Program-made: the position numbers and the translations under genes
Notes under the pieces: generated by a model
What the model saw: only the letters and a program-made list of their open reading frames with translations
Databases searched by the model: none
Told to the model about the DNA's origin: nothing
Assembly: GCF_021021415.1 (NCBI RefSeq)
Contig: NZ_JAINWJ010000028.1
Location: 1-50,098 of the forward strand
Source of the DNA: Martelella mediterranea
GTDB taxonomy: Bacteria > Pseudomonadota > Alphaproteobacteria > Rhizobiales > Rhizobiaceae
Direction: 5' to 3'
Length of the DNA stretch: 50,098 nt
Shown here: positions 1 through 50,098 of the stretch, piece after piece
Layout of the letters: each line of letters opens with the position of its first letter
Numbering within the stretch: the stretch's first letter is position 1

Positions 1-1
1 C

Positions 2-85
2 GACGCGGTGCGCAGCAATTTCGCCCAGATCGCGGCACTTCTCCCGCCCAATTTCCGCGCCAACAGCATTGTCTCTTGCGCGTAA
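2..85 (+). CDS. C-terminal end of an unidentified protein (cut by window edge)
   Basis: Frame 2 is open from the left edge and ends at a TAA at 83-85, giving 27 residues that finish NFRANSIVSCA. Codon choice is GC-rich like the neighbouring genes and the stop lies 54 bases before the antiporter start, so this is probably the tail of an upstream gene on the same strand. Too little is present to assign a family. It could also be a chance open frame. Confidence 0.4.
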   Translation, partial: DAVRSNFAQIAALLPPNFRANSIVSCA

Positions 86-139
86 GCCCCCATATCCCAT
101 CCGAATGCCGGCGACGCCCGGCCAGAATGGGGACTTGCA

Positions 140-1060
140 TTGGATTTTCTTTATATCGCGCTCGGTCTAATCGGGCTTTACTTCGGGGCGGAATGGCTGG
201 TTTCAGGCGCGGTTGCGACCGCGCGGCGGATGGGGATATCGCCGCTGGTGGCCTCGCTGGTGATCGTCGGTTTCGGCACCTCGCTGCCGGAGCTTCTGGT
301 TTCCGTCCGCGCCGCGCTCACCGGCTCGCCGGGCATCGCGCTTGGCAATGTGGTCGGCTCCAACATCGCCAATATCCTGCTGATCGTCGGCGCCGCGGCA
401 GTGATCTTCCCGATTTCCGCCTGGGACAGGAATGTGCGCCGCGATGCCATCGCCATGACGGCCTCCGCCGTGCTGCTGCTGCTGCTGGTGCAGTTTGACG
501 TGATCGGCAGGCTCGCAGGCGTCGTGCTACTGGCGCTGCTCGCGCTCTACCTTTTCAGAACCTATCGCTTCGCCGCCGCCGCGGACACCGCGCCGGAACT
601 GCCGGCCGATGGCGCGATGCCGGTGTGGAAGATGACGGTGCTGATCGTCGCGGGGCTCATCCTGCTGATCATCGGCGCGGAACTGCTGATCCGCGGCGCG
701 ACCGAGCTTGCCGCCCATTTCGGCATATCGGACGCGGTGGTGGGGCTGACGGTCGTCGCGCTCGGCACCAGCCTGCCGGAACTCGCCACCGCCGTCGTCG
801 CCGCCCTCAAGCGCCACTCGGACGTCGCGATCGGCAATGTCACCGGCTCTTGCATCTTCAACGTGCTGTGCATCATCGGCGCCACCGCCGTGATCGCGCC
901 GCTGCCCGTGCCGGAGGGCTTCGCGACCTTCGACGTGCCGGTGATGCTGGCCGCGACCGTGTTCTTCGCCCTGATGCTGTTCTTCGCCCCGAAATTCCAC
1001 CGGGCGACGGGGGCGGCGATGCTGGCGGCCTATGCGGCGTATATCTGGGCGCTGGTATAG
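140..1060 (+). CDS. Calcium/sodium antiporter of the CaCA family (YrbG type)
   Basis: Inner-membrane cation/Ca2+ exchanger. The 306-residue protein is hydrophobic throughout and holds the two inverted alpha-repeats that define the family: GFGTSLPEL (about 44-52) with GNVVGSNIANI (69-79), and ALGTSLPEL (207-215) with GNVTGSCIFN (232-241). The acidic residue in each GTSLPEL motif and the asparagines of GN/GSN are the expected ion ligands. Length agrees with bacterial YrbG-like exchangers, so it is a full two-repeat protein. The start is a TTG preceded by GGGGAC at 129-134; no better ATG lies in frame before the first helix. The ion specificity (Ca2+, Na+ or K+ coupling) cannot be read from the sequence. 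Confidence 0.9.
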   Translation: MDFLYIALGLIGLYFGAEWLVSGAVATARRMGISPLVASLVIVGFGTSLPELLVSVRAALTGSPGIALGNVVGSNIANILLIVGAAAVIFPISAWDRNVRRDAIAMTASAVLLLLLVQFDVIGRLAGVVLLALLALYLFRTYRFAAAADTAPELPADGAMPVWKMTVLIVAGLILLIIGAELLIRGATELAAHFGISDAVVGLTVVALGTSLPELATAVVAALKRHSDVAIGNVTGSCIFNVLCIIGATAVIAPLPVPEGFATFDVPVMLAATVFFALMLFFAPKFHRATGAAMLAAYAAYIWALV

Positions 1061-1086
1061 GCCTCGCGCGGGACATTGCCAAACTG

Positions 1087-1099
1087 GACTAAAATAGTC
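1087..1099. promoter_or_regulatory. Small inverted repeat upstream of the siderophore-interacting protein gene
   Basis: GACTA-aaa-TAGTC is a perfect 5-bp inverted repeat 11 bases before the ATG at 1111. The surrounding GGA-N9-TCA differs by one base from the TGA-N9-TCA iron-responsive (IRO) form described for RirA-controlled genes in rhizobia. The location, just ahead of an iron-uptake type gene, fits. The match is short and could be chance. Confidence 0.35.
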
Positions 1100-1110
1100 A
1101 TATTAAATCC

Positions 1111-1866
1111 ATGAACAAACGACCGGAACCGAAGCGCTTTGAGGTCATCTCAACGGCGCAAATCACCCCGAACATGCGCCGCGTTTCCCTTGGCGGGCCG
1201 GCCATGGCGCAGTTTCCCCTTCAGCAGGACGGCGGCTATGTGAAGCTGATGCTGCCCGGCCCGGATGAAAAGCCGCTTGTGCGCACCTACACGATCCGCC
1301 GCCAGACGGCGGACGCCCTCGACATCGATTTCGCGCTCCACGGCGACCACGGCAGCGGCGGACCGGCCGTGTCTTGGGCGCAGACCGTAAAGCCCGGCGA
1401 GACGATCACCGTCGGCGGACCGGGACCGGCCAAGCCGCTTGCGCCCGGCGCCGACTGGTATCTCGTCCTCGGCGACATGACCGCGCTCCCCGCCGTCGCC
1501 GTCAATCTGGAGGCGCTGCCCGAGGATGCCGTCGGCGACGCGGTGATCGAGATCCAGAGCGAAGCGGACCGCCAGGACCTCCCCCACCCCGATGGCGTCA
1601 CCCTGCACTGGCGCATCAACCCCGACCCCGGCCATCACCCGCAAAAATTCGAAACCTTCGTCCGCGCGCTCCCTTGGCGAACCGGCCGCGTCTACGCCTG
1701 GTGCGCCGCCGAATTCGAAACCATGCGCCGTGTGCGGGCGTATCTGAGGCAGGAACGTGGGCTTGGGCCGGATCAGCTCTATATTTCCAGCTACTGGAAA
1801 CAGGGGCTCGGGGAGGATCAGCACCGGGTGGTGAAGCGGGCGGATGCGGAGACGGTGGCGGGTTGA
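1111..1866 (+). CDS. Siderophore-interacting protein (FAD-dependent ferric-siderophore reductase family)
   Basis: Cytoplasmic flavoprotein of the SIP/ViuB family, which releases iron from imported ferric siderophores by reducing Fe3+ with NAD(P)H. The 251-residue protein has the N-terminal FAD-binding barrel, with the flavin motif RTYTIRR at about 58-64. The SIP-type GDMTALPA segment (about 121-128) and the C-terminal stretch WCAAEFETMRRVRAYL and YISSYWKQG are typical for the family. The ATG at 1111 gives the usual length. The gene stands alone, with no siderophore transporter next to it in the window. A short inverted repeat at 1087-1099 may give iron control. SIP and ferredoxin-reductase-like members cannot be told apart by sight, so the electron donor is open. 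Confidence 0.85.
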   Translation: MNKRPEPKRFEVISTAQITPNMRRVSLGGPAMAQFPLQQDGGYVKLMLPGPDEKPLVRTYTIRRQTADALDIDFALHGDHGSGGPAVSWAQTVKPGETITVGGPGPAKPLAPGADWYLVLGDMTALPAVAVNLEALPEDAVGDAVIEIQSEADRQDLPHPDGVTLHWRINPDPGHHPQKFETFVRALPWRTGRVYAWCAAEFETMRRVRAYLRQERGLGPDQLYISSYWKQGLGEDQHRVVKRADAETVAG

Positions 1867-2425
1867 GAGAAGCCGCTCTGACGCGAGCTTTGCAGGGATC
1901 GTCAGTATCGCAAGGCAATGATATGTCCTCTTTGGGAGAGGCTTGGTCGTGATGCTCGCATAAAATCAATGTCTGTTCCGTTGCCAGAGATGGCACAACC
2001 GGGGCCGTCAGCGGAATGGCTGCTCGTAGAGTGGGACAATGAATTAGCCGCCATCATCGACAAATTCTTCTGTTGAAACATCCGGCCCAGGTCTGCCTCT
2101 CAATGTCGCACTCTAAACTCACGGATACGGCGTTCAGGCTCTCACTAGCGGCACAGGCTTCGTCCCTTCAGGTGTGCTATCGGTATTGAAAGCCAGTTTT
2201 GGGGGCTTCCCAAATGGCCGTGACCTATCAAAGCATCGTCTGTTGCTTGCAGGTATTATACAAAGATATCCCTTGCGACTCAGCACGGCTCGCTGGTCTC
2301 GTCAAAACCTGTTGAGGAACTGACAATCAGGATCGTGAAATTCGCTTGAAGGTGGTATATTCTTCTTAGAATCGTGTTCTTATTATGAACTTTACTCTCA
2401 ACAATGAAGCGCCGGTTTAATATAT
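1867..2425. other. Intergenic region without a recognisable gene
   Basis: About 560 bases with mixed composition, turning AT-rich after about 2340. Two short open frames read like protein but match nothing I know: 35 residues at 1969-2076 (ending WDNELAAIIDKFFC) and about 68 residues from 2113 to 2324 on the plus strand with no start codon. They look like remnants of decayed genes. No insertion-sequence ends or terminator were seen. Confidence 0.4.
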
Positions 2426-2812
2426 ATGGGCGGATATATTTTAAAAAAGATGGCATTTATGAGAATAAGCAGAATTTTAATTATGAAAAATATTCAGTAT
2501 AATGCTAAATTTGGAATATGGTCAAGTATACCTTTGGCTGTTATTAGCATTTTTGTTTTTTCATTTTGCTATATAATACCGTTATGGTTTTTTGATAGTT
2601 TTTTTGACAACGAAAATTATATATATTTTGGTATCGTAATTGGATTTTTTCTATCGTTTCCCTTTTTTTCAGTTTTCTGGGCTTCGGCTAATATGGCCAA
2701 CGAAGATTGGCAGAATTTGTTTGGCCTACATCACATTCGCAAACGCTCAAGACACTGTGTTCGAGATGAAATCGCTCGACTTGTTGGTCTGGATGACGGG
2801 GTATCGAAATAA
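2426..2812 (+). CDS. Unknown small membrane protein in an AT-rich island
   Basis: A 128-residue open frame with two clear hydrophobic helices, around IWSSIPLAVISIFVFSFCYI (31-50) and the stretch near 66-84. Its DNA is strikingly AT-rich (ATT, ATA, TTT and AAT codons) compared with the GC-rich genes either side, which points to horizontal origin. From about base 2745 the composition returns to GC-rich and the encoded tail (HIRKRSRHC onward) looks unlike the rest. The gene may therefore be truncated or fused to local sequence at that point. Several ATGs (2426, 2451, 2460, 2484) could be the start and no convincing ribosome-binding site decides among them. I recognise no family. It may not be expressed. 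Confidence 0.4.
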   Translation: MGGYILKKMAFMRISRILIMKNIQYNAKFGIWSSIPLAVISIFVFSFCYIIPLWFFDSFFDNENYIYFGIVIGFFLSFPFFSVFWASANMANEDWQNLFGLHHIRKRSRHCVRDEIARLVGLDDGVSK

Positions 2813-3266
2813 AAAGCAGAACGCATGTAGTGAACCGCCCAGATTTTCTGGAGACCGCCGGTGCCCGAGTTTTGCGCCGTTCGAACACGACGCGCGACAA
2901 CATAAAAATTTGGCGATCAGTTTTTGTATTCGTCTGCTTTCAAGACCTGTTCGGGGCCCCTTTAACAACCAAAATGGGGCGCGCAAAGCTGCCTCCCCTC
3001 CACCATCAGCCCCCACCCCTTGCATTCCGCCCGAAAATCCGTATAAGCCGCTCATCCAAAGGTCCGGTCTTCAGGCTGGTGGCTGAACGGAGGGCTGTTT
3101 TCGCTGTGGCGGAAATGCCTGGCGCGGTAAAAGCGCCTGCCTCCCGTGTCGCCGCTCTCGACCGTCTCGTCTAACGCTTTTCTTGCCGGGGTTTCCCCTC
3201 AGGAGCAGTCGTTGAGGCTTAGCCGCCGAATTCCGGGTCCTGGAAACGCAAGAAAGGCAAATATCA
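2813..3266. other. Leader and intergenic region ahead of rpsF
   Basis: About 450 bases with no credible gene; open frames here are short and lack family features. The right half (about 3110-3266) should contain the promoter and leader of the rpsF operon. It holds small inverted repeats, GGCGC/GCGCC at 3121-3137 and CCTCA/TGAGG near 3196-3216. AAGAAAGGC at about 3249-3257 serves as the rpsF ribosome-binding site. No clear -35/-10 pair was identified. Confidence 0.4.
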
Positions 3267-3680
3267 ATGGCACTTTACGAACACGTGTTCCTGGCCCGCC
3301 AGGACATCACGGCCCAGCAGGTTGACGCCATCGTCGAGCAGTACAAGGGACTGATCGAGGAAAACGGCGGCAAGGTCGGCCGTATCGAAAACTGGGGCCT
3401 GAAGTCCCTCACCTACCGCATCAAGAAGAACCGCAAGGCGCATTACGCGCTGATGGACATCGATGCACCGGCTGCCGCGATCCACGAGATGGAACGCCAG
3501 ATGCGCATCAATGAAGACATCCTGCGCTACATGACCATCAAGGTCGAAGCGCATGAGGAAGGTCCGTCGGCCATGATGCAGAAGCGCGACCGCGACGACC
3601 GTCCCCGCCGTGATGGCGGACGCGACGGCGGCCGCGACAACCGCGGCGGCGATCGCGGCGAACGCCGCCCGCGCTTCTGA
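3267..3680 (+). CDS. rpsF: 30S ribosomal protein S6
   Basis: Small-subunit protein that binds 16S rRNA as a dimer with S18. The 137 residues begin with the typical S6 strand [13 protein letters not shown] and contain the family's [13 protein letters not shown] and [11 protein letters not shown] segments, then [15 protein letters not shown]. After about residue 105 there is a long basic tail rich in Arg, Gly and Asp ([15 protein letters not shown]), an extension seen in many alphaproteobacterial S6 proteins and absent from the short E. coli core. It is first in the conserved order rpsF-rpsR-DUF2232-rplI. rpsR follows after 23 bases, so the two are surely co-transcribed. Confidence 0.98.
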
Positions 3681-3703
3681 TCGTAAGATAAAGGATAATC
3701 ACA

Positions 3704-3952
3704 ATGGTAGCCATCGCTTCTATCCCGACGCGTCGCCCGTTCAACCGCCGTCGCAAGACCTGCCCGTTCTCCGGCGCCAACGCTCCGAAGATCGATTACA
3801 AGGACGTGCGTCTGCTGCAGCGTTACATTTCCGAACGCGGCAAGATCGTGCCTTCGCGCATCACCGCCGTCAGCCAGAAGAAGCAGCGTGAACTGGCCCG
3901 CGCCATCAAGCGCGCCCGCTTCCTCGGCCTTCTGCCCTACGTCGTTTCGTAA
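3704..3952 (+). CDS. rpsR: 30S ribosomal protein S18
   Basis: Partner of S6 on the platform of the 30S subunit. The 82-residue product has the diagnostic basic core [20 protein letters not shown], then [20 protein letters not shown] and [20 protein letters not shown], all as expected for S18. The ATG is preceded by AAGGATAATCAC. It lies 23 bases after rpsF. The intergenic region after it (3953-4320) carries two palindromic repeats rather than a gene, and the co-operonic DUF2232 and rplI genes resume at 4321. Confidence 0.98.
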
Positions 3953-4018
3953 GGTTCGGCTTTAAGGTTTTGGCGGGCGGGGTCCGCTTCAATACTCCCC
4001 GCCCGCCACACGCTCCGT

Positions 4019-4097
4019 GTCATCCTCGGGCTTGACCCGAGGATCCAGGCGGGTTTTCCCGAGTGGCATGGATGCTCGGGTCAAGCCCGAGCATGAC
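4019..4097. repeat. 79-bp intergenic palindromic repeat, copy 1 of 3
   Basis: Two hairpins in tandem: a left unit CCTCGGGCTTGACCCGAGG and a right unit GCTCGGGTCAAGCCCGAGC, within a frame that starts GTCATCC and ends GAGCATGAC. The same 79-bp frame occurs at 19033-19111 and 28950-29028. It resembles the RIME/REP-like mosaic palindromes known from rhizobial genomes. It lies between rpsR and the DUF2232 gene. A role in transcript stability or attenuation is possible but unproven. Confidence 0.85.
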
Positions 4098-4165
4098 GCA
4101 TGAGAGGAAGGCGGGCTTTGCCGGAAATCCGGCAAGGGTTCACCCCTCTCTGTCGCTTTCGCAAC

Positions 4166-4188
4166 ATCTCTCCCTCAAGGGGAGAGAT
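4166..4188. repeat. Short palindromic repeat with CTCAAGG loop
   Basis: Arms ATCTCTCC and GGAGAGAT flank CTCAAGG. A sister copy in the opposite orientation lies at 6015-6037 (arms ATCTCCCCC/GGGGGAGAT, loop CTTGA). Both sit in intergenic DNA around the rpsR-rplI genes. This looks like a second family of small dispersed palindromes. Confidence 0.6.
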
Positions 4189-4320
4189 TGATCGGAAAGC
4201 GGCGAAACTGGAGGGCAACCTCCGTCAGGCTCCGGCGCGGTGGGCGCGCAGCAGCCGAAAAACTGAACCCAGGTTGGGAAACGTGGCTTTCCCTAACTGC
4301 TTGAACGGCAGGACAGCGAG

Positions 4321-5310
4321 ATGAAGACGCTTAACGCAAGAACATTGCTGATCGGTGCGCTTTCCGGCGTCGCGGCCTTTGCGCTCGCCTATGCCGCCGG
4401 CGTGACCGTGCTGTTTTCGACGCTGCTTGCCGCCGCCTCCGCCCTTCCCATCCTGATTGCCGGCCTCGGCTATGGGCTCGTGCCCGCGATCGTCGGCATC
4501 GTGGTTGCCGGCGCGCTTGGCCTTGCGCTCGCCTCGCCCTTCTTCGCGCTCTATACGCTCGCCGTCACGCTGATCCCGGCCGGCTGGCTCAGCCATCTCG
4601 GCAACCTCGCCCGCCCGGCCTCCGAGATCGGCGGGCCGGACGGCCAGATGGCGTGGTATCCGCTCGCCGACATCATGATGCATCTCTGCGCCGCCGTGAC
4701 GCTGGCGCTGATCGTCGTCGGCGCGGTCGCGGGCTACGGTCCCGACACCACCGGCCAGGTGATCGACGCCGTCATCGACGCGCTGAACTCCGAGAACCCC
4801 GAGCTTGCCCTGGAGCCGGTGCTGATCGCGCAGTACAAGGCGATGTTTGCCGTGCTGTTGCCGATGGTGCAGGGCGCGACCTCGGTGATCCTGCTGTTCG
4901 TCGCCTTCCATTTCGCCAGCCGCATCGCCATCGCCTCGGGCCTCTCCAACCGCCCGCGCGAGGATGTGGCCGTGGCGCTGCGGATGAACACCAACGCGAT
5001 CTTCGTGTTCCTGGCCGCGCTGGTTGTGACGTTCTTCTTCGGCGGCCCGATCGGCCTGATTGGTGCTGCCTGCCTCGGCGCCTTCGGCGGCGGGTTCCTG
5101 CTTTCCGGCCTTGCCCGCATGCATTTTGCCGCCCGCGGCAAAAGCTGGGCCGTGCCGGTGATTATTCTCTCCTACCTCTCGCTGATCTTTACCTTCCCGG
5201 CCCTGGTGTTCGTCGTCATGGGCCTTCTCGACACGCGCCGGGCGATCGCTCTTTCACCGGGCGCGCCCACCAACAATGATGATGATGAAAGGAATGAACC
5301 ATGGACGTAA
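4321..5310 (+). CDS. DUF2232 multi-pass membrane protein
   Basis: A 329-residue polytopic inner-membrane protein with about eight hydrophobic segments, such as [20 protein letters not shown] near the N-terminus and [23 protein letters not shown]2232 proteins regularly lie between rpsR and rplI in Hyphomicrobiales, as here. The function is unknown; similarity to YybS-like and energy-coupling transporter membrane proteins has been noted for the family, but no substrate can be named. Its last codons overlap the start of rplI (ATG at 5301, stop at 5308-5310), and the rplI ribosome-binding site GAAAGGA lies inside its 3' end. The two are therefore translationally coupled. Confidence 0.8.
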
Positions 5311-5927
5311 TCCTGCTTGAACGCATCGCCAAGCTTGGCCAGATGGGCGAAACCGTAAAGGTTCGCGACGGCTATGCGCGTAACTATCTGCTGCCGACCG
5401 GCCGTGCGCTGCGCGCCAACGCCGCCAACAAGGCCCGTTTCGAGGCCGAGCGCGCGGTGCTCGAAGCCCGCAACCTCGAGCGCAAGAACGAAGCCCAGAA
5501 GGTTGCCGACGTGCTGGAAGGCAAGTCCTTCATCGCCGTGCGCGCCGCCGGCGAAACCGGCCAGCTCTACGGCTCGGTCGCCGCCCGCGACGTCGTTGAA
5601 ATCCTCGCCGAAGAGGGCTTCAATGTCGGCCGCAACCAGGTCGAACTGCATGCCCCGATCAAGACCGTCGGCCTGCACAATGTCGAGCTGCACCTGCACG
5701 CCGAAGTCGAGATCACCATCGAGCTGAACGTCGCCCGCACCAAGGAAGAAGCCGAGCGCCAGGCCAAGGGTGAAGACCTCACCTCCGCCGATGCGATCTA
5801 CGGCGTCGACGAGGACGCGCTGCGCCCGGAAGACTTCTTCAACCCCGATGCCGATTACGATCTGGACGAGGAAGCCGAAGAAGCCCCGGAAGCCTCCGAG
5901 GAAGCCGGCGAAGACGAAGACAAGTAA
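5301..5927 (+). CDS. rplI: 50S ribosomal protein L9
   Basis: Binds 23S rRNA near the L1 stalk. The N-terminal domain [19 protein letters not shown] followed by [20 protein letters not shown] is the classic L9 signature, then the long connecting helix rich in Lys, Glu and Arg, and the C-terminal rRNA-binding domain ([20 protein letters not shown]). At 208 residues it is longer than the usual 148-150. The extra part after about 165 ends in a very acidic tail ([20 protein letters not shown]), as in many alphaproteobacterial L9 proteins. The start overlaps the end of the DUF2232 gene. A Rho-independent terminator follows at 5959-5994. Confidence 0.97.
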
Positions 5928-5958
5928 GGCTTTTGGCCTTGGCGGATTCAGATGCAGA

Positions 5959-5994
5959 TGCCTGGCCTCTCGCAAGGCCGGGCATTTTTCTTTT
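5959..5994 (+). terminator. Rho-independent terminator of the rpsF-rplI operon
   Basis: Stem TGCCTGGCC / GGCCGGGCA with one G-T pair and loop TCTCGCAA, followed directly by TTTTTCTTTT. It lies 31 bases after the rplI stop. Confidence 0.85.
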
Positions 5995-6014
5995 GGAATA
6001 GCCCCATGGCTCCA

Positions 6015-6037
6015 ATCTCCCCCCTTGAGGGGGAGAT
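6015..6037. repeat. Short palindromic repeat with CTTGA loop
   Basis: Arms ATCTCCCCC (6015-6023) and GGGGGAGAT (6029-6037). It is the inverse-orientation sister of the palindrome at 4166-4188 and lies between the rplI terminator and the dnaB promoter. Confidence 0.6.
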
Positions 6038-6098
6038 AGACCGCGCGGCACTTCCTCGCGACCACGTGAGCGCTGTGGACTGCACCCATGCACTGCAT

Positions 6099-6126
6099 TT
6101 GGCTTTAGCCGCGCGCGATGTATAAT
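6099..6126 (+). promoter_or_regulatory. Probable sigma-70 promoter of dnaB
   Basis: TTGGCT (6099-6104) and a perfect TATAAT (6121-6126) are separated by 16 bases, about 180 bases upstream of the chosen dnaB start and downstream of the rplI terminator. The transcript would have a leader of about 175 bases, in which no gene was recognised. Confidence 0.55.
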
Positions 6127-6307
6127 CGGCGTCATCATGTCAAGGCGTTAACGCGACTCAGTACCTGCTGCCGGGCACGTTATTTTTTCGACCTGTGGAA
6201 AGCGGGTAGACTGGGGAGCGTTCGATGCGATCGCGGGAATGTCTACGCGACTCACTGACGATCATCTATGCTTCGCCAAACCAGTCGGGAACCTCCGGAA
6301 AGCCACC

Positions 6308-7789
6308 ATGAACGATCTTGCGCCATCCTTCCAAGCCGCCGCACCGCAACGCGAAGCGCCGAACAATCTGGAAGTCGAGCAGGCGCTGCTGGGCGCGATC
6401 CTGGTCAACAACTCGGCCTTCTACCGGGTTTCGGACTTTCTGAAGCCCGAGCATTTCTACGAGCCGCTCCATCGAAAGATCTACGAGCTTGCCGGCGATA
6501 CGATCCGCATGGACAAGATCGCCAATACGATCACGCTCAAGACCCACCTGCCCGCCAACGTCAAGGTCGGCGACTTGACGGTGGCGCAGTATCTGGCCCG
6601 CCTTGCGGCGGAAGCCGTGACCATCATCAATGCCGAGGATTACGGCCGCACGATCTACGATCTCGCGATCCGCCGCCAGTTGATCGAGATCGGCGAGGAC
6701 GTGGTCAACACCGCCTATGACGCGCCGATCGACATGCCGCCGTCCGAACAGATCGAGGAGACCGAGCGCAAGCTGTTCGCGCTCGCCGAGACCGGCCGTT
6801 ACGAGGGCGGATTCCAGACCTTCGAGAATGCGGTATCGATCGCGATCGACATGGCCGGCAAGGCGTTCGAGAGCGACGGCCATCTCTCCGGCATCTCCAC
6901 CGGGCTCGCCACGCTGGACGCCAAGATGGGCGGGCTGCAGCGCTCCGACCTGATCATCCTCGCCGGCCGTCCCGGCATGGGCAAGACCTCGCTCGCCACC
7001 AATATCGCCTGGAACGTCGCCTCGTCCTATGAGCCCGAAGTGCTGCCCGACGGCACGATCGAGGCCAAGCAGGGCGGCGTCGTCGCCTTCTACTCGCTGG
7101 AAATGTCCGGCGAGCAGCTCGCCACCCGTATCATTTCCGAGCAGACCGAGGTCTCATCCTCGAAGATCCGCCGCGGCGATATCACCGAGGCCGATTTCGA
7201 CAAGCTGGTGGCCTGCTCGCAGACCATGCAGAAGGTGCCGCTCTATATCGACCAGACCGGCGGCATCTCGATCGCCCAGCTTTCCGCGCGCGCAAGGCGG
7301 CTGAAGCGCCAGCGCGGGCTCGATGTGCTGGTGGTCGACTATGTGCAGCTGATGACCGGCTCGAAGAAATCCGGCGAGAACCGCGTGCAGGAGGTGACCG
7401 AGATCACCACCGGCCTGAAGGCGCTCGCCAAGGAACTGAACGTGCCGATCATCGCGCTCTCCCAGCTTTCCCGACAGGTGGAAAACCGCGAGGACAAGCG
7501 CCCGCAGCTTTCCGACCTTCGCGAATCGGGCTCGATCGAGCAGGACGCCGACGTGGTGCTGTTCGTCTACCGCGAGGAGTACTACGTCCAGAACCTCGAG
7601 CCGCGCGACCCGGACGATCCCGCCTATGACGAGTGGAAGATGAAATACGACAAGGTCAAGGGCACCGCGGACGTGATCATCGCCAAGCAGCGTCACGGAC
7701 CGACCGGCACGGCCAACCTCGCCTTCCAGGCGGCCTATACCCGCTTTGCCGATCTGGCGGATCCATCCTATTCAAGTTTTGACGAATAA
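6308..7789 (+). CDS. dnaB: Replicative DNA helicase DnaB
   Basis: Hexameric 5'-3' helicase of the replisome. The 493-residue protein has the N-terminal domain typical of DnaB (APNNLEVEQALLGAILVNN, then HRKIYEL). The RecA-like C-terminal domain follows: Walker A GRPGMGKTS at about 220-228, FYSLEMSGEQLATR, Walker B LDVLVVDYVQLM, and the DnaB signature IIALSQLSRQVE with KRPQLSDLRESGSIEQDAD. No intein is present. I chose ATG 6308 because homologues begin shortly before the APNN segment. An in-frame ATG at 6239 would add 23 residues unlike the family. Confidence 0.97.
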   Translation: MNDLAPSFQAAAPQREAPNNLEVEQALLGAILVNNSAFYRVSDFLKPEHFYEPLHRKIYELAGDTIRMDKIANTITLKTHLPANVKVGDLTVAQYLARLAAEAVTIINAEDYGRTIYDLAIRRQLIEIGEDVVNTAYDAPIDMPPSEQIEETERKLFALAETGRYEGGFQTFENAVSIAIDMAGKAFESDGHLSGISTGLATLDAKMGGLQRSDLIILAGRPGMGKTSLATNIAWNVASSYEPEVLPDGTIEAKQGGVVAFYSLEMSGEQLATRIISEQTEVSSSKIRRGDITEADFDKLVACSQTMQKVPLYIDQTGGISIAQLSARARRLKRQRGLDVLVVDYVQLMTGSKKSGENRVQEVTEITTGLKALAKELNVPIIALSQLSRQVENREDKRPQLSDLRESGSIEQDADVVLFVYREEYYVQNLEPRDPDDPAYDEWKMKYDKVKGTADVIIAKQRHGPTGTANLAFQAAYTRFADLADPSYSSFDE

Positions 7790-7851
7790 TTCTGTGTCAG
7801 ACGCGATAAACGCGCTATACATGCCGTAACAACGCAACGAACGGCAGTTTC

Positions 7852-9018
7852 ATGACTGAATATTCGAATGAATTCATGGAGACCGAAATCGGTTTCGATG
7901 CCGCCCCTGCCCGGCTGACGGTCGACCTGTCGGCGATCGTCAGCAATTGGCAGACCATGCGTGCGCTCTCCGGGGCGGCCCGCACCGGCGCGGTGGTCAA
8001 GGCGGATGGATACGGGCTCGGCATCGAGGATGTCGGCGAGGCGCTTTATGAAGCGGGCGCGGCGGATTTCTTCGTCGCGGTTCCCGAAGAGGGCGCGACC
8101 CTGCGCCGGTTCGCGCCAGACGCCCGCATCTTCGTGCTCTCCGGCATGTGGCCGGGAACGGAGGCCGTATTCTTCGAAAACGGTCTCGTGCCGGTGGTGG
8201 CGAGCGACGAGCAGCTTGCCTTCTTCTTCGCCGCGATCGCCGATTATGGCGACTACCCTTGCGCGCTGCAGGTCGACACCGGCTTCAACCGGCTCGGTCT
8301 TTCCCATGACGAGGCGCTGCGGCTGGTCGCCGATGACGCGCGGCCGGCAAGTTTTTCGCCGGTTCTGGTGCTCTCCCACCTCGCCTGCGGCGATGATGCA
8401 GCATCCCCGATGAACCGCGAGCAACTGGCGCGCTTCCGCGATGTCGCAAACGCCTTCGAGGGGGTTGAGGCCAGCCTTTCCGCCTCCGCCGGCATCCTGC
8501 TCGGCGACGACTATCATTTCGACCTGACCCGGCCGGGCATCGCGCTGTACGGCGGCGATTCGGCGCCGGGCGCATCGAAAAAGTTGCAACCGGCCGCCAC
8601 CGCCGAGGCCCGAATCATCCAGACACGGTTTGCGAAGAAGGGCGAAAATGTCAGCTATGGCGCGACCCAGCAGCTTGACCGCGACAGCCGCCTCGCCATC
8701 GTTTCGGCGGGCTATGCCGATGGTTATCTGCGCGCCAAATCGGGCACCGGCGTGCCGCTGCGCGACGCCGTTCCCGCAGGCGGCATGGGCTTTATAGCCG
8801 GTCATCGCGTACCCATCCTCGGCCGCATCACCATGGATATGACAATTTTCGACATTACCGATCTGCCCGAAGGCGCGGTCAGGGCCGGCGATTATGTCGA
8901 GCTGTTCGGCCCCAATATCGCGCTGGACGACGCGGCGGCGGCGGCGGGCACGATCGGGTATGAATTGCTGACCTCCCTTGGCTTGCGCTATAACCGCCGT
9001 TATATCCAGCCGGACTGA
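7852..9018 (+). CDS. alr: Alanine racemase
   Basis: PLP enzyme that makes D-alanine for peptidoglycan. The 388-residue protein carries the PLP lysine in AVVKADGYGLG (K50), the RPGIALYG segment (about 227-234) and the second catalytic base tyrosine in NVSYGAT (Y269). The C-terminal GRITMDM and EVFG-like (VELFG) strands are also as expected. Length fits the family. It follows dnaB by about 60 bases and precedes radA by 24 bases, so alr-radA and perhaps dnaB are co-transcribed. Whether it is the biosynthetic (Alr) or catabolic (DadX) isozyme cannot be told from sequence; its place in the replication/cell-wall block suggests the biosynthetic one. Confidence 0.95.
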   Translation: MTEYSNEFMETEIGFDAAPARLTVDLSAIVSNWQTMRALSGAARTGAVVKADGYGLGIEDVGEALYEAGAADFFVAVPEEGATLRRFAPDARIFVLSGMWPGTEAVFFENGLVPVVASDEQLAFFFAAIADYGDYPCALQVDTGFNRLGLSHDEALRLVADDARPASFSPVLVLSHLACGDDAASPMNREQLARFRDVANAFEGVEASLSASAGILLGDDYHFDLTRPGIALYGGDSAPGASKKLQPAATAEARIIQTRFAKKGENVSYGATQQLDRDSRLAIVSAGYADGYLRAKSGTGVPLRDAVPAGGMGFIAGHRVPILGRITMDMTIFDITDLPEGAVRAGDYVELFGPNIALDDAAAAAGTIGYELLTSLGLRYNRRYIQPD

Positions 9019-9042
9019 AACCGCTCCCGAAAAGACGAGACC

Positions 9043-10449
9043 TTGGCCAAACCGAAAACCCAGTTCATCTGCCAGAATTGCGGATCGGTCACGCCGCGCT
9101 GGTCCGGGCGCTGCGATGCCTGTGGCGCGTGGAACACCATCGTTGAGGAAAATCCGACGGCCGGCATCGGCGGCGGGCCTGCCCGCTCCCCGAAGAAGGG
9201 CCGCCCGGTCGCCCTCGTGCCGCTGGATGGCGAAAGCGAGGAAGCGCCGCGCGTCCAGAGCCGGATTGCCGAACTCGACCGGGTGACCGGCGGCGGTTTC
9301 GTGCGCGGCTCTGCGGTGCTGGTCGGCGGCGATCCCGGTATCGGCAAGTCGACGCTGCTGATGCAGGCGGCCGCGGCTCTCTCGCGTCAGAACCAGCGTA
9401 TCATCTATGTCTCCGGTGAAGAAGCGATCGCGCAGGTCAGGCTTCGGGCAAAACGGCTCGGCGCGGCCGACACAAAGGTGATGCTGGCCGCCGAAACCAA
9501 TGTCGAGGACATTCTGGCAACGCTTGCCCACGGTGATCGCCCCGACCTCGTGATCATCGATTCGATCCAGACGCTCTGGTCCGACATGGCGGAAGCCGCC
9601 CCCGGCACGGTGACGCAGGTGCGCACCGGCGTGCAGGCGATGATCCGCTTCGCCAAGCAGACGGGCGCCGCCATGGTGCTGGTCGGCCACGTCACCAAGG
9701 AAGGCCAGATCGCCGGCCCCCGCGTGGTCGAGCACATGGTCGACGCCGTGCTGTATTTCGAGGGCGAGCGCGGCCATCACTACCGCATCCTGCGCACCGT
9801 CAAGAACCGCTTCGGCGCGACCGATGAGATCGGCGTGTTCGAAATGGGCGACAAGGGCCTGCGCGAGGTCGCCAATCCCTCCGAACTGTTTCTCGGCGAA
9901 CGCAACGAGAAGGCCCCGGGCGCGGCTGTGTTCGCCGGCATGGAAGGCACCCGCCCGGTGTTGGTGGAAATTCAGGCGTTGGTCGCGCCCACCTCGCTCG
10001 GCACGCCGCGACGCGCGGTCGTCGGCTGGGATTCGGCGCGGCTTTCGATGATTCTCGCCGTGCTGGAAGCCCATTGCGGCGTCCGGCTCGGCAATCACGA
10101 TGTCTATCTCAATGTCGCCGGCGGCTATCGCGTCACCGAGCCGGCCGCCGATCTCGCTGTGGCGGCGGCGCTGATTTCATCGCTGGCCGGCCTTGCCCTG
10201 CCCGCTGATTCTGTTTATTTCGGCGAAATCAGCCTGTCCGGCGCGATCAGACCCGTCGCCCACGCCGTTCAGCGACTGAAAGAAGCCGCAAAACTCGGCT
10301 TTTCCAGTGCCGTTCTTCCGGCCGGCACGGTTGAAATTGCAACAGTCACGGGAAACGGGTTAAAAGGATTCGAGACTCTACCGGAGCTTGTGGCGGAAAT
10401 TGCAGGCGGCAAACGGTTGGAGCGCACGAATGACGACGGCGATTTTTGA
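9043..10449 (+). CDS. radA: DNA repair/recombination ATPase RadA (Sms)
   Basis: Branch-migration helicase in homologous recombination. Domains in order: a zinc finger with C10, C13, C24 and C27 (FICQNCGS and RCDACGAW), a RecA-like ATPase with Walker A GGDPGIGKS (95-103) and the RadA-specific KNRFG (254-258), and a C-terminal Lon-protease-like domain (GVRLGNHDVYLNVAGGYRV) without protease activity in the family. Length 468 is normal. The start is TTG at 9043, chosen because the zinc finger follows within ten residues and no in-frame ATG exists upstream within the gap after alr. Confidence 0.97.
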   Translation: MAKPKTQFICQNCGSVTPRWSGRCDACGAWNTIVEENPTAGIGGGPARSPKKGRPVALVPLDGESEEAPRVQSRIAELDRVTGGGFVRGSAVLVGGDPGIGKSTLLMQAAAALSRQNQRIIYVSGEEAIAQVRLRAKRLGAADTKVMLAAETNVEDILATLAHGDRPDLVIIDSIQTLWSDMAEAAPGTVTQVRTGVQAMIRFAKQTGAAMVLVGHVTKEGQIAGPRVVEHMVDAVLYFEGERGHHYRILRTVKNRFGATDEIGVFEMGDKGLREVANPSELFLGERNEKAPGAAVFAGMEGTRPVLVEIQALVAPTSLGTPRRAVVGWDSARLSMILAVLEAHCGVRLGNHDVYLNVAGGYRVTEPAADLAVAAALISSLAGLALPADSVYFGEISLSGAIRPVAHAVQRLKEAAKLGFSSAVLPAGTVEIATVTGNGLKGFETLPELVAEIAGGKRLERTNDDGDF

Positions 10450-10515
10450 GGTTTCCGGCGTCGATCCAACCAGAATCTGGCCGCAGGCAAGGCCGAAAGA
10501 CGAGCGGAGCAATGA

Positions 10516-11106
10516 ATGCCAGTGACCCTGTTTGACCTGATCGTCGTTTTGGTCGTTCTGTTTTCAGCGCTTCTGGCCATGGTCCGGGGTTTTTCCCGCG
10601 AGATCCTGGCGCTTCTGGCCTGGGGCCTGTCCGCCGTGATCGCCTATCTCGGCTACCCCTATCTTGCGCCAATGCTTCAAAACCTGCTGAGCGACCCGCG
10701 TCTGGCGATGGCCGGCGCCTTCGCCATTATTTTTCTGGTGGCGCTGCTGCTTCTTTCGCTGGTTACAACGCGATTTGCCGACTATATTATCGACAGTCGC
10801 GCCGGCGTGCTCGACCGTTCGCTGGGTTTCGTTTTCGGCCTCTTGCGCGGCGTTCTCATTCTGGCCGTCGCCGTCGCCTTCTGGAACTGGCTGGTCGGCG
10901 ACGCGCAGAGCCCGGACTGGATCAGGAACGCGAAGTCCAAGCCGCTACTCGATATACTGGCCGACAAGCTCGAGGCTCTTCTGCCGGGCGGCGAAGAGAT
11001 CGAAACCTATCTTGTGCCCGCGCAAGGCCGCGTGGTGGCCGAAATCGATGGTAAGACGATTGTGATCCTTCCGCCCGATGTACAGGCTTCGACCGAGACT
11101 ATATAA
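10516..11106 (+). CDS. cvpA: CvpA family membrane protein
   Basis: A 196-residue inner-membrane protein with four hydrophobic helices, beginning MPVTLFDLIVVLVVLFSALL and containing the family motif GFSREILALLAWGLSAVIAY. CvpA was named for colicin V production; it now looks like a general envelope-homeostasis protein, and its gene commonly precedes purF, as here (50 bases). The C-terminal 50 residues are soluble and variable. Transcription with purF is likely. The molecular activity is not known. Confidence 0.9.
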   Translation: MPVTLFDLIVVLVVLFSALLAMVRGFSREILALLAWGLSAVIAYLGYPYLAPMLQNLLSDPRLAMAGAFAIIFLVALLLLSLVTTRFADYIIDSRAGVLDRSLGFVFGLLRGVLILAVAVAFWNWLVGDAQSPDWIRNAKSKPLLDILADKLEALLPGGEEIETYLVPAQGRVVAEIDGKTIVILPPDVQASTETI

Positions 11107-11156
11107 GTCGATATGAATTTACAGCGGACCGCCCTGCCCCGCCTTATCCGGACCAG

Positions 11157-12650
11157 ATGATGAGCACCAGTTTTGACGTGAGCGACGATTTCAGCATTGA
11201 TGACGATACGCTGCATGAGGAATGCGGCGTATTCGGCATTCTGGGCCATCCCGATGCGGCCGCGCTCACCGCGCTCGGCCTGCATGCGCTTCAGCATCGC
11301 GGCCAGGAGGCGGCGGGCATCGTCTCCTATGACGGCCAGCAGTTCCGCTCCGAACGCCATCTCGGCCTCGTCGGCGACCACTTCACCGATCCCGCCATGC
11401 TGGAGAGCCTGAGCGGTTCGATGGCGATGGGCCATGTGCGCTATTCGACCACCGGCGGAACCGTGCTGCGCAACGTCCAGCCGCTGTTTGCCGAACTCGG
11501 CGTCGGCGGCATCGCGATCGCCCATAACGGCAATTTCACCAATGGTCTGTCGATGCGGCGCAAGCTGATCTCCGACGGCGCGATCTGTCAGTCGACCTCC
11601 GATACCGAGGTGGTGCTGCACCTCATCGCCCGTTCGCGCGCCAAGACCTCGTCCGACCGGTTCATCGATGCCATCGGCCAGATGGAAGGCGGCTATTCGA
11701 TGATCGCGATGACCCGCACCAAGCTGATCGCCGCGCGCGACCCGACAGGCATCCGCCCGCTGGTGATGGGCGAGCTCGACGGCAAGCCGATCTTCTGTTC
11801 GGAAACCTGCGCGCTCGACATTATCGGCGCGAAATTCATCCGCGATGTCGAAAACGGCGAAGTGGTGATCTGCGAAGTCCAGCCCGACGGCTCGATCTCG
11901 ATCGACAGCCGCAAGCCGGCGCTGAAACAGCCCGAACGGCTCTGCCTGTTCGAATATGTCTATTTCGCCCGCCCGGATTCGATCGTCGGCGGCCGCAATG
12001 TCTACCAGACCCGCAAGAATATGGGCTTCAACCTCGCCAAGGAAGCGCCGGTGGAAGCCGATGTCGTGGTGCCGGTGCCCGATGGCGGCACGCCGGCCGC
12101 GATCGGCTACGCCCAGGAAAGCGGCATTCCCTTCGAGCTCGGCATCATTCGCAACCACTATGTCGGCCGCACCTTCATCGAGCCGACCCAGCAGATCCGC
12201 GCCTTCGGCGTCAAGCTGAAACATTCGGCCAACAAGGCCGTGATTGCCGGGGCCCGCGTGGTGCTGATCGACGATTCGATCGTGCGCGGCACCACATCGG
12301 TGAAGATCGTGCAGATGCTGCGCGAGGCCGGCGCCAAGGAAGTGCATATCCGGGTCGCAAGCCCGATGATCTACTTTTCGGATTATTACGGCATCGACAC
12401 GCCCGACCGCGACAAGCTGCTCGCCAACAATCACGAGACGCTGGCCGATATGTGCCGTTTCATCGGCGCGGATTCGCTGCAATTCCTGTCGCTCGACGGG
12501 CTTTACGAGGCAGTCGGCGGCCAGAAGCGCAACAACGCGCTGCCGCAGTTCACAGATCACCAGTTCACCGGAGATTACCCGACCCGTCTGCTCGACAAGG
12601 AGCATGAGGGCGAGTTCTCGAGAGTAGAGCTTCTGGCCGGCAACGGCTGA
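11157..12650 (+). CDS. purF: Amidophosphoribosyltransferase
   Basis: First committed step of purine synthesis: PRPP + glutamine to 5-phosphoribosylamine. The 497-residue protein starts with a propeptide of about 22 residues before Cys23 in HEECGVFGI, which becomes the N-terminal nucleophile after cleavage, followed by the glutaminase domain (HRGQEAAGI, GHVRYST, AHNGNFTN). The phosphoribosyltransferase domain has the PRPP loop VVLIDDSIVRGTT at 368-380. The class with a propeptide usually carries a 4Fe-4S cluster (B. subtilis type). ATG pairs at 11157 and 11160 are both possible starts. The gene is followed after 20 bases by an SDR gene. Confidence 0.97.
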   Translation: MMSTSFDVSDDFSIDDDTLHEECGVFGILGHPDAAALTALGLHALQHRGQEAAGIVSYDGQQFRSERHLGLVGDHFTDPAMLESLSGSMAMGHVRYSTTGGTVLRNVQPLFAELGVGGIAIAHNGNFTNGLSMRRKLISDGAICQSTSDTEVVLHLIARSRAKTSSDRFIDAIGQMEGGYSMIAMTRTKLIAARDPTGIRPLVMGELDGKPIFCSETCALDIIGAKFIRDVENGEVVICEVQPDGSISIDSRKPALKQPERLCLFEYVYFARPDSIVGGRNVYQTRKNMGFNLAKEAPVEADVVVPVPDGGTPAAIGYAQESGIPFELGIIRNHYVGRTFIEPTQQIRAFGVKLKHSANKAVIAGARVVLIDDSIVRGTTSVKIVQMLREAGAKEVHIRVASPMIYFSDYYGIDTPDRDKLLANNHETLADMCRFIGADSLQFLSLDGLYEAVGGQKRNNALPQFTDHQFTGDYPTRLLDKEHEGEFSRVELLAGNG

Positions 12651-12670
12651 AAACACTTCCGGAGCATACC

Positions 12671-13414
12671 ATGTCCAAACCACTCGAAGGGCGGCTGGCC
12701 GTCGTTACCGGCGCCTCCCGCGGCATTGGCTATTTTACCGCGTTGACGCTCGCAAGCGAAGGCGCGCATGTGATTGCCTGCGCGCGCACCGTCGGCGGGC
12801 TGGAAGAACTCGATGACGCGATCAAGGCCGATGGCAATGGTTCGGCAACGCTGGTGCCGATGGATCTTGCCGATATGGGCGCGATCGACCGGCTCGGCGG
12901 CTCGATCTTCAAGCGCTGGGGCAAGCTCGACATCATGGTCGCCAATGCCGGCGTGCTCGGCGTCGTCTCGCCGCTCGCCCATGTCGAAGCCAAGGTGTTC
13001 GAACAGGTCATGACCGTCAACGTGACCGCCACCTGGCGGCTGATCCGCTCGCTGGAACCATTGCTGACGCAGTCGGATGCCGGGCGCGCGGTGCTGCTCT
13101 CCTCGGGCGTCGCCCATACCTGCCGCCCGTTCTGGGGCCCCTATGCGGCGTCGAAGGCCGCCGTCGAGGCGCTGGCCCGCACCTGGGCCGGCGAAACCGC
13201 TCACACCGGACTCAAGGTCAACAGCGTCGATCCCGGCCGCACCCGCACCGCGATGCGCGCCCAGGCAGCACCCGGCGAGGATCCGATGACGCTGCCGCAT
13301 CCAAGCGAGGTTGCGGCAAAGATCGTGGGACTGACGCGTGCGGATTTCACCGAAAGCGGCAAGCTCTACTCCGTCCGCGAGGATCGCCTCAAGGACTATC
13401 AGCTACCGCAATAA
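12671..13414 (+). CDS. Short-chain dehydrogenase/reductase (SDR)
   Basis: NAD(P)-dependent oxidoreductase of the classical SDR type, 247 residues. The cofactor motif TGASRGIG is at 13-20, the structural NAG in VANAGVLG, and the catalytic pair YAASK has Y158 and K162. The substrate cannot be deduced. It sits 20 bases behind purF and 11 bases ahead of the DUF1349 gene, so the three genes likely form one transcript. This neighbour of purF recurs in rhizobia, but I know of no role in purine synthesis. Confidence 0.9.
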   Translation: MSKPLEGRLAVVTGASRGIGYFTALTLASEGAHVIACARTVGGLEELDDAIKADGNGSATLVPMDLADMGAIDRLGGSIFKRWGKLDIMVANAGVLGVVSPLAHVEAKVFEQVMTVNVTATWRLIRSLEPLLTQSDAGRAVLLSSGVAHTCRPFWGPYAASKAAVEALARTWAGETAHTGLKVNSVDPGRTRTAMRAQAAPGEDPMTLPHPSEVAAKIVGLTRADFTESGKLYSVREDRLKDYQLPQ

Positions 13415-13425
13415 GGGCCCGGGCG

Positions 13426-13989
13426 ATGCGCAAATGGCTGAACGAGCCGGCCGAGTGGTCCGCAGATGACGCATCGCTGACGCTCGTCACCGAAAAGGCG
13501 ACCGATTTCTGGCGCGAGACGTTTTACGGCTTCACCCGTGACAGCGGCCACGCCTGGCTGGAACCGGTGACCGGCGATTTCTCCGCGAGCCTTACCGTCA
13601 GCGCCGATTATCAGGCGCTCTACGATCAGGCCGGGATCATGCTCAGGATCGACGAGACCTGTTGGATCAAGGCCGGGATCGAGTTCACGGACGGCCTGAT
13701 GCATTTTTCGACGGTCGTGACCCGTGATGTCTCCGACTGGTCCGTGATCCCGCTTCATTCAGCAACGCCGGAAACCCCGGTTTCGATCCGCATCACCCGG
13801 CACGGCGATGCCGTTCGCGTGCAGTTTCATCTCGGCGATGGAAAATGGCAGATGGCGCGGCTCTGCCCCTTCCCGGCCGCCGATGCCCTTGTCGGCATGA
13901 CCGCCTGCACACCGGAACGCGCCGGGCTGAAGGTCCGCTTCAGCGCCTTTGAGGTCGGGCCGCCGATCGCGCGGCAGCTTCACGACTGA
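13426..13989 (+). CDS. DUF1349 domain protein (concanavalin-like fold)
   Basis: A 187-residue soluble protein that matches the DUF1349 pattern: WSADDASLTLVTEKATDFWR at the N-terminus, YDQAGIMLRIDETCWIKAGIE in the middle, and a C-terminal part ending FSAFEVGPP. DUF1349 proteins are lectin-like beta-sandwiches; some yeast members are linked to enolase regulation, and no bacterial function is established. It is the last gene of the probable cvpA-purF-SDR transcript. Its TGA abuts the TGA of the convergent transporter gene (TGATCA at 13987-13992) with no base between them. Confidence 0.75.
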   Translation: MRKWLNEPAEWSADDASLTLVTEKATDFWRETFYGFTRDSGHAWLEPVTGDFSASLTVSADYQALYDQAGIMLRIDETCWIKAGIEFTDGLMHFSTVVTRDVSDWSVIPLHSATPETPVSIRITRHGDAVRVQFHLGDGKWQMARLCPFPAADALVGMTACTPERAGLKVRFSAFEVGPPIARQLHD

Positions 13990-15177
13990 TCAGATCCGCC
14001 GGATGCGCCAGTTCAGAATGACCGCCACCACGACCAGGATGGCGGCCATCAGCGAAACCGCGCCGAAACCATCCGCCGCATAGAGCGCGCTCATCAGCAA
14101 AGGGCCGCAGAAGACGGCGATATAGGTCGCGGTGATATTGAAACCGATCAGAATGCCGCGCGCGGCGGGATTGCGCCCGGCCAGGCGCAGCACGGTGAGG
14201 TTCAACCCGAAATGGTTGAAGAAGCCCAGAGCGAGCGTCGCCAGCAGCGCCCCCCAGAAAGACTGCGTGGCAAGGGCCAGTACCAGATAGAGCACGCTGG
14301 AACATGCCAGGATATATGGAAACACTCGCGCCGGACCAAGGCGATCCACATGCCGCGCAGCAATGCCGCCAAGCCCGAAACCGATGCCATAGGTAAGGGC
14401 CGCCATACTGGCCGCCGAGGCGCTGATGCCCAACGTCTCGCGCATATGGTGGCCGAGCAGCGCATAGGCGCCGTAAAACGCACTCATGAAGCACAGGCAG
14501 GTGACCAGCAGGCTGCGGACCCCAGCAATGCGCAACACCTGAAGTCTGGCCGGCCCCTTTGCGCGGCCTGGTTCAAGGGGTCGGGAGGGGCGGAACATCG
14601 CGAAGACCCCGGCCTGCAGCGCGGCAATACCGCCGAGCGCGAAATAGGCGGTGCGCCAGTCCAGCATGTCGCTGAGCGCCGCGGAGAGCGGCACACCGAG
14701 CATGAGGGAAAGAGACCAGCCCGACAGCACGATGCCAAGAGACCGCGCGCCCTGACCTTCCGGCGCGATCCGCACCGCCTCCGAATAGATCGCCGGCAGC
14801 AGGATGCCCGTCGCCACGCCGACCAGCGCCTGACCGGCGGCGAGCCCCTGCCAGACCGGGGTCGCCGCCGAGCCGATAAAGCCGAGCGCCATCACGACAA
14901 AAGCCGCCGAAAACACCAGCCGCGCATCCGATCGGTCGATCACGCCCGAAAGAAAGAATGCCGAAAGGCCGGTCGCCCCGCCGAAAGCCGAGATCGACCA
15001 TGTGATCGGAACGGCGCTGGTGTTCAGTGATGCGGCGACATCGCTCAGAATCGGGCTGAGGATGAACGAATTGGCGCCGATCAGAAAGACGCCGATAACC
15101 AACGCGGCAAGCCGCAGCCGGAATGTGAGCGGATTTGGCAAGGGAGGACCTGTGACAAGTGATTCACGAGCAAACAT
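13990..15177 (-). CDS. MFS transporter (arabinose-efflux-like)
   Basis: Twelve-helix major facilitator of 395 residues, inner membrane. The first helix, LAALVIGVFLIGANSFILSP, is followed by SAFGGATGLSAFFLSGVIDR, which has the position of the helix 2-3 loop signature, and by QALVGVATGILLPAIYSEAV. The pattern fits the drug/sugar efflux branch of MFS. The substrate is unknown. An ATG at 15177 gives a soluble lead of about 20 residues; an internal start is possible. It is transcribed alone, converging on the DUF1349 gene. Confidence 0.85.
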   Translation of the reverse strand: MFARESLVTGPPLPNPLTFRLRLAALVIGVFLIGANSFILSPILSDVAASLNTSAVPITWSISAFGGATGLSAFFLSGVIDRSDARLVFSAAFVVMALGFIGSAATPVWQGLAAGQALVGVATGILLPAIYSEAVRIAPEGQGARSLGIVLSGWSLSLMLGVPLSAALSDMLDWRTAYFALGGIAALQAGVFAMFRPSRPLEPGRAKGPARLQVLRIAGVRSLLVTCLCFMSAFYGAYALLGHHMRETLGISASAASMAALTYGIGFGLGGIAARHVDRLGPARVFPYILACSSVLYLVLALATQSFWGALLATLALGFFNHFGLNLTVLRLAGRNPAARGILIGFNITATYIAVFCGPLLMSALYAADGFGAVSLMAAILVVVAVILNWRIRRI

Positions 15178-15349
15178 TATCGCCCGATCACTCTGCCACG
15201 CAACCCGCCCTCCGGCGCGGCTGCCAACCGTATTTCATCGGAAGGCCGGGATGATCAGGCAATCATTGTGATCCGCCTGATTATCCAGATCCTTCGGCGC
15301 ACCGGGATTTTCGAGAACCGAATTCCGTTCTCCGCCCGACGCCCCTATC

Positions 15350-16063
15350 TTAGAACTTGTAGCCGAGACCGACCTTCACGACGCTCTGCGATGCATCCAT
15401 GCTGAAATTGGGGTCCCAGCTGAAGCTCTTGTCGTATTTCGGAAAATCGCTGTACCGATACTCGATGCGACCAAACAGGTTGTCGTTGAAGGCATGTTCG
15501 ATGCCCGCGCCTATGGTCCAGCCGAGAATGGCCTGTTCGCCGGTGTCGAGCGAATAAAGCGCAGTCGAGCCGACCACCTTGCCGCTGGCAACTTCGCCGC
15601 CCGCCGTGGCATAGATCAGGGTCCGGTCCATGGCGTAGCCGAGGCGGCCGCGCAGCGAACCGGCCCAGCCGCGCTCGAACTTGCCGACCGCCGGTTCCGG
15701 CGCGCCGCTGATAATCACCTGAACCGTCTGGTCGTCCGAATTGCCGAAGTAATCGACTTCGCCTTCCACACCGACGACGACATCGTTCGAGAGCTGGTAG
15801 TTGTAGCCGAAGAAGGCGCCGCCAACCCAGTTGTCGAAATCGAAACTGTTATCGACGAGGCGGTAGGTATCGGCATTGGCTTGCGTCCAGTGATAGCCGA
15901 AGTTCGCACCGAGATAGAAGCCAGTCCACGTAAAGCCCGGCTGCTCGACGATAACGACATCCTCGACGACCGGCGGCGTATAAACCACGTCGGCCGCCTG
16001 AGCACCGATGGCGGGCACGAACGCCGCCGCGAGAATTGAAATTCGCTTGATCATTTTATGCAC
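15350..16063 (-). CDS. Omp25/Omp31-family outer-membrane beta-barrel protein (copy 1)
   Basis: A 237-residue precursor with a cleavable signal peptide (MHKMIKRISILAAAFVPAIG, then AQA before ADVVY) and an eight-stranded porin-like barrel. The motif FTWTGFYLGANFGYHW and the C-terminal KVGLGYKF are hallmarks of the Omp31/Omp25/RopB family of Hyphomicrobiales, small outer-membrane proteins that contribute to envelope integrity. A tandem paralogue lies 312 bases upstream at 16376-17083. The start could also be the second Met (16054). The region before it is AT-rich and probably carries its own promoter. Confidence 0.88.
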   Translation of the reverse strand: MHKMIKRISILAAAFVPAIGAQAADVVYTPPVVEDVVIVEQPGFTWTGFYLGANFGYHWTQANADTYRLVDNSFDFDNWVGGAFFGYNYQLSNDVVVGVEGEVDYFGNSDDQTVQVIISGAPEPAVGKFERGWAGSLRGRLGYAMDRTLIYATAGGEVASGKVVGSTALYSLDTGEQAILGWTIGAGIEHAFNDNLFGRIEYRYSDFPKYDKSFSWDPNFSMDASQSVVKVGLGYKF

Positions 16064-16375
16064 CCCTGTTGCTCTTCCAGATTTAAAGGTAGAGCTCAGA
16101 GTGCATTAGTATAGTTTAAATTAGATTATTATTTTCGGAAAAGCAGATACTGGTACATAAAAAGCACACATAAATATCTATCTTATTGATTAACAAAAAG
16201 AAACTAGAAATTCTACCTTAAGTAAAACCGTTCTGATGTACTACTTTAAATCGATCTTTGTCTATACGAACGCGATCGCGGCGCAAATCTGTCGGGCCAG
16301 AGATGACGCCCGGCAGCAACAACCGGCAGGACGCGACCGCCCTGCACTTCCAGCCAATGCGAGGAGCGGTCAGGC
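16064..16375. other. AT-rich promoter region between the two outer-membrane protein genes
   Basis: No gene. The part from 16080 to about 16260 is AT-rich, contrasting with the coding DNA. On the minus strand TATACT (16108-16113) is a possible -10 box for the downstream gene, without a good -35. The part near 16376 should hold the end of the upstream paralogue's transcript, but no clear terminator is visible. Confidence 0.4.
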
Positions 16376-17083
16376 CTAGAACTTGTAGCCAAGACCGGCT
16401 TTCAGCAGGCTCTGGCTTGCGCTTATACTGAAATTCGGATCCCAACTGAAACTGTGGTCGACCTTCGGATAATAGGAGTACCGATACTCCAGACGAGCGA
16501 ACAGGTGATCTGTGAAGGCCTGTTCGATGCCCGCCCCGGCCGTCCAGCCGAACATGACCTTCTCACCGGTGTCCAGTGAATAGGTCAGCGCACTGCCGGT
16601 CACGCTGCCCGTGGCCACCTCGCCGCCGGCCGTGGCGTAGATCAGGGTCCGGTCCATGGCGTAGCCGAGCCTGCCCCTGACCGAACCGCCCCAGCCAAAG
16701 TCGAAATCGCCAGTCGCATTTTCAGGCACGCCGGCAATGATGACCTGGAGGTTCTCGCCGCTGACGCCGTCCGCATAGTCGAACTCACCCTCCATGCCGA
16801 GTACGATATTGTTTTCAAACTGGTAATTGCCCCCGAAGAAACCGCCGGCCAACCAGTTGTCGAGCTGGAGATCCCTATCCACCAGACGCCAGGTATCGAC
16901 ATCGGTGTCGGTCCAGTGATAGCCGGCCACCGCGCCGAGATAGAAACCGGTCCATTTGAAACCGTTTTGCTCGCTCACAGTGATTTCGTCGAGGACTGGC
17001 GCAGGCGCAATCACGACATCCGCAGCCTGAACTGCCACGGCCGAAAACAAGACCCCCGTGCAGATCATCACTTTCTTGAACAT
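16376..17083 (-). CDS. Omp25/Omp31-family outer-membrane beta-barrel protein (copy 2)
   Basis: A 235-residue paralogue of the 15350-16063 product. It has a signal peptide (MFKKVMICTGVLFSAVAVQA before ADVV), the family motif FKWTGFYLGAVAGYHW, the shared AMDRTLIYATAGGEVA stretch and the same C-terminal end KAGLGYKF. The two differ mainly in the surface-loop segments, as expected for diverged barrel proteins after tandem duplication. The very AT-rich DNA upstream (17100-17280) is probably its promoter region. Confidence 0.88.
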   Translation of the reverse strand: MFKKVMICTGVLFSAVAVQAADVVIAPAPVLDEITVSEQNGFKWTGFYLGAVAGYHWTDTDVDTWRLVDRDLQLDNWLAGGFFGGNYQFENNIVLGMEGEFDYADGVSGENLQVIIAGVPENATGDFDFGWGGSVRGRLGYAMDRTLIYATAGGEVATGSVTGSALTYSLDTGEKVMFGWTAGAGIEQAFTDHLFARLEYRYSYYPKVDHSFSWDPNFSISASQSLLKAGLGYKF

Positions 17084-17483
17084 TGCAATTCCCCTTCTTC
17101 CTCATCCAAGAAACAACAAAAGCAATGTTCGTAGTTTATGGTTAATTATTTATTTATATTAGTTTTTGAACTTTGTGAAATTGGATATTATATACGTCTC
17201 TGTAAAATAATATTTATCATTGTATTATATATTATGAAGATTAAAATTACGGGATTCTTTCATATCTTCGAACTTACGAATCATGCCGACAGGCTTGACG
17301 CCCTGCGTCCTTCCCGGCATAACTCCGCGCATGAACACGGTCATCTGCACGATCTGCATCATTATTCGCTAGCGCTTCGCTGGCCGGCCGTTCTTGTCCT
17401 GAAAATCCATCCCAGACAAACGACCCGGCTCAGGGGCGTAAGCATGTGTTGCGATCGTCAATACGGATTTCGGGAGAGACGAC
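17084..17483. other. Intergenic region between omp copy 2 and cysS (divergent promoters)
   Basis: AT-rich from about 17110 to 17280, then GC-rich up to cysS. The plus-strand frame starting at 17138 begins with a hydrophobic AT-coded stretch but runs into DNA that overlaps cysS in another frame, so I do not call it a gene. Promoters for the outer-membrane protein (leftward) and cysS (rightward) must lie here. GGGAGAGACGAC before the cysS ATG is its ribosome-binding site. Confidence 0.45.
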
Positions 17484-18980
17484 ATGGGCAATGCCCTCAG
17501 ACTCTACAACACGCTGACCCGCGAGAAGCAGGCTTTCGAGCCGATCGATCCGGACAATGTGCGCATGTATGTCTGCGGACCGACAGTCTATGACTTCGCC
17601 CATATCGGCAATGCCCGCCCGGTGATCGTGTTCGACGTGCTCTACCGGCTGCTGCGCCATCTCTATGGCGAGGGTCACGTCACCTATGTGCGCAACATCA
17701 CCGACGTCGATGACAAGATCAACGCGCGTGCCAAACGCGACTATCCCGATTTGCCGCTGAACGAGGCGATCCGCGCCGTCACCGAAAAGACCGCCGACCA
17801 GTTCCACAAGGATATCGCCGCACTTGGCGTGCTGCCGCCCACGGTCGAGCCGCGCGCGACCGACCATATCGAGGGCATGGTGGCGATGATCCAGACGCTA
17901 TTGGACAAGGGCAATGCCTATGTCGCCGAAGGGCCGGAAGGCAAGGAGGTGCTGTTCGACGTGCCGTCCATGCCCGATTACGGCAGGCTGTCGCGCCGCA
18001 ACCTCGAAGACCAGCAGGCCGGCGCCCGCATCGCCGTCGAAAGCCACAAGAAAAGCCCGGCCGATTTCGTGCTGTGGAAGGAGAGCGCCGCCGACGAGCC
18101 CGGCTGGGAGGGCCGGTTTACGCTCGACGGCCAGTCCATCGCGATCCACGGTCGTCCCGGCTGGCATATCGAATGCTCGGTGATGTCGGAAAAGCATCTC
18201 GGCGAGACCTTCGACATCCACGGCGGCGGCCTCGACCTGATCTTCCCCCACCACGAAAACGAAATCGCCCAGTCCTGCTCCGCCCACGGCAACCACGTGA
18301 TGGCCAATGTCTGGATGCATAACGGATTCGTGCAGGTCGAGGGGCGGAAGATGGCGAAGTCCGAGGGCAATTTCGTGACGATCCATGATTTGCTGGAGAC
18401 GCGCAAATTTGGTGATGTTCCGTGGAATGGTCAGGCCGTGCGTCTGGCAATGCTGACAACACACTATACTCAACCGATCGATTGGACTGTCGATCGTTTG
18501 GCAGCATCGTCAGCAAACCTCCATACGTTCGAGAGAATAATCCGAGAAGGATTGGGACTTCCTCCGGAAGGCCTAGAAATCGTGGCGGGGCTCGGTAACG
18601 GTCGTCCTTCTGCGAGGCTTCTGGAGTGCCTCGAGGATGATCTCAATACTCCGAGCGCTATCACACATCTTTCTGATCTCGTTCGAGAAGCCACACGCGG
18701 TGTTGGCAGGGGGCAAGAGCCTGCCCTAGCATTATTAAATGATCTGAACTTCTTGGGTCTCGACGTGTTGAGACATTCTTTTGATGAATTGAGCGCGTTT
18801 GACTCTCAAAAAGGAGATATCGACCGCAAAATCGCCGAGCGCCTCACCTTCATTCGCGACAAAAACTGGGCCGAAGCCGACCGTATCCGCGATGAACTCG
18901 CCTCTCAGGGAATCCAGCTAAAGGACTCAAAAGATAAGGAAACCGGCGAGCGCATGACCACATGGGAGGTGAAGCGGTGA
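17484..18980 (+). CDS. cysS: Cysteine-tRNA ligase
   Basis: Class I aminoacyl-tRNA synthetase charging tRNA-Cys. In the 498-residue protein the first zinc ligand C31 precedes [11 protein letters not shown] (HIGH motif at 40-43), C231 is in [15 protein letters not shown] follows, and KMAKS is at 289-293. The family's DALR-like and C-terminal domains follow, ending TTWEVKR. The frame is intact. Bases about 18390-18825 (residues about 303-447) use codons such as CGA, AGA, TTG, TTA, ACA and TCA that the rest of the gene and its neighbours avoid. This suggests a segment acquired by recombination from another species (see findings). Confidence 0.97.
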
Positions 18981-19032
18981 ACACTCTCACTGGTCTCTTC
19001 CTCTCATCAATCACGGTGCACCCTTTCGGCGT

Positions 19033-19111
19033 GTCATCCTCGGGCTTGACCCGAGCATCCAGGCAGCATTTTCCGAGTGGCCTGGATGCTCGGGTCAAGC
19101 CCGAGCATGAC
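19033..19111. repeat. 79-bp intergenic palindromic repeat, copy 2 of 3
   Basis: Same frame as 4019-4097: it starts GTCATCC, has the left unit CTCGGGCTTGACCCGAG and the right unit GCTCGGGTCAAGCCCGAGC, and ends GAGCATGAC, again exactly 79 bases. It lies between cysS and the first GFA gene. Confidence 0.85.
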
Positions 19112-19179
19112 TCCGTGAGGGAGGGCACTATCCCCAGCAAGGCGCTGCCTGCCCCGACACTCATCCTGGGAGGTCGACC

Positions 19180-19671
19180 ATGACGACCTTCTCCGGCGGG
19201 TGCCAGTGCGGCGCCGTTCGCTATCGCGTCGAGGGCGCGCTTGCGACGCCGCATCTGTGCCATTGTCGCATGTGTCAGAAGGCAGCCGGCAATTACTTCA
19301 TGCCGCTGGCGAGTGCGGATAACTCGGCGTTTTCGCTGACGTGCGGCGCGCCGCGATGGTTCTTTTCGTCCGAATTCATCAAGCGCGGCTTCTGCGAGCA
19401 ATGCGGCACGCCGCTGTTTTTCATGACCGACGGCGGCGACCGCATCTCGGTGACGCTTGGCAGTCTTGATGATCCCTCCGCAATTATTCCGGCAACGCAG
19501 GATGGCGTCGAGGGGCGTGTGTCGTTCTTCCATGCCCTGCCCGGCCTTCCCGAGCGGCACACCGACCGCTCCGACCTTCCCGGTGGAACCGCAGGCGTGG
19601 CCGGCAGCAGCCGTCAGCATCCCGACCATGACACCGACCATTGGCCGAAGGAGCGTGACCATGAGCGATGA
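19180..19671 (+). CDS. GFA family zinc-binding protein (copy 1)
   Basis: A 163-residue protein of the GFA (glutathione-dependent formaldehyde-activating enzyme-like) fold. Zinc-binding cysteines are in GGCQCGAVRYR (near 7-17), CHCRMCQKAAG (about 27-37) and GFCEQCGTPLFF. The C-terminal tail SSRQHPDHDTDHWP is shared with the next gene. Most GFA-domain proteins have no proven activity, and formaldehyde detoxification should not be assumed. The stop overlaps the ATG region of copy 2 by 11 bases, so the two are co-translated. The ATG at 19180 follows GGGAGG at good spacing. Confidence 0.85.
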   Translation: MTTFSGGCQCGAVRYRVEGALATPHLCHCRMCQKAAGNYFMPLASADNSAFSLTCGAPRWFFSSEFIKRGFCEQCGTPLFFMTDGGDRISVTLGSLDDPSAIIPATQDGVEGRVSFFHALPGLPERHTDRSDLPGGTAGVAGSSRQHPDHDTDHWPKERDHER

Positions 19672-20131
19672 ACGCAGTTTTTCCGGCGGATGCCAGTGCG
19701 GCGCGGTGCGGTTTCGCGCGAGCCATCTCGGGAGACCGTCAATCTGTCACTGCCGGATGTGCCAAAAGGCGTTTGGCAATTTCTTCAGCGCGCTGGTGAC
19801 CGCCGATTTCGCCCATCTGGTATGGACGCGCGGCAAGCCGAGCCTGTTCCGCTCCTCGAAAGGTTTCCTGCGCGGGTTCTGCGAAAAATGCGGCACGCCG
19901 CTGACCTATCAGTACAAGGAAGGCATCGAGCTCGCCATCGGCGCATTCGACGAGCCCGAGTATTTCGAGCCGCAGATCCAAGTCAACCACGATCATCGCC
20001 TGCCGTGGATCGACACGCTGTTCGAAAAGCCCGGACGCCCCCAGACCCTGGAGGAAAGCGAGATCGTCTCGCGCCAGCACCCCGACCACGACACCGACCA
20101 ATGGCCGCCCGAAGACGGCCCGGACGCATAA
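19661..20131 (+). CDS. GFA family zinc-binding protein (copy 2)
   Basis: A 156-residue paralogue of the preceding gene: GGCQCGAVRFR, CHCRMCQKAFG and GFCEKCGTPLTY supply the zinc cysteines, and the tail SRQHPDHDTDQWP matches copy 1. I chose ATG 19661 because the zinc motif follows at the same distance as in copy 1. The longer in-frame extension upstream overlaps copy 1 and is unlike the family. Tandem duplication with partly diverged middle regions suggests two substrates or a heteromeric assembly, but neither is shown. Confidence 0.85.
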   Translation: MSDERSFSGGCQCGAVRFRASHLGRPSICHCRMCQKAFGNFFSALVTADFAHLVWTRGKPSLFRSSKGFLRGFCEKCGTPLTYQYKEGIELAIGAFDEPEYFEPQIQVNHDHRLPWIDTLFEKPGRPQTLEESEIVSRQHPDHDTDQWPPEDGPDA

Positions 20132-20180
20132 CAGACCCATAAGAATGGCCGCGAAGGCCCCAAGGGATGGAGACCCGACA

Positions 20181-21800
20181 ATGTCAGACCGCGAACGCAT
20201 CTACCTGTTCGACACAACCTTGCGCGATGGCCAGCAGACGCCGGGCGTCGATTTCTCGGTCGAGGACAAGATCGCCATTGCCAACATGCTCGACCATTTC
20301 GGCATTGATTATATCGAGGGCGGCTATCCCGGCGCAAACCCCACCGACACCGCCTTCTTCTCCAAGAGACGCACCGGCCGGGCCAAGATGACGGCCTTCG
20401 GCATGACCAAGCGCGCCGGCGTCTCGGCATCGAACGATCCAGGCCTCGCAGCGCTGATCGGCGCGGCGGGCGACGCGGTCTGTCTGGTCGCGAAAAGCTG
20501 GGACTATCACGTCAAGGTCGCGCTCGGCATCTCCAACGAGGACAATCTGGATTGCATCGCAGACAGCATTGCCGCCATCGCGGCCTCCGGCAAGGAAGCG
20601 CTGCTTGACTGCGAACACTTCTTCGATGGCTACAAGGCCAACCCCGCCTATGCGCTCGCCTGCGCCAAGGCCGCCTATGATTCCGGCGCGCGCTGGGTGG
20701 TGCTGTGCGACACCAATGGCGGCACGCAACCGGACGAGATCGCGGAGATCATCGCCGCCGTGATCGCAAGCGGCATTCCGGGCGAAAACCTCGGCATCCA
20801 TGCGCATAACGATACCGGCCAGGCGGTCGCCAACTCGCTTGTCGCCGTCAACGCCGGCGTGCGCCAGGTGCAGGGCACGCTGAACGGCATCGGCGAGCGC
20901 TGCGGCAATGCCAACATCATCACCCTCGCCGCCACGCTGGCGCTGAAGGAGCGCTACAGCAGCCGTTTCGAACTCGGCATCGACGCCGAAGGGCTGACGG
21001 AAATCTCCGCCCTCTCCCACGGCTTCGACGAGCTGCTGAACCGCGCGCCCGATCCGCAGCTTCCCTATGTCGGCGCCTCGGCCTTCGCCACCAAGGCCGG
21101 CATTCACGCCTCGGCGCTTCTCAAGGATCCGAAGACCTATGAGCATGTCGATCCCGCAGCCGTCGGCAACAGCCGCCGGGTGATGGTGTCCGACCAGGGC
21201 GGAAAATCGAATTTCATCAACGAACTCAATCGCCTCGGCATTTCCGTTGCCAAAAACGATCCGCGCCTCGACAAGCTGATTGCGATCGTCAAGGAGCGCG
21301 AGGCCATGGGCTATGCCTATGAGGCCGCCGATGCCAGTTTCGAGCTTCTGGCGCTGCGCGAACTCGGTAGCGTGCCGGAGTTCTTCCGCGTCGACAGTTT
21401 CCGGGTGATGGTCGAACGGCGCTTCGACAGCCACGGGCGGGTGAAGACGGTATCCGAAGCCGTGGTCAAGCTCGAGATCGACGGCCGCAAGGTGATGTCG
21501 GTGTCGGAGGGCGACGGCCCGGTCAACGCGCTCGACAAGGCATTCCGCAAGGACCTCGGCAAGTTCCAGGGCGAGATCGCCGACCTCAAGCTTGCCGACT
21601 ACAAGGTGCGCATCCTCAATGGCGGCACGGAGGCGATCACCCGCGTGCTGATCGAGAGCGTCGACGATGACGGTGTGCGGTGGTGGACGGTCGGCGTTTC
21701 CGAAAACATTATCGACGCCTCGTTCCAGGCGCTGATGGATTCGATCACCTTCAAGCTGATGAAAAACCGCAAGCTCGCCGGCCGCGCGGCCGCCGAATAG
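20181..21800 (+). CDS. cimA: (R)-citramalate synthase
   Basis: Condenses pyruvate and acetyl-CoA to (R)-citramalate, the entry to the threonine-independent route to isoleucine. The 539-residue protein has the DRE-TIM barrel with FDTTLRDGQQTPGVD (catalytic R15-D16), the metal site HAHNDTGQAVANS and NGIGERCGNAN. The C-terminal LeuA-dimer (allosteric) domain (LKLADYKVRILNGG) follows. The DTTLRDGQQTPG form and the KSWDYHV region favour CimA of the TIGR00977 type over LeuA or homocitrate synthase. ATG 20181 follows GGGATGGAG. No other branched-chain gene is next to it. Confidence 0.9.
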   Translation: MSDRERIYLFDTTLRDGQQTPGVDFSVEDKIAIANMLDHFGIDYIEGGYPGANPTDTAFFSKRRTGRAKMTAFGMTKRAGVSASNDPGLAALIGAAGDAVCLVAKSWDYHVKVALGISNEDNLDCIADSIAAIAASGKEALLDCEHFFDGYKANPAYALACAKAAYDSGARWVVLCDTNGGTQPDEIAEIIAAVIASGIPGENLGIHAHNDTGQAVANSLVAVNAGVRQVQGTLNGIGERCGNANIITLAATLALKERYSSRFELGIDAEGLTEISALSHGFDELLNRAPDPQLPYVGASAFATKAGIHASALLKDPKTYEHVDPAAVGNSRRVMVSDQGGKSNFINELNRLGISVAKNDPRLDKLIAIVKEREAMGYAYEAADASFELLALRELGSVPEFFRVDSFRVMVERRFDSHGRVKTVSEAVVKLEIDGRKVMSVSEGDGPVNALDKAFRKDLGKFQGEIADLKLADYKVRILNGGTEAITRVLIESVDDDGVRWWTVGVSENIIDASFQALMDSITFKLMKNRKLAGRAAAE

Positions 21801-21902
21801 ACGGTCGGTTCAATTCAATTGATGGTTTGATCGCAAGTTTCGTGTGGCGGCGGCGATGCCGAAGGTCTATTGCCTTTGGTCAAAAGACTTCAAGGAAACA
21901 CC

Positions 21903-22829
21903 ATGTCCGCCGAAATCACAGCCGCCCACGAAGCGCCGGCGCCGCAGGGCGATACCACCAAGGGTTTCGTCCTCGCCTTCATCGTCTTCATGATGTGGGG
22001 CGTGCTGCCGCTTTACATGAAGCTCGTCATCGACCTTCCGACAGACGAAATTCTGGCGCACCGGATCGTCTGGTCGCTGCCGTTCGCAGGCGCGATGGTC
22101 GCCTATTCCGGCCAGTCGCGCACCGTCACCGGCGTCCTGCGCAAGCCGAAGATGATGGGGCTTGTGCTGCTGTGCAGCCTGTTCATCACGCTCAACTGGG
22201 GCACCTATATCTATGCGGTCAGCACCGCCCAGACGGTGGACGCGGCCCTTGGTTATTTCATCAACCCGCTGTTTTCGATCGCGCTCGCGGCGTTGATCCT
22301 GCGCGAAAAGCTCGGGCGCGGACAGATGATCGCGGTCGCCCTCGCCTTCGCCGCGGTGGTCATCCTGACCGTGGAACTCGGCCGCCTGCCGCTGGTCGCC
22401 CTGGCGCTGCCGCTCAGTTTCGGGCTTTATGCGTTTCTGCACAAGGTCATGCCGGTGGAAGGCACCACCGCCTTCACGCTGGAAGCGATGGTGCTGAGCG
22501 GCCCCGCGCTCGGCTACATCATCTATCTGGAAGCGACGGGCGCCGGTCATTTCCTGCGCTCGCCGGTCACGGCGCTGCTGCTGATCGGTTGCGGCGCGGT
22601 CACTGCCATTCCGCTGCTGATCTATGCGAACGCGACCAAGCTGCTGCGTCTGTCGACCATCGGCATCATGCAGTATATCGCGCCGAGCGTGATCTTCCTG
22701 ATCGCCGTGCTGATCTTCCGCGAGCCGCTGGAGCCGGCGAAACTCGCCGCCTTCGTACTGATCTGGGTGGCGCTGGTGATCTACACCGCGCCCATGGTCA
22801 GGCGCAGACGCAAGGCATCGGCTGAATAG
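21903..22829 (+). CDS. rarD: EamA-family transporter RarD
   Basis: A 308-residue inner-membrane protein of the drug/metabolite transporter superfamily with ten predicted helices. RarD features are the N-terminal GFVLAFIVFMMWGVLPLYMK, the HRIVWSLPF segment, and NWGTYIYAVSTAQTVDAALG followed by FINPL. The substrate is unknown; RarD is annotated as a chloramphenicol-sensitive protein on weak grounds. ATG 21903 follows AAGGAAACACC. The in-frame start at 21870 would add residues unlike the family. It converges on the LOG-type gene with only 6 bases between stops. Confidence 0.9.
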   Translation: MSAEITAAHEAPAPQGDTTKGFVLAFIVFMMWGVLPLYMKLVIDLPTDEILAHRIVWSLPFAGAMVAYSGQSRTVTGVLRKPKMMGLVLLCSLFITLNWGTYIYAVSTAQTVDAALGYFINPLFSIALAALILREKLGRGQMIAVALAFAAVVILTVELGRLPLVALALPLSFGLYAFLHKVMPVEGTTAFTLEAMVLSGPALGYIIYLEATGAGHFLRSPVTALLLIGCGAVTAIPLLIYANATKLLRLSTIGIMQYIAPSVIFLIAVLIFREPLEPAKLAAFVLIWVALVIYTAPMVRRRRKASAE

Positions 22830-22835
22830 CGATGC

Positions 22836-23456
22836 CTACATCTTACCGATGATCCGGGCGTCGCCGTCGTCGTCGGCCGTCTCCGCCCAGCCGGCCTCGA
22901 TGGCGGGGATCATGTCCTCGACATTGGCGATGAGCTGCGGACGCACCTGATGGCTGGTGTGGAGGAATCCTTCCTTCAGCATATGATCGAGCAGCTCGAT
23001 CATCGGCTGCCAGAACCCGCCGATATCGCCGAGAATCATCGGCTTGGTGTGGCGGCCGAGCTGTGCCCAGGTCATGATCTCGACGATCTCCTCAAGCGTG
23101 CCGATCCCGCCGGGAAGCGCCACGAAGGCGTCCGCCCGTTCGAACATGGTGTGCTTGCGCACATGCATGTTCGGCGTGATCATAAGCTCGTCGAGCGCCT
23201 CGAGCTGGTCTCGGGTCGCTTCCATGTCGACGAGGAATTCCGGGATGATGCCGAGCACGTGGCCGCCATTTTTCAGCACGCCCTCGGCGACGGCACCCAT
23301 GATGCCCTTGGTTCCGCCGCCATAAACGAGGCCGTAGCCGGCGGCGGCGATCGCCTCGCCGAGCGCCTTGCCGGCGCGCATATATTCCGGCGCCGCGCCC
23401 GGCCTGGAGCCGCAATAGACGCAGATGCTGCGAATCGGTTTGTCTTGTTTTTTCAT
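22836..23456 (-). CDS. LOG-family protein (TIGR00730; cytokinin riboside 5'-monophosphate phosphoribohydrolase-like)
   Basis: A 206-residue Rossmann-fold nucleoside-5'-monophosphate phosphoribohydrolase. It shows the family's ICVYCGSRPG near the N-terminus, GGGTKGIMG (47-54 region) and the signature PGGIGTLEE at 115-123. LOG proteins cleave cytokinin or AMP nucleotides to the free base plus ribose 5-phosphate. In a plant-associated rhizobial relative this could matter for cytokinin activation, but the family is also common in bacteria without plant contact. I chose the ATG at 23456 (MKKQDKPIRS) because homologues start just before the ICVYCGS strand; the frame is open up to 23498. Confidence 0.88.
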   Translation of the reverse strand: MKKQDKPIRSICVYCGSRPGAAPEYMRAGKALGEAIAAAGYGLVYGGGTKGIMGAVAEGVLKNGGHVLGIIPEFLVDMEATRDQLEALDELMITPNMHVRKHTMFERADAFVALPGGIGTLEEIVEIMTWAQLGRHTKPMILGDIGGFWQPMIELLDHMLKEGFLHTSHQVRPQLIANVEDMIPAIEAGWAETADDDGDARIIGKM

Positions 23457-23629
23457 GACGTCAATCAATCCCATTAGCCCGCGACAGGTCAAGTTCATTG
23501 CATTTCGAACACAATCGCAGATTTACCCTGTTCACGCTTTGCCGAGACAGCCAATGAACTCTTGTATATATCCGGCACTATGGCTAGCGTTTTCAGCCAA
23601 TTGGCGTCGTCGCCTCTTCGGAGCTCTGA

Positions 23630-25096
23630 ATGAAAAATAACCGGTCCGGTATTGTCATCGCCGTCATCCTGCTCGTTCTCCTTGCAGCGGGCCTCTATTA
23701 TTATACCCGCGAGGATGGTGGCGAGACCGGCAACACCACGGAAGGCAGCGCGCCGCAGACCGAGCAGAGCGAGCCCGCGGACGCATCCGGCGAGAGCGCA
23801 AGCAGCCCGGACAGCGACAGCGACGCCAACGAAGAGCAGCAGCAGACGGGCCTGCGCATCCCCACCTTCGATGTGCTGCGCGTGGAACCCGACGGCACGG
23901 CTGTGATCGCAGGCGCCGCCGAGCCGCTTGGCGTGCTCGACGTCAAGGAGGGCGATACCGTTGTCGCCTCCTCCAGTGTCGGCGATTCCGGCGATTTCGT
24001 CGCGATCATCGAAACGCCGCTGACGCCCGGCGATCACCTCATCTATCTCGACGTCACCATGCCCGATGGGCGCACCGCCCGTTCGCTTCAGACCGCGACG
24101 ATCTCGATCCCCGAGACCCCGGACGGCGACCTGCTGGCGCTGATCACCGAACCCGGCAAGGCCTCCGAAATCATCTCCACGCCGGATGGCGACGAAGACG
24201 CTCCCGAAGGCTCCGTGGTTGCGCGGGCCGAGGATACGGGGCCCAAAGAGCAAGACAATGGCGGCCAGCCGTCCGCGCGGCAAAATGCCGGCGGCGACAC
24301 GGCCTCCGTCGACACAGGCTCGACGGGCGGGAGCGCCGAACAGACCGGCTCTAGCGATCAGGCTACCGGACAGGATGTTTCGCAAACGGATAACGCCAGC
24401 GATCAGGAAGAGACCCAGCTTCAGACGGTTACGGTCGAGACCGACGCGGAAAAGACGAACCGGAATGGCGGCGAACAGGCCGCGCCTCTGGTCAGCATCA
24501 AGGCCGTCGAAATCGAAGGCAATCGGCTGTTTGTGGCGGGCAGCGGCACGCAGGGGGCCACCATTCGCGGCTATATCGATGACGCGCTGATCGGCGATGC
24601 GGAGGTGAATGTCGATGGCAACTACGTTCTCGATGCGGAAATCGATGTTTCGGTAGGCCTGCATACGATCCGCGTCGATATGCTCGATGAGGATGGTCAG
24701 GTCGTCGCCCGCGCCGTCGTGCCTTTCGACCGCCCGCCCGGCGATCAGGTGGCGGCAGTCTCAAGCGCGCCGGCGACCAGCGGCAAACAGCAGCAGGACG
24801 GCAGCCAGACCTTTACCCAGCCGCAGCTTGAAAGCAGCGACAATGCCGTGATCATCCGCCGCGGCGACAATCTGTGGCGCATTTCGCGGCGCATGTATGG
24901 ACGCGGCGTGCGCTACACGACGATCTACCTCGCCAACGAGCCCCAGATCGTCAATCCCGACCTGATCCTGCCCGGCCAGGTCTTCTCCGTGCCCAAGGAA
25001 CCGCTGCCGATCGGGGAAGCGGAAACGATCCACCGCCGGCTGCTGGACGGTATGCCGATCGGCCCGGAATACCATCTTCCGGCGGGCGACCAATAG
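23630..25096 (+). CDS. Membrane-anchored LysM domain protein
   Basis: A 488-residue envelope protein. An N-terminal signal anchor (GIVIAVILLVLLAAGLYYY, about 6-24) is followed by a low-complexity acidic and Ser/Gln-rich linker, and an Ig-like domain (VLRVEPDGTAVIAGAAEPL). A second long disordered Gly/Ser/Asp stretch, another Ig-like unit (VEIEGNRLFVAGSG), and a LysM peptidoglycan-binding domain at about 406-455 (RRGDNLWRISRRMYG to PGQVFSVP) complete it. Rhizobial proteins of this type bind the cell wall from the inner membrane; no catalytic domain is present. It is divergent from the LOG gene. A strong terminator follows at 25107-25138. Confidence 0.85.
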   Translation: MKNNRSGIVIAVILLVLLAAGLYYYTREDGGETGNTTEGSAPQTEQSEPADASGESASSPDSDSDANEEQQQTGLRIPTFDVLRVEPDGTAVIAGAAEPLGVLDVKEGDTVVASSSVGDSGDFVAIIETPLTPGDHLIYLDVTMPDGRTARSLQTATISIPETPDGDLLALITEPGKASEIISTPDGDEDAPEGSVVARAEDTGPKEQDNGGQPSARQNAGGDTASVDTGSTGGSAEQTGSSDQATGQDVSQTDNASDQEETQLQTVTVETDAEKTNRNGGEQAAPLVSIKAVEIEGNRLFVAGSGTQGATIRGYIDDALIGDAEVNVDGNYVLDAEIDVSVGLHTIRVDMLDEDGQVVARAVVPFDRPPGDQVAAVSSAPATSGKQQQDGSQTFTQPQLESSDNAVIIRRGDNLWRISRRMYGRGVRYTTIYLANEPQIVNPDLILPGQVFSVPKEPLPIGEAETIHRRLLDGMPIGPEYHLPAGDQ

Positions 25097-25106
25097 AAGC
25101 TGAAAT

Positions 25107-25138
25107 GCGGCCAGCAAATCGCTGACCGCGCTTTTTTT
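25107..25138 (+). terminator. Rho-independent terminator after the LysM gene
   Basis: Stem GCGGCCAGC / GCTGACCGC with one mismatch and loop AAATC, followed by GC and seven T. It starts 10 bases after the stop codon at 25096. Confidence 0.85.
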
Positions 25139-25350
25139 CGCCGCTCCAGCGCCAGCCCGAGACAGACCGCGCAATCGGCGATATGCGAAAAACGTCCCGC
25201 CGCCGGCGCAATCGGTTTCGGCCCGCGGCCATTGCAATATCTCCGCGGCGACCTTATGTCGCGGTGAAAGCGGCGCCTCGCGGGGCGCCTTTCATTTTGA
25301 TACTTCTCTTATTTCGGCTCGGCCTTAAGGCCTTGAGCGCGGGGACAAGC

Positions 25351-27237
25351 ATGGCAGATCGCGGTAAAACCGTGTCAGCGGATTCATCCAATCCGCTTCA
25401 GACGATTATCAATCTGTGGCCGTATATCTGGCCGGAAAGTCGCCCGGACCTGAAGCGTCGCGTGGTCCTCGCCACGATCGCGCTGGTGGTCGCCAAGCTT
25501 ATCCTTCTGCTGGTCCCCTATTCCTTCAAATGGGCGACCAATGCGCTGACCGGCGAGTTGCAGATCAACACCATCTTGCCCGCAGTTTTGTTCGGCGCGG
25601 TGACGCTGGTGCTGTTCTACAATCTCGCGCGCATCGGCCAGCTCGGCTTCAACCAGTTGCGCGACGCGCTGTTCGCCAGCGTCGGCCAATATGCCGTGCG
25701 CCGCCTTGCCCACCGCGTTTTCGTGCACATGCATCAGCTCGCTCTGCGCTTCCACCTCTCGCGCAAGACCGGCGGTCTGTCGCGAATCATCGAGCGCGGC
25801 ACCAAGGGCATCGAGACGATCGTGCGGTTCACGATCCTCGCGACGTTGCCGACCGTGCTCGAATTCTTCCTGGTCGCGATCATCTTCTGGTGGGGCTACG
25901 GCTTCGATTATCTCGCCATCACCGCCGTCACGGTCGTGCTCTATGTCTGGTTCACCATCAAGGCCAGCGACTGGCGCATCGCCATCCGCCGCGAAATGAA
26001 CGACAGCGACAACGACGCCAACACCAAGGCCGTCGACTCGCTTTTGAACTACGAGACCGTCAAGTATTTCGGCAATGAGAAGATGGAGGCGCATCGCTTC
26101 GATTCTTCCATGGCCGTCTACGAGAACGCGGCGACCCGCATCTGGACCTCGCTCGGCTGGCTCAATTTCGGTCAGGGCGTGATCTTCGGCATCGGCATGA
26201 CGATCATGATGGTGCTGTCGGCGATCGCGGTCAAAAACGGCACCCAGACCATCGGCGACTTCGTGTTCGTGAATGCGATGCTGATCCAGCTTGCGATCCC
26301 GCTCAATTTCATCGGCTCGGTCTATCGCGAAATCCGCCAGGGCCTGACCGATATCGAGCAGATGTTCGACATTCTCGAGGAAGATCTCGAAATCACCGAC
26401 AAGCCCGACGCCCCGGACCTGCAAATCCGCCAGGGCGCGATCGCCTTCAAGGACGTGCACTTTTCCTACGACCCGTCCCGCCCGATCCTGAAGGGCGTGT
26501 CGTTCGAGGTGCCGGCCGGCAAGACAGTCGCGATCGTCGGACCGACGGGCGCCGGCAAGTCGACGATCTCGCGCCTGTTGTTCCGGTTCTACGATGTCAA
26601 CGAGGGCGCGATCACCATTGATGGGCAGGATCTGCGCGAGGTGCGCCAGTCGAGCCTGCGCGAGGCGATCGGCATGGTGCCGCAGGATACGGTGCTGTTC
26701 AACGACACGATCGCCTACAATATCCGCTATGGCCGCACCTCGGCGACCGACGAGGAGGTCAACGCCGCAGCCGAACTCGCCCAGGTCGGCGATTTCATCC
26801 GGCAATTGCCGGAAGGCTTCGACACCCAGGTCGGCGAGCGCGGGCTGAAACTGTCCGGCGGCGAGAAGCAGCGCGTGGCCATCGCCCGCACCATCCTCAA
26901 GGCCCCGCCGATCCTCGTGCTTGACGAGGCGACCTCCGCGCTCGACACCCATACTGAGCGCGAAATCCAGGCGGCGCTGGATGTTGTCTCGAAAAACCGC
27001 ACCACGCTGGTGATCGCCCACCGTCTATCCACCGTGATCGGCGCAGACGAGATCATCGTGCTGAAACGCGGCGAGATCGCCGAGCGCGGCACCCATGACG
27101 ACCTGATCGCCCAGAACGGGCTCTACGCGCAGATGTGGGAACGCCAGCGCGAGGCGACCCTTGCCGAGGAGCAATTGCGCAAGGTGCGCGAGAGCGACGA
27201 TATGGGCGTCATCATGCGGCTCGACCCCGCCAACTGA
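25351..27237 (+). CDS. ABC exporter of the Atm1/ABCB7 (heavy-metal/glutathione) type
   Basis: Homodimeric half-transporter: an N-terminal six-helix membrane domain and a C-terminal nucleotide-binding domain in 628 residues. The NBD has Walker A GPTGAGKST, the Q-loop MVPQDTVLF, the signature LSGGEKQRVAIART, Walker B ILVLDEAT and the H-loop AHRLS. The membrane part shows the Atm1-type stretches HVHQL-like FVHMHQLALRFHLSRKTGGLSR, read in two parts, and NYETVKYFGNE, which match bacterial Atm1 proteins exporting glutathione or metal-glutathione conjugates. The start at 25351 (MADRGKTV) is preferred; the upstream in-frame stretch is Arg-rich and probably not translated. The terminator at 25107-25138 separates it from the LysM gene. 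Confidence 0.9.
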   Translation: MADRGKTVSADSSNPLQTIINLWPYIWPESRPDLKRRVVLATIALVVAKLILLLVPYSFKWATNALTGELQINTILPAVLFGAVTLVLFYNLARIGQLGFNQLRDALFASVGQYAVRRLAHRVFVHMHQLALRFHLSRKTGGLSRIIERGTKGIETIVRFTILATLPTVLEFFLVAIIFWWGYGFDYLAITAVTVVLYVWFTIKASDWRIAIRREMNDSDNDANTKAVDSLLNYETVKYFGNEKMEAHRFDSSMAVYENAATRIWTSLGWLNFGQGVIFGIGMTIMMVLSAIAVKNGTQTIGDFVFVNAMLIQLAIPLNFIGSVYREIRQGLTDIEQMFDILEEDLEITDKPDAPDLQIRQGAIAFKDVHFSYDPSRPILKGVSFEVPAGKTVAIVGPTGAGKSTISRLLFRFYDVNEGAITIDGQDLREVRQSSLREAIGMVPQDTVLFNDTIAYNIRYGRTSATDEEVNAAAELAQVGDFIRQLPEGFDTQVGERGLKLSGGEKQRVAIARTILKAPPILVLDEATSALDTHTEREIQAALDVVSKNRTTLVIAHRLSTVIGADEIIVLKRGEIAERGTHDDLIAQNGLYAQMWERQREATLAEEQLRKVRESDDMGVIMRLDPAN

Positions 27238-27333
27238 ACAGACTGCCGTAAAACCGACGCACGGCCATGTTCCCAAGGCCGCGCGCTGCCTGTAATGTGG
27301 CCCTTCAGAACCCGGGCAACCAAGCGAGGACCA

Positions 27334-28032
27334 ATGACCATTATCGATTCCATCCGGCATTCGATGGCGCCGATCCACAAGGAAGGCCACCGCTTTGTGG
27401 CGATCTTTCTGGTGGCGACCCTGATCCTTGGATGGATTGCCCAGCCGCTGTTCTGGATCGGCCTGATCGCCACACTCTGGTGCGCCTATTTCTTCCGTGA
27501 TCCCGACCGGGTCGTGCCCCAGGACGACAATCTCGTGATCAGCCCGGCCGATGGCCGCGTCTCCGCGATCAGCGAGGAAATTCCGCCGGCGGAAATGGGC
27601 CTCGGCGCCGAGCCGATGCTGCGCATCTGCGTGTTCATGAACGTGTTCGACTGCCATGTGAACCGCGCGCCGATGGCGGGCCGGATCACCGGCATCCACT
27701 ATCGCCCCGGCAAGTTTCTCAATGCCGAACTCGACAAGGCCAGCGAGGACAACGAGCGCAACGGCCTGGTGATCGAAACCGCCCATGGGTCGATCGGCGT
27801 TGTGCAGATCGCGGGCCTCGTTGCCCGCCGGATCGTCTGCTTCTCGCAGAACGGCGATGTGCTTGATGCCGGCGAGCGCTTCGGCCTGATCCGCTTCGGC
27901 TCGCGTCTCGACGTCTACCTGCCGACGACCGCCACCCCGCGCGTTGCCGTCGGCCAGATGGCGACGGCCGGCGAGACCGTGCTGGCCGGCTTCGGCGGTT
28001 TTGATCTTCCGACCGTCGGACGGAAAATCTGA
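27334..28032 (+). CDS. psd: Phosphatidylserine decarboxylase proenzyme (short type)
   Basis: Makes phosphatidylethanolamine from phosphatidylserine. The 232-residue proenzyme is of the short (archaetidylserine-decarboxylase-related) class. A membrane-associated N-terminus is followed by FFRDPDR (54-60), ISPADGRV (69-76), [13 protein letters not shown], and the self-cleavage site RFGS with G189-S190, at which the pyruvoyl group forms on the new alpha subunit. The ATG 27334 gives the standard length; the in-frame ATG at 27295 would add an unlikely 13 residues. The stop TGA shares a base with the pssA ATG (TGATG at 28030-28034), so the two lipid genes are coupled. Confidence 0.95.
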
Positions 28033-28916
28033 TGGATGAAGGCAGTAAGGAGCGTGCGCTGGAGCCACGGGTGAAGCCCACTGGCGACAAATCCGGTCGT
28101 GGACCTCGGCTCCGCGAAATACCGCTCCGGCTCATCATCCCCAACCTGGTGACCGTGCTTGCCATCTGCGCCGGGCTTTCCGGCATCCGGATGGCGATCG
28201 ACGGCCAGTTTCCCAAGGCCGTGGCGATGCTGCTGATCGCAGCCTTTCTGGACGGCGTCGACGGCAGGCTGGCGCGGCTTCTGAAGGCCTCCTCCAAGTT
28301 CGGCGAGCAGATGGATTCGCTCGCCGATGTCGTCAATTTCGGCATCGCGCCGGCGCTCGTCGCCTATACCTATCTGCTGAATGATGGCGGCACGCTCGGC
28401 TGGATCGCAGCGCTGACCTATGCGATTGCCGCGGCTCTCCGCCTCGCCCGCTTCAACGTCATGGCCGACCGCAAGCGCAAGGCGAGCTGGCAGGGCGAGT
28501 ATTTCGTCGGCGTCCCCGCGCCGCTTGGCGCGATCATCATGCTGCTGCCGGTCTATCTCGGCTTTCTCGGCATGGAACTTGGTCGCGGCGTGGCGCTGGC
28601 GTCAGCCGCCTACACCGTGCTCATCGGCTTCCTGCTGATCAGCCGCCTGCCGGTCTGGTCCGGCAAGAGTCTCGGCTTCACCGTCCGGCGCGATTTCGCA
28701 CTGCCGATGATGCTTGTCGCCGTGCTCTCGGTGGCGCTGCTGTTCGCCTATACCTGGCACGTGATGATCGCCGGCTCGGTTCTCTACCTCCTCAGCCTGC
28801 CGCTCGGCGCCCGCGCCTGGCACCGCAAATACGGCACGCTGGTGATGGAGGACGACACCGACGAAGACGAGGATGACGACCAGCCGCGCAAGAACCGGCT
28901 GGATCTCGATATTTGA
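28032..28916 (+). CDS. pssA: CDP-diacylglycerol-serine O-phosphatidyltransferase
   Basis: Makes phosphatidylserine from CDP-diacylglycerol and serine, feeding Psd encoded immediately upstream. The 294-residue membrane protein carries the full CDP-alcohol phosphatidyltransferase motif D77-G78-x2-A81-R82-x8-G91-x3-D95-x3-D99, in which the last Asp is the expected catalytic base. About eight hydrophobic segments and an acidic C-terminal tail (EDDTDEDEDDDQ) follow. The type II Pss with this motif is the form found in rhizobia. The order psd-pssA with overlapping codons is conserved there. Confidence 0.95.
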   Translation: MDEGSKERALEPRVKPTGDKSGRGPRLREIPLRLIIPNLVTVLAICAGLSGIRMAIDGQFPKAVAMLLIAAFLDGVDGRLARLLKASSKFGEQMDSLADVVNFGIAPALVAYTYLLNDGGTLGWIAALTYAIAAALRLARFNVMADRKRKASWQGEYFVGVPAPLGAIIMLLPVYLGFLGMELGRGVALASAAYTVLIGFLLISRLPVWSGKSLGFTVRRDFALPMMLVAVLSVALLFAYTWHVMIAGSVLYLLSLPLGARAWHRKYGTLVMEDDTDEDEDDDQPRKNRLDLDI

Positions 28917-28949
28917 TGCATCGGCGGTCGCACGCTCCCCCTATCCGGC

Positions 28950-29028
28950 GTCATCCTCGGGCTTGACCCGAGGATCCAAACAGCTTCTGCCGTATGGCCT
29001 GGATGCTCGTGTCAAGCACGAGCATGAC
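28950..29028. repeat. 79-bp intergenic palindromic repeat, copy 3 of 3
   Basis: Same length and frame as the copies at 4019 and 19033. The left unit is CCTCGGGCTTGACCCGAGG. In the right unit the stem reads GCTCGTG / CACGAGC where the others have GCTCGGG / CCCGAGC: paired changes that keep the hairpin. It lies between the convergent pssA and SRAP genes, where it may serve as a bidirectional transcription end. Confidence 0.85.
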
Positions 29029-29069
29029 CCGGTTGGCAGGGTCGGGCACAACCGACAGCAGCTCCGCTC

Positions 29070-29813
29070 TCAAAACAAATCCATCTGCCCCGGTCCCTCA
29101 TCCTCCGGCTCGCCCTCCAACGGCGGACCGATCGGCTCGATCAGGTCTGCGCCCATATTGCGGGCATTGCTGACGGTTTTTGCGACCGGGAGCGCCTCGA
29201 AGAAATCGGCAGGCGGCGGGGCCAGCAGGTCGGTGACCTCGCGCGGTTCGTAATTGCGGCAATCGAGCCAGCGTTCATAATCCGCAGGCGCGATCACCAC
29301 CGGCGAACGCTCATGAATATGCGCGATCACGCCGCTCGAGGATGTGGTCAGGATCGTGCCGGTATCGATCTCCGTGCCATCCGCCCCCATCCACGGCGAC
29401 ATCAGGCCGGCAAAGGCTATCAGCCCGCCGTGGCGCGGGCGGATCCAGTAAGGCTGCGCGCCGCCCTTCTCACCGGTCCTCCGCCATTCGAAAAAGCCGG
29501 AGGCCGGAACCAGCGTGCGGAAATGGCGCATCGAGCCACGAAAGGCCGGTTTTTCGGCCGCGGTTTCGCTTCGCGCGTTGAACAGCAGGGAGAATTCCCG
29601 CGCGTCCTTCACCCAGGCGGGAATCAACCCCCAGCGCACCAGCAGCGCGTTGCGTCCCTCCCCGCCACCGGTCAGTTCCGAAGCGCTGACGATCATCAGG
29701 ATCGGCTGCGACGGCGCGATGTTATAGCGCGGCGGGAACGGCTCGATACCGGTAATGTCGAAAGCCTCGCCCACCGCCTCGGGGGTTGCTATAAGGCCGA
29801 AACGTCCACACAT
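29070..29813 (-). CDS. SOS response-associated peptidase (SRAP/YedK-HMCES family)
   Basis: Protects abasic sites in single-stranded DNA by forming a thiazolidine crosslink through Cys2. The 247-residue protein starts MCGRFGL, so the essential cysteine is exposed after Met removal. The frame also holds family segments PRYNIAPSQPILM, RWGLIPAWVKD, FNARSETAAEKPAFR, RTLVPASGFFEWRR and HERSPVVI. I placed the start at the Met before Cys2 (29813). The open frame continues about 109 codons upstream, but translation from there would bury the catalytic cysteine. It is divergent from the Nudix gene. Confidence 0.95.
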   Translation of the reverse strand: MCGRFGLIATPEAVGEAFDITGIEPFPPRYNIAPSQPILMIVSASELTGGGEGRNALLVRWGLIPAWVKDAREFSLLFNARSETAAEKPAFRGSMRHFRTLVPASGFFEWRRTGEKGGAQPYWIRPRHGGLIAFAGLMSPWMGADGTEIDTGTILTTSSSGVIAHIHERSPVVIAPADYERWLDCRNYEPREVTDLLAPPPADFFEALPVAKTVSNARNMGADLIEPIGPPLEGEPEDEGPGQMDLF

Positions 29814-29892
29814 TGCGCTTTGAAACTCATCCTGAAAATGGAAGGCGCGCCTTCCTTGAAACATCCATTGGGCATCGCCACCCGTATATAGC

Positions 29893-30336
29893 ATGACAGA
29901 GACGCCAAAACCCGCCTCCTCGGTGATCATCCGCAGGAAAGACACTTTCCTGCTGGTGCGCCGCGCCAATCCACCGGCAAGGGCCATGTACGCCTTTCCG
30001 GGCGGCAAGGCCGAAGCGGGCGAAACAGCCGAACAGGCGGCGATTCGCGAGTTGAAGGAAGAAACCGGCCTAACCGCCGAAAATATAACACTGTTTTCCG
30101 TGTATGACCTGATCGACAGGAATGAAGCGGGCGCGGTCACCAGCTTTTACCGACTGAGCGTCTTCCTGGCGGAGGTCGATGACCGCGCGATCGCGGCGGC
30201 GGCCGATGACGCCGACGATCTCGGCTGGTTCACGCTCGCCGATATCGCCCGGCTCAACGTACCCTCGAGCGTGCGCGAATGCGCCGAGGCGCTCGACCGC
30301 GAGCGCCGCGACACTGTGGCGAAAGAAGCACATTAG
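29893..30336 (+). CDS. Nudix hydrolase
   Basis: A 147-residue pyrophosphohydrolase with a complete Nudix box at 38-60: G-x5-E-x7-RELKEETGL, giving the metal-binding glutamates. The substrate is unassigned; the size and AFPGGKAEAGETAEQAA pattern fit ADP-ribose or NUDT-like housecleaning enzymes. It is transcribed away from the SRAP gene, with 79 bases between the chosen starts. The upstream DNA contains the leftward SRAP open frame, which is one reason for choosing the short SRAP start. Confidence 0.9.
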   Translation: MTETPKPASSVIIRRKDTFLLVRRANPPARAMYAFPGGKAEAGETAEQAAIRELKEETGLTAENITLFSVYDLIDRNEAGAVTSFYRLSVFLAEVDDRAIAAAADDADDLGWFTLADIARLNVPSSVRECAEALDRERRDTVAKEAH

Positions 30337-30462
30337 CGCCGTGAAATAAGCGCTAAAGCGCTGCGATTAACCGGAAATTCACTTTTTCGGACGGCCGCGC
30401 TGCCACAAGGCGGAAAAAATTGATAGCATGATTGCGGAAGACAAAGCCTACAAGGATATGCG

Positions 30463-30720
30463 ATGAAGCCGAACGCCAACGAGATCGACGACATGATCGT
30501 GCGCGAAAAGATGCAGGTGGCTCTCGAATATCAGAACGAAGCCTGGGCCGATGGCGTGGCCGACGGCATCGAGCCTGAGATCATCGCCGATGCGGCGCTC
30601 GCGCTTGCCATGCGCGAAACCGTGCGGATGATCGGTGAGGAAGGCGCGGAAGCCATGCTCGAATCGCTGCGCGAACGCATGCTCGCCGGCGAGTTTTCGC
30701 CCGAACGCATCCTGCAATAG
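30463..30720 (+). CDS. Small conserved hypothetical protein
   Basis: An 85-residue acidic, largely helical protein with no membrane segment or known motif (starts MKPNANEIDDMIVREKMQVA). Codon use is normal and the ATG is preceded by AAGGATATGCG, which contains a usable ribosome-binding site. It looks like a small rhizobial conserved protein of unknown function. The upstream AT-rich stretch (30360-30440) probably holds a promoter. Confidence 0.65.
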   Translation: MKPNANEIDDMIVREKMQVALEYQNEAWADGVADGIEPEIIADAALALAMRETVRMIGEEGAEAMLESLRERMLAGEFSPERILQ

Positions 30721-30915
30721 CGCCACCGTCCTTCGGGCATAAGCAACCCGAGCCTTCCACCATTGACGAATCCGTCGCGCCGCGTGACAACACGGGCAAA
30801 TTGCCCCGTTGATTGGGACGTTTGCCGCACGAGCGCCTTGCGGGCCGCGCCTGGGCTGCTACATTTTTCAATTGCGGCCGGCCGAGCTGCCGCCGGCATG
30901 CCAGAGGATATGATC

Positions 30916-31734
30916 ATGGCTAAGATCCACCTTCCGGAACGGGCCGTCATCACGCTTGCCGGCGATGACGCCGAACATTTCCTGCAGAACCTGATCACCA
31001 CCGATCTCGATCGCGTCGGCCCCACCGAGGCCTGGCCCGGCGCGCTTCTGACGCCGCAGGGCAAGGTGATGTTCGACTTCCTCATCAGCCGCACCGATAC
31101 GGGGTTTGCGATCGAAACCCATGCCGAGGATGCCGCGAGCCTGCTGCAGCGGCTGATGCTTTACAAATTGCGCGCCAAGGTGACGATCGCGGCTGAGGAG
31201 ACCGACGGCGTGACGGTCTTCACCGGCGACGCGCCCGGAGCCGCCGTGACCGACATGCGCTTTTCGCCCGCCGGCATGACCGTGAAGCGCCTGCCGGGTC
31301 GCCATGGCAATCCGGACCCAGAGGCCTATAAGGCGCTCAGGATCGAGGCCGGCGTGCCGGAAATGCATGCCGACTACGCCCCGCAGGACGCCTTCCCGCA
31401 TGATCTTCTGTTCGACAGGAACGGCGCGGTTTCGTTCAGGAAGGGCTGCTTTGTCGGCCAGGAAGTGGTCTCACGGATGCAGCATCGCGGCACGGCGCGG
31501 CGCAGGCTGGTGATGGTGCGCGGCGCGGAAGCCCTGCCCGCCGCCGGCACGACGGTTCTTGCGGATGGCAAGCCCGCCGGCGAACTTGGCTCGGTCGCGG
31601 GCGATGCGGCGATGGCCATTCTCCGGATCGACCGGGCGGCATCCGCCGAAAACCTGACGGCCGGCGATGTGGCGGTCACCGTCACGCCCTATGGCTGGAG
31701 CGGCATCACGCTCGAAGCATCCGAAGCGGAATAG
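30916..31734 (+). CDS. ygfZ: YgfZ/GcvT domain folate-binding protein (Fe-S cluster maintenance)
   Basis: Tetrahydrofolate-dependent protein that supports synthesis or repair of certain iron-sulfur enzymes. The 272-residue product has the N-terminal GcvT-like fold (LAGDDAEHFLQNLITTDL) and the diagnostic motif K176-G-C178-F-V-G-Q-E183 carrying the essential cysteine. The ATG 30916 follows AGAGGA at seven bases. The open frame upstream is unlike the family. It is the first of a compact run: the HD gene starts 4 bases after its stop and the phosphatase gene overlaps that. Confidence 0.9.
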   Translation: MAKIHLPERAVITLAGDDAEHFLQNLITTDLDRVGPTEAWPGALLTPQGKVMFDFLISRTDTGFAIETHAEDAASLLQRLMLYKLRAKVTIAAEETDGVTVFTGDAPGAAVTDMRFSPAGMTVKRLPGRHGNPDPEAYKALRIEAGVPEMHADYAPQDAFPHDLLFDRNGAVSFRKGCFVGQEVVSRMQHRGTARRRLVMVRGAEALPAAGTTVLADGKPAGELGSVAGDAAMAILRIDRAASAENLTAGDVAVTVTPYGWSGITLEASEAE

Positions 31735-31738
31735 GCCG

Positions 31739-32371
31739 ATGCCGCCGAAGAACGACAGCCGCGCCTGGCAGCGCATGCTTTCTGGCCGCAGGCTCGACCT
31801 TCTGGACCCCTCGCCGCTCGACGTCGAGATTTCCGATATCGCGCACGGGCTTGCGCGGGTGGCGCGCTGGAACGGCCAGACGCTTGGCGAACATGCCTAT
31901 TCGGTGGCGCAGCACTCGCTCGTGGTCGAGGCGGTGTTCTGCCACATCACCCAGGCCAATGCCCACGATTGCCAGGCGGCGCTGCTCCACGACGCCCCGG
32001 AATATGTGATCGGCGACATGATCTCGCCGTTCAAGGCGGTCGTCGGCGGCGGTTACAAGGCGGTGGAAAAGCGGCTGGAGGCGGCGGTGCATCTCCGCTT
32101 CGGCCTGCCGCCGCATCCCCGCCCGGCGCTGAAGGCCAAGATCAAGGCGGCCGACAGGATCGCCGCCTATTTCGAATCGGTGAGCCTTGCCGGCTTCTCG
32201 ACCACCGAGGCAAAACGGTTCTTCGGGGAGCCGAATGGCGTCTCGATCGAGCTGTTGCCGATCGATCCGATGCCGACGGCGCTTGCCCAGCAGCGTTTTC
32301 TCGACCGCTTCGGTGAAATCGAGACGGCCCGCGCGGAACTTCAGAAAACAGCAAAGAAGTCCGCCAAATGA
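31739..32371 (+). CDS. HD-domain hydrolase (YfbR/5'-deoxynucleotidase-like)
   Basis: A 210-residue metal-dependent phosphohydrolase. Metal ligands are visible as H52 and H59 in GEHAYSVAQHS and H84-D85 in ALLHDAPEYV, with the downstream KAADRIAAYFE supplying the last Asp. The pattern matches YfbR-type nucleotidases and related HD proteins; the substrate is not proven. It lies 4 bases after ygfZ and shares ATGA with the phosphatase gene (32368-32371), so translation is coupled. Confidence 0.85.
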   Translation: MPPKNDSRAWQRMLSGRRLDLLDPSPLDVEISDIAHGLARVARWNGQTLGEHAYSVAQHSLVVEAVFCHITQANAHDCQAALLHDAPEYVIGDMISPFKAVVGGGYKAVEKRLEAAVHLRFGLPPHPRPALKAKIKAADRIAAYFESVSLAGFSTTEAKRFFGEPNGVSIELLPIDPMPTALAQQRFLDRFGEIETARAELQKTAKKSAK

Positions 32372-32910
32372 ATGGCGCGATCATCGTATCGCCGCTCGAA
32401 CGGATCGGCGAGATGGCGGCCCGTCACGGCTGCCGGCAGATGGTCTCGCTGATGGCGGCCGGCCATGATTTCGCCCGCCCCGGCATGATCGACTGCCACC
32501 TCGTGCTGCGCATGAACGATATCGCCTTTACCGGCGCCGGCGACCTCGTGGCACCGGAACGCGCCCATGTGGATCAGATCATCGATTTCGCCCGGCAGTG
32601 GGGCGGCAATGGCCCGCTGCTGGTGCATTGCTGGCTGGGTGTCTCGCGTTCGCCAGCAGCGGCCATGATCGCCGCCCTCGCGGTCGCGCCCGGCATCGAT
32701 GACGACCGGCTTGCACAGGCGTTGCGCGCTGCCTCCCCCTCCGCCACGCCGAACAGGCGGCTTGTGGCGCTAGGCGATGAAGCGCTTCAGCGCGGCGGCC
32801 GGCTCGCTGCCGCCGTCAAGGCCATCGGCCGCGGCCGCGAATGTCGGCTGAACGCGCCTTTCAGACTGGATCTCGACGATCTTGCCATCGCGCGGTTGCG
32901 CCATAGGTAG
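32368..32910 (+). CDS. Protein-tyrosine-phosphatase-like protein
   Basis: A 180-residue soluble protein with the cysteine-phosphatase P-loop H87-C88-W-L-G-V-S-R94-S, the expected HCx5R catalytic signature, and an upstream Asp-containing loop (MNDIAFTGAGD) that could be the general acid. It fits the small dual-specificity/tyrosine phosphatase group frequent in rhizobia. The start overlaps the HD gene by 4 bases. The phosphorylated substrate is unknown; a nucleotide or inositol phosphate is as possible as a protein. Confidence 0.8.
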   Translation: MNGAIIVSPLERIGEMAARHGCRQMVSLMAAGHDFARPGMIDCHLVLRMNDIAFTGAGDLVAPERAHVDQIIDFARQWGGNGPLLVHCWLGVSRSPAAAMIAALAVAPGIDDDRLAQALRAASPSATPNRRLVALGDEALQRGGRLAAAVKAIGRGRECRLNAPFRLDLDDLAIARLRHR

Positions 32911-32964
32911 AGTCTCCGTACCCTTGGCCCACGATATTTGAGATGAATTAATAAGGACTGATTG

Positions 32965-33960
32965 ATGGATTCGATCGAGAAGCAAGCCGCCGACCTTCTA
33001 AATGCATCCAGCGATTTTGCCGAAGCGATGATGGCCCTGGTCGTCACCTACGCATTCTCGGTGCTTGGCGCGATTATCCTGCTGATCGTCGGCTGGATCT
33101 TCGCCGCGATTGCCCAGCGCTCCGTGAAGACGGCATTCATGAAGTTCGACAATGTCGACAAGACACTGGCCGGCTTCTTCGGCGCGATCGCGCGTTACGG
33201 CATTCTCACCATCGTCATCGTCATGGTGCTCGGCCAGTTCGGGGTGCAGACCGCGTCGATCCTCGCCGCTCTCGGCGCCGCCGGCCTCGCCATCGGTCTG
33301 GCATTGCAGGGCACGCTGCAGAACATCGCGGCCGGCATCATGCTGCTGGTGCTGCGGCCCTTCAAGGTCGGCGAGTATATCTCGACCGGCTCCATCGACG
33401 GCACGGTGCAGGAGGTCGGCCTGTTTGCGACCGAGCTCAAGACCTTCGACGGCCTCTACCGGCTCGCGCCGAACTCGACGCTCTGGAATGTCTCGATCAC
33501 CAATTACTCCCGCGTCGCCCAGCGCATGCACGAACTCGCCATCGGCATCGGTTATGAAGACGATCTGCGCAAGGCGATCGATATCATGCTCGATCTGGCC
33601 AAGAACAACGAGAACGTGCTCTCCGACCCCGAGCCTTACGCCTTCGTCAAAGAACTCGGCGACAGCGCCGTGGTGGTGGCCATGCGCTACTGGGTGCCCG
33701 GTCCGCTGTGGTGGAAAACCACCCATGTGATGACCCGCGACGCCAAGCTCGCCTTTGACGATGCCGGCATCTCGATACCGTTCCCGCAGGTTACACTGTC
33801 CACGCTCGATGATGACGGTCTTCCGGTGAAGCCGGAAAAAAACGAACAGGCTGACAACGAACAGGCTGACCAGGCAGAAGACAAACCGGCAGCCAAGTCG
33901 GGCAACAAGCCGGCAAGCAAGGCGGCGGCCAGGGCCGGCGCGAAGAAACAACCCGAATGA
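32965..33960 (+). CDS. Small-conductance mechanosensitive channel (MscS family)
   Basis: A 331-residue channel that releases solutes on hypo-osmotic shock. It has two N-terminal helices, a pore-lining TM3 rich in Gly and Ala (ASILAALGAAGLAIGLALQG then TLQNIAAGIMLLVLRPF) and the cytoplasmic vestibule with GEYISTGSIDGTVQEVGLFAT and APNSTLWNVSITNYSR. The C-terminal tail is a lysine/alanine-rich disordered stretch (AAKSGNKPASKAAARAGAKK). ATG 32965 follows AAGGAC; a TTG three bases earlier is in frame. The MOSC gene follows after 13 bases. Confidence 0.93.
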   Translation: MDSIEKQAADLLNASSDFAEAMMALVVTYAFSVLGAIILLIVGWIFAAIAQRSVKTAFMKFDNVDKTLAGFFGAIARYGILTIVIVMVLGQFGVQTASILAALGAAGLAIGLALQGTLQNIAAGIMLLVLRPFKVGEYISTGSIDGTVQEVGLFATELKTFDGLYRLAPNSTLWNVSITNYSRVAQRMHELAIGIGYEDDLRKAIDIMLDLAKNNENVLSDPEPYAFVKELGDSAVVVAMRYWVPGPLWWKTTHVMTRDAKLAFDDAGISIPFPQVTLSTLDDDGLPVKPEKNEQADNEQADQAEDKPAAKSGNKPASKAAARAGAKKQPE

Positions 33961-33973
33961 TCGGAACCCGCCG

Positions 33974-34822
33974 GTGAAAATCGCAGAACTCAACATCTAT
34001 CCCATGAAAAGCGCGCGCGGCATCACCCTTGATGCCGCGCTTTGCCGTGCGACCGGCCTCGAGGGCGATCGCATCGCGGTTCTGACGGAGGCGGATGGCC
34101 GTTTCATCACCCAGCGCGACCTGCCGGCGCTCGCCCGGGTGACGGCGCGGCCGACGCCGGATGGCCTTGTGCTGTCTATGGACGGCAAGGACGCGATCGA
34201 AACCGGGCCTTCCCGCGAGCAGCGGATCGATGTCACCGTGTGGAAAGACACCGTCAACGCGGCGGCGAGCACCGGCGCGGCCGATGCCATGCTTTCGGAC
34301 TGGTTCGACCGTCCGGTCCGCCTCGCCTTCTTCGACAGCGCCGCGGAGCGGATCGCAAGCCGAGACTGGGTAAGCGATGAAACGCCGGTTTCCTTCGCTG
34401 ACGGTTTTCAGGTGCTGGTGACCACCACCGGATCGCTCACCGCGCTCAACGCCGATCTGAAGGCCCACGGTGCGGAAGAAGTCGGCATGGAGCGGTTCCG
34501 GCCCAATATCGTGGTCGATTGCGACGAGGCCTGGGCAGAGGATGGCTGGGCCGGCATCGACATCGGCGGCGTCGCCTTCGATTTCGTCAAGCCCTGCACC
34601 CGCTGCATCATGACCACGCAGGACCAGACCACCGGCTCGCGCGAAGGCGCAAATCCGTTGCCGGCGCTCGGCCGCCTGCGCATGTCCGCCGACCGTCGCG
34701 TCCCGGGCCCGCTGTTCGGCTGGAACGCCGTGCCGCGCGGCGAAGGCATGCTGCGCATCGGCGACCCGGTCACCGTCACCAGAAGCACGGCAGAGCGCTG
34801 GCCGGTGAAGAAGCGGGCGTGA
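33974..34822 (+). CDS. MOSC domain protein (YcbX-like)
   Basis: A 282-residue protein with the N-terminal MOSC_N barrel (LNIYPMKSARG, LEGDRIAVLTEADGRFITQR) and the C-terminal MOSC domain with the conserved cysteine in FVKPCTRCIMTTQD. Relatives such as YcbX and mARC bind molybdenum cofactor and reduce N-hydroxylated bases or amidoximes. No ferredoxin domain is fused here, so an external reductase would be needed. The start is a GTG at 33974, 13 bases after mscS. It converges on the NfrA-like gene with 32 bases between stops. Confidence 0.85.
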   Translation: MKIAELNIYPMKSARGITLDAALCRATGLEGDRIAVLTEADGRFITQRDLPALARVTARPTPDGLVLSMDGKDAIETGPSREQRIDVTVWKDTVNAAASTGAADAMLSDWFDRPVRLAFFDSAAERIASRDWVSDETPVSFADGFQVLVTTTGSLTALNADLKAHGAEEVGMERFRPNIVVDCDEAWAEDGWAGIDIGGVAFDFVKPCTRCIMTTQDQTTGSREGANPLPALGRLRMSADRRVPGPLFGWNAVPRGEGMLRIGDPVTVTRSTAERWPVKKRA

Positions 34823-34854
34823 ATACGGCGTCGGGCAGAACTGCCTTACTGCCG

Positions 34855-36999
34855 TCAGAATGACAGGCCGAGGCTCGCGAACCAACCTTGCGCCCTGTCA
34901 TCGCCGCCCAGGCGCGCGCGGTACTGCACATTGAGGTCGATATGCGACATCGGCGCCTCGTACTTGTTTTCGCGGAACCAGTAGCTGAGCTTGAGGCCGG
35001 GGCCGGCACCAAGCGCGAATTCATTGGCGTCGGTGCTGTTATAGTCTGCGGCGATCCCGAGATAAGGCGTAAGCACGAATTTTCCGTCGTCGCCGCCAAG
35101 CTTGAAGCTGCGCCCCAGCTGGGCGTAACCGTCGGCGAAGTTCTGGTTGCTTTCGAGATAGCGCCCGACCTCGCCGAAATACTGACCGGTCCACCATGAG
35201 GACATTGCCGGCATCAGGTCTGTATTGAAGCCGCCGGAGATCGCCGCCCGCAGCAGGTAATCGTCACGGCTGTCGCGCCCGATCTTGAAGTAGCGCGCGC
35301 CCTCGACAATGAAATTGTAATCGGAGAAAGGCTTGATCCGGATTCCCACCGCACCCTGCATGGTCGACGCGCCGATCGGACCGTCGAGCGAATCATAAAG
35401 GGTGGTGAACTGGCGCAGAAACAGGTCGACCGTGCGCCCGTCGCGATAGCCGAACATCGGCGGTCGCCAGTATATTTCCGTTCCCACCTGCATCACCTCA
35501 CCGGCGGAGGCCGCCGGAGACAGATAGCCATCCGAGATGCCGCTGGTGCCATAGATCACGCTGGCATAGGCGCCCCACTGGCGCGAGACGTCGCCGATCT
35601 GGCGGCGGAGGTTGAAGCGTTCGGTTTCGGAAAGCGGAAAGACGCCGGCATCGGCCTGGTCGATCGCCTGCTTGAAAAGGCCGACCGCTTCTTCATTGCG
35701 ATAGTCCCTGACGGCGGCGTAGCCTGCGTCAATCAGTTGCGCGCCCCGCAACTGTCCCTGATCATAGGCATCCTTGAAGGACTGATAGGCGATGTCCTTA
35801 TTGCCGACGCTTGCGGCAAGATAGGCAATATCGGCGGAACCAAGCGGCGCGAGCGCGCCCTCCTCCGAGGCCTCGGCAAACATCGCCCTCGCCTGCCGCT
35901 TACCGTCCTGCGCGGCGGCAAGCCTTATTTCCGCCGCGGCAACGTCCGCCCGTTCGGCCTCGCTTGCTGCCAGAGCGCCGGCCCGGTCGAGCGCGCGGCC
36001 GGCGGCGGCGTAATCCGCCATCGCGGTCAAGGCAGTGCCGCGCTGCAGCCAGACGCCGTAACCGGCATCATCTCCGAGCGGCTGCAGCGTCCGGTAGGCC
36101 AGCAAAGGGTCGGAGGTCGCCATCGCGGCGGCGGCGAGGTCCAGCCTGAACTGGCGCTCGGCGCCCGCTGGACCGGGAAGCTCCAGCGCGCGCGAAAAAT
36201 CGGCGAGCGCCGCGGTCTGGTCGCCGCTCTTCTGTTCCAGCACGCCGCGCCGGCGCAGAAGCTCGCGGTTGTCTCCAAGCGCTGCGATCGCCTGATCCGT
36301 CGCCGCCAGCGCGGCGGCGGTGTCGCTCTGGCCGTTCAGCAGGTCGATCAGCAGCAGGCGGAATGACAGATTGCCGGGCGCAAGCCGGACGGCCTCGCGG
36401 GCATGGTCGACAGCGCTTGCCAGATCGCCCTTGCGCTGGGCGGCGTAGGCCGCGTCGGCCTGCCGGTCGGCAGGGCTTGCCTTCTGGGCTGGCGGCCGGC
36501 TCGCCGCCGCCTCGGCATTCTTCAGAAGCGTGCGATAGTCGGCATTGTCCGGCGCCAGCTCCACAGCCTTCCTGGCCTGATCCACGGCCTTCCGGTACTG
36601 GCCCGCGGCATAGGCCTTGTAGGCCGCATCCGCGGCCTCATAGACGGGGCTCGTTTCCGAAACGCCGCCGCTTGCCGCGTTCTTATTATTTTCCAGGTCG
36701 CGCGCGGCCTCGGCATTCTTCAGCAGGGTCTTGTAGGCCTCATGATCGGGCGCAAGTTCAACGGCCTTCCTGGCCTCCTCCACCGCCGTGTCATAATCGC
36801 CCGCGCCATAGGCCCGATAGGCAGCATCGGCTGCCTGATAGGCTGGACTGCTCTGCGAGAGCGGCGGCGGAGACTGGTCGTCGGCCAGAACGGAGGGCGC
36901 AGCCAATGAGAGCGCGATCGCCGCAACCGCCGCCGACAGGGCGAGCCGGGACACGGCGTTGCGGAATGGGCGTTTCGTGTTTGTCGCTGCCATGTTCAA
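34855..36999 (-). CDS. NfrA-like outer-membrane glycan export protein (TPR plus beta-barrel)
   Basis: A 714-residue precursor. A signal peptide (about 1-39, LSAAVAAIALSLAAPSVLA) is followed by helical TPR/Sel-like repeats from about 51 to 450, including two near-identical 49-residue units. The C-terminal part (about 470-714) has the alternating pattern of a beta-barrel and ends in Phe (FASLGLSF), matching the C-terminal domain of the phage N4 adsorption protein NfrA. In E. coli NfrA is the outer-membrane partner of the glycosyltransferase NfrB. BcsC/PgaA-type exporters have the same layout, so export of a polysaccharide made by the upstream glycosyltransferase is the inferred role. The start shares ATGA with the nfrB-like stop (36996-36999). 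Confidence 0.82.
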   Translation of the reverse strand: MNMAATNTKRPFRNAVSRLALSAAVAAIALSLAAPSVLADDQSPPPLSQSSPAYQAADAAYRAYGAGDYDTAVEEARKAVELAPDHEAYKTLLKNAEAARDLENNKNAASGGVSETSPVYEAADAAYKAYAAGQYRKAVDQARKAVELAPDNADYRTLLKNAEAAASRPPAQKASPADRQADAAYAAQRKGDLASAVDHAREAVRLAPGNLSFRLLLIDLLNGQSDTAAALAATDQAIAALGDNRELLRRRGVLEQKSGDQTAALADFSRALELPGPAGAERQFRLDLAAAAMATSDPLLAYRTLQPLGDDAGYGVWLQRGTALTAMADYAAAGRALDRAGALAASEAERADVAAAEIRLAAAQDGKRQARAMFAEASEEGALAPLGSADIAYLAASVGNKDIAYQSFKDAYDQGQLRGAQLIDAGYAAVRDYRNEEAVGLFKQAIDQADAGVFPLSETERFNLRRQIGDVSRQWGAYASVIYGTSGISDGYLSPAASAGEVMQVGTEIYWRPPMFGYRDGRTVDLFLRQFTTLYDSLDGPIGASTMQGAVGIRIKPFSDYNFIVEGARYFKIGRDSRDDYLLRAAISGGFNTDLMPAMSSWWTGQYFGEVGRYLESNQNFADGYAQLGRSFKLGGDDGKFVLTPYLGIAADYNSTDANEFALGAGPGLKLSYWFRENKYEAPMSHIDLNVQYRARLGGDDRAQGWFASLGLSF
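36505..36849 (-). repeat. Internal duplication in the NfrA-like gene
   Basis: Residues 51-99 (coding bases 36703-36849) and 117-165 (36505-36651) are two copies of one 49-residue helical unit with 36 of 49 positions identical; both end TLLKNAEAA. A weaker third unit follows near residues 178-215. This is recent intragenic amplification of a TPR-type module, expected to lengthen the periplasmic superhelix. Confidence 0.85.
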
Positions 37000-39176
37000 A
37001 TCGCCTTTCCGGCAACAGTTTGGAGTGGCGAGAGCTTCCGGTTCTCGCGCAATCGCTCGATCCTGCGGCGCTGCTCGACCAGCGCATCCTCGATCGCCGG
37101 GCTAAAGACCACATCCCGGGCGGCGAGATAGGCGCCGATCAGCCCGTCGCGCTGGGGAGAATAGTCCGCAAGCGCCGCCCGCAGCGCTTCCGGGGAGATA
37201 TCGCCTCGTTCAACGAGAATATCGCCAAGGCGCGGCAACGCGTCATTGGGAAGGAGCGAAACACGCCTGCCATCCGCGACATCGCGTTTGCAAAGAAGGT
37301 CCAGACCCGCCTTGATCTGGCTGTCGCGGACAACGCAGACTTTCGGCCTTTCGCCGCACGCCGCGACGATCTCGGCGAGCGCCTGCGGCTCCGGCGGCAC
37401 CGCCGTTGCCAGCATCAAGCACCCGTCCCTGGCGTCCTGCACCGGAAGGACGCGCAAGCGAACACAGAGATCGGTGGAAAGCCGACCGCGGGCGTTCAGC
37501 ACATCGTCCTCCGAGATCGCCCGCATCTCGTAACCCGTCTGAAAAGCCACGGCTTCGGCGATCACCTCCTCCTGAAGCCAGCCTTCATCGATCAGGATAC
37601 GACCGAGCGGGCGGCGCTGCTGCCGTTGCTTGGCGAGCGCCTCATCAAGCTGGGCGTCGTCGATCGCCTGCCAGGTGACGAGCAGATCGCCGAGCCTGGC
37701 GCTGCGCTCCACCAGCCCGTCGCCGGAGGGAAAGTCATGCATGGTCTTGTCCCAGACCAGCCGCTTGCCGGTCACGAGGTGGGTGACATACTGCTTGAGC
37801 GCGCGCGCCATCGCCATGAAGTTCACGAAATTGCCGACGACCATGCGCGGGATCGACAGCAATCCATGCTCCCAGCCGAAAGTCCGCGACGTGAAATAGA
37901 AGCGCTGCACGACCCGCGCCACCAGCGCAATGGCGTTCAGGATCAGCACGACACCGACCCAGCCGTGAACCGAAAGCAGCGGCGGATATGTCGTGGTAAA
38001 CAGGCCGAAGCTGATGGCGAAATGGAAAACGATATACTGGAGCGCCAGCAGATAGGCGAAAACGGTGACGAAGCTGGTGACGATCGCCTTCCTGTCCCTG
38101 AGCAGGAAATAGCGGTCGACCAGCGAACCATACCAGCCGAAATAGGCCCAGCCCTGGAAGCAGATGCCAAGCGACCACCGCGCCTTCTGGCGATAGGAGG
38201 TGCGGAACCTGTTGGGAAAATATTCCTGCACGCAAAGCGGCATCCGGACAGTCTTCTCGCGCTCCGGCCCGAAGCCGAACCAGCTCTTGCGCCGCATTTT
38301 ATAATCGACGGTAAACCGCGCCAGGATCGAGCGCATGCCGTGTTCGGCAAGGCGCACCCCGATATCGTAATCCTCGGTGAGCGTCTGGGTGTTGAAGGGC
38401 TGATTGTCGGTCTCGGCCGAAAGGATCAGCAGCGCCTTGCGCGAGAAACATGTCCCCACGCCGGCGGACGGCACCATCCCTGACAAGGCCTCGCGCACGA
38501 CGATATCCTTCCCGTGCCATTCGGCGAACTCATCCATGTATACGCCCGCCACGAGCTCGTACCAGTTGCGCTCCAGCGAGTTCACAGGAATCTGGATCAG
38601 GTCGATCCGCGGCAGCAGGTAGTTGAAGAAACGCAGCTCCAGCGGATGAAGAACGTCCTCGCTGTCGTGCAGAATGGTGCCCGCGAATGTGATGCCGTGC
38701 GTCTTCTCATGGGCGAAAATCGCCTGTACCACCCAGTTGAGGCAATCCGCCTTGCAGGTCGGCCCGTCATGGGGAACCTCGACGCGCACAAGCTGGCGGT
38801 AGCGCTTGCGCATCCGCTCGACCTCGTCGATCGTGGCGCGGTCGTTGCGATAAGTACCGACGAAAATCGTGTAGTTCCGATAGTCGAGCGTGCGCACCAT
38901 GCCTTCGATCATGGCCGCGATCACGTCGTGCTCCAGCCAGGCAGGCACCATGATCGCCATATGCTGTTCGGGGCGGTTATAAAGCTGTTCCGGCTGAAGC
39001 GGCTGGTAGTGGTGCTTCCTGGCCGCGAACCGCCGCTTGATCGCCCGCGCATAGAAAATCGCGTCGATGAAAAGATCGTCGAGACACGACAGCAGGATGA
39101 TCACCGCGACGATCGCGGTGAAATCCTCCAGCAGCCGATAATAGTCGGCGAACAGGAATGGCCAGTAAAGCTGCAT
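36996..39176 (-). CDS. NfrB-like processive glycosyltransferase with MshEN c-di-GMP-binding motifs
   Basis: A 726-residue inner-membrane family 2 glycosyltransferase. One N-terminal helix (about 18-38) is followed by the catalytic domain with DSED (171-174), TEDYD (267-271) and QKARW (330-334, the QxxRW motif of processive synthases), then several helices at about 363-425. After residue 490 comes the MshEN-type region. Two 24-residue motifs at 494-517 (R494-L-G, L510, L514, Q517) and 523-546 are separated by exactly 5 residues, and a second, more degenerate pair lies at 649-702. E. coli NfrB has this architecture and is controlled by c-di-GMP. ATG 39176 is preferred; the upstream in-frame 21 codons overlap the BcsB-like gene. 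Confidence 0.85.
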   Translation of the reverse strand: MQLYWPFLFADYYRLLEDFTAIVAVIILLSCLDDLFIDAIFYARAIKRRFAARKHHYQPLQPEQLYNRPEQHMAIMVPAWLEHDVIAAMIEGMVRTLDYRNYTIFVGTYRNDRATIDEVERMRKRYRQLVRVEVPHDGPTCKADCLNWVVQAIFAHEKTHGITFAGTILHDSEDVLHPLELRFFNYLLPRIDLIQIPVNSLERNWYELVAGVYMDEFAEWHGKDIVVREALSGMVPSAGVGTCFSRKALLILSAETDNQPFNTQTLTEDYDIGVRLAEHGMRSILARFTVDYKMRRKSWFGFGPEREKTVRMPLCVQEYFPNRFRTSYRQKARWSLGICFQGWAYFGWYGSLVDRYFLLRDRKAIVTSFVTVFAYLLALQYIVFHFAISFGLFTTTYPPLLSVHGWVGVVLILNAIALVARVVQRFYFTSRTFGWEHGLLSIPRMVVGNFVNFMAMARALKQYVTHLVTGKRLVWDKTMHDFPSGDGLVERSARLGDLLVTWQAIDDAQLDEALAKQRQQRRPLGRILIDEGWLQEEVIAEAVAFQTGYEMRAISEDDVLNARGRLSTDLCVRLRVLPVQDARDGCLMLATAVPPEPQALAEIVAACGERPKVCVVRDSQIKAGLDLLCKRDVADGRRVSLLPNDALPRLGDILVERGDISPEALRAALADYSPQRDGLIGAYLAARDVVFSPAIEDALVEQRRRIERLRENRKLSPLQTVAGKAI

Positions 39177-39186
39177 GATTGTCGGC

Positions 39187-41430
39187 CTAGTCCCGCTTGT
39201 CCCGGTTCCTGCGGCGCGCGATACCGGCCAGCAGGACAAGAACGATGAAGCCGCCGATGATCAGCGTGGTGAGCGCCCATGGCGCCTGCTCCAGCCAGAA
39301 TTTCGGGCTCGTGATCAGACGCAGCGTCGACCCGTTGCTTTCGTCGAGCGGCGCACCGGAGGCGGCATAGACCGTGCTGCCACTGGCATTCAGCGCCGTC
39401 AGAACACCGCTTTCGCCGATGATGGCGACATCGCCCCGGCCGAAGCTGAACGGCTTGCCAAGATCGGCCCCGGCGCCGACCGTGCGATAGTAAAGGCCCG
39501 GCTGGCTCTGGTCGAGCACGGCCTCGGCGACCGAAACGTCCGAAAGCCCGGCGGCATCGAAAAGCCGCTCGCCGCGCGCGGAGTCGATCGTGATCTTGTC
39601 GCCCGTGACGCTGACGCGATCCGCACCCTTTTCGGGCGCTATATCGAAGAACAGGAAGGGCTTGTCAGGCACCGGCGCCGTAACCGTATCGACGACCGCG
39701 AATTCGGCGCGCGCCGGCGCGATGCCCGCGGCATCGGCCACGCCCATCACCGTCGGCAGCGTCTCCAGCGCATCGTCGAGCCATGCCGCCGGCACGGCGA
39801 CCTCGCTGTCGCCCGCCAGCTTCGCCACAAGCGTGGTGAAACCATCGGCGGCGGGCGCGTCCTTGAACACGACGCGGCTATCCGGCAGCACCGCGACGGG
39901 ATAGGCCTGCGGAACTTCACGACAGTGGTCGCTCGCGGGCTGGCGCTGGAATTCGACATTGATGACATTGCGCGGCAGCAGCGTATAGGCGGGTATGGCG
40001 ACTGAAATCTGTTCGGGCGTACCGTCGGCCTTCAATTGCTTCGCGCCCAGCAGATAGCCGTTGATCGAAACCGAGGCGACGGGCCGTGTCGCCGTCGCGC
40101 CGGGAGCCGCCGAGACATTGAGCTCGAGGTGGCTCGGCACTTTTCCGGGCGCAGCCGTGCCGAGGTCGAATTGCGTCGACCAATCGCCCCGTGCAACGAC
40201 ATCAAGCTGACTTGGCGCCTTGCCGAGCGCACCGAGCGCAATGGCGTCGCCCGCCCCCGGCGGCATCGCCGCAGCGGCAAGCGTAAGGTCTCCCGACACC
40301 GCCGACTGACGCCATAACGTATCGAACAGGCCGACCGCGGCATTGGCCGCATCCGGCGCAACCGCGATGACCGGCCGGCCCGAAAGCGTGCGCAGCCCGA
40401 CGGTTTGCGAGCCGACGGGTTGGCCAAGCGCGTTGAAATCCTGCCGGATGGTCGCGACAGCAGCGGAAGCGGCGCCATCGGCGGCGACGATTTCCGCCGA
40501 AACGGCATCGAGCGCGGCTTTCAACTGCTCAGCCATCGCGCCGTCGGCAACGGCAATATCGGCGCTGAATTGCGGGGCGTCGAGCAGCATCAGCGCGCCG
40601 ATCTCGGCTTCGCTGGCAATCTGCACCTCGCCGCCGCCCGCAAGGCTCTTGAACGCCGGAACGCCGGCAAGCGATGGCGGCACCGTCAGCGCGGCGGTGT
40701 CGATCCGGTCGCCAACCTTCGGCAGGGCGATGGTCCTGACGGTCTTGCCGTCGCGCTGCAGCGCGGTTCCGAGGCGCCATGCGGCGTCATAGCTGTTCTT
40801 GTCGAGGCGGCTTCCCGAAACCAGCAGTGTCACCTCCGTGGGAAGCGCCGACCATGCCGTGCTGATATCCTTCACCGCGGAGGCGGCATAGCCATATTCC
40901 AGATAGGTGTCGGGCTCGATCTCGAGCATGTTGCCGATCGGCCGCGCATCGTCGCAATAATATTGCCCGGTGGCGGAAGACCAGTTCACCTTCAGATGAA
41001 CGAAACCGTTGTCGCGGGCCGCGCCGTCGATGCCGATGCTGGTATCTGCCGCGCCGCCATCATCCGTCGGCGAGCGCGCAAGCAGCACGCGATCGTCAGC
41101 CGACAGCGTATAGGTGGTCTGTCCGCCATCCGCCCGCAGGTAACGGCCTTCGAAATTAAGCGTGGGGTCGATCAGTTCGACGCCCGCCGGAACGGGAATA
41201 TAGATATCGCGTTCGGCCCCGGTCGATCCAAGCGCCACCGGCGTGCCGATGCCGAGTTCCTCCAGCGTGACCTTGCGCGTGATCACCCGATCCTTGGTCC
41301 CGGCCGCAAGCGTATCGGCGATGGCGCCGGCATGGCTCTCCTGCGGAACCAGCAGGACCGGCGCCACCGTGCCCGCAAGAAGGGTGGCGATCATGGCGTT
41401 CCTGGACAGGGCGGTTTTGGTGTTCTTCAT
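39187..41430 (-). CDS. BcsB-like periplasmic polysaccharide synthase subunit
   Basis: A 747-residue protein of the BcsB family. A signal peptide (about 1-34, ending ESHAGA) is followed by a long periplasmic region of beta-sandwich carbohydrate-binding-like and flavodoxin-like domains. One C-terminal transmembrane anchor (WALTTLIIGGFIVLVLLAGI) with a basic cytoplasmic end (RRRNRDKRD) completes it. BcsB guides the nascent polymer from the synthase through the periplasm in cellulose systems. Here there is no bcsA with PilZ; the neighbour is the NfrB-like synthase, 10 bases downstream. The start overlaps the wecB stop by 4 bases. The cellulose-specific name would be misleading. Confidence 0.82.
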   Translation of the reverse strand: MKNTKTALSRNAMIATLLAGTVAPVLLVPQESHAGAIADTLAAGTKDRVITRKVTLEELGIGTPVALGSTGAERDIYIPVPAGVELIDPTLNFEGRYLRADGGQTTYTLSADDRVLLARSPTDDGGAADTSIGIDGAARDNGFVHLKVNWSSATGQYYCDDARPIGNMLEIEPDTYLEYGYAASAVKDISTAWSALPTEVTLLVSGSRLDKNSYDAAWRLGTALQRDGKTVRTIALPKVGDRIDTAALTVPPSLAGVPAFKSLAGGGEVQIASEAEIGALMLLDAPQFSADIAVADGAMAEQLKAALDAVSAEIVAADGAASAAVATIRQDFNALGQPVGSQTVGLRTLSGRPVIAVAPDAANAAVGLFDTLWRQSAVSGDLTLAAAAMPPGAGDAIALGALGKAPSQLDVVARGDWSTQFDLGTAAPGKVPSHLELNVSAAPGATATRPVASVSINGYLLGAKQLKADGTPEQISVAIPAYTLLPRNVINVEFQRQPASDHCREVPQAYPVAVLPDSRVVFKDAPAADGFTTLVAKLAGDSEVAVPAAWLDDALETLPTVMGVADAAGIAPARAEFAVVDTVTAPVPDKPFLFFDIAPEKGADRVSVTGDKITIDSARGERLFDAAGLSDVSVAEAVLDQSQPGLYYRTVGAGADLGKPFSFGRGDVAIIGESGVLTALNASGSTVYAASGAPLDESNGSTLRLITSPKFWLEQAPWALTTLIIGGFIVLVLLAGIARRRNRDKRD

Positions 41431-42626
41431 TTCGTGGCAGTCCTCAAGGAAACAGCGCGCAGGTGGCGCGGGCGGGCATGCGGGGCAGCCTCCGCTGCGA
41501 AGGGAATGACGGCGCGTCCGGCAAGCGTATCGACGATGCGCTGCGCGGCCTTGCCGTCGCCATAGGGATTGATCGCGGCGGATTGGAGCGCATGGGCTCG
41601 GGGATCGTCCAGAAGGTGCACGACCTCGCGCATGATCCTCGCGGTATCGGTTCCGACCAGTTTCACCGTACCGGCCGCAACCGCCTCCGGTCGCTCGGTG
41701 ACGTCGCGCATCACCAGGACGGGTTTTCCAAGCGAAGGCGCCTCCTCCTGCACGCCGCCCGAATCGGTCAGGATGATATGGGACCGCTCCATCAGATAAA
41801 CGAATTCGAGATAGGCCTGCGGCGCGATCAGGTGCACGTTGCTCAGGCCGCCCAGCATATCCTGGACCGGCCCCGCGACATTGGGGTTCAGATGCACGGG
41901 ATAGACGATCTGCAAGTCCTCGCGCCGGGCAAGTTCCCGCAACGCCTTGCAGATATTGATGAAACCGCCGCCGAAACTCTCGCGACGATGCCCGGTGACC
42001 AGCAGGGTCTTCAGCTTAGAATCCAGAAACGGAAAATCGGCGTCCAGCCGGGCCCCGAGGGCCGCGTCGCCGCGAATGCGGGCCGCAACCTCCGTCAGCG
42101 CATCGATCACCGTATTGCCGGTGACGACGACCCTGCCCTGAAGATGCTCGCCCGCGAGATTGCGCGCACTCGAAAGCGTCGGCGCGAAATGATAGGCCGA
42201 GACGACATCTATGACGCGGCGGTTCATTTCTTCGGGCCAGGGCTTCGAAAGATCATAGGTTCTCAGCCCCGCCTCGACATGCCCGACGGCAATGCCGCGG
42301 TGGAAGGCGGCAATGCCCGCCGCCATTGCCGTGGTCGTATCGCCATGGACAAGGACGACATCAGGCCGCGCCTGCTCAAGCACCTGGTCGAGACCGGCGA
42401 TCATCTTCGCGCTGAGCGCATTCAGCCCCTGGTTGGGCGCCATGACCGCAAGATCGAAATCCGGCTCGATTGCGAAAAGCGACAGCACCTGATCAAGCAT
42501 GCTGCGATGCTGGCCGGTAACACAAACCTCAGTTGTGATAGCGCTATCACACTTCAGCACATTGACCACCGGAGCCATCTTTATGGCCTCCGGGCGGGTG
42601 CCGAAAACACAGAGAATCCTGGTCAA
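41427..42626 (-). CDS. wecB: UDP-N-acetylglucosamine 2-epimerase (non-hydrolysing)
   Basis: Converts UDP-GlcNAc to UDP-ManNAc in the cytoplasm. The 399-residue protein opens TRILCVFGTRPEAIKMAPVV and contains VHGDTTTAMA, HVEAGLRT, PEEMNRRVID, VTGHRRESFG and the C-terminal DSGGVQEEAPSLGKPVLVMR, all standard for WecB/MnaA. I place the start at a TTG (42626-42624), because GGAGTAAG lies 6 bases upstream and the family begins there; the frame remains open to 42869, with unlike sequence. First gene of the operon, overlapping the BcsB-like gene by 4 bases. As the precursor source for a ManNAc glycan it mirrors the wecB requirement reported for the E. coli NfrAB glycan. Confidence 0.9.
   Translation of the reverse strand: MTRILCVFGTRPEAIKMAPVVNVLKCDSAITTEVCVTGQHRSMLDQVLSLFAIEPDFDLAVMAPNQGLNALSAKMIAGLDQVLEQARPDVVLVHGDTTTAMAAGIAAFHRGIAVGHVEAGLRTYDLSKPWPEEMNRRVIDVVSAYHFAPTLSSARNLAGEHLQGRVVVTGNTVIDALTEVAARIRGDAALGARLDADFPFLDSKLKTLLVTGHRRESFGGGFINICKALRELARREDLQIVYPVHLNPNVAGPVQDMLGGLSNVHLIAPQAYLEFVYLMERSHIILTDSGGVQEEAPSLGKPVLVMRDVTERPEAVAAGTVKLVGTDTARIMREVVHLLDDPRAHALQSAAINPYGDGKAAQRIVDTLAGRAVIPFAAEAAPHARPRHLRAVSLRTATK
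42534..42551. promoter_or_regulatory. Perfect 18-bp palindrome, LacI-family type operator, inside wecB
   Basis: TGTGATAGCGCTATCACA reads identically on both strands. Its core fits the TGWNANCGNTNWCA pattern of LacI/GalR-family operators, with the central CG. It lies in codons about 26-31 of wecB, 75-92 bases downstream of the chosen TTG. Binding there could block elongation or act on a promoter overlapping the gene start. No LacI-type gene is present in the window. Confidence 0.55.
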
Positions 42627-42917
42627 GCTCTTACTCCGATTCAAAACAGATGATTCCGGTGAGCCCGGATTGGGAGACCCTGCTATTGGGGAAACGTGTC
42701 TTTTGTGCGGGTTACTTTTTGTTAACCTTCCACATTGGGCGTCGGAAATCGCCACCAGATCGGAAGCCGGCAAAAGCTCGCGCCAGACCGTGGGTCTCGC
42801 AGGCGAAACAGGGTTGTGGCGTCGTGGACGAAAATCGGGCAAGGTGAGCCACGAGCAACCAAAGGCCAACCAAACCGGCTTTCAAGTACGTGCCGGCGTC
42901 TCAAGCAAGCAGGTCCC

Positions 42918-43466
42918 ATGGCGCATTTCATCAAAGACTCGATCACCTTCATCGAACCTTACCTCCACCACTACGGACTGCTCGCGCTCTTCATCATCAT
43001 CTATCTGGAATCGCTCGGCGCGCCGATGCCGGGCGAAAGCGCATTGATCGGCGCTTCGTTGCTGGCGGCAGACGGACAGCTATCGATCGTGGGCATCTTC
43101 TTCGTCGTTGTCTGCGCCGCCGTGATGGGGGACAGCACCGGTTATCTGATCGGCCGGTTTGGCGGACGGGCGCTGATCCTGCGCTATGGACGCTTCGTGG
43201 GCATGACGGAGGACCGCCAGAAATGGATCGAAGGCCTTTATGAGAAACGCGGTGCCTGGGTCGTTGCCGGCGCCCGCTTCGTCGTCATCCTGAGGCAACT
43301 GAATGGAATCGCGGCGGGCTCCATGGGGATGCGCTGGCCGCCCTTTCTCGCCGCCAATATCGCCGGCGGGCTTTTGTGGGCCGCGGTCTGGACCATCGGA
43401 CCCTATATGTTCGGCGACGTCATCGCCGAGCGCCTGCATCTCCCCTTGCACGGAGCGCCGTCGTGA
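42918..43466 (+). CDS. DedA family membrane protein
   Basis: A 182-residue inner-membrane protein. Family features are LESLGAPMPGESALIGASLLA (helix-loop near 32-52), the reentrant GDSTGYLIGRFGG segment and RFVVILRQLNGIAAGSMGM with the conserved arginine. DedA proteins act as lipid scramblases/flippases for carriers such as undecaprenyl phosphate or for phosphatidylethanolamine, and support membrane potential. The gene is divergent from the wecB operon with 291 bases between starts, so a link to glycan carrier recycling is conceivable. ATG 42918 was chosen over the longer open frame because the family begins just before the first helix. Confidence 0.88.
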   Translation: MAHFIKDSITFIEPYLHHYGLLALFIIIYLESLGAPMPGESALIGASLLAADGQLSIVGIFFVVVCAAVMGDSTGYLIGRFGGRALILRYGRFVGMTEDRQKWIEGLYEKRGAWVVAGARFVVILRQLNGIAAGSMGMRWPPFLAANIAGGLLWAAVWTIGPYMFGDVIAERLHLPLHGAPS

Positions 43467-44123
43467 TTGCCTGACCGGCAGGCGAAGGCACGCAGCATTC
43501 ACCGCAGAAATCGGTGGCTTCGTGCCGAAGCTGCTATTGCCGCCTGTGCAGGCCCAGCCAGCGCCCTTACTGCCGTCGCGATCAGCACCAGCCAGATGTC
43601 ACCGCGGCGCACCAGGAGCCGAAGCCGGAGAAGAGGGGAAAGGAGGTGCATCCAGCTATTGGTCACCTTCAATGTAGGGCGCACTACGCTGGTATTCAGA
43701 TCAGGTAGGAAGGACACGGAGGCAACCAGGCTTGAGGATTTGTCTATCGTCTTCGAAAATGCGCGACCATGCCCTCAATGATAGTCGTTGAATGGATATC
43801 CCGTGATCGGATTGACGATTAGCAATGCAGACTTGCGGCTACCAATACCATTTGCACGTTCTGCTATAACCGGGATCTATCGAGAGCCGGCTTTCGGCTC
43901 CCCTTAGTCCGAACGCTGCGAAACACCGGCTCGGATCACGATTGATGCTCCGAAAACGGATCATAGCTTTACCGAAGGAACTTCACTTTCGGTCTTACGC
44001 CTCACCGCGTTCTTGGTGCATTATGCTACCAAACGCGATATCGCTGTTTGGGAGATTCCCCGGTGTGAGACGACACCCCCGAACAGGCCCGGACAGGATG
44101 CGGTGACAATACAAACAATCAGA
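43467..44123. other. Intergenic region with a decayed gene remnant
   Basis: About 650 bases without an intact gene between dedA and the RibD-like gene. The left part carries a minus-strand remnant (43499-43717). The middle (about 43700-44050) is lower in GC, with stops in all frames. A hairpin GAGCCG/CGGCTC lies near 43884-43900. The promoter of the RibD-like gene should lie before 44124 but no clear boxes are seen. Confidence 0.5.
43499..43717 (-). pseudogene. Possible N-terminal remnant of a ClC chloride channel gene
   Basis: A 72-codon minus-strand frame encodes LRLRLLVRRGDIWLVLIATA followed by VRALAGPAQAAIAA, resembling the first helix of ClC-type chloride channels (RRGDIWLVLIAALVGALAG-like). 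The rest of such a protein, about 400 residues, is absent and the frame then stops. It is too short and truncated to be functional. The assignment rests on one segment and could be wrong. Confidence 0.35.
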
Positions 44124-44885
44124 ATGACCGACGATCTGTGGGCGCTGCTTCTCGCGTTACGGCGCGGCGCTGTAAGCGCACCGCCCTTATCCGGTCCCGC
44201 AGGCGCGCTCTACGGGCCCATCGCTACCGCCTCGGGGCAATTCGTTCTGGCGCAGGTCGGCCAGTCTCTGGACGGACGGGTGGCGACGCCTTCGGGGGAT
44301 GCGCGGGACATTTCGGGGCCGGAGGGCCTGGCGCATCTGCATCGATGTCGCGCACTGGTCGATGCCGTCATAGTCGGTGAGAACACCGTCAGTTGCGATG
44401 ATCCGCGCCTTTCCGTGCGCCTTGTCGACGGCCCCGATCCCGTGCGTGTGGTCATTGACTGCCACGGGCGGCTTACCGGGTCGGAAGGCCTGCTCCATGA
44501 CGGCGGCGCGCAGGTGATCGTCTTTCAGAGCGCCGAGACAAGCCGCAACGATCTTCCGAATGCCGAGATCATTCGTCTTCGCCCCACGGGAAACGGCCTC
44601 GCACCGCAGGAGATGCTGGCGGCGCTGTCGGAATTTGGGCTGCGGCGCGTGCTGGTCGAGGGCGGCGCGCGCACGATTGCCCGCTTCATCGAGGCCGGAC
44701 TGGTCGACCGGCTTCATGTCGCGGTTTCGCCGCTGATCATCGGCTCGGGCCCGAGCGGAATTGCCCTGTCCCCGATCGAACGCCTTTCAAGCGCGCTTCG
44801 GCCAGAGGCACAGGTTTACAGTCTGGGCAGCGACATCCTGTTCGATTGCCCGCTCAAGCCAGTTATCAAGCCGGAAGGGCAATGA
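44124..44885 (+). CDS. RibD C-terminal-domain reductase (stand-alone)
   Basis: A 253-residue NADPH-dependent reductase of the RibD_C/dihydrofolate-reductase-like fold. Visible are FVLAQVGQSLDGRVA (40-54), AVIVGENTVSCDDPRLSVR (81-99) and the C-terminal RRVLVEGGARTIARFIEAGL with VDRLHVAVSPLIIGSG. The cytidine-deaminase-like domain of bifunctional RibD is missing. Family members reduce the ribose of the RibA-derived diaminopyrimidine to ribityl. It lies at the end of a cluster with RibA, a PTPS-like protein and tailoring enzymes. The ATG at 44124 is preferred; GTG 44103 is possible. Its last 20 bases overlap the convergent methyltransferase gene. Confidence 0.8.
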   Translation: MTDDLWALLLALRRGAVSAPPLSGPAGALYGPIATASGQFVLAQVGQSLDGRVATPSGDARDISGPEGLAHLHRCRALVDAVIVGENTVSCDDPRLSVRLVDGPDPVRVVIDCHGRLTGSEGLLHDGGAQVIVFQSAETSRNDLPNAEIIRLRPTGNGLAPQEMLAALSEFGLRRVLVEGGARTIARFIEAGLVDRLHVAVSPLIIGSGPSGIALSPIERLSSALRPEAQVYSLGSDILFDCPLKPVIKPEGQ

Positions 44886-45660
44886 GATCGGTGTGGCCGA
44901 CCTCGCAGCGGCTTTCCGGCGCGGCGATGGCGGCGAGGCGGAAGGCAAGCCAGTCCTCGATCTCGGCGTCTGAATGGTACGACATCTCCCTGAGAGGCTG
45001 ACGGAGTCCCGACAGGAAGGCCTTCTGCAGGACCGCCGCCGTTCCATCCAGCCGCCATGGGCTTGGCAGTTCCTCGACCTGATAGCCTCTCGCTTCCAGC
45101 AGCCGCTCAAGACAGGCGCCCGCCGCCGGGCCGAGCGCCCTACCGAAGCCCTTGTCGGTCTGCTGGTGACGGTTGAAGGCCTCGACCATATCGTCATCGA
45201 GCGGATGACGGTGCGACCAGCGTATGATGCCGTCATAGTTCAGCGCCGCGTAGAGGCCGCAGCCTTGAGCGACGATTCGATCACAGAAAGCGACGCAGAA
45301 GTCTTCCGAAACCAGATCGAACAGCGCCGAGGCCGTTACCATTGAGACGCCTTCTAGCGGCAGGTCCTGTAGATCGTTGAGATCAAAGCGTCGAAAGGCA
45401 ACGCCTTGATTGTTTCCGATGCTGCGTTCCGCTTCTTCGAGAAGTGCCGGGTCATGGTCAAGCAGCAGCCAGCTTGTGCCTTCCGGCACATGGCTTTTCA
45501 GACTGCGCCATGTCGAGCCCGTGCCGCAGCCGATATCGGCAATCGCCGGCGCCGGCATGGCCTGCAGATAGCGCGACAGCGTGTCGATCAGAGCCGGCGC
45601 GCGGGCGGCTTTGTCCGCCGGTTCGCGCAGCGCCAGCCATTCGGTTTCAAAGCCGCTCAT
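44866..45660 (-). CDS. Class I SAM-dependent methyltransferase
   Basis: A 264-residue Rossmann methyltransferase with the SAM motif ADIGCGTGSTW (41-51) and a second motif around LLLDHDPALLEEA, then FRRFDLNDLQDLP. The substrate is unknown. It is the last gene of a minus-strand run in which its start overlaps the GT4 stop by 4 bases (45657-45660). Its 3' end overlaps the convergent RibD-like gene by 20 bases. Co-transcription with the PTPS-like and dehydrogenase genes suggests it methylates a pathway intermediate or the final product. Confidence 0.85.
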   Translation of the reverse strand: MSGFETEWLALREPADKAARAPALIDTLSRYLQAMPAPAIADIGCGTGSTWRSLKSHVPEGTSWLLLDHDPALLEEAERSIGNNQGVAFRRFDLNDLQDLPLEGVSMVTASALFDLVSEDFCVAFCDRIVAQGCGLYAALNYDGIIRWSHRHPLDDDMVEAFNRHQQTDKGFGRALGPAAGACLERLLEARGYQVEELPSPWRLDGTAAVLQKAFLSGLRQPLREMSYHSDAEIEDWLAFRLAAIAAPESRCEVGHTDLIALPA

Positions 45661-46700
45661 GCGATCGCCTCCAGTGCCGCGGAAATGGTGCGCGCCGTAT
45701 CATCCCATCCCGGCAATCTCTCGCCCGCGCGCCGCGCCGCCGCCGCCATTTCGGCGTGTAGCGCCTTGTCGGTGATCATCCTTTCGAGGGCTTCGGCAAA
45801 ACCTGCGCTGTCATCGACGGGCACCAGAATGCCGGCGTCCGATGGCACCACGTCGGGAATGGCGCCGGCGCGGCAGGCGATTACGGGCACGCCCTGCGAC
45901 AGCGCCTCGGCGAACACCATGCCATATCCCTCGTAACGGCTGGCGAGCGCGAAGATATCGGCCGCGGCAAGCAGCGCGCGGGTGTCGTCGCAGTCGCCGG
46001 CCAGCAGAATTCTGTCGTCGAGCCCGAGCGCGGCGATCTGCCGTTCGAGCGCCCGCGCGGTCGGCGCGTCCATATCCCGGCTGCCGGCAATGGTCGCTCT
46101 CCAGGGAAGGCCTTCGATCCGCTTCAGGGCATCGACCAGCACATGATGCGCCTTGCGCGGGATCAGAGAGCCGACGGAGACGATATGCGGCGGATCGCCA
46201 TCGCAGGCTGATACCGGCGCCGGATCCGTGCCGGGAAGCGCGACGGTGATGTCGTCCGACGGTATCGCGAACCCGCTGACAAGCGTTTGCGCCGTCGCTT
46301 GCGAGGTCACCACGATATGACGGACATGAGCGAGCGCCCCGCGTTCGCTTTCTCGCAAGACGGCCTGCCGATCGGCATCGAGCCCGGTTTCCAGCGCCAG
46401 CGGATGGTGCACCAGGGCCACGATCCGCAGACGCCCGGCCTCGCGGGTCGCCCAGTCGTCCAGAATGCCGAAGGCGAGCCCGTCTATCATCACCAGCGCC
46501 CCGTCCGGCAGGGCCGAGAGCAGACGTTCGGCGTTCTGCTTCACCGCCAGTTCCGGCGCGGGAAAGCCATCGCCGAGCGCCAGCAATTCCAGGTCCCAGC
46601 CAAGCGCTTCCAGCCCGGCAATCATCCGCCGGTCGTAACCATAGCCGCCGGTTCTGGTTGAAAGATCGCCGGGATAGGCAAAGACAAGCTGGGCCGTCAA
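45657..46700 (-). CDS. GT4 family glycosyltransferase
   Basis: A 347-residue GT-B retaining glycosyltransferase. The N-terminal domain has YPGDLSTRTGGYGYDRRM (glycine-rich acceptor side), and the C-terminal domain has IVSVGSLIPRKAHHVLVDAL and the GT4 motif E257-x7-E265 in SRYEGYGMVFAEALSQG. The sugar donor and acceptor cannot be read. It overlaps both neighbours by 4 bases (methyltransferase downstream, PTPS-like upstream), which ties glycosylation to this pathway rather than to general polysaccharide synthesis. Confidence 0.88.
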   Translation of the reverse strand: MTAQLVFAYPGDLSTRTGGYGYDRRMIAGLEALGWDLELLALGDGFPAPELAVKQNAERLLSALPDGALVMIDGLAFGILDDWATREAGRLRIVALVHHPLALETGLDADRQAVLRESERGALAHVRHIVVTSQATAQTLVSGFAIPSDDITVALPGTDPAPVSACDGDPPHIVSVGSLIPRKAHHVLVDALKRIEGLPWRATIAGSRDMDAPTARALERQIAALGLDDRILLAGDCDDTRALLAAADIFALASRYEGYGMVFAEALSQGVPVIACRAGAIPDVVPSDAGILVPVDDSAGFAEALERMITDKALHAEMAAAARRAGERLPGWDDTARTISAALEAIA

Positions 46701-47095
46701 AGCGCACCCTCATACCAGCCGCGGGCGGCGTGCGACTCGTGGAGGGTCACGCGGATTTTCGCGATCCGGTGGCTGCCCGGCCCGAGCTTGTTCTCGCCAA
46801 CGGCGGCAGCGAGCTGGTCGAAGATGTGTTTCGCGATCACCTCGGTGGTCGAAATCTTGCCGTTGAAGGCCTCGACCTCATCGAGATTTTGATAGTTAAG
46901 CGGCTTCAGCACTTCGGCAAGCGTTTCGGTCGCCGCACCGATATCGACGGCAAGGCCGTCATCATCGACATCCTCGGTGAAGAAGGCGGCATCGACCACG
47001 AATGTCGCGCCGTGCATGCCCTGGGCGGGACCGAACACGGGTCGGGGGAGGCTGTGGGCGATCATGATGTGATCGCGGACTTCGACTGCAAACAT
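46697..47095 (-). CDS. 6-pyruvoyl-tetrahydropterin synthase/QueD-like protein lacking key residues
   Basis: A 132-residue T-fold protein. It keeps zinc-site His14 (AHSL) and His28 (MHGA), Asp52 (VDIG) and the C-terminal Glu120 (LHES). Where QueD has C-x3-HGH, this protein has A24-Q-G-M-H28-G-A30: the catalytic cysteine and the third zinc histidine are both replaced by alanine. It therefore probably does not perform the QueD reaction. The start at 47095 (MFAVEVRDH) is preferred, since the family begins there; an in-frame ATG at 47146 exists but lies inside the upstream gene. It overlaps the GT4 start by 4 bases. Confidence 0.8.
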   Translation of the reverse strand: MFAVEVRDHIMIAHSLPRPVFGPAQGMHGATFVVDAAFFTEDVDDDGLAVDIGAATETLAEVLKPLNYQNLDEVEAFNGKISTTEVIAKHIFDQLAAAVGENKLGPGSHRIAKIRVTLHESHAARGWYEGAL

Positions 47096-47108
47096 GGCTT
47101 CTCTCTTT

Positions 47109-48107
47109 TTAGTATCGGATACGATGGCAGAGCGTTTCCGGATCATCGATGATGTCGGGATAGGTGGCGGCGATGTCCTCGAACGCGGTCTCGCCGGAGA
47201 TCAGCGCATCGAGGCGGTCGTCTTCAAGGAGCGCGATGGCCTTGGCCATACGCCGCACGAAGGTCCAGCGGGCGCGTCGCGCGGGCGGCAGCGCGCCGAC
47301 CTGTGAAGCGACGATAGAAAGCCGCTGCGAGTGGAACGCCCCGCCCAGCGGCACGGACAGTTGCCTGTCGCCATACCAGCTCGCCTCGACGAGGCGGGCC
47401 TCGAAGCCCGCGTGATCCAGCGCTTCCGCAAGCGCGTCGCCGGAGGCAGAGGCGTTGATCAGGACATCGAACTCACCATCGAGCGCGCCGCTCTCGGCAA
47501 AGGTCAGGCCGAGCCTGTCGGCAAGTGCCCGCCTCGCCGGATTGCGGTCGACCAGCACGACATCCGTGCCGATGATCGCGGTGGCGAGGAAGGCCGTCAG
47601 CGCCCCGACAACGCCAGCACCGAACACCGCCACCCGGTCGCCGGGCATGATTCCGGCATCCCAGACAATGTTGAGCGCCGTCTCCATGTTGGCGGCCAGG
47701 ATGGCGCGTTCCGGCGGCAGCGATCCCGGCAGCGGCGTGACCATGGCTTCGGCCACGACGGCCGCGCTTTGATGCGGGTGCAGGCAAAAGACGTTGCGGC
47801 CGGACAGATGTTCGGGGCCACTCTCCACGCGACCCACCAGGGCATAACCGTATTTCACCGGAAACGGAAAATCGCCCGCCATATGCGGTCCGCGCATGCG
47901 ATCGCGCTCGCTTTCGGGAACCAAACCGTTGAAAACCAGTGATTCCGTGCCCCGGCTGATGCCGCTGAAAAGCGTCCTGAGCATTACCGAACCGTCGTCG
48001 ACCACGCCGAGTTCCTCCGCTTGCAACGCGCAGGTCCGCGCCGCCGGGAACCAGAGCGCCCGCGCCGTGTGGCCCGCGCGGTCATCATCGCCAAAACTTC
48101 CCTTCAA
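47109..48107 (-). CDS. Medium-chain dehydrogenase/reductase lacking the catalytic zinc site
   Basis: A 332-residue MDR-fold protein with the nucleotide motif VFGAGVVGALTA (G163, G165, G168). Where zinc alcohol dehydrogenases have GHE, this has KYGYALVGRV (85-94), so the zinc-binding His-Glu pair is lost; the protein may act as a zinc-free reductase. The start is a TTG at 48107 with AAGGAG 9 bases upstream. It is first in the four-gene minus-strand run (13 bases before the PTPS-like gene) and diverges from ribA. Annotation pipelines would call it zinc-binding dehydrogenase, which the sequence does not support. Confidence 0.8.
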   Translation of the reverse strand: MKGSFGDDDRAGHTARALWFPAARTCALQAEELGVVDDGSVMLRTLFSGISRGTESLVFNGLVPESERDRMRGPHMAGDFPFPVKYGYALVGRVESGPEHLSGRNVFCLHPHQSAAVVAEAMVTPLPGSLPPERAILAANMETALNIVWDAGIMPGDRVAVFGAGVVGALTAFLATAIIGTDVVLVDRNPARRALADRLGLTFAESGALDGEFDVLINASASGDALAEALDHAGFEARLVEASWYGDRQLSVPLGGAFHSQRLSIVASQVGALPPARRARWTFVRRMAKAIALLEDDRLDALISGETAFEDIAATYPDIIDDPETLCHRIRY

Positions 48108-48146
48108 TTCCCGACGCTCCTTCCGGCGAACACTTTTTTGTTAAAG

Positions 48147-48169
48147 TCCAGTCGCAGCGTGCGACTGGA
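48147..48169. promoter_or_regulatory. 23-bp perfect inverted repeat in the divergent dehydrogenase/ribA promoter region
   Basis: Arms TCCAGTCGCA (48147-48156) and TGCGACTGGA (48160-48169) around GCG. It lies 40 bases upstream of the dehydrogenase TTG start and about 160 bases before ribA. There is no T-run on the exit side of either strand, so it is not a terminator. It is most likely an operator or an RNA hairpin controlling one or both arms of the cluster. Confidence 0.7.
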
Positions 48170-48207
48170 ACCAATCCACTTACGCTCTAATTACGTATTA
48201 GGTTCCA
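48166..48207. promoter_or_regulatory. Second inverted repeat TGGAACC...GGTTCCA in the same divergent region
   Basis: Arms TGGAACC (48166-48172) and GGTTCCA (48201-48207) are perfect complements separated by 28 bases. The interior contains CTAATTACGTATTAG, itself nearly symmetric. It overlaps the right arm of the 23-bp palindrome by 4 bases. It may mark a second protein-binding site and the ribA-side promoter. Confidence 0.45.
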
Positions 48208-48328
48208 ATGACTTCGACGCGCTGCCCGTCTGTGGACCGGGACGAGTCGATGATTTTGAGACAAAACGATGATGCCGCCAGGCGGCGGAATCATACGCGT
48301 GCAACATAGCAGATCAACGCAGGAACAG

Positions 48329-49426
48329 ATGGATAGGTTCAGTTTTCGAGTTTGCACCCTGGCAATGGAGATCGAACGGGCCGTCGCCGAACTGCGCTTC
48401 GGGCGCCCGGTCATTCTGGAGAGTGGCAAGAAAAAGCATGCCGTGCTGGCGCTCGATTGCGCCGCGCCGGAGACCTATGATGCCTTTGCGGCCGCAAGTG
48501 AAGATCGTCACGCGCTGTTCGTGACCGCGCAGCGGGCCCATTGCCTGGGCATTTCATCGAGCCTCGGCATCGCGGTGCCGGCGAGCACAATGTCGTTCGA
48601 TGCCGCAGCCAGGCTTTCCTATGCGCTGGATGCCAGCGCGCCGGGAGAATGGCGCGAGGCCGATCCGGCCCTATCGGCCGCCGCGGAACTGGCGCGTATG
48701 GCGCTGCTGCTGCCGGCCATGGTCTGCACGGAAATCAAGGGCATCGAGGATCGTTTCGACGCCTGTCAAGGGCTCGACTGCGCCCACCTTTCCGATGCCA
48801 GGCACGCCCGCCAGGACTTCACCGAGGTCGTGCGCACGCGGGTTCCGCTCAAAGACCTCGGCGATGCGCAGTTTGCCGTGTTTCGCGGCGGGCTTGCGCA
48901 GAAGGATCAGATCGCCATCATCGTCGGCGATCCGGATTTCAGCCGTCCGGTATCAGTGCGCATTCACTCCTCCTGCCTCACCGGCGACCTGTGCGGCTCG
49001 CTGAAATGCGATTGCGGCGACCAGTTGCGCAACGGCCTCGCCAATCTGAGGGCGGCAGGCGGCGGCGTGCTGATCTATCTCGATCAGGAAGGCCGCGGCA
49101 CCGGCATCGGCTCCAAGATGAGGGCCTATGGCTATCAGCATCAGGGCCTCGACACGATCGATGCCGACGCCGAGCTCGGTCTTGAGCCCGACCATCGCCG
49201 CTATGAGGCGGCGATCGCGATCCTGCGCCTGCTCGGCATATCGAGCGTCGTTCTGCACACCAACAACCCGACCAAGATCGCGGCGATCAATGCCTCGGGC
49301 ATAAAGGTGGTGGGGCGGATGCCGACTCATGGCAAGATCACCGCGGAGAACCTGAATTACCTGCGCACCAAGGCGTCGAAGGCCGATCACATATTCGACC
49401 CCGAAATGCTCGCGACAACGAAATAA
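48329..49426 (+). CDS. GTP cyclohydrolase II with an N-terminal extension
   Basis: Opens the imidazole ring of GTP to give 2,5-diamino-6-ribosylamino-4(3H)-pyrimidinone 5'-phosphate, formate and pyrophosphate. In the 365-residue protein the C-terminal domain is a complete RibA: RIHSSCLTGD (211-220) with zinc cysteines C216, C227 and C229, LIYLDQEGRGTGIGSKMRAY (248-267), and HTNNPTK (310-316). The first ~165 residues (IERAVAELRFGRPVILESG) faintly resemble a degenerate DHBP synthase (RibB) domain, so this is not a simple RibA. ATG 48329 follows AGGAA; ATG 48365 is an alternative. Clustering with a PTPS-like protein and tailoring enzymes suggests a specialised pathway rather than riboflavin synthesis. 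Confidence 0.88.
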   Translation: MDRFSFRVCTLAMEIERAVAELRFGRPVILESGKKKHAVLALDCAAPETYDAFAAASEDRHALFVTAQRAHCLGISSSLGIAVPASTMSFDAAARLSYALDASAPGEWREADPALSAAAELARMALLLPAMVCTEIKGIEDRFDACQGLDCAHLSDARHARQDFTEVVRTRVPLKDLGDAQFAVFRGGLAQKDQIAIIVGDPDFSRPVSVRIHSSCLTGDLCGSLKCDCGDQLRNGLANLRAAGGGVLIYLDQEGRGTGIGSKMRAYGYQHQGLDTIDADAELGLEPDHRRYEAAIAILRLLGISSVVLHTNNPTKIAAINASGIKVVGRMPTHGKITAENLNYLRTKASKADHIFDPEMLATTK

Positions 49427-49439
49427 CGCTGAGAGCCGC

Positions 49440-50098
49440 ATGACCGACAAGCCGAGCCCCGCACCGCCGCCGCACCTCAAAGCCAGCGCGTTTCTGGTGC
49501 TGGGCGTCGTGTTCGTCGCCGCGCTGGTTTTCTATCAGATGCTGGGCCCGCACCTGATGCTCGGACGGTGGGCGGTGATGTTCGCGGCGCTGCTGCTGTT
49601 TGCGATTTTCACGGTCGTTCTCAGCGCCCTTCCCTATCATCCGCACAGGTCTTTCGGCGCGGCCAACGCGATCACCGCCATCCGGACGGCGATCGTCAGC
49701 CTGGTGACGGCCTTCGTGTTTTTCGCCGCCGACATGGGCGCTCAATCGGCGGTCTGGATCCTGATCGCGCTCGTGGTGACGGCCTTCGTTCTTGATGGCT
49801 TCGATGGTTATCTCGCCCGGCGGTTCGGGCAGGAATCCGCCCTTGGCGCGCGCTTCGACATGGAGGTCGACGCGCTACTCATTCTGGTCCTGTCGGAGGC
49901 GGCCTTGATGCTGGGCAAGGCCGGGTGGTGGGTGCTGCTGATCGGGCTGATGCGCTATCTCTTCGTCGGCGCGCAGTATTTCGTGCCGGCGCTGGGCGAG
50001 CCCCTGCCGCCATCATTTCGCCGGAAGCTGATCTGCGTGGTGCAGGTGGCAACGCTGTGCGTCATCAACTCTGTTGTTCTTGATGGTCCCTTATCCTT
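49440..50098 (+). CDS. CDP-alcohol phosphatidyltransferase (runs off the right edge)
   Basis: At least 219 residues of a membrane enzyme, cut by the window. After a short Pro-rich N-terminus come helices near 17-33 and 39-58, and then the family motif D-G-Y-L-A-R-x8-G-x3-D-x3-D (starting DGFDGYLARRFG, near residues 120-145), complete with the catalytic aspartates. Such enzymes transfer a phosphatidyl or phosphoalcohol group from a CDP-activated donor to an alcohol. The gene starts 13 bases after ribA. It is not the serine enzyme, which is at 28032-28916. It may attach the pathway product to lipid or to a sugar alcohol. Confidence 0.85.
   Translation, partial: MTDKPSPAPPPHLKASAFLVLGVVFVAALVFYQMLGPHLMLGRWAVMFAALLLFAIFTVVLSALPYHPHRSFGAANAITAIRTAIVSLVTAFVFFAADMGAQSAVWILIALVVTAFVLDGFDGYLARRFGQESALGARFDMEVDALLILVLSEAALMLGKAGWWVLLIGLMRYLFVGAQYFVPALGEPLPPSFRRKLICVVQVATLCVINSVVLDGPLS

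What the first reader, a model, noticed from the sequence alone, without database searches (positions are those of the whole stretch)
44124..50098. Uncharacterised biosynthetic cluster built from riboflavin/pterin enzymes plus methyl-, glycosyl- and phosphatidyl-transferases
Seen: RibA with an N-terminal extension, a deaminase-less RibD reductase, a PTPS/QueD-like protein without its cysteine, a zinc-less MDR dehydrogenase, a GT4 glycosyltransferase, a SAM methyltransferase and a CDP-alcohol phosphatidyltransferase, arranged in tight runs from one divergent promoter region. Known: RibA opens GTP to a diaminopyrimidine, and RibD_C reduces its ribose. Inference: the set could make a ribityl-pyrimidine or pterin that is methylated, glycosylated and possibly lipid-linked, outside riboflavin or queuosine synthesis. 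The absence of ribB, ribH and ribE and of the RibD deaminase argues against a riboflavin operon.
Basis: partly seen in the sequence, partly recalled or inferred. Interest (0 to 1): 0.88.

Follow-up and report, generated by a model that had tools for sequence, protein, structure and literature searches.

The report
Unassigned riboflavin/pterin-enzyme gene cluster
A set of genes built from vitamin B2 and pterin enzymes, together with sugar-, methyl- and lipid-attaching enzymes, recurs as one block across distant bacteria, and it probably makes a still unidentified small molecule that may be fixed in the cell membrane rather than a vitamin.

Summary
Block 44124-50098 encodes a RibD_C reductase, SAM methyltransferase, GT4 glycosyltransferase, PTPS homologue, MDR dehydrogenase, GTP cyclohydrolase II and a CDP-alcohol phosphatidyltransferase cut by the contig end. 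The rest lies on contig C64 of the same genome: phosphatidyltransferase tail, flippase-like protein, sulfatase-superfamily protein. It is not the riboflavin operon, which is elsewhere.

The PTPS belongs to subfamily PTPS-IV (FGPAQ). It lacks the Cys, second HGH His and Asp-His pair of QueD but keeps the base-anchoring Glu. PTPS-IV and MDR occur in the same 27 of 398 genomes of the phylum, always adjacent; cluster-type RibD_C occurs in 24 of those 27. The cluster also occurs in Actinobacteria and on plasmids. Phosphatidyltransferase, flippase and sulfatase-like genes are mostly present together or absent together.

Best reading: GTP -> APy -> ribityl-diaminopyrimidine phosphate -> a methylated, glycosylated 2-aminopyrimidine or pteridine, lipid-linked and exported where that module is present. 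The product is inferred, not shown. Part is in print without a function: the PTPS-IV neighbourhood with PF00925 and PF01872 (AGeNNT 2017) and the SCO6650 structure.

The parts
44124..44885 (+). RibD_C reductase without deaminase
   Evidence: Pfam RibD_C 135.6 bits, residues 40-220; nearest solved chains 6p8c and 2azn; cluster-type profile in 25 of 398 genomes, 24 of them with PTPS-IV
44866..45660 (-). class I SAM-dependent methyltransferase
   Evidence: Methyltransf_25 33.4 bits; in 102 of 113 loci
45657..46700 (-). GT4-family glycosyltransferase
   Evidence: Glyco_trans_1_4 106.2 bits; in 99 of 113 loci
46697..47095 (-). PTPS-IV (FGPAQ) protein; the open frame reaches 47146 but homologues start at the internal Met
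   Evidence: PTPS 74.7 bits; 3d7j/SCO6650 E 6.5e-65; model matches 3d7j with TM 0.92; residue changes
47109..48107 (-). MDR-superfamily dehydrogenase, BchC-like, partner of PTPS-IV
   Evidence: ADH_zinc_N 26.5 bits, under cut-off; BchC 55 bits, cut-off 291; AlphaFold pLDDT 92.3, MDR folds TM 0.67-0.79 in the best 50; same 27 of 398 genomes as PTPS-IV
48108..48268 (.). divergent intergenic region; 23-bp inverted repeat at 48147-48169 (not conserved)
   Evidence: sequence; repeat seen in the window only among 24 loci examined
48269..49426 (+). GTP cyclohydrolase II with N-terminal extension (PRK08815 type); true start may be internal
   Evidence: Pfam 168.1 bits, NF006456 461.3 bits, cut-off 464; zinc Cys 236/247/249, Tyr287 and Arg310 kept
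49440..50098 (+). CDP-alcohol phosphatidyltransferase, cut by the contig end; its C-terminal tail appears to open contig C64
   Evidence: CDP-OH_P_transf 67.8 bits; CDP-AP motif in 54 of 55 cluster copies; tail on C64 judged by eye

Best explanation
A dedicated biosynthetic cluster that diverts GTP into a non-riboflavin 2-aminopyrimidine/pteridine metabolite. RibA opens GTP to 2,5-diamino-6-ribosylamino-pyrimidinone 5'-phosphate (APy). RibD_C reduces the ribose to ribityl without prior deamination, so the 2-amino group stays. The obligate pair MDR + PTPS-IV then does the step that defines the pathway: an NAD(P)H-dependent redox change and a rearrangement or ring closure, not of the zinc/Cys type, on a base held by the PTPS Glu anchor. 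The methyltransferase and the GT4 decorate the product. Where the module is present, as in this genome, the CDP-alcohol phosphatidyltransferase joins it (or its glycoside) to a phosphatidyl anchor, the flippase-like protein exports it, and the sulfatase-superfamily membrane protein adds or removes a group outside. Supported by family and kept residues: GTP cyclohydrolase II, a RibD_C reductase without deaminase, CDP-AP motif. Inferred: that RibD_C takes the undeaminated substrate, the substrate of MDR/PTPS-IV, the order of decoration, and the lipid link to this product.
For: MDR and PTPS-IV: same 27 of 398 phylum genomes, the two matches at most about 130 bp apart in all 27; G047 has one further weak MDR match (150.7 bits) elsewhere. 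Cluster RibD_C: 24 of its 25 genomes have PTPS-IV; the odd one scores 157.7 bits against 248.8 or more for the rest, and in G116 it lies about 62 kb from the PTPS, so co-occurrence is not only adjacency. Cluster in Rhizobiaceae, Rhodobacterales, Methylosinus, a Chromatiales plasmid, Streptomyces and Microbacterium. RibA keeps Cys236/247/249, Tyr287 and Arg310. RibD_C's nearest solved chain, 6p8c, is named an APy reductase. PTPS-IV keeps T101, E102 and E137 (90 of 90; their base-anchoring role is recalled). Module cdp+flip+sulf: all present in 25, all absent in 25 of 59 full-context loci; present in the own genome. Separate riboflavin genes. In S. coelicolor SCO6655 expression runs against predicted riboflavin flux, r -0.61 (PMC2853524, passages).
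Against: No metabolite, mutant or assay is known to me or turned up in ten text searches. RibD_C: NCBIfam scores the bacterial RibD model (106.0) a little above the archaeal APy-reductase model (102.5), all below cut-off, and the second solved chain, 2azn, is named a putative aminouracil reductase, so sequence does not settle its substrate. RibA was not found in 60 of 113 loci (some are cut by contig ends), so the housekeeping enzyme would have to supply APy there, or RibA is not essential. 25 of 59 loci show no lipid module within about 10 kb, and the Streptomyces and Microbacterium clusters have phosphatidyltransferase and flippase but no sulfatase-like hit. The creatininase/FAPy idea is only partly consistent. 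SCO2687, another S. coelicolor GTP cyclohydrolase II, is also anticorrelated (r -0.52). The counts do not correct for shared descent.
Confidence: 0.48

Rival explanations
1. The core (MDR, PTPS-IV, MT, RibD_C, mostly GT) makes a soluble, possibly secreted pterin or pyrimidine metabolite; the phosphatidyltransferase, flippase and sulfatase-like genes belong to a separate glycolipid function that merely sits alongside.
For: The lipid module is wholly missing in 25 of 59 full-context loci. In several Rhodobacterales loci the GT is apart from PTPS, next to an inositol-monophosphatase-type gene (L026; L059) or near lipid genes (L069, L077).
Against: Phosphatidyltransferase and flippase recur with the core in unrelated lineages: Streptomyces and Microbacterium plasmids and the L115-L120 genomes; the phosphatidyltransferase sits divergently next to MDR in 19 of 113 loci.
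Confidence: 0.25
2. PTPS-IV performs the second half of a GTP cyclohydrolase I-like reaction on APy (Amadori rearrangement and ring closure to a dihydroneopterin phosphate), and RibD_C, which is related to dihydrofolate reductase, reduces the pterin. The product is a modified tetrahydropterin cofactor.
For: The PTPS-IV model also matches other pterin enzymes of the T-fold, such as dihydroneopterin aldolases, weakly, and keeps the base anchor; weak RibD_C profile matches include dihydrofolate reductases.
Against: RibD_C is far closer to riboflavin-pathway reductases (best E 4.5e-41) than to DHFR (best E 1.8e-5). Pterin enzymes among the recurrent neighbours are only weakly excluded: most clusters, one of which (rep L057, 8 loci) looks by eye like a short-chain dehydrogenase, were not identified.
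Confidence: 0.13
3. A second riboflavin supply or a remnant of one.
For: RibA and RibD_C are families of early riboflavin steps, and their best NCBIfam models are riboflavin ones.
Against: A riboflavin set lies at C13: RibBA, deaminase-bearing RibD, RibH. The seven cluster genes include no RibB, RibH, RibE or deaminase; the cluster-type RibD_C goes with PTPS-IV in 24 of 25 genomes; no Rfam match lies near it.
Confidence: 0.04
4. PTPS-IV serves F420 synthesis, as stated from unpublished work in PMC5041015.
For: The statement itself (passage).
Against: No CofD match in the window's genome. The statement concerns an archaeal cofactor; no archaeal genome was examined for this family.
Confidence: 0.02

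Closest known systems
PTPS-IV subfamily of COG0720 (FGPAQ signature) and its neighbourhood in AGeNNT, cluster-node 62 (PMC5445326, passages read)
   Same: Same signature; neighbourhood with PF00925 and PF01872 (there glossed as FolE2, although Pfam names PF00925 GTP cyclohydrolase II).
   Different: The passages read give no function and do not mention MDR, GT4, methyltransferase or a lipid module for this group; the supplement was not read (no supplement look-ups were allowed).
SCO6650 (PDB 3d7j) and SCO6655 of Streptomyces coelicolor
   Same: SCO6650 is a PTPS-IV (E 6.5e-65; fold TM 0.92). SCO6655 is listed as a GTP cyclohydrolase II; recalled (Spoonamore and Bandarian 2006, not read): it makes FAPy because Met replaces Tyr. 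The two Streptomyces plasmid copies here have that Met (L022, L114).
   Different: The window copy keeps Tyr287 and should give APy directly; no creatininase-type gene was found in the window or in C64:1-20000.
Riboflavin operon (ribD-ribBA-ribH)
   Same: GTP cyclohydrolase II and RibD_C families.
   Different: No deaminase, RibB, RibH or RibE in the cluster; separate riboflavin genes exist.
QueD / PTPS (types I-III)
   Same: Same fold, T-E motif and Glu kept (roles recalled).
   Different: CxxxHGH reads AQxxHGA; the Asp-His of LDH reads Asn-Tyr in the window, Tyr in 90 of 90, Asp in 1 of 90.
Toxoflavin-type clusters (toxA-E), recalled
   Same: Re-use of GTP cyclohydrolase II and RibD for a secondary metabolite, with a methyltransferase (recalled).
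   Different: Not compared here; toxC/toxD-like genes were not searched for.

Membership tests
PTPS-IV subfamily (COG0720) | FGPAQ signature | tested here: met
   Window reads FGPAQ; these columns 89-90 of 90, but one of the two patterns used to fetch 80 of the 90 contains FGPAQ. Of the 10 not fetched that way (window and 9 plasmid loci), 9 have it and L025 has FGSAQ
QueD (PTPS-I) | CxxxHGH motif and Asp-His pair | tested here: not met
   Cys->Ala, second His->Ala, His->Tyr in 90 of 90 (the Cys-position Ala lies inside the FGPAQ fetch pattern, but is also there in the 10 of 10 not fetched that way). queC match partial
PTPS-II / PTPS-III | CxxxxxHGH / ExxHGH motif | tested here: not met
   HGA in place of HGH in 90 of 90
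GTP cyclohydrolase II | three zinc Cys, catalytic Tyr and Arg (roles recalled) | tested here: met
   C236, C247, C249, Y287, R310 in the window; Cys and Arg 41 of 42 (L097 gapped), Tyr 39 of 42
APy (archaeal-type) reductase | RibD_C without deaminase, closest to APy reductases rather than RibD | tested here: inconclusive
   No deaminase; best solved chain named APy reductase; but NCBIfam bacterial RibD 106.0 against archaeal reductase 102.5 bits
Riboflavin operon | RibB, deaminase, RibH/RibE with RibA | tested here: not met
   None among the seven genes; RibBA, RibD, RibH are at C13
Sulfatase | (C/S)-x-P-x-R formylglycine motif (recalled) | tested here: not met
   Columns at least 93% conserved in 43 homologues include ESYG, GGxSWLAH, SSHAPW, GDHQ and no such motif. 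PF00884 29.9 bits for the own copy, cut-off 25
CDP-alcohol phosphatidyltransferase | D..DG..AR........G...D...D (recalled) | tested here: met
   54 of 55 cluster copies over 100 bits, G or A allowed at the fifth place; L075 lacks it
F420 pathway | CofD present | tested here: not met
   own genome only
Toxoflavin-type cluster | toxC and toxD homologues | not tested
   recalled family; no search made

The most novel reading that the evidence does not exclude
The cluster makes a new class of membrane-anchored cofactor: a phosphatidyl-linked, glycosylated and methylated pteridine or ribityl-aminopyrimidine that is flipped to the outer face of the membrane and acts there as a redox carrier. The cytochrome b561 gene found in 48 of 113 loci (none in the window or in C64:1-20000) would be its partner. 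PTPS-IV would be a T-fold enzyme that has swapped zinc/Cys catalysis for a new mechanism coupled to the MDR dehydrogenase.
Probability: 0.2. Interest if true: 0.93.

Novelty: new variant of a known kind. Interest (0 to 1): 0.7.

Why it matters
Annotated plasmid records call it 6-carboxytetrahydropterin synthase, several with a queuosine GO term, though Cys, the second His of HGH and the His of the Asp-His pair are gone in all 90 sequences examined. Assigning the product would say what PTPS-IV does, could explain the extra GTP cyclohydrolase II SCO6655 of Streptomyces, would correct many annotations, and may reveal a lipid-linked pteridine. The tight MDR/PTPS-IV pairing gives a two-enzyme reaction to test in vitro.

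Tried and rejected
Exclusive RibA idea: I tested whether RibA with the N-terminal extension occurs only with PTPS-IV. It does not. 197 of 398 genomes match at 1e-75; of the 17 at 400 bits or more, 13 have PTPS-IV and 4 (family f46, genus g221) do not.

FAPy/creatininase rule: Met-type RibA stands with creatininase in 2 of 2 loci (L022, L114), but Tyr-type RibA stands with it in 2 (L117, L120), and creatininase has no RibA hit nearby in 2 (L121, L131). Kept only as a hint for Streptomyces.

Conserved operator: the 23-bp inverted repeat at 48147-48169 was not found in 23 other loci. Promoter and terminator scans gave chance numbers. No Rfam hit at gathering scores.

Queuosine and F420 roles. MDR structure: only generic MDR folds among the best 50. 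The 'sulfatase' L021 copy had no solved relative at E 0.01. N-terminal extension: no Pfam match.

Bias: 80 of the 113 loci were fetched with PTPS-IV patterns and nearly all others by PTPS or MDR matches, so the PTPS count of 113 is by design; neighbours are not. Loci cut by contig ends lower the neighbour counts. The 113 include two lone plasmid copies (L025, L112). Single-linkage ORF clusters include broad superfamilies such as ABC ATPases, which I ignored, and most were not identified.

Full report
What is there. The window is a whole contig of 50098 bases of a 5.4-Mb genome. From 44124 to the contig end it holds seven genes: RibD_C (+), then on the minus strand MDR dehydrogenase, PTPS, GT4 and methyltransferase in a tight run, and on the plus strand GTP cyclohydrolase II and a CDP-alcohol phosphatidyltransferase that runs off the end. 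The two runs diverge from a 161-bp gap.

The missing end. A search of the own genome with a relative's flanking genes found both on contig C64: a flippase-like protein at 196-1092 (-, 57% identity) and a sulfatase-superfamily protein at 1170-2801 (+, 60% identity) (domains). The first bases of C64 encode what looks like the C-terminal tail of the phosphatidyltransferase, judged by eye against relatives L134 and L132; it is too short for the profile scan, which listed no phosphatidyltransferase there. The two contig ends share no exact overlap of 11-200 bases, so that they are neighbours is an inference. After the sulfatase-like gene comes an RND efflux gene, taken as outside the cluster. In this genome the cluster is therefore RibD_C, MT, GT4, PTPS, MDR, RibA, CDP-PT, flippase, sulfatase-like.

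Not riboflavin, queuosine or F420. The genome has RibBA (DHBP synthase 273.8 bits, cyclohydrolase 216.9), RibD with its deaminase, and RibH together on contig C13. The cluster's PTPS is the only one found in the genome. The only queC match is 25.5 bits, above the curated cut-off of 22 but over 73 of 210 positions in a 567-aa frame. CofD gave no match.

Identity of the PTPS. It carries FGPAQ, the signature given in print for PTPS-IV (PMC5445326, passages). The closest solved structure is SCO6650, PDB 3d7j, named 'uncharacterized' (E 6.5e-65), and the predicted model agrees (TM 0.92; pLDDT 93.2). In 90 aligned sequences the QueD Cys position is Ala, the second His of HGH is Ala, and the His of the Asp-His pair is Tyr, each 90 of 90; the Asp position holds Asp in 1 of 90; T101, E102 and E137 are kept in 90 of 90. 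The Asp-His assignment rests on the HMMER alignment to a C. elegans PTPS; the roles of these residues are recalled. One of the two fetch patterns was FGPAQ[GR][ML]HG, which includes the Ala at the Cys position, so its conservation in the 80 fetched copies is partly by design. The Ala after HG and the Tyr are not in the patterns, and all three changes are also in the 10 of 10 sequences not fetched that way.

Obligate partners. In 398 genomes of the phylum, the window's own included, the MDR profile at E 1e-40 and the PTPS-IV profile at E 1e-20 each match 27 genomes, and they are the same 27, in 20 genera; in each the two matches lie within about 130 bp (coordinates in those calls). One genome, G047, has a further weak MDR match elsewhere. 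The cluster-type RibD_C profile at E 1e-45 matches 25 genomes: 24 of the 27, and one other, G406, with a much lower score (157.7 against 248.8 bits or more). The three PTPS-IV genomes without it are G020, G183 and G476. Within the window's family, 20 of 100 other genomes match the PTPS at E 0.001, one of them weakly (G029, E 2.9e-4, 25% identity): a patchy pattern.

Neighbourhood. In the 80 loci with named records fetched by PTPS-IV, a methyltransferase was found in 76, MDR in 75, GT in 69, RibD_C in 58, phosphatidyltransferase in 38, RibA in 37, cytochrome b561 in 37, FkbM methyltransferase in 35, sulfatase-like in 35 and flippase in 32. Among the 59 of 80 loci with at least 8.5 kb on both sides, CDP-PT, flippase and sulfatase-like were all present in 25, all absent in 25, and mixed in 9. 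The Streptomyces and Microbacterium clusters have CDP-PT and flippase but no sulfatase-like hit. Carriers include plasmids of Agrobacterium, Rhizobium, Methylosinus, Palleronia, Thiodictyon, Streptomyces and Microbacterium. An inositol-monophosphatase-type cluster of frames recurs in 18 of 90 loci and an MdoH-type one in 19 of 90; one representative of each was identified.

Enzyme-level evidence. RibA keeps the zinc Cys triad, Arg310 and Tyr287; Tyr287 aligns with residue 105 of the solved chain 2bz0. In the two Streptomyces plasmid clusters with RibA this residue is Met. I recall, but did not read, that Met at this site makes SCO6655 stop at the formylated product FAPy. Both Streptomyces clusters carry a creatininase-family gene, and NCBIfam relates that family to the archaeal FAPy deformylase ArfB, but the copy scored is nearer to MftE (141 bits) than to ArfB (37 bits), and creatininase also stands beside Tyr-type RibA in 2 loci. 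RibD_C: the nearest solved chain is named an APy reductase and the next a putative aminouracil reductase; NCBIfam gives 106.0 bits to the bacterial RibD model and 102.5 to the archaeal APy-reductase model. The lack of a deaminase and the 2-amino-type anchor of PTPS-IV favour the undeaminated substrate, but that is inference. The CDP-AP motif is present in 54 of 55 phosphatidyltransferases. The 'sulfatase' shows no conserved C/S-x-P-x-R, so a transferase or hydrolase of the wider alkaline-phosphatase superfamily is likelier than a sulfatase (inference).

Expression hints from Streptomyces coelicolor. SCO6655 expression runs against predicted riboflavin flux (r -0.61); the authors treat such genes as candidates for secondary metabolism, but SCO2687, another cyclohydrolase II, is listed too (r -0.52) (PMC2853524, passages). 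SCO6652 is raised by log2 0.8, 4.3 and 4.1 at 24, 48 and 72 h of the second mycelium, the last two being the aerial and spore stages (PMC3610822, passages). By the gene order of the S. fungicidicus plasmid (with the flippase frame) SCO6652 would be the methyltransferase; that is my inference, as the S. coelicolor locus was not fetched.

How it most likely works. GTP -> APy (RibA) -> 2,5-diamino-6-ribitylamino-pyrimidinone 5'-phosphate (RibD_C); then an MDR/PTPS-IV reaction on the still 2-amino base; then methylation and glycosylation; and, in carriers of the module, phosphatidyl transfer, flipping and a change outside. The first step rests on family and residues, the second on family and gene content; the rest is inference. 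The b561 gene in 48 of 113 loci suggests, but does not show, a redox role; none was found in the window or in C64:1-20000.

What is in print. The PTPS-IV neighbourhood with PF00925 and PF01872 was drawn in AGeNNT (561 sequences), where PF00925 is glossed as FolE2. PMC5041015 attributes PTPS-IV to archaeal F420 synthesis from unpublished work (passages). Ten text searches for the gene set, the SCO numbers and related terms found no function; the library lacks most subscription journals, so this is weak evidence of absence.

Verdict. A real, widespread, co-conserved cluster with an unassigned product. It is in part not new as a gene neighbourhood, but the full composition, the strict MDR/PTPS-IV pairing with RibD_C and the largely all-or-none lipid module were not found in the passages read.

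Noticed in passing
window 34855-42869: NfrA-like TPR/NfrA_C protein, GT2 with MshEN domain (NfrB-like), BcsB-like protein and a wecB epimerase in a row: looks like an N4-receptor-type, c-di-GMP-controlled polysaccharide export set (link recalled).
   Followed up: no
window 48147-48169: Perfect inverted repeat (10-bp arms, 3-base loop) between the divergent MDR and RibA genes; not found in 23 other loci.
   Followed up: partly
L025 12001-13427; L112 12001-17652: Lone PTPS-IV genes on Streptomyces plasmids with no other cluster hit within about 12 kb, both near MEKHLA-domain and cupin genes: a second context for this family.
   Followed up: no
L085 6881-8704 and similar loci: MdoH-type glucan glucosyltransferase near the cluster in 19 of 90 loci (one representative identified), beside MDR in Methylosinus.
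   Followed up: no
   Followed up: no
L069: Contig labelled Aquiluna (Actinobacteria) carries a cluster laid out like the Rhodobacterales ones; perhaps a mis-binned contig.
   Followed up: no
window 42924-43466: DedA/VTT-domain membrane protein (weakly UptA-like) between wecB and the cluster.
   Followed up: no
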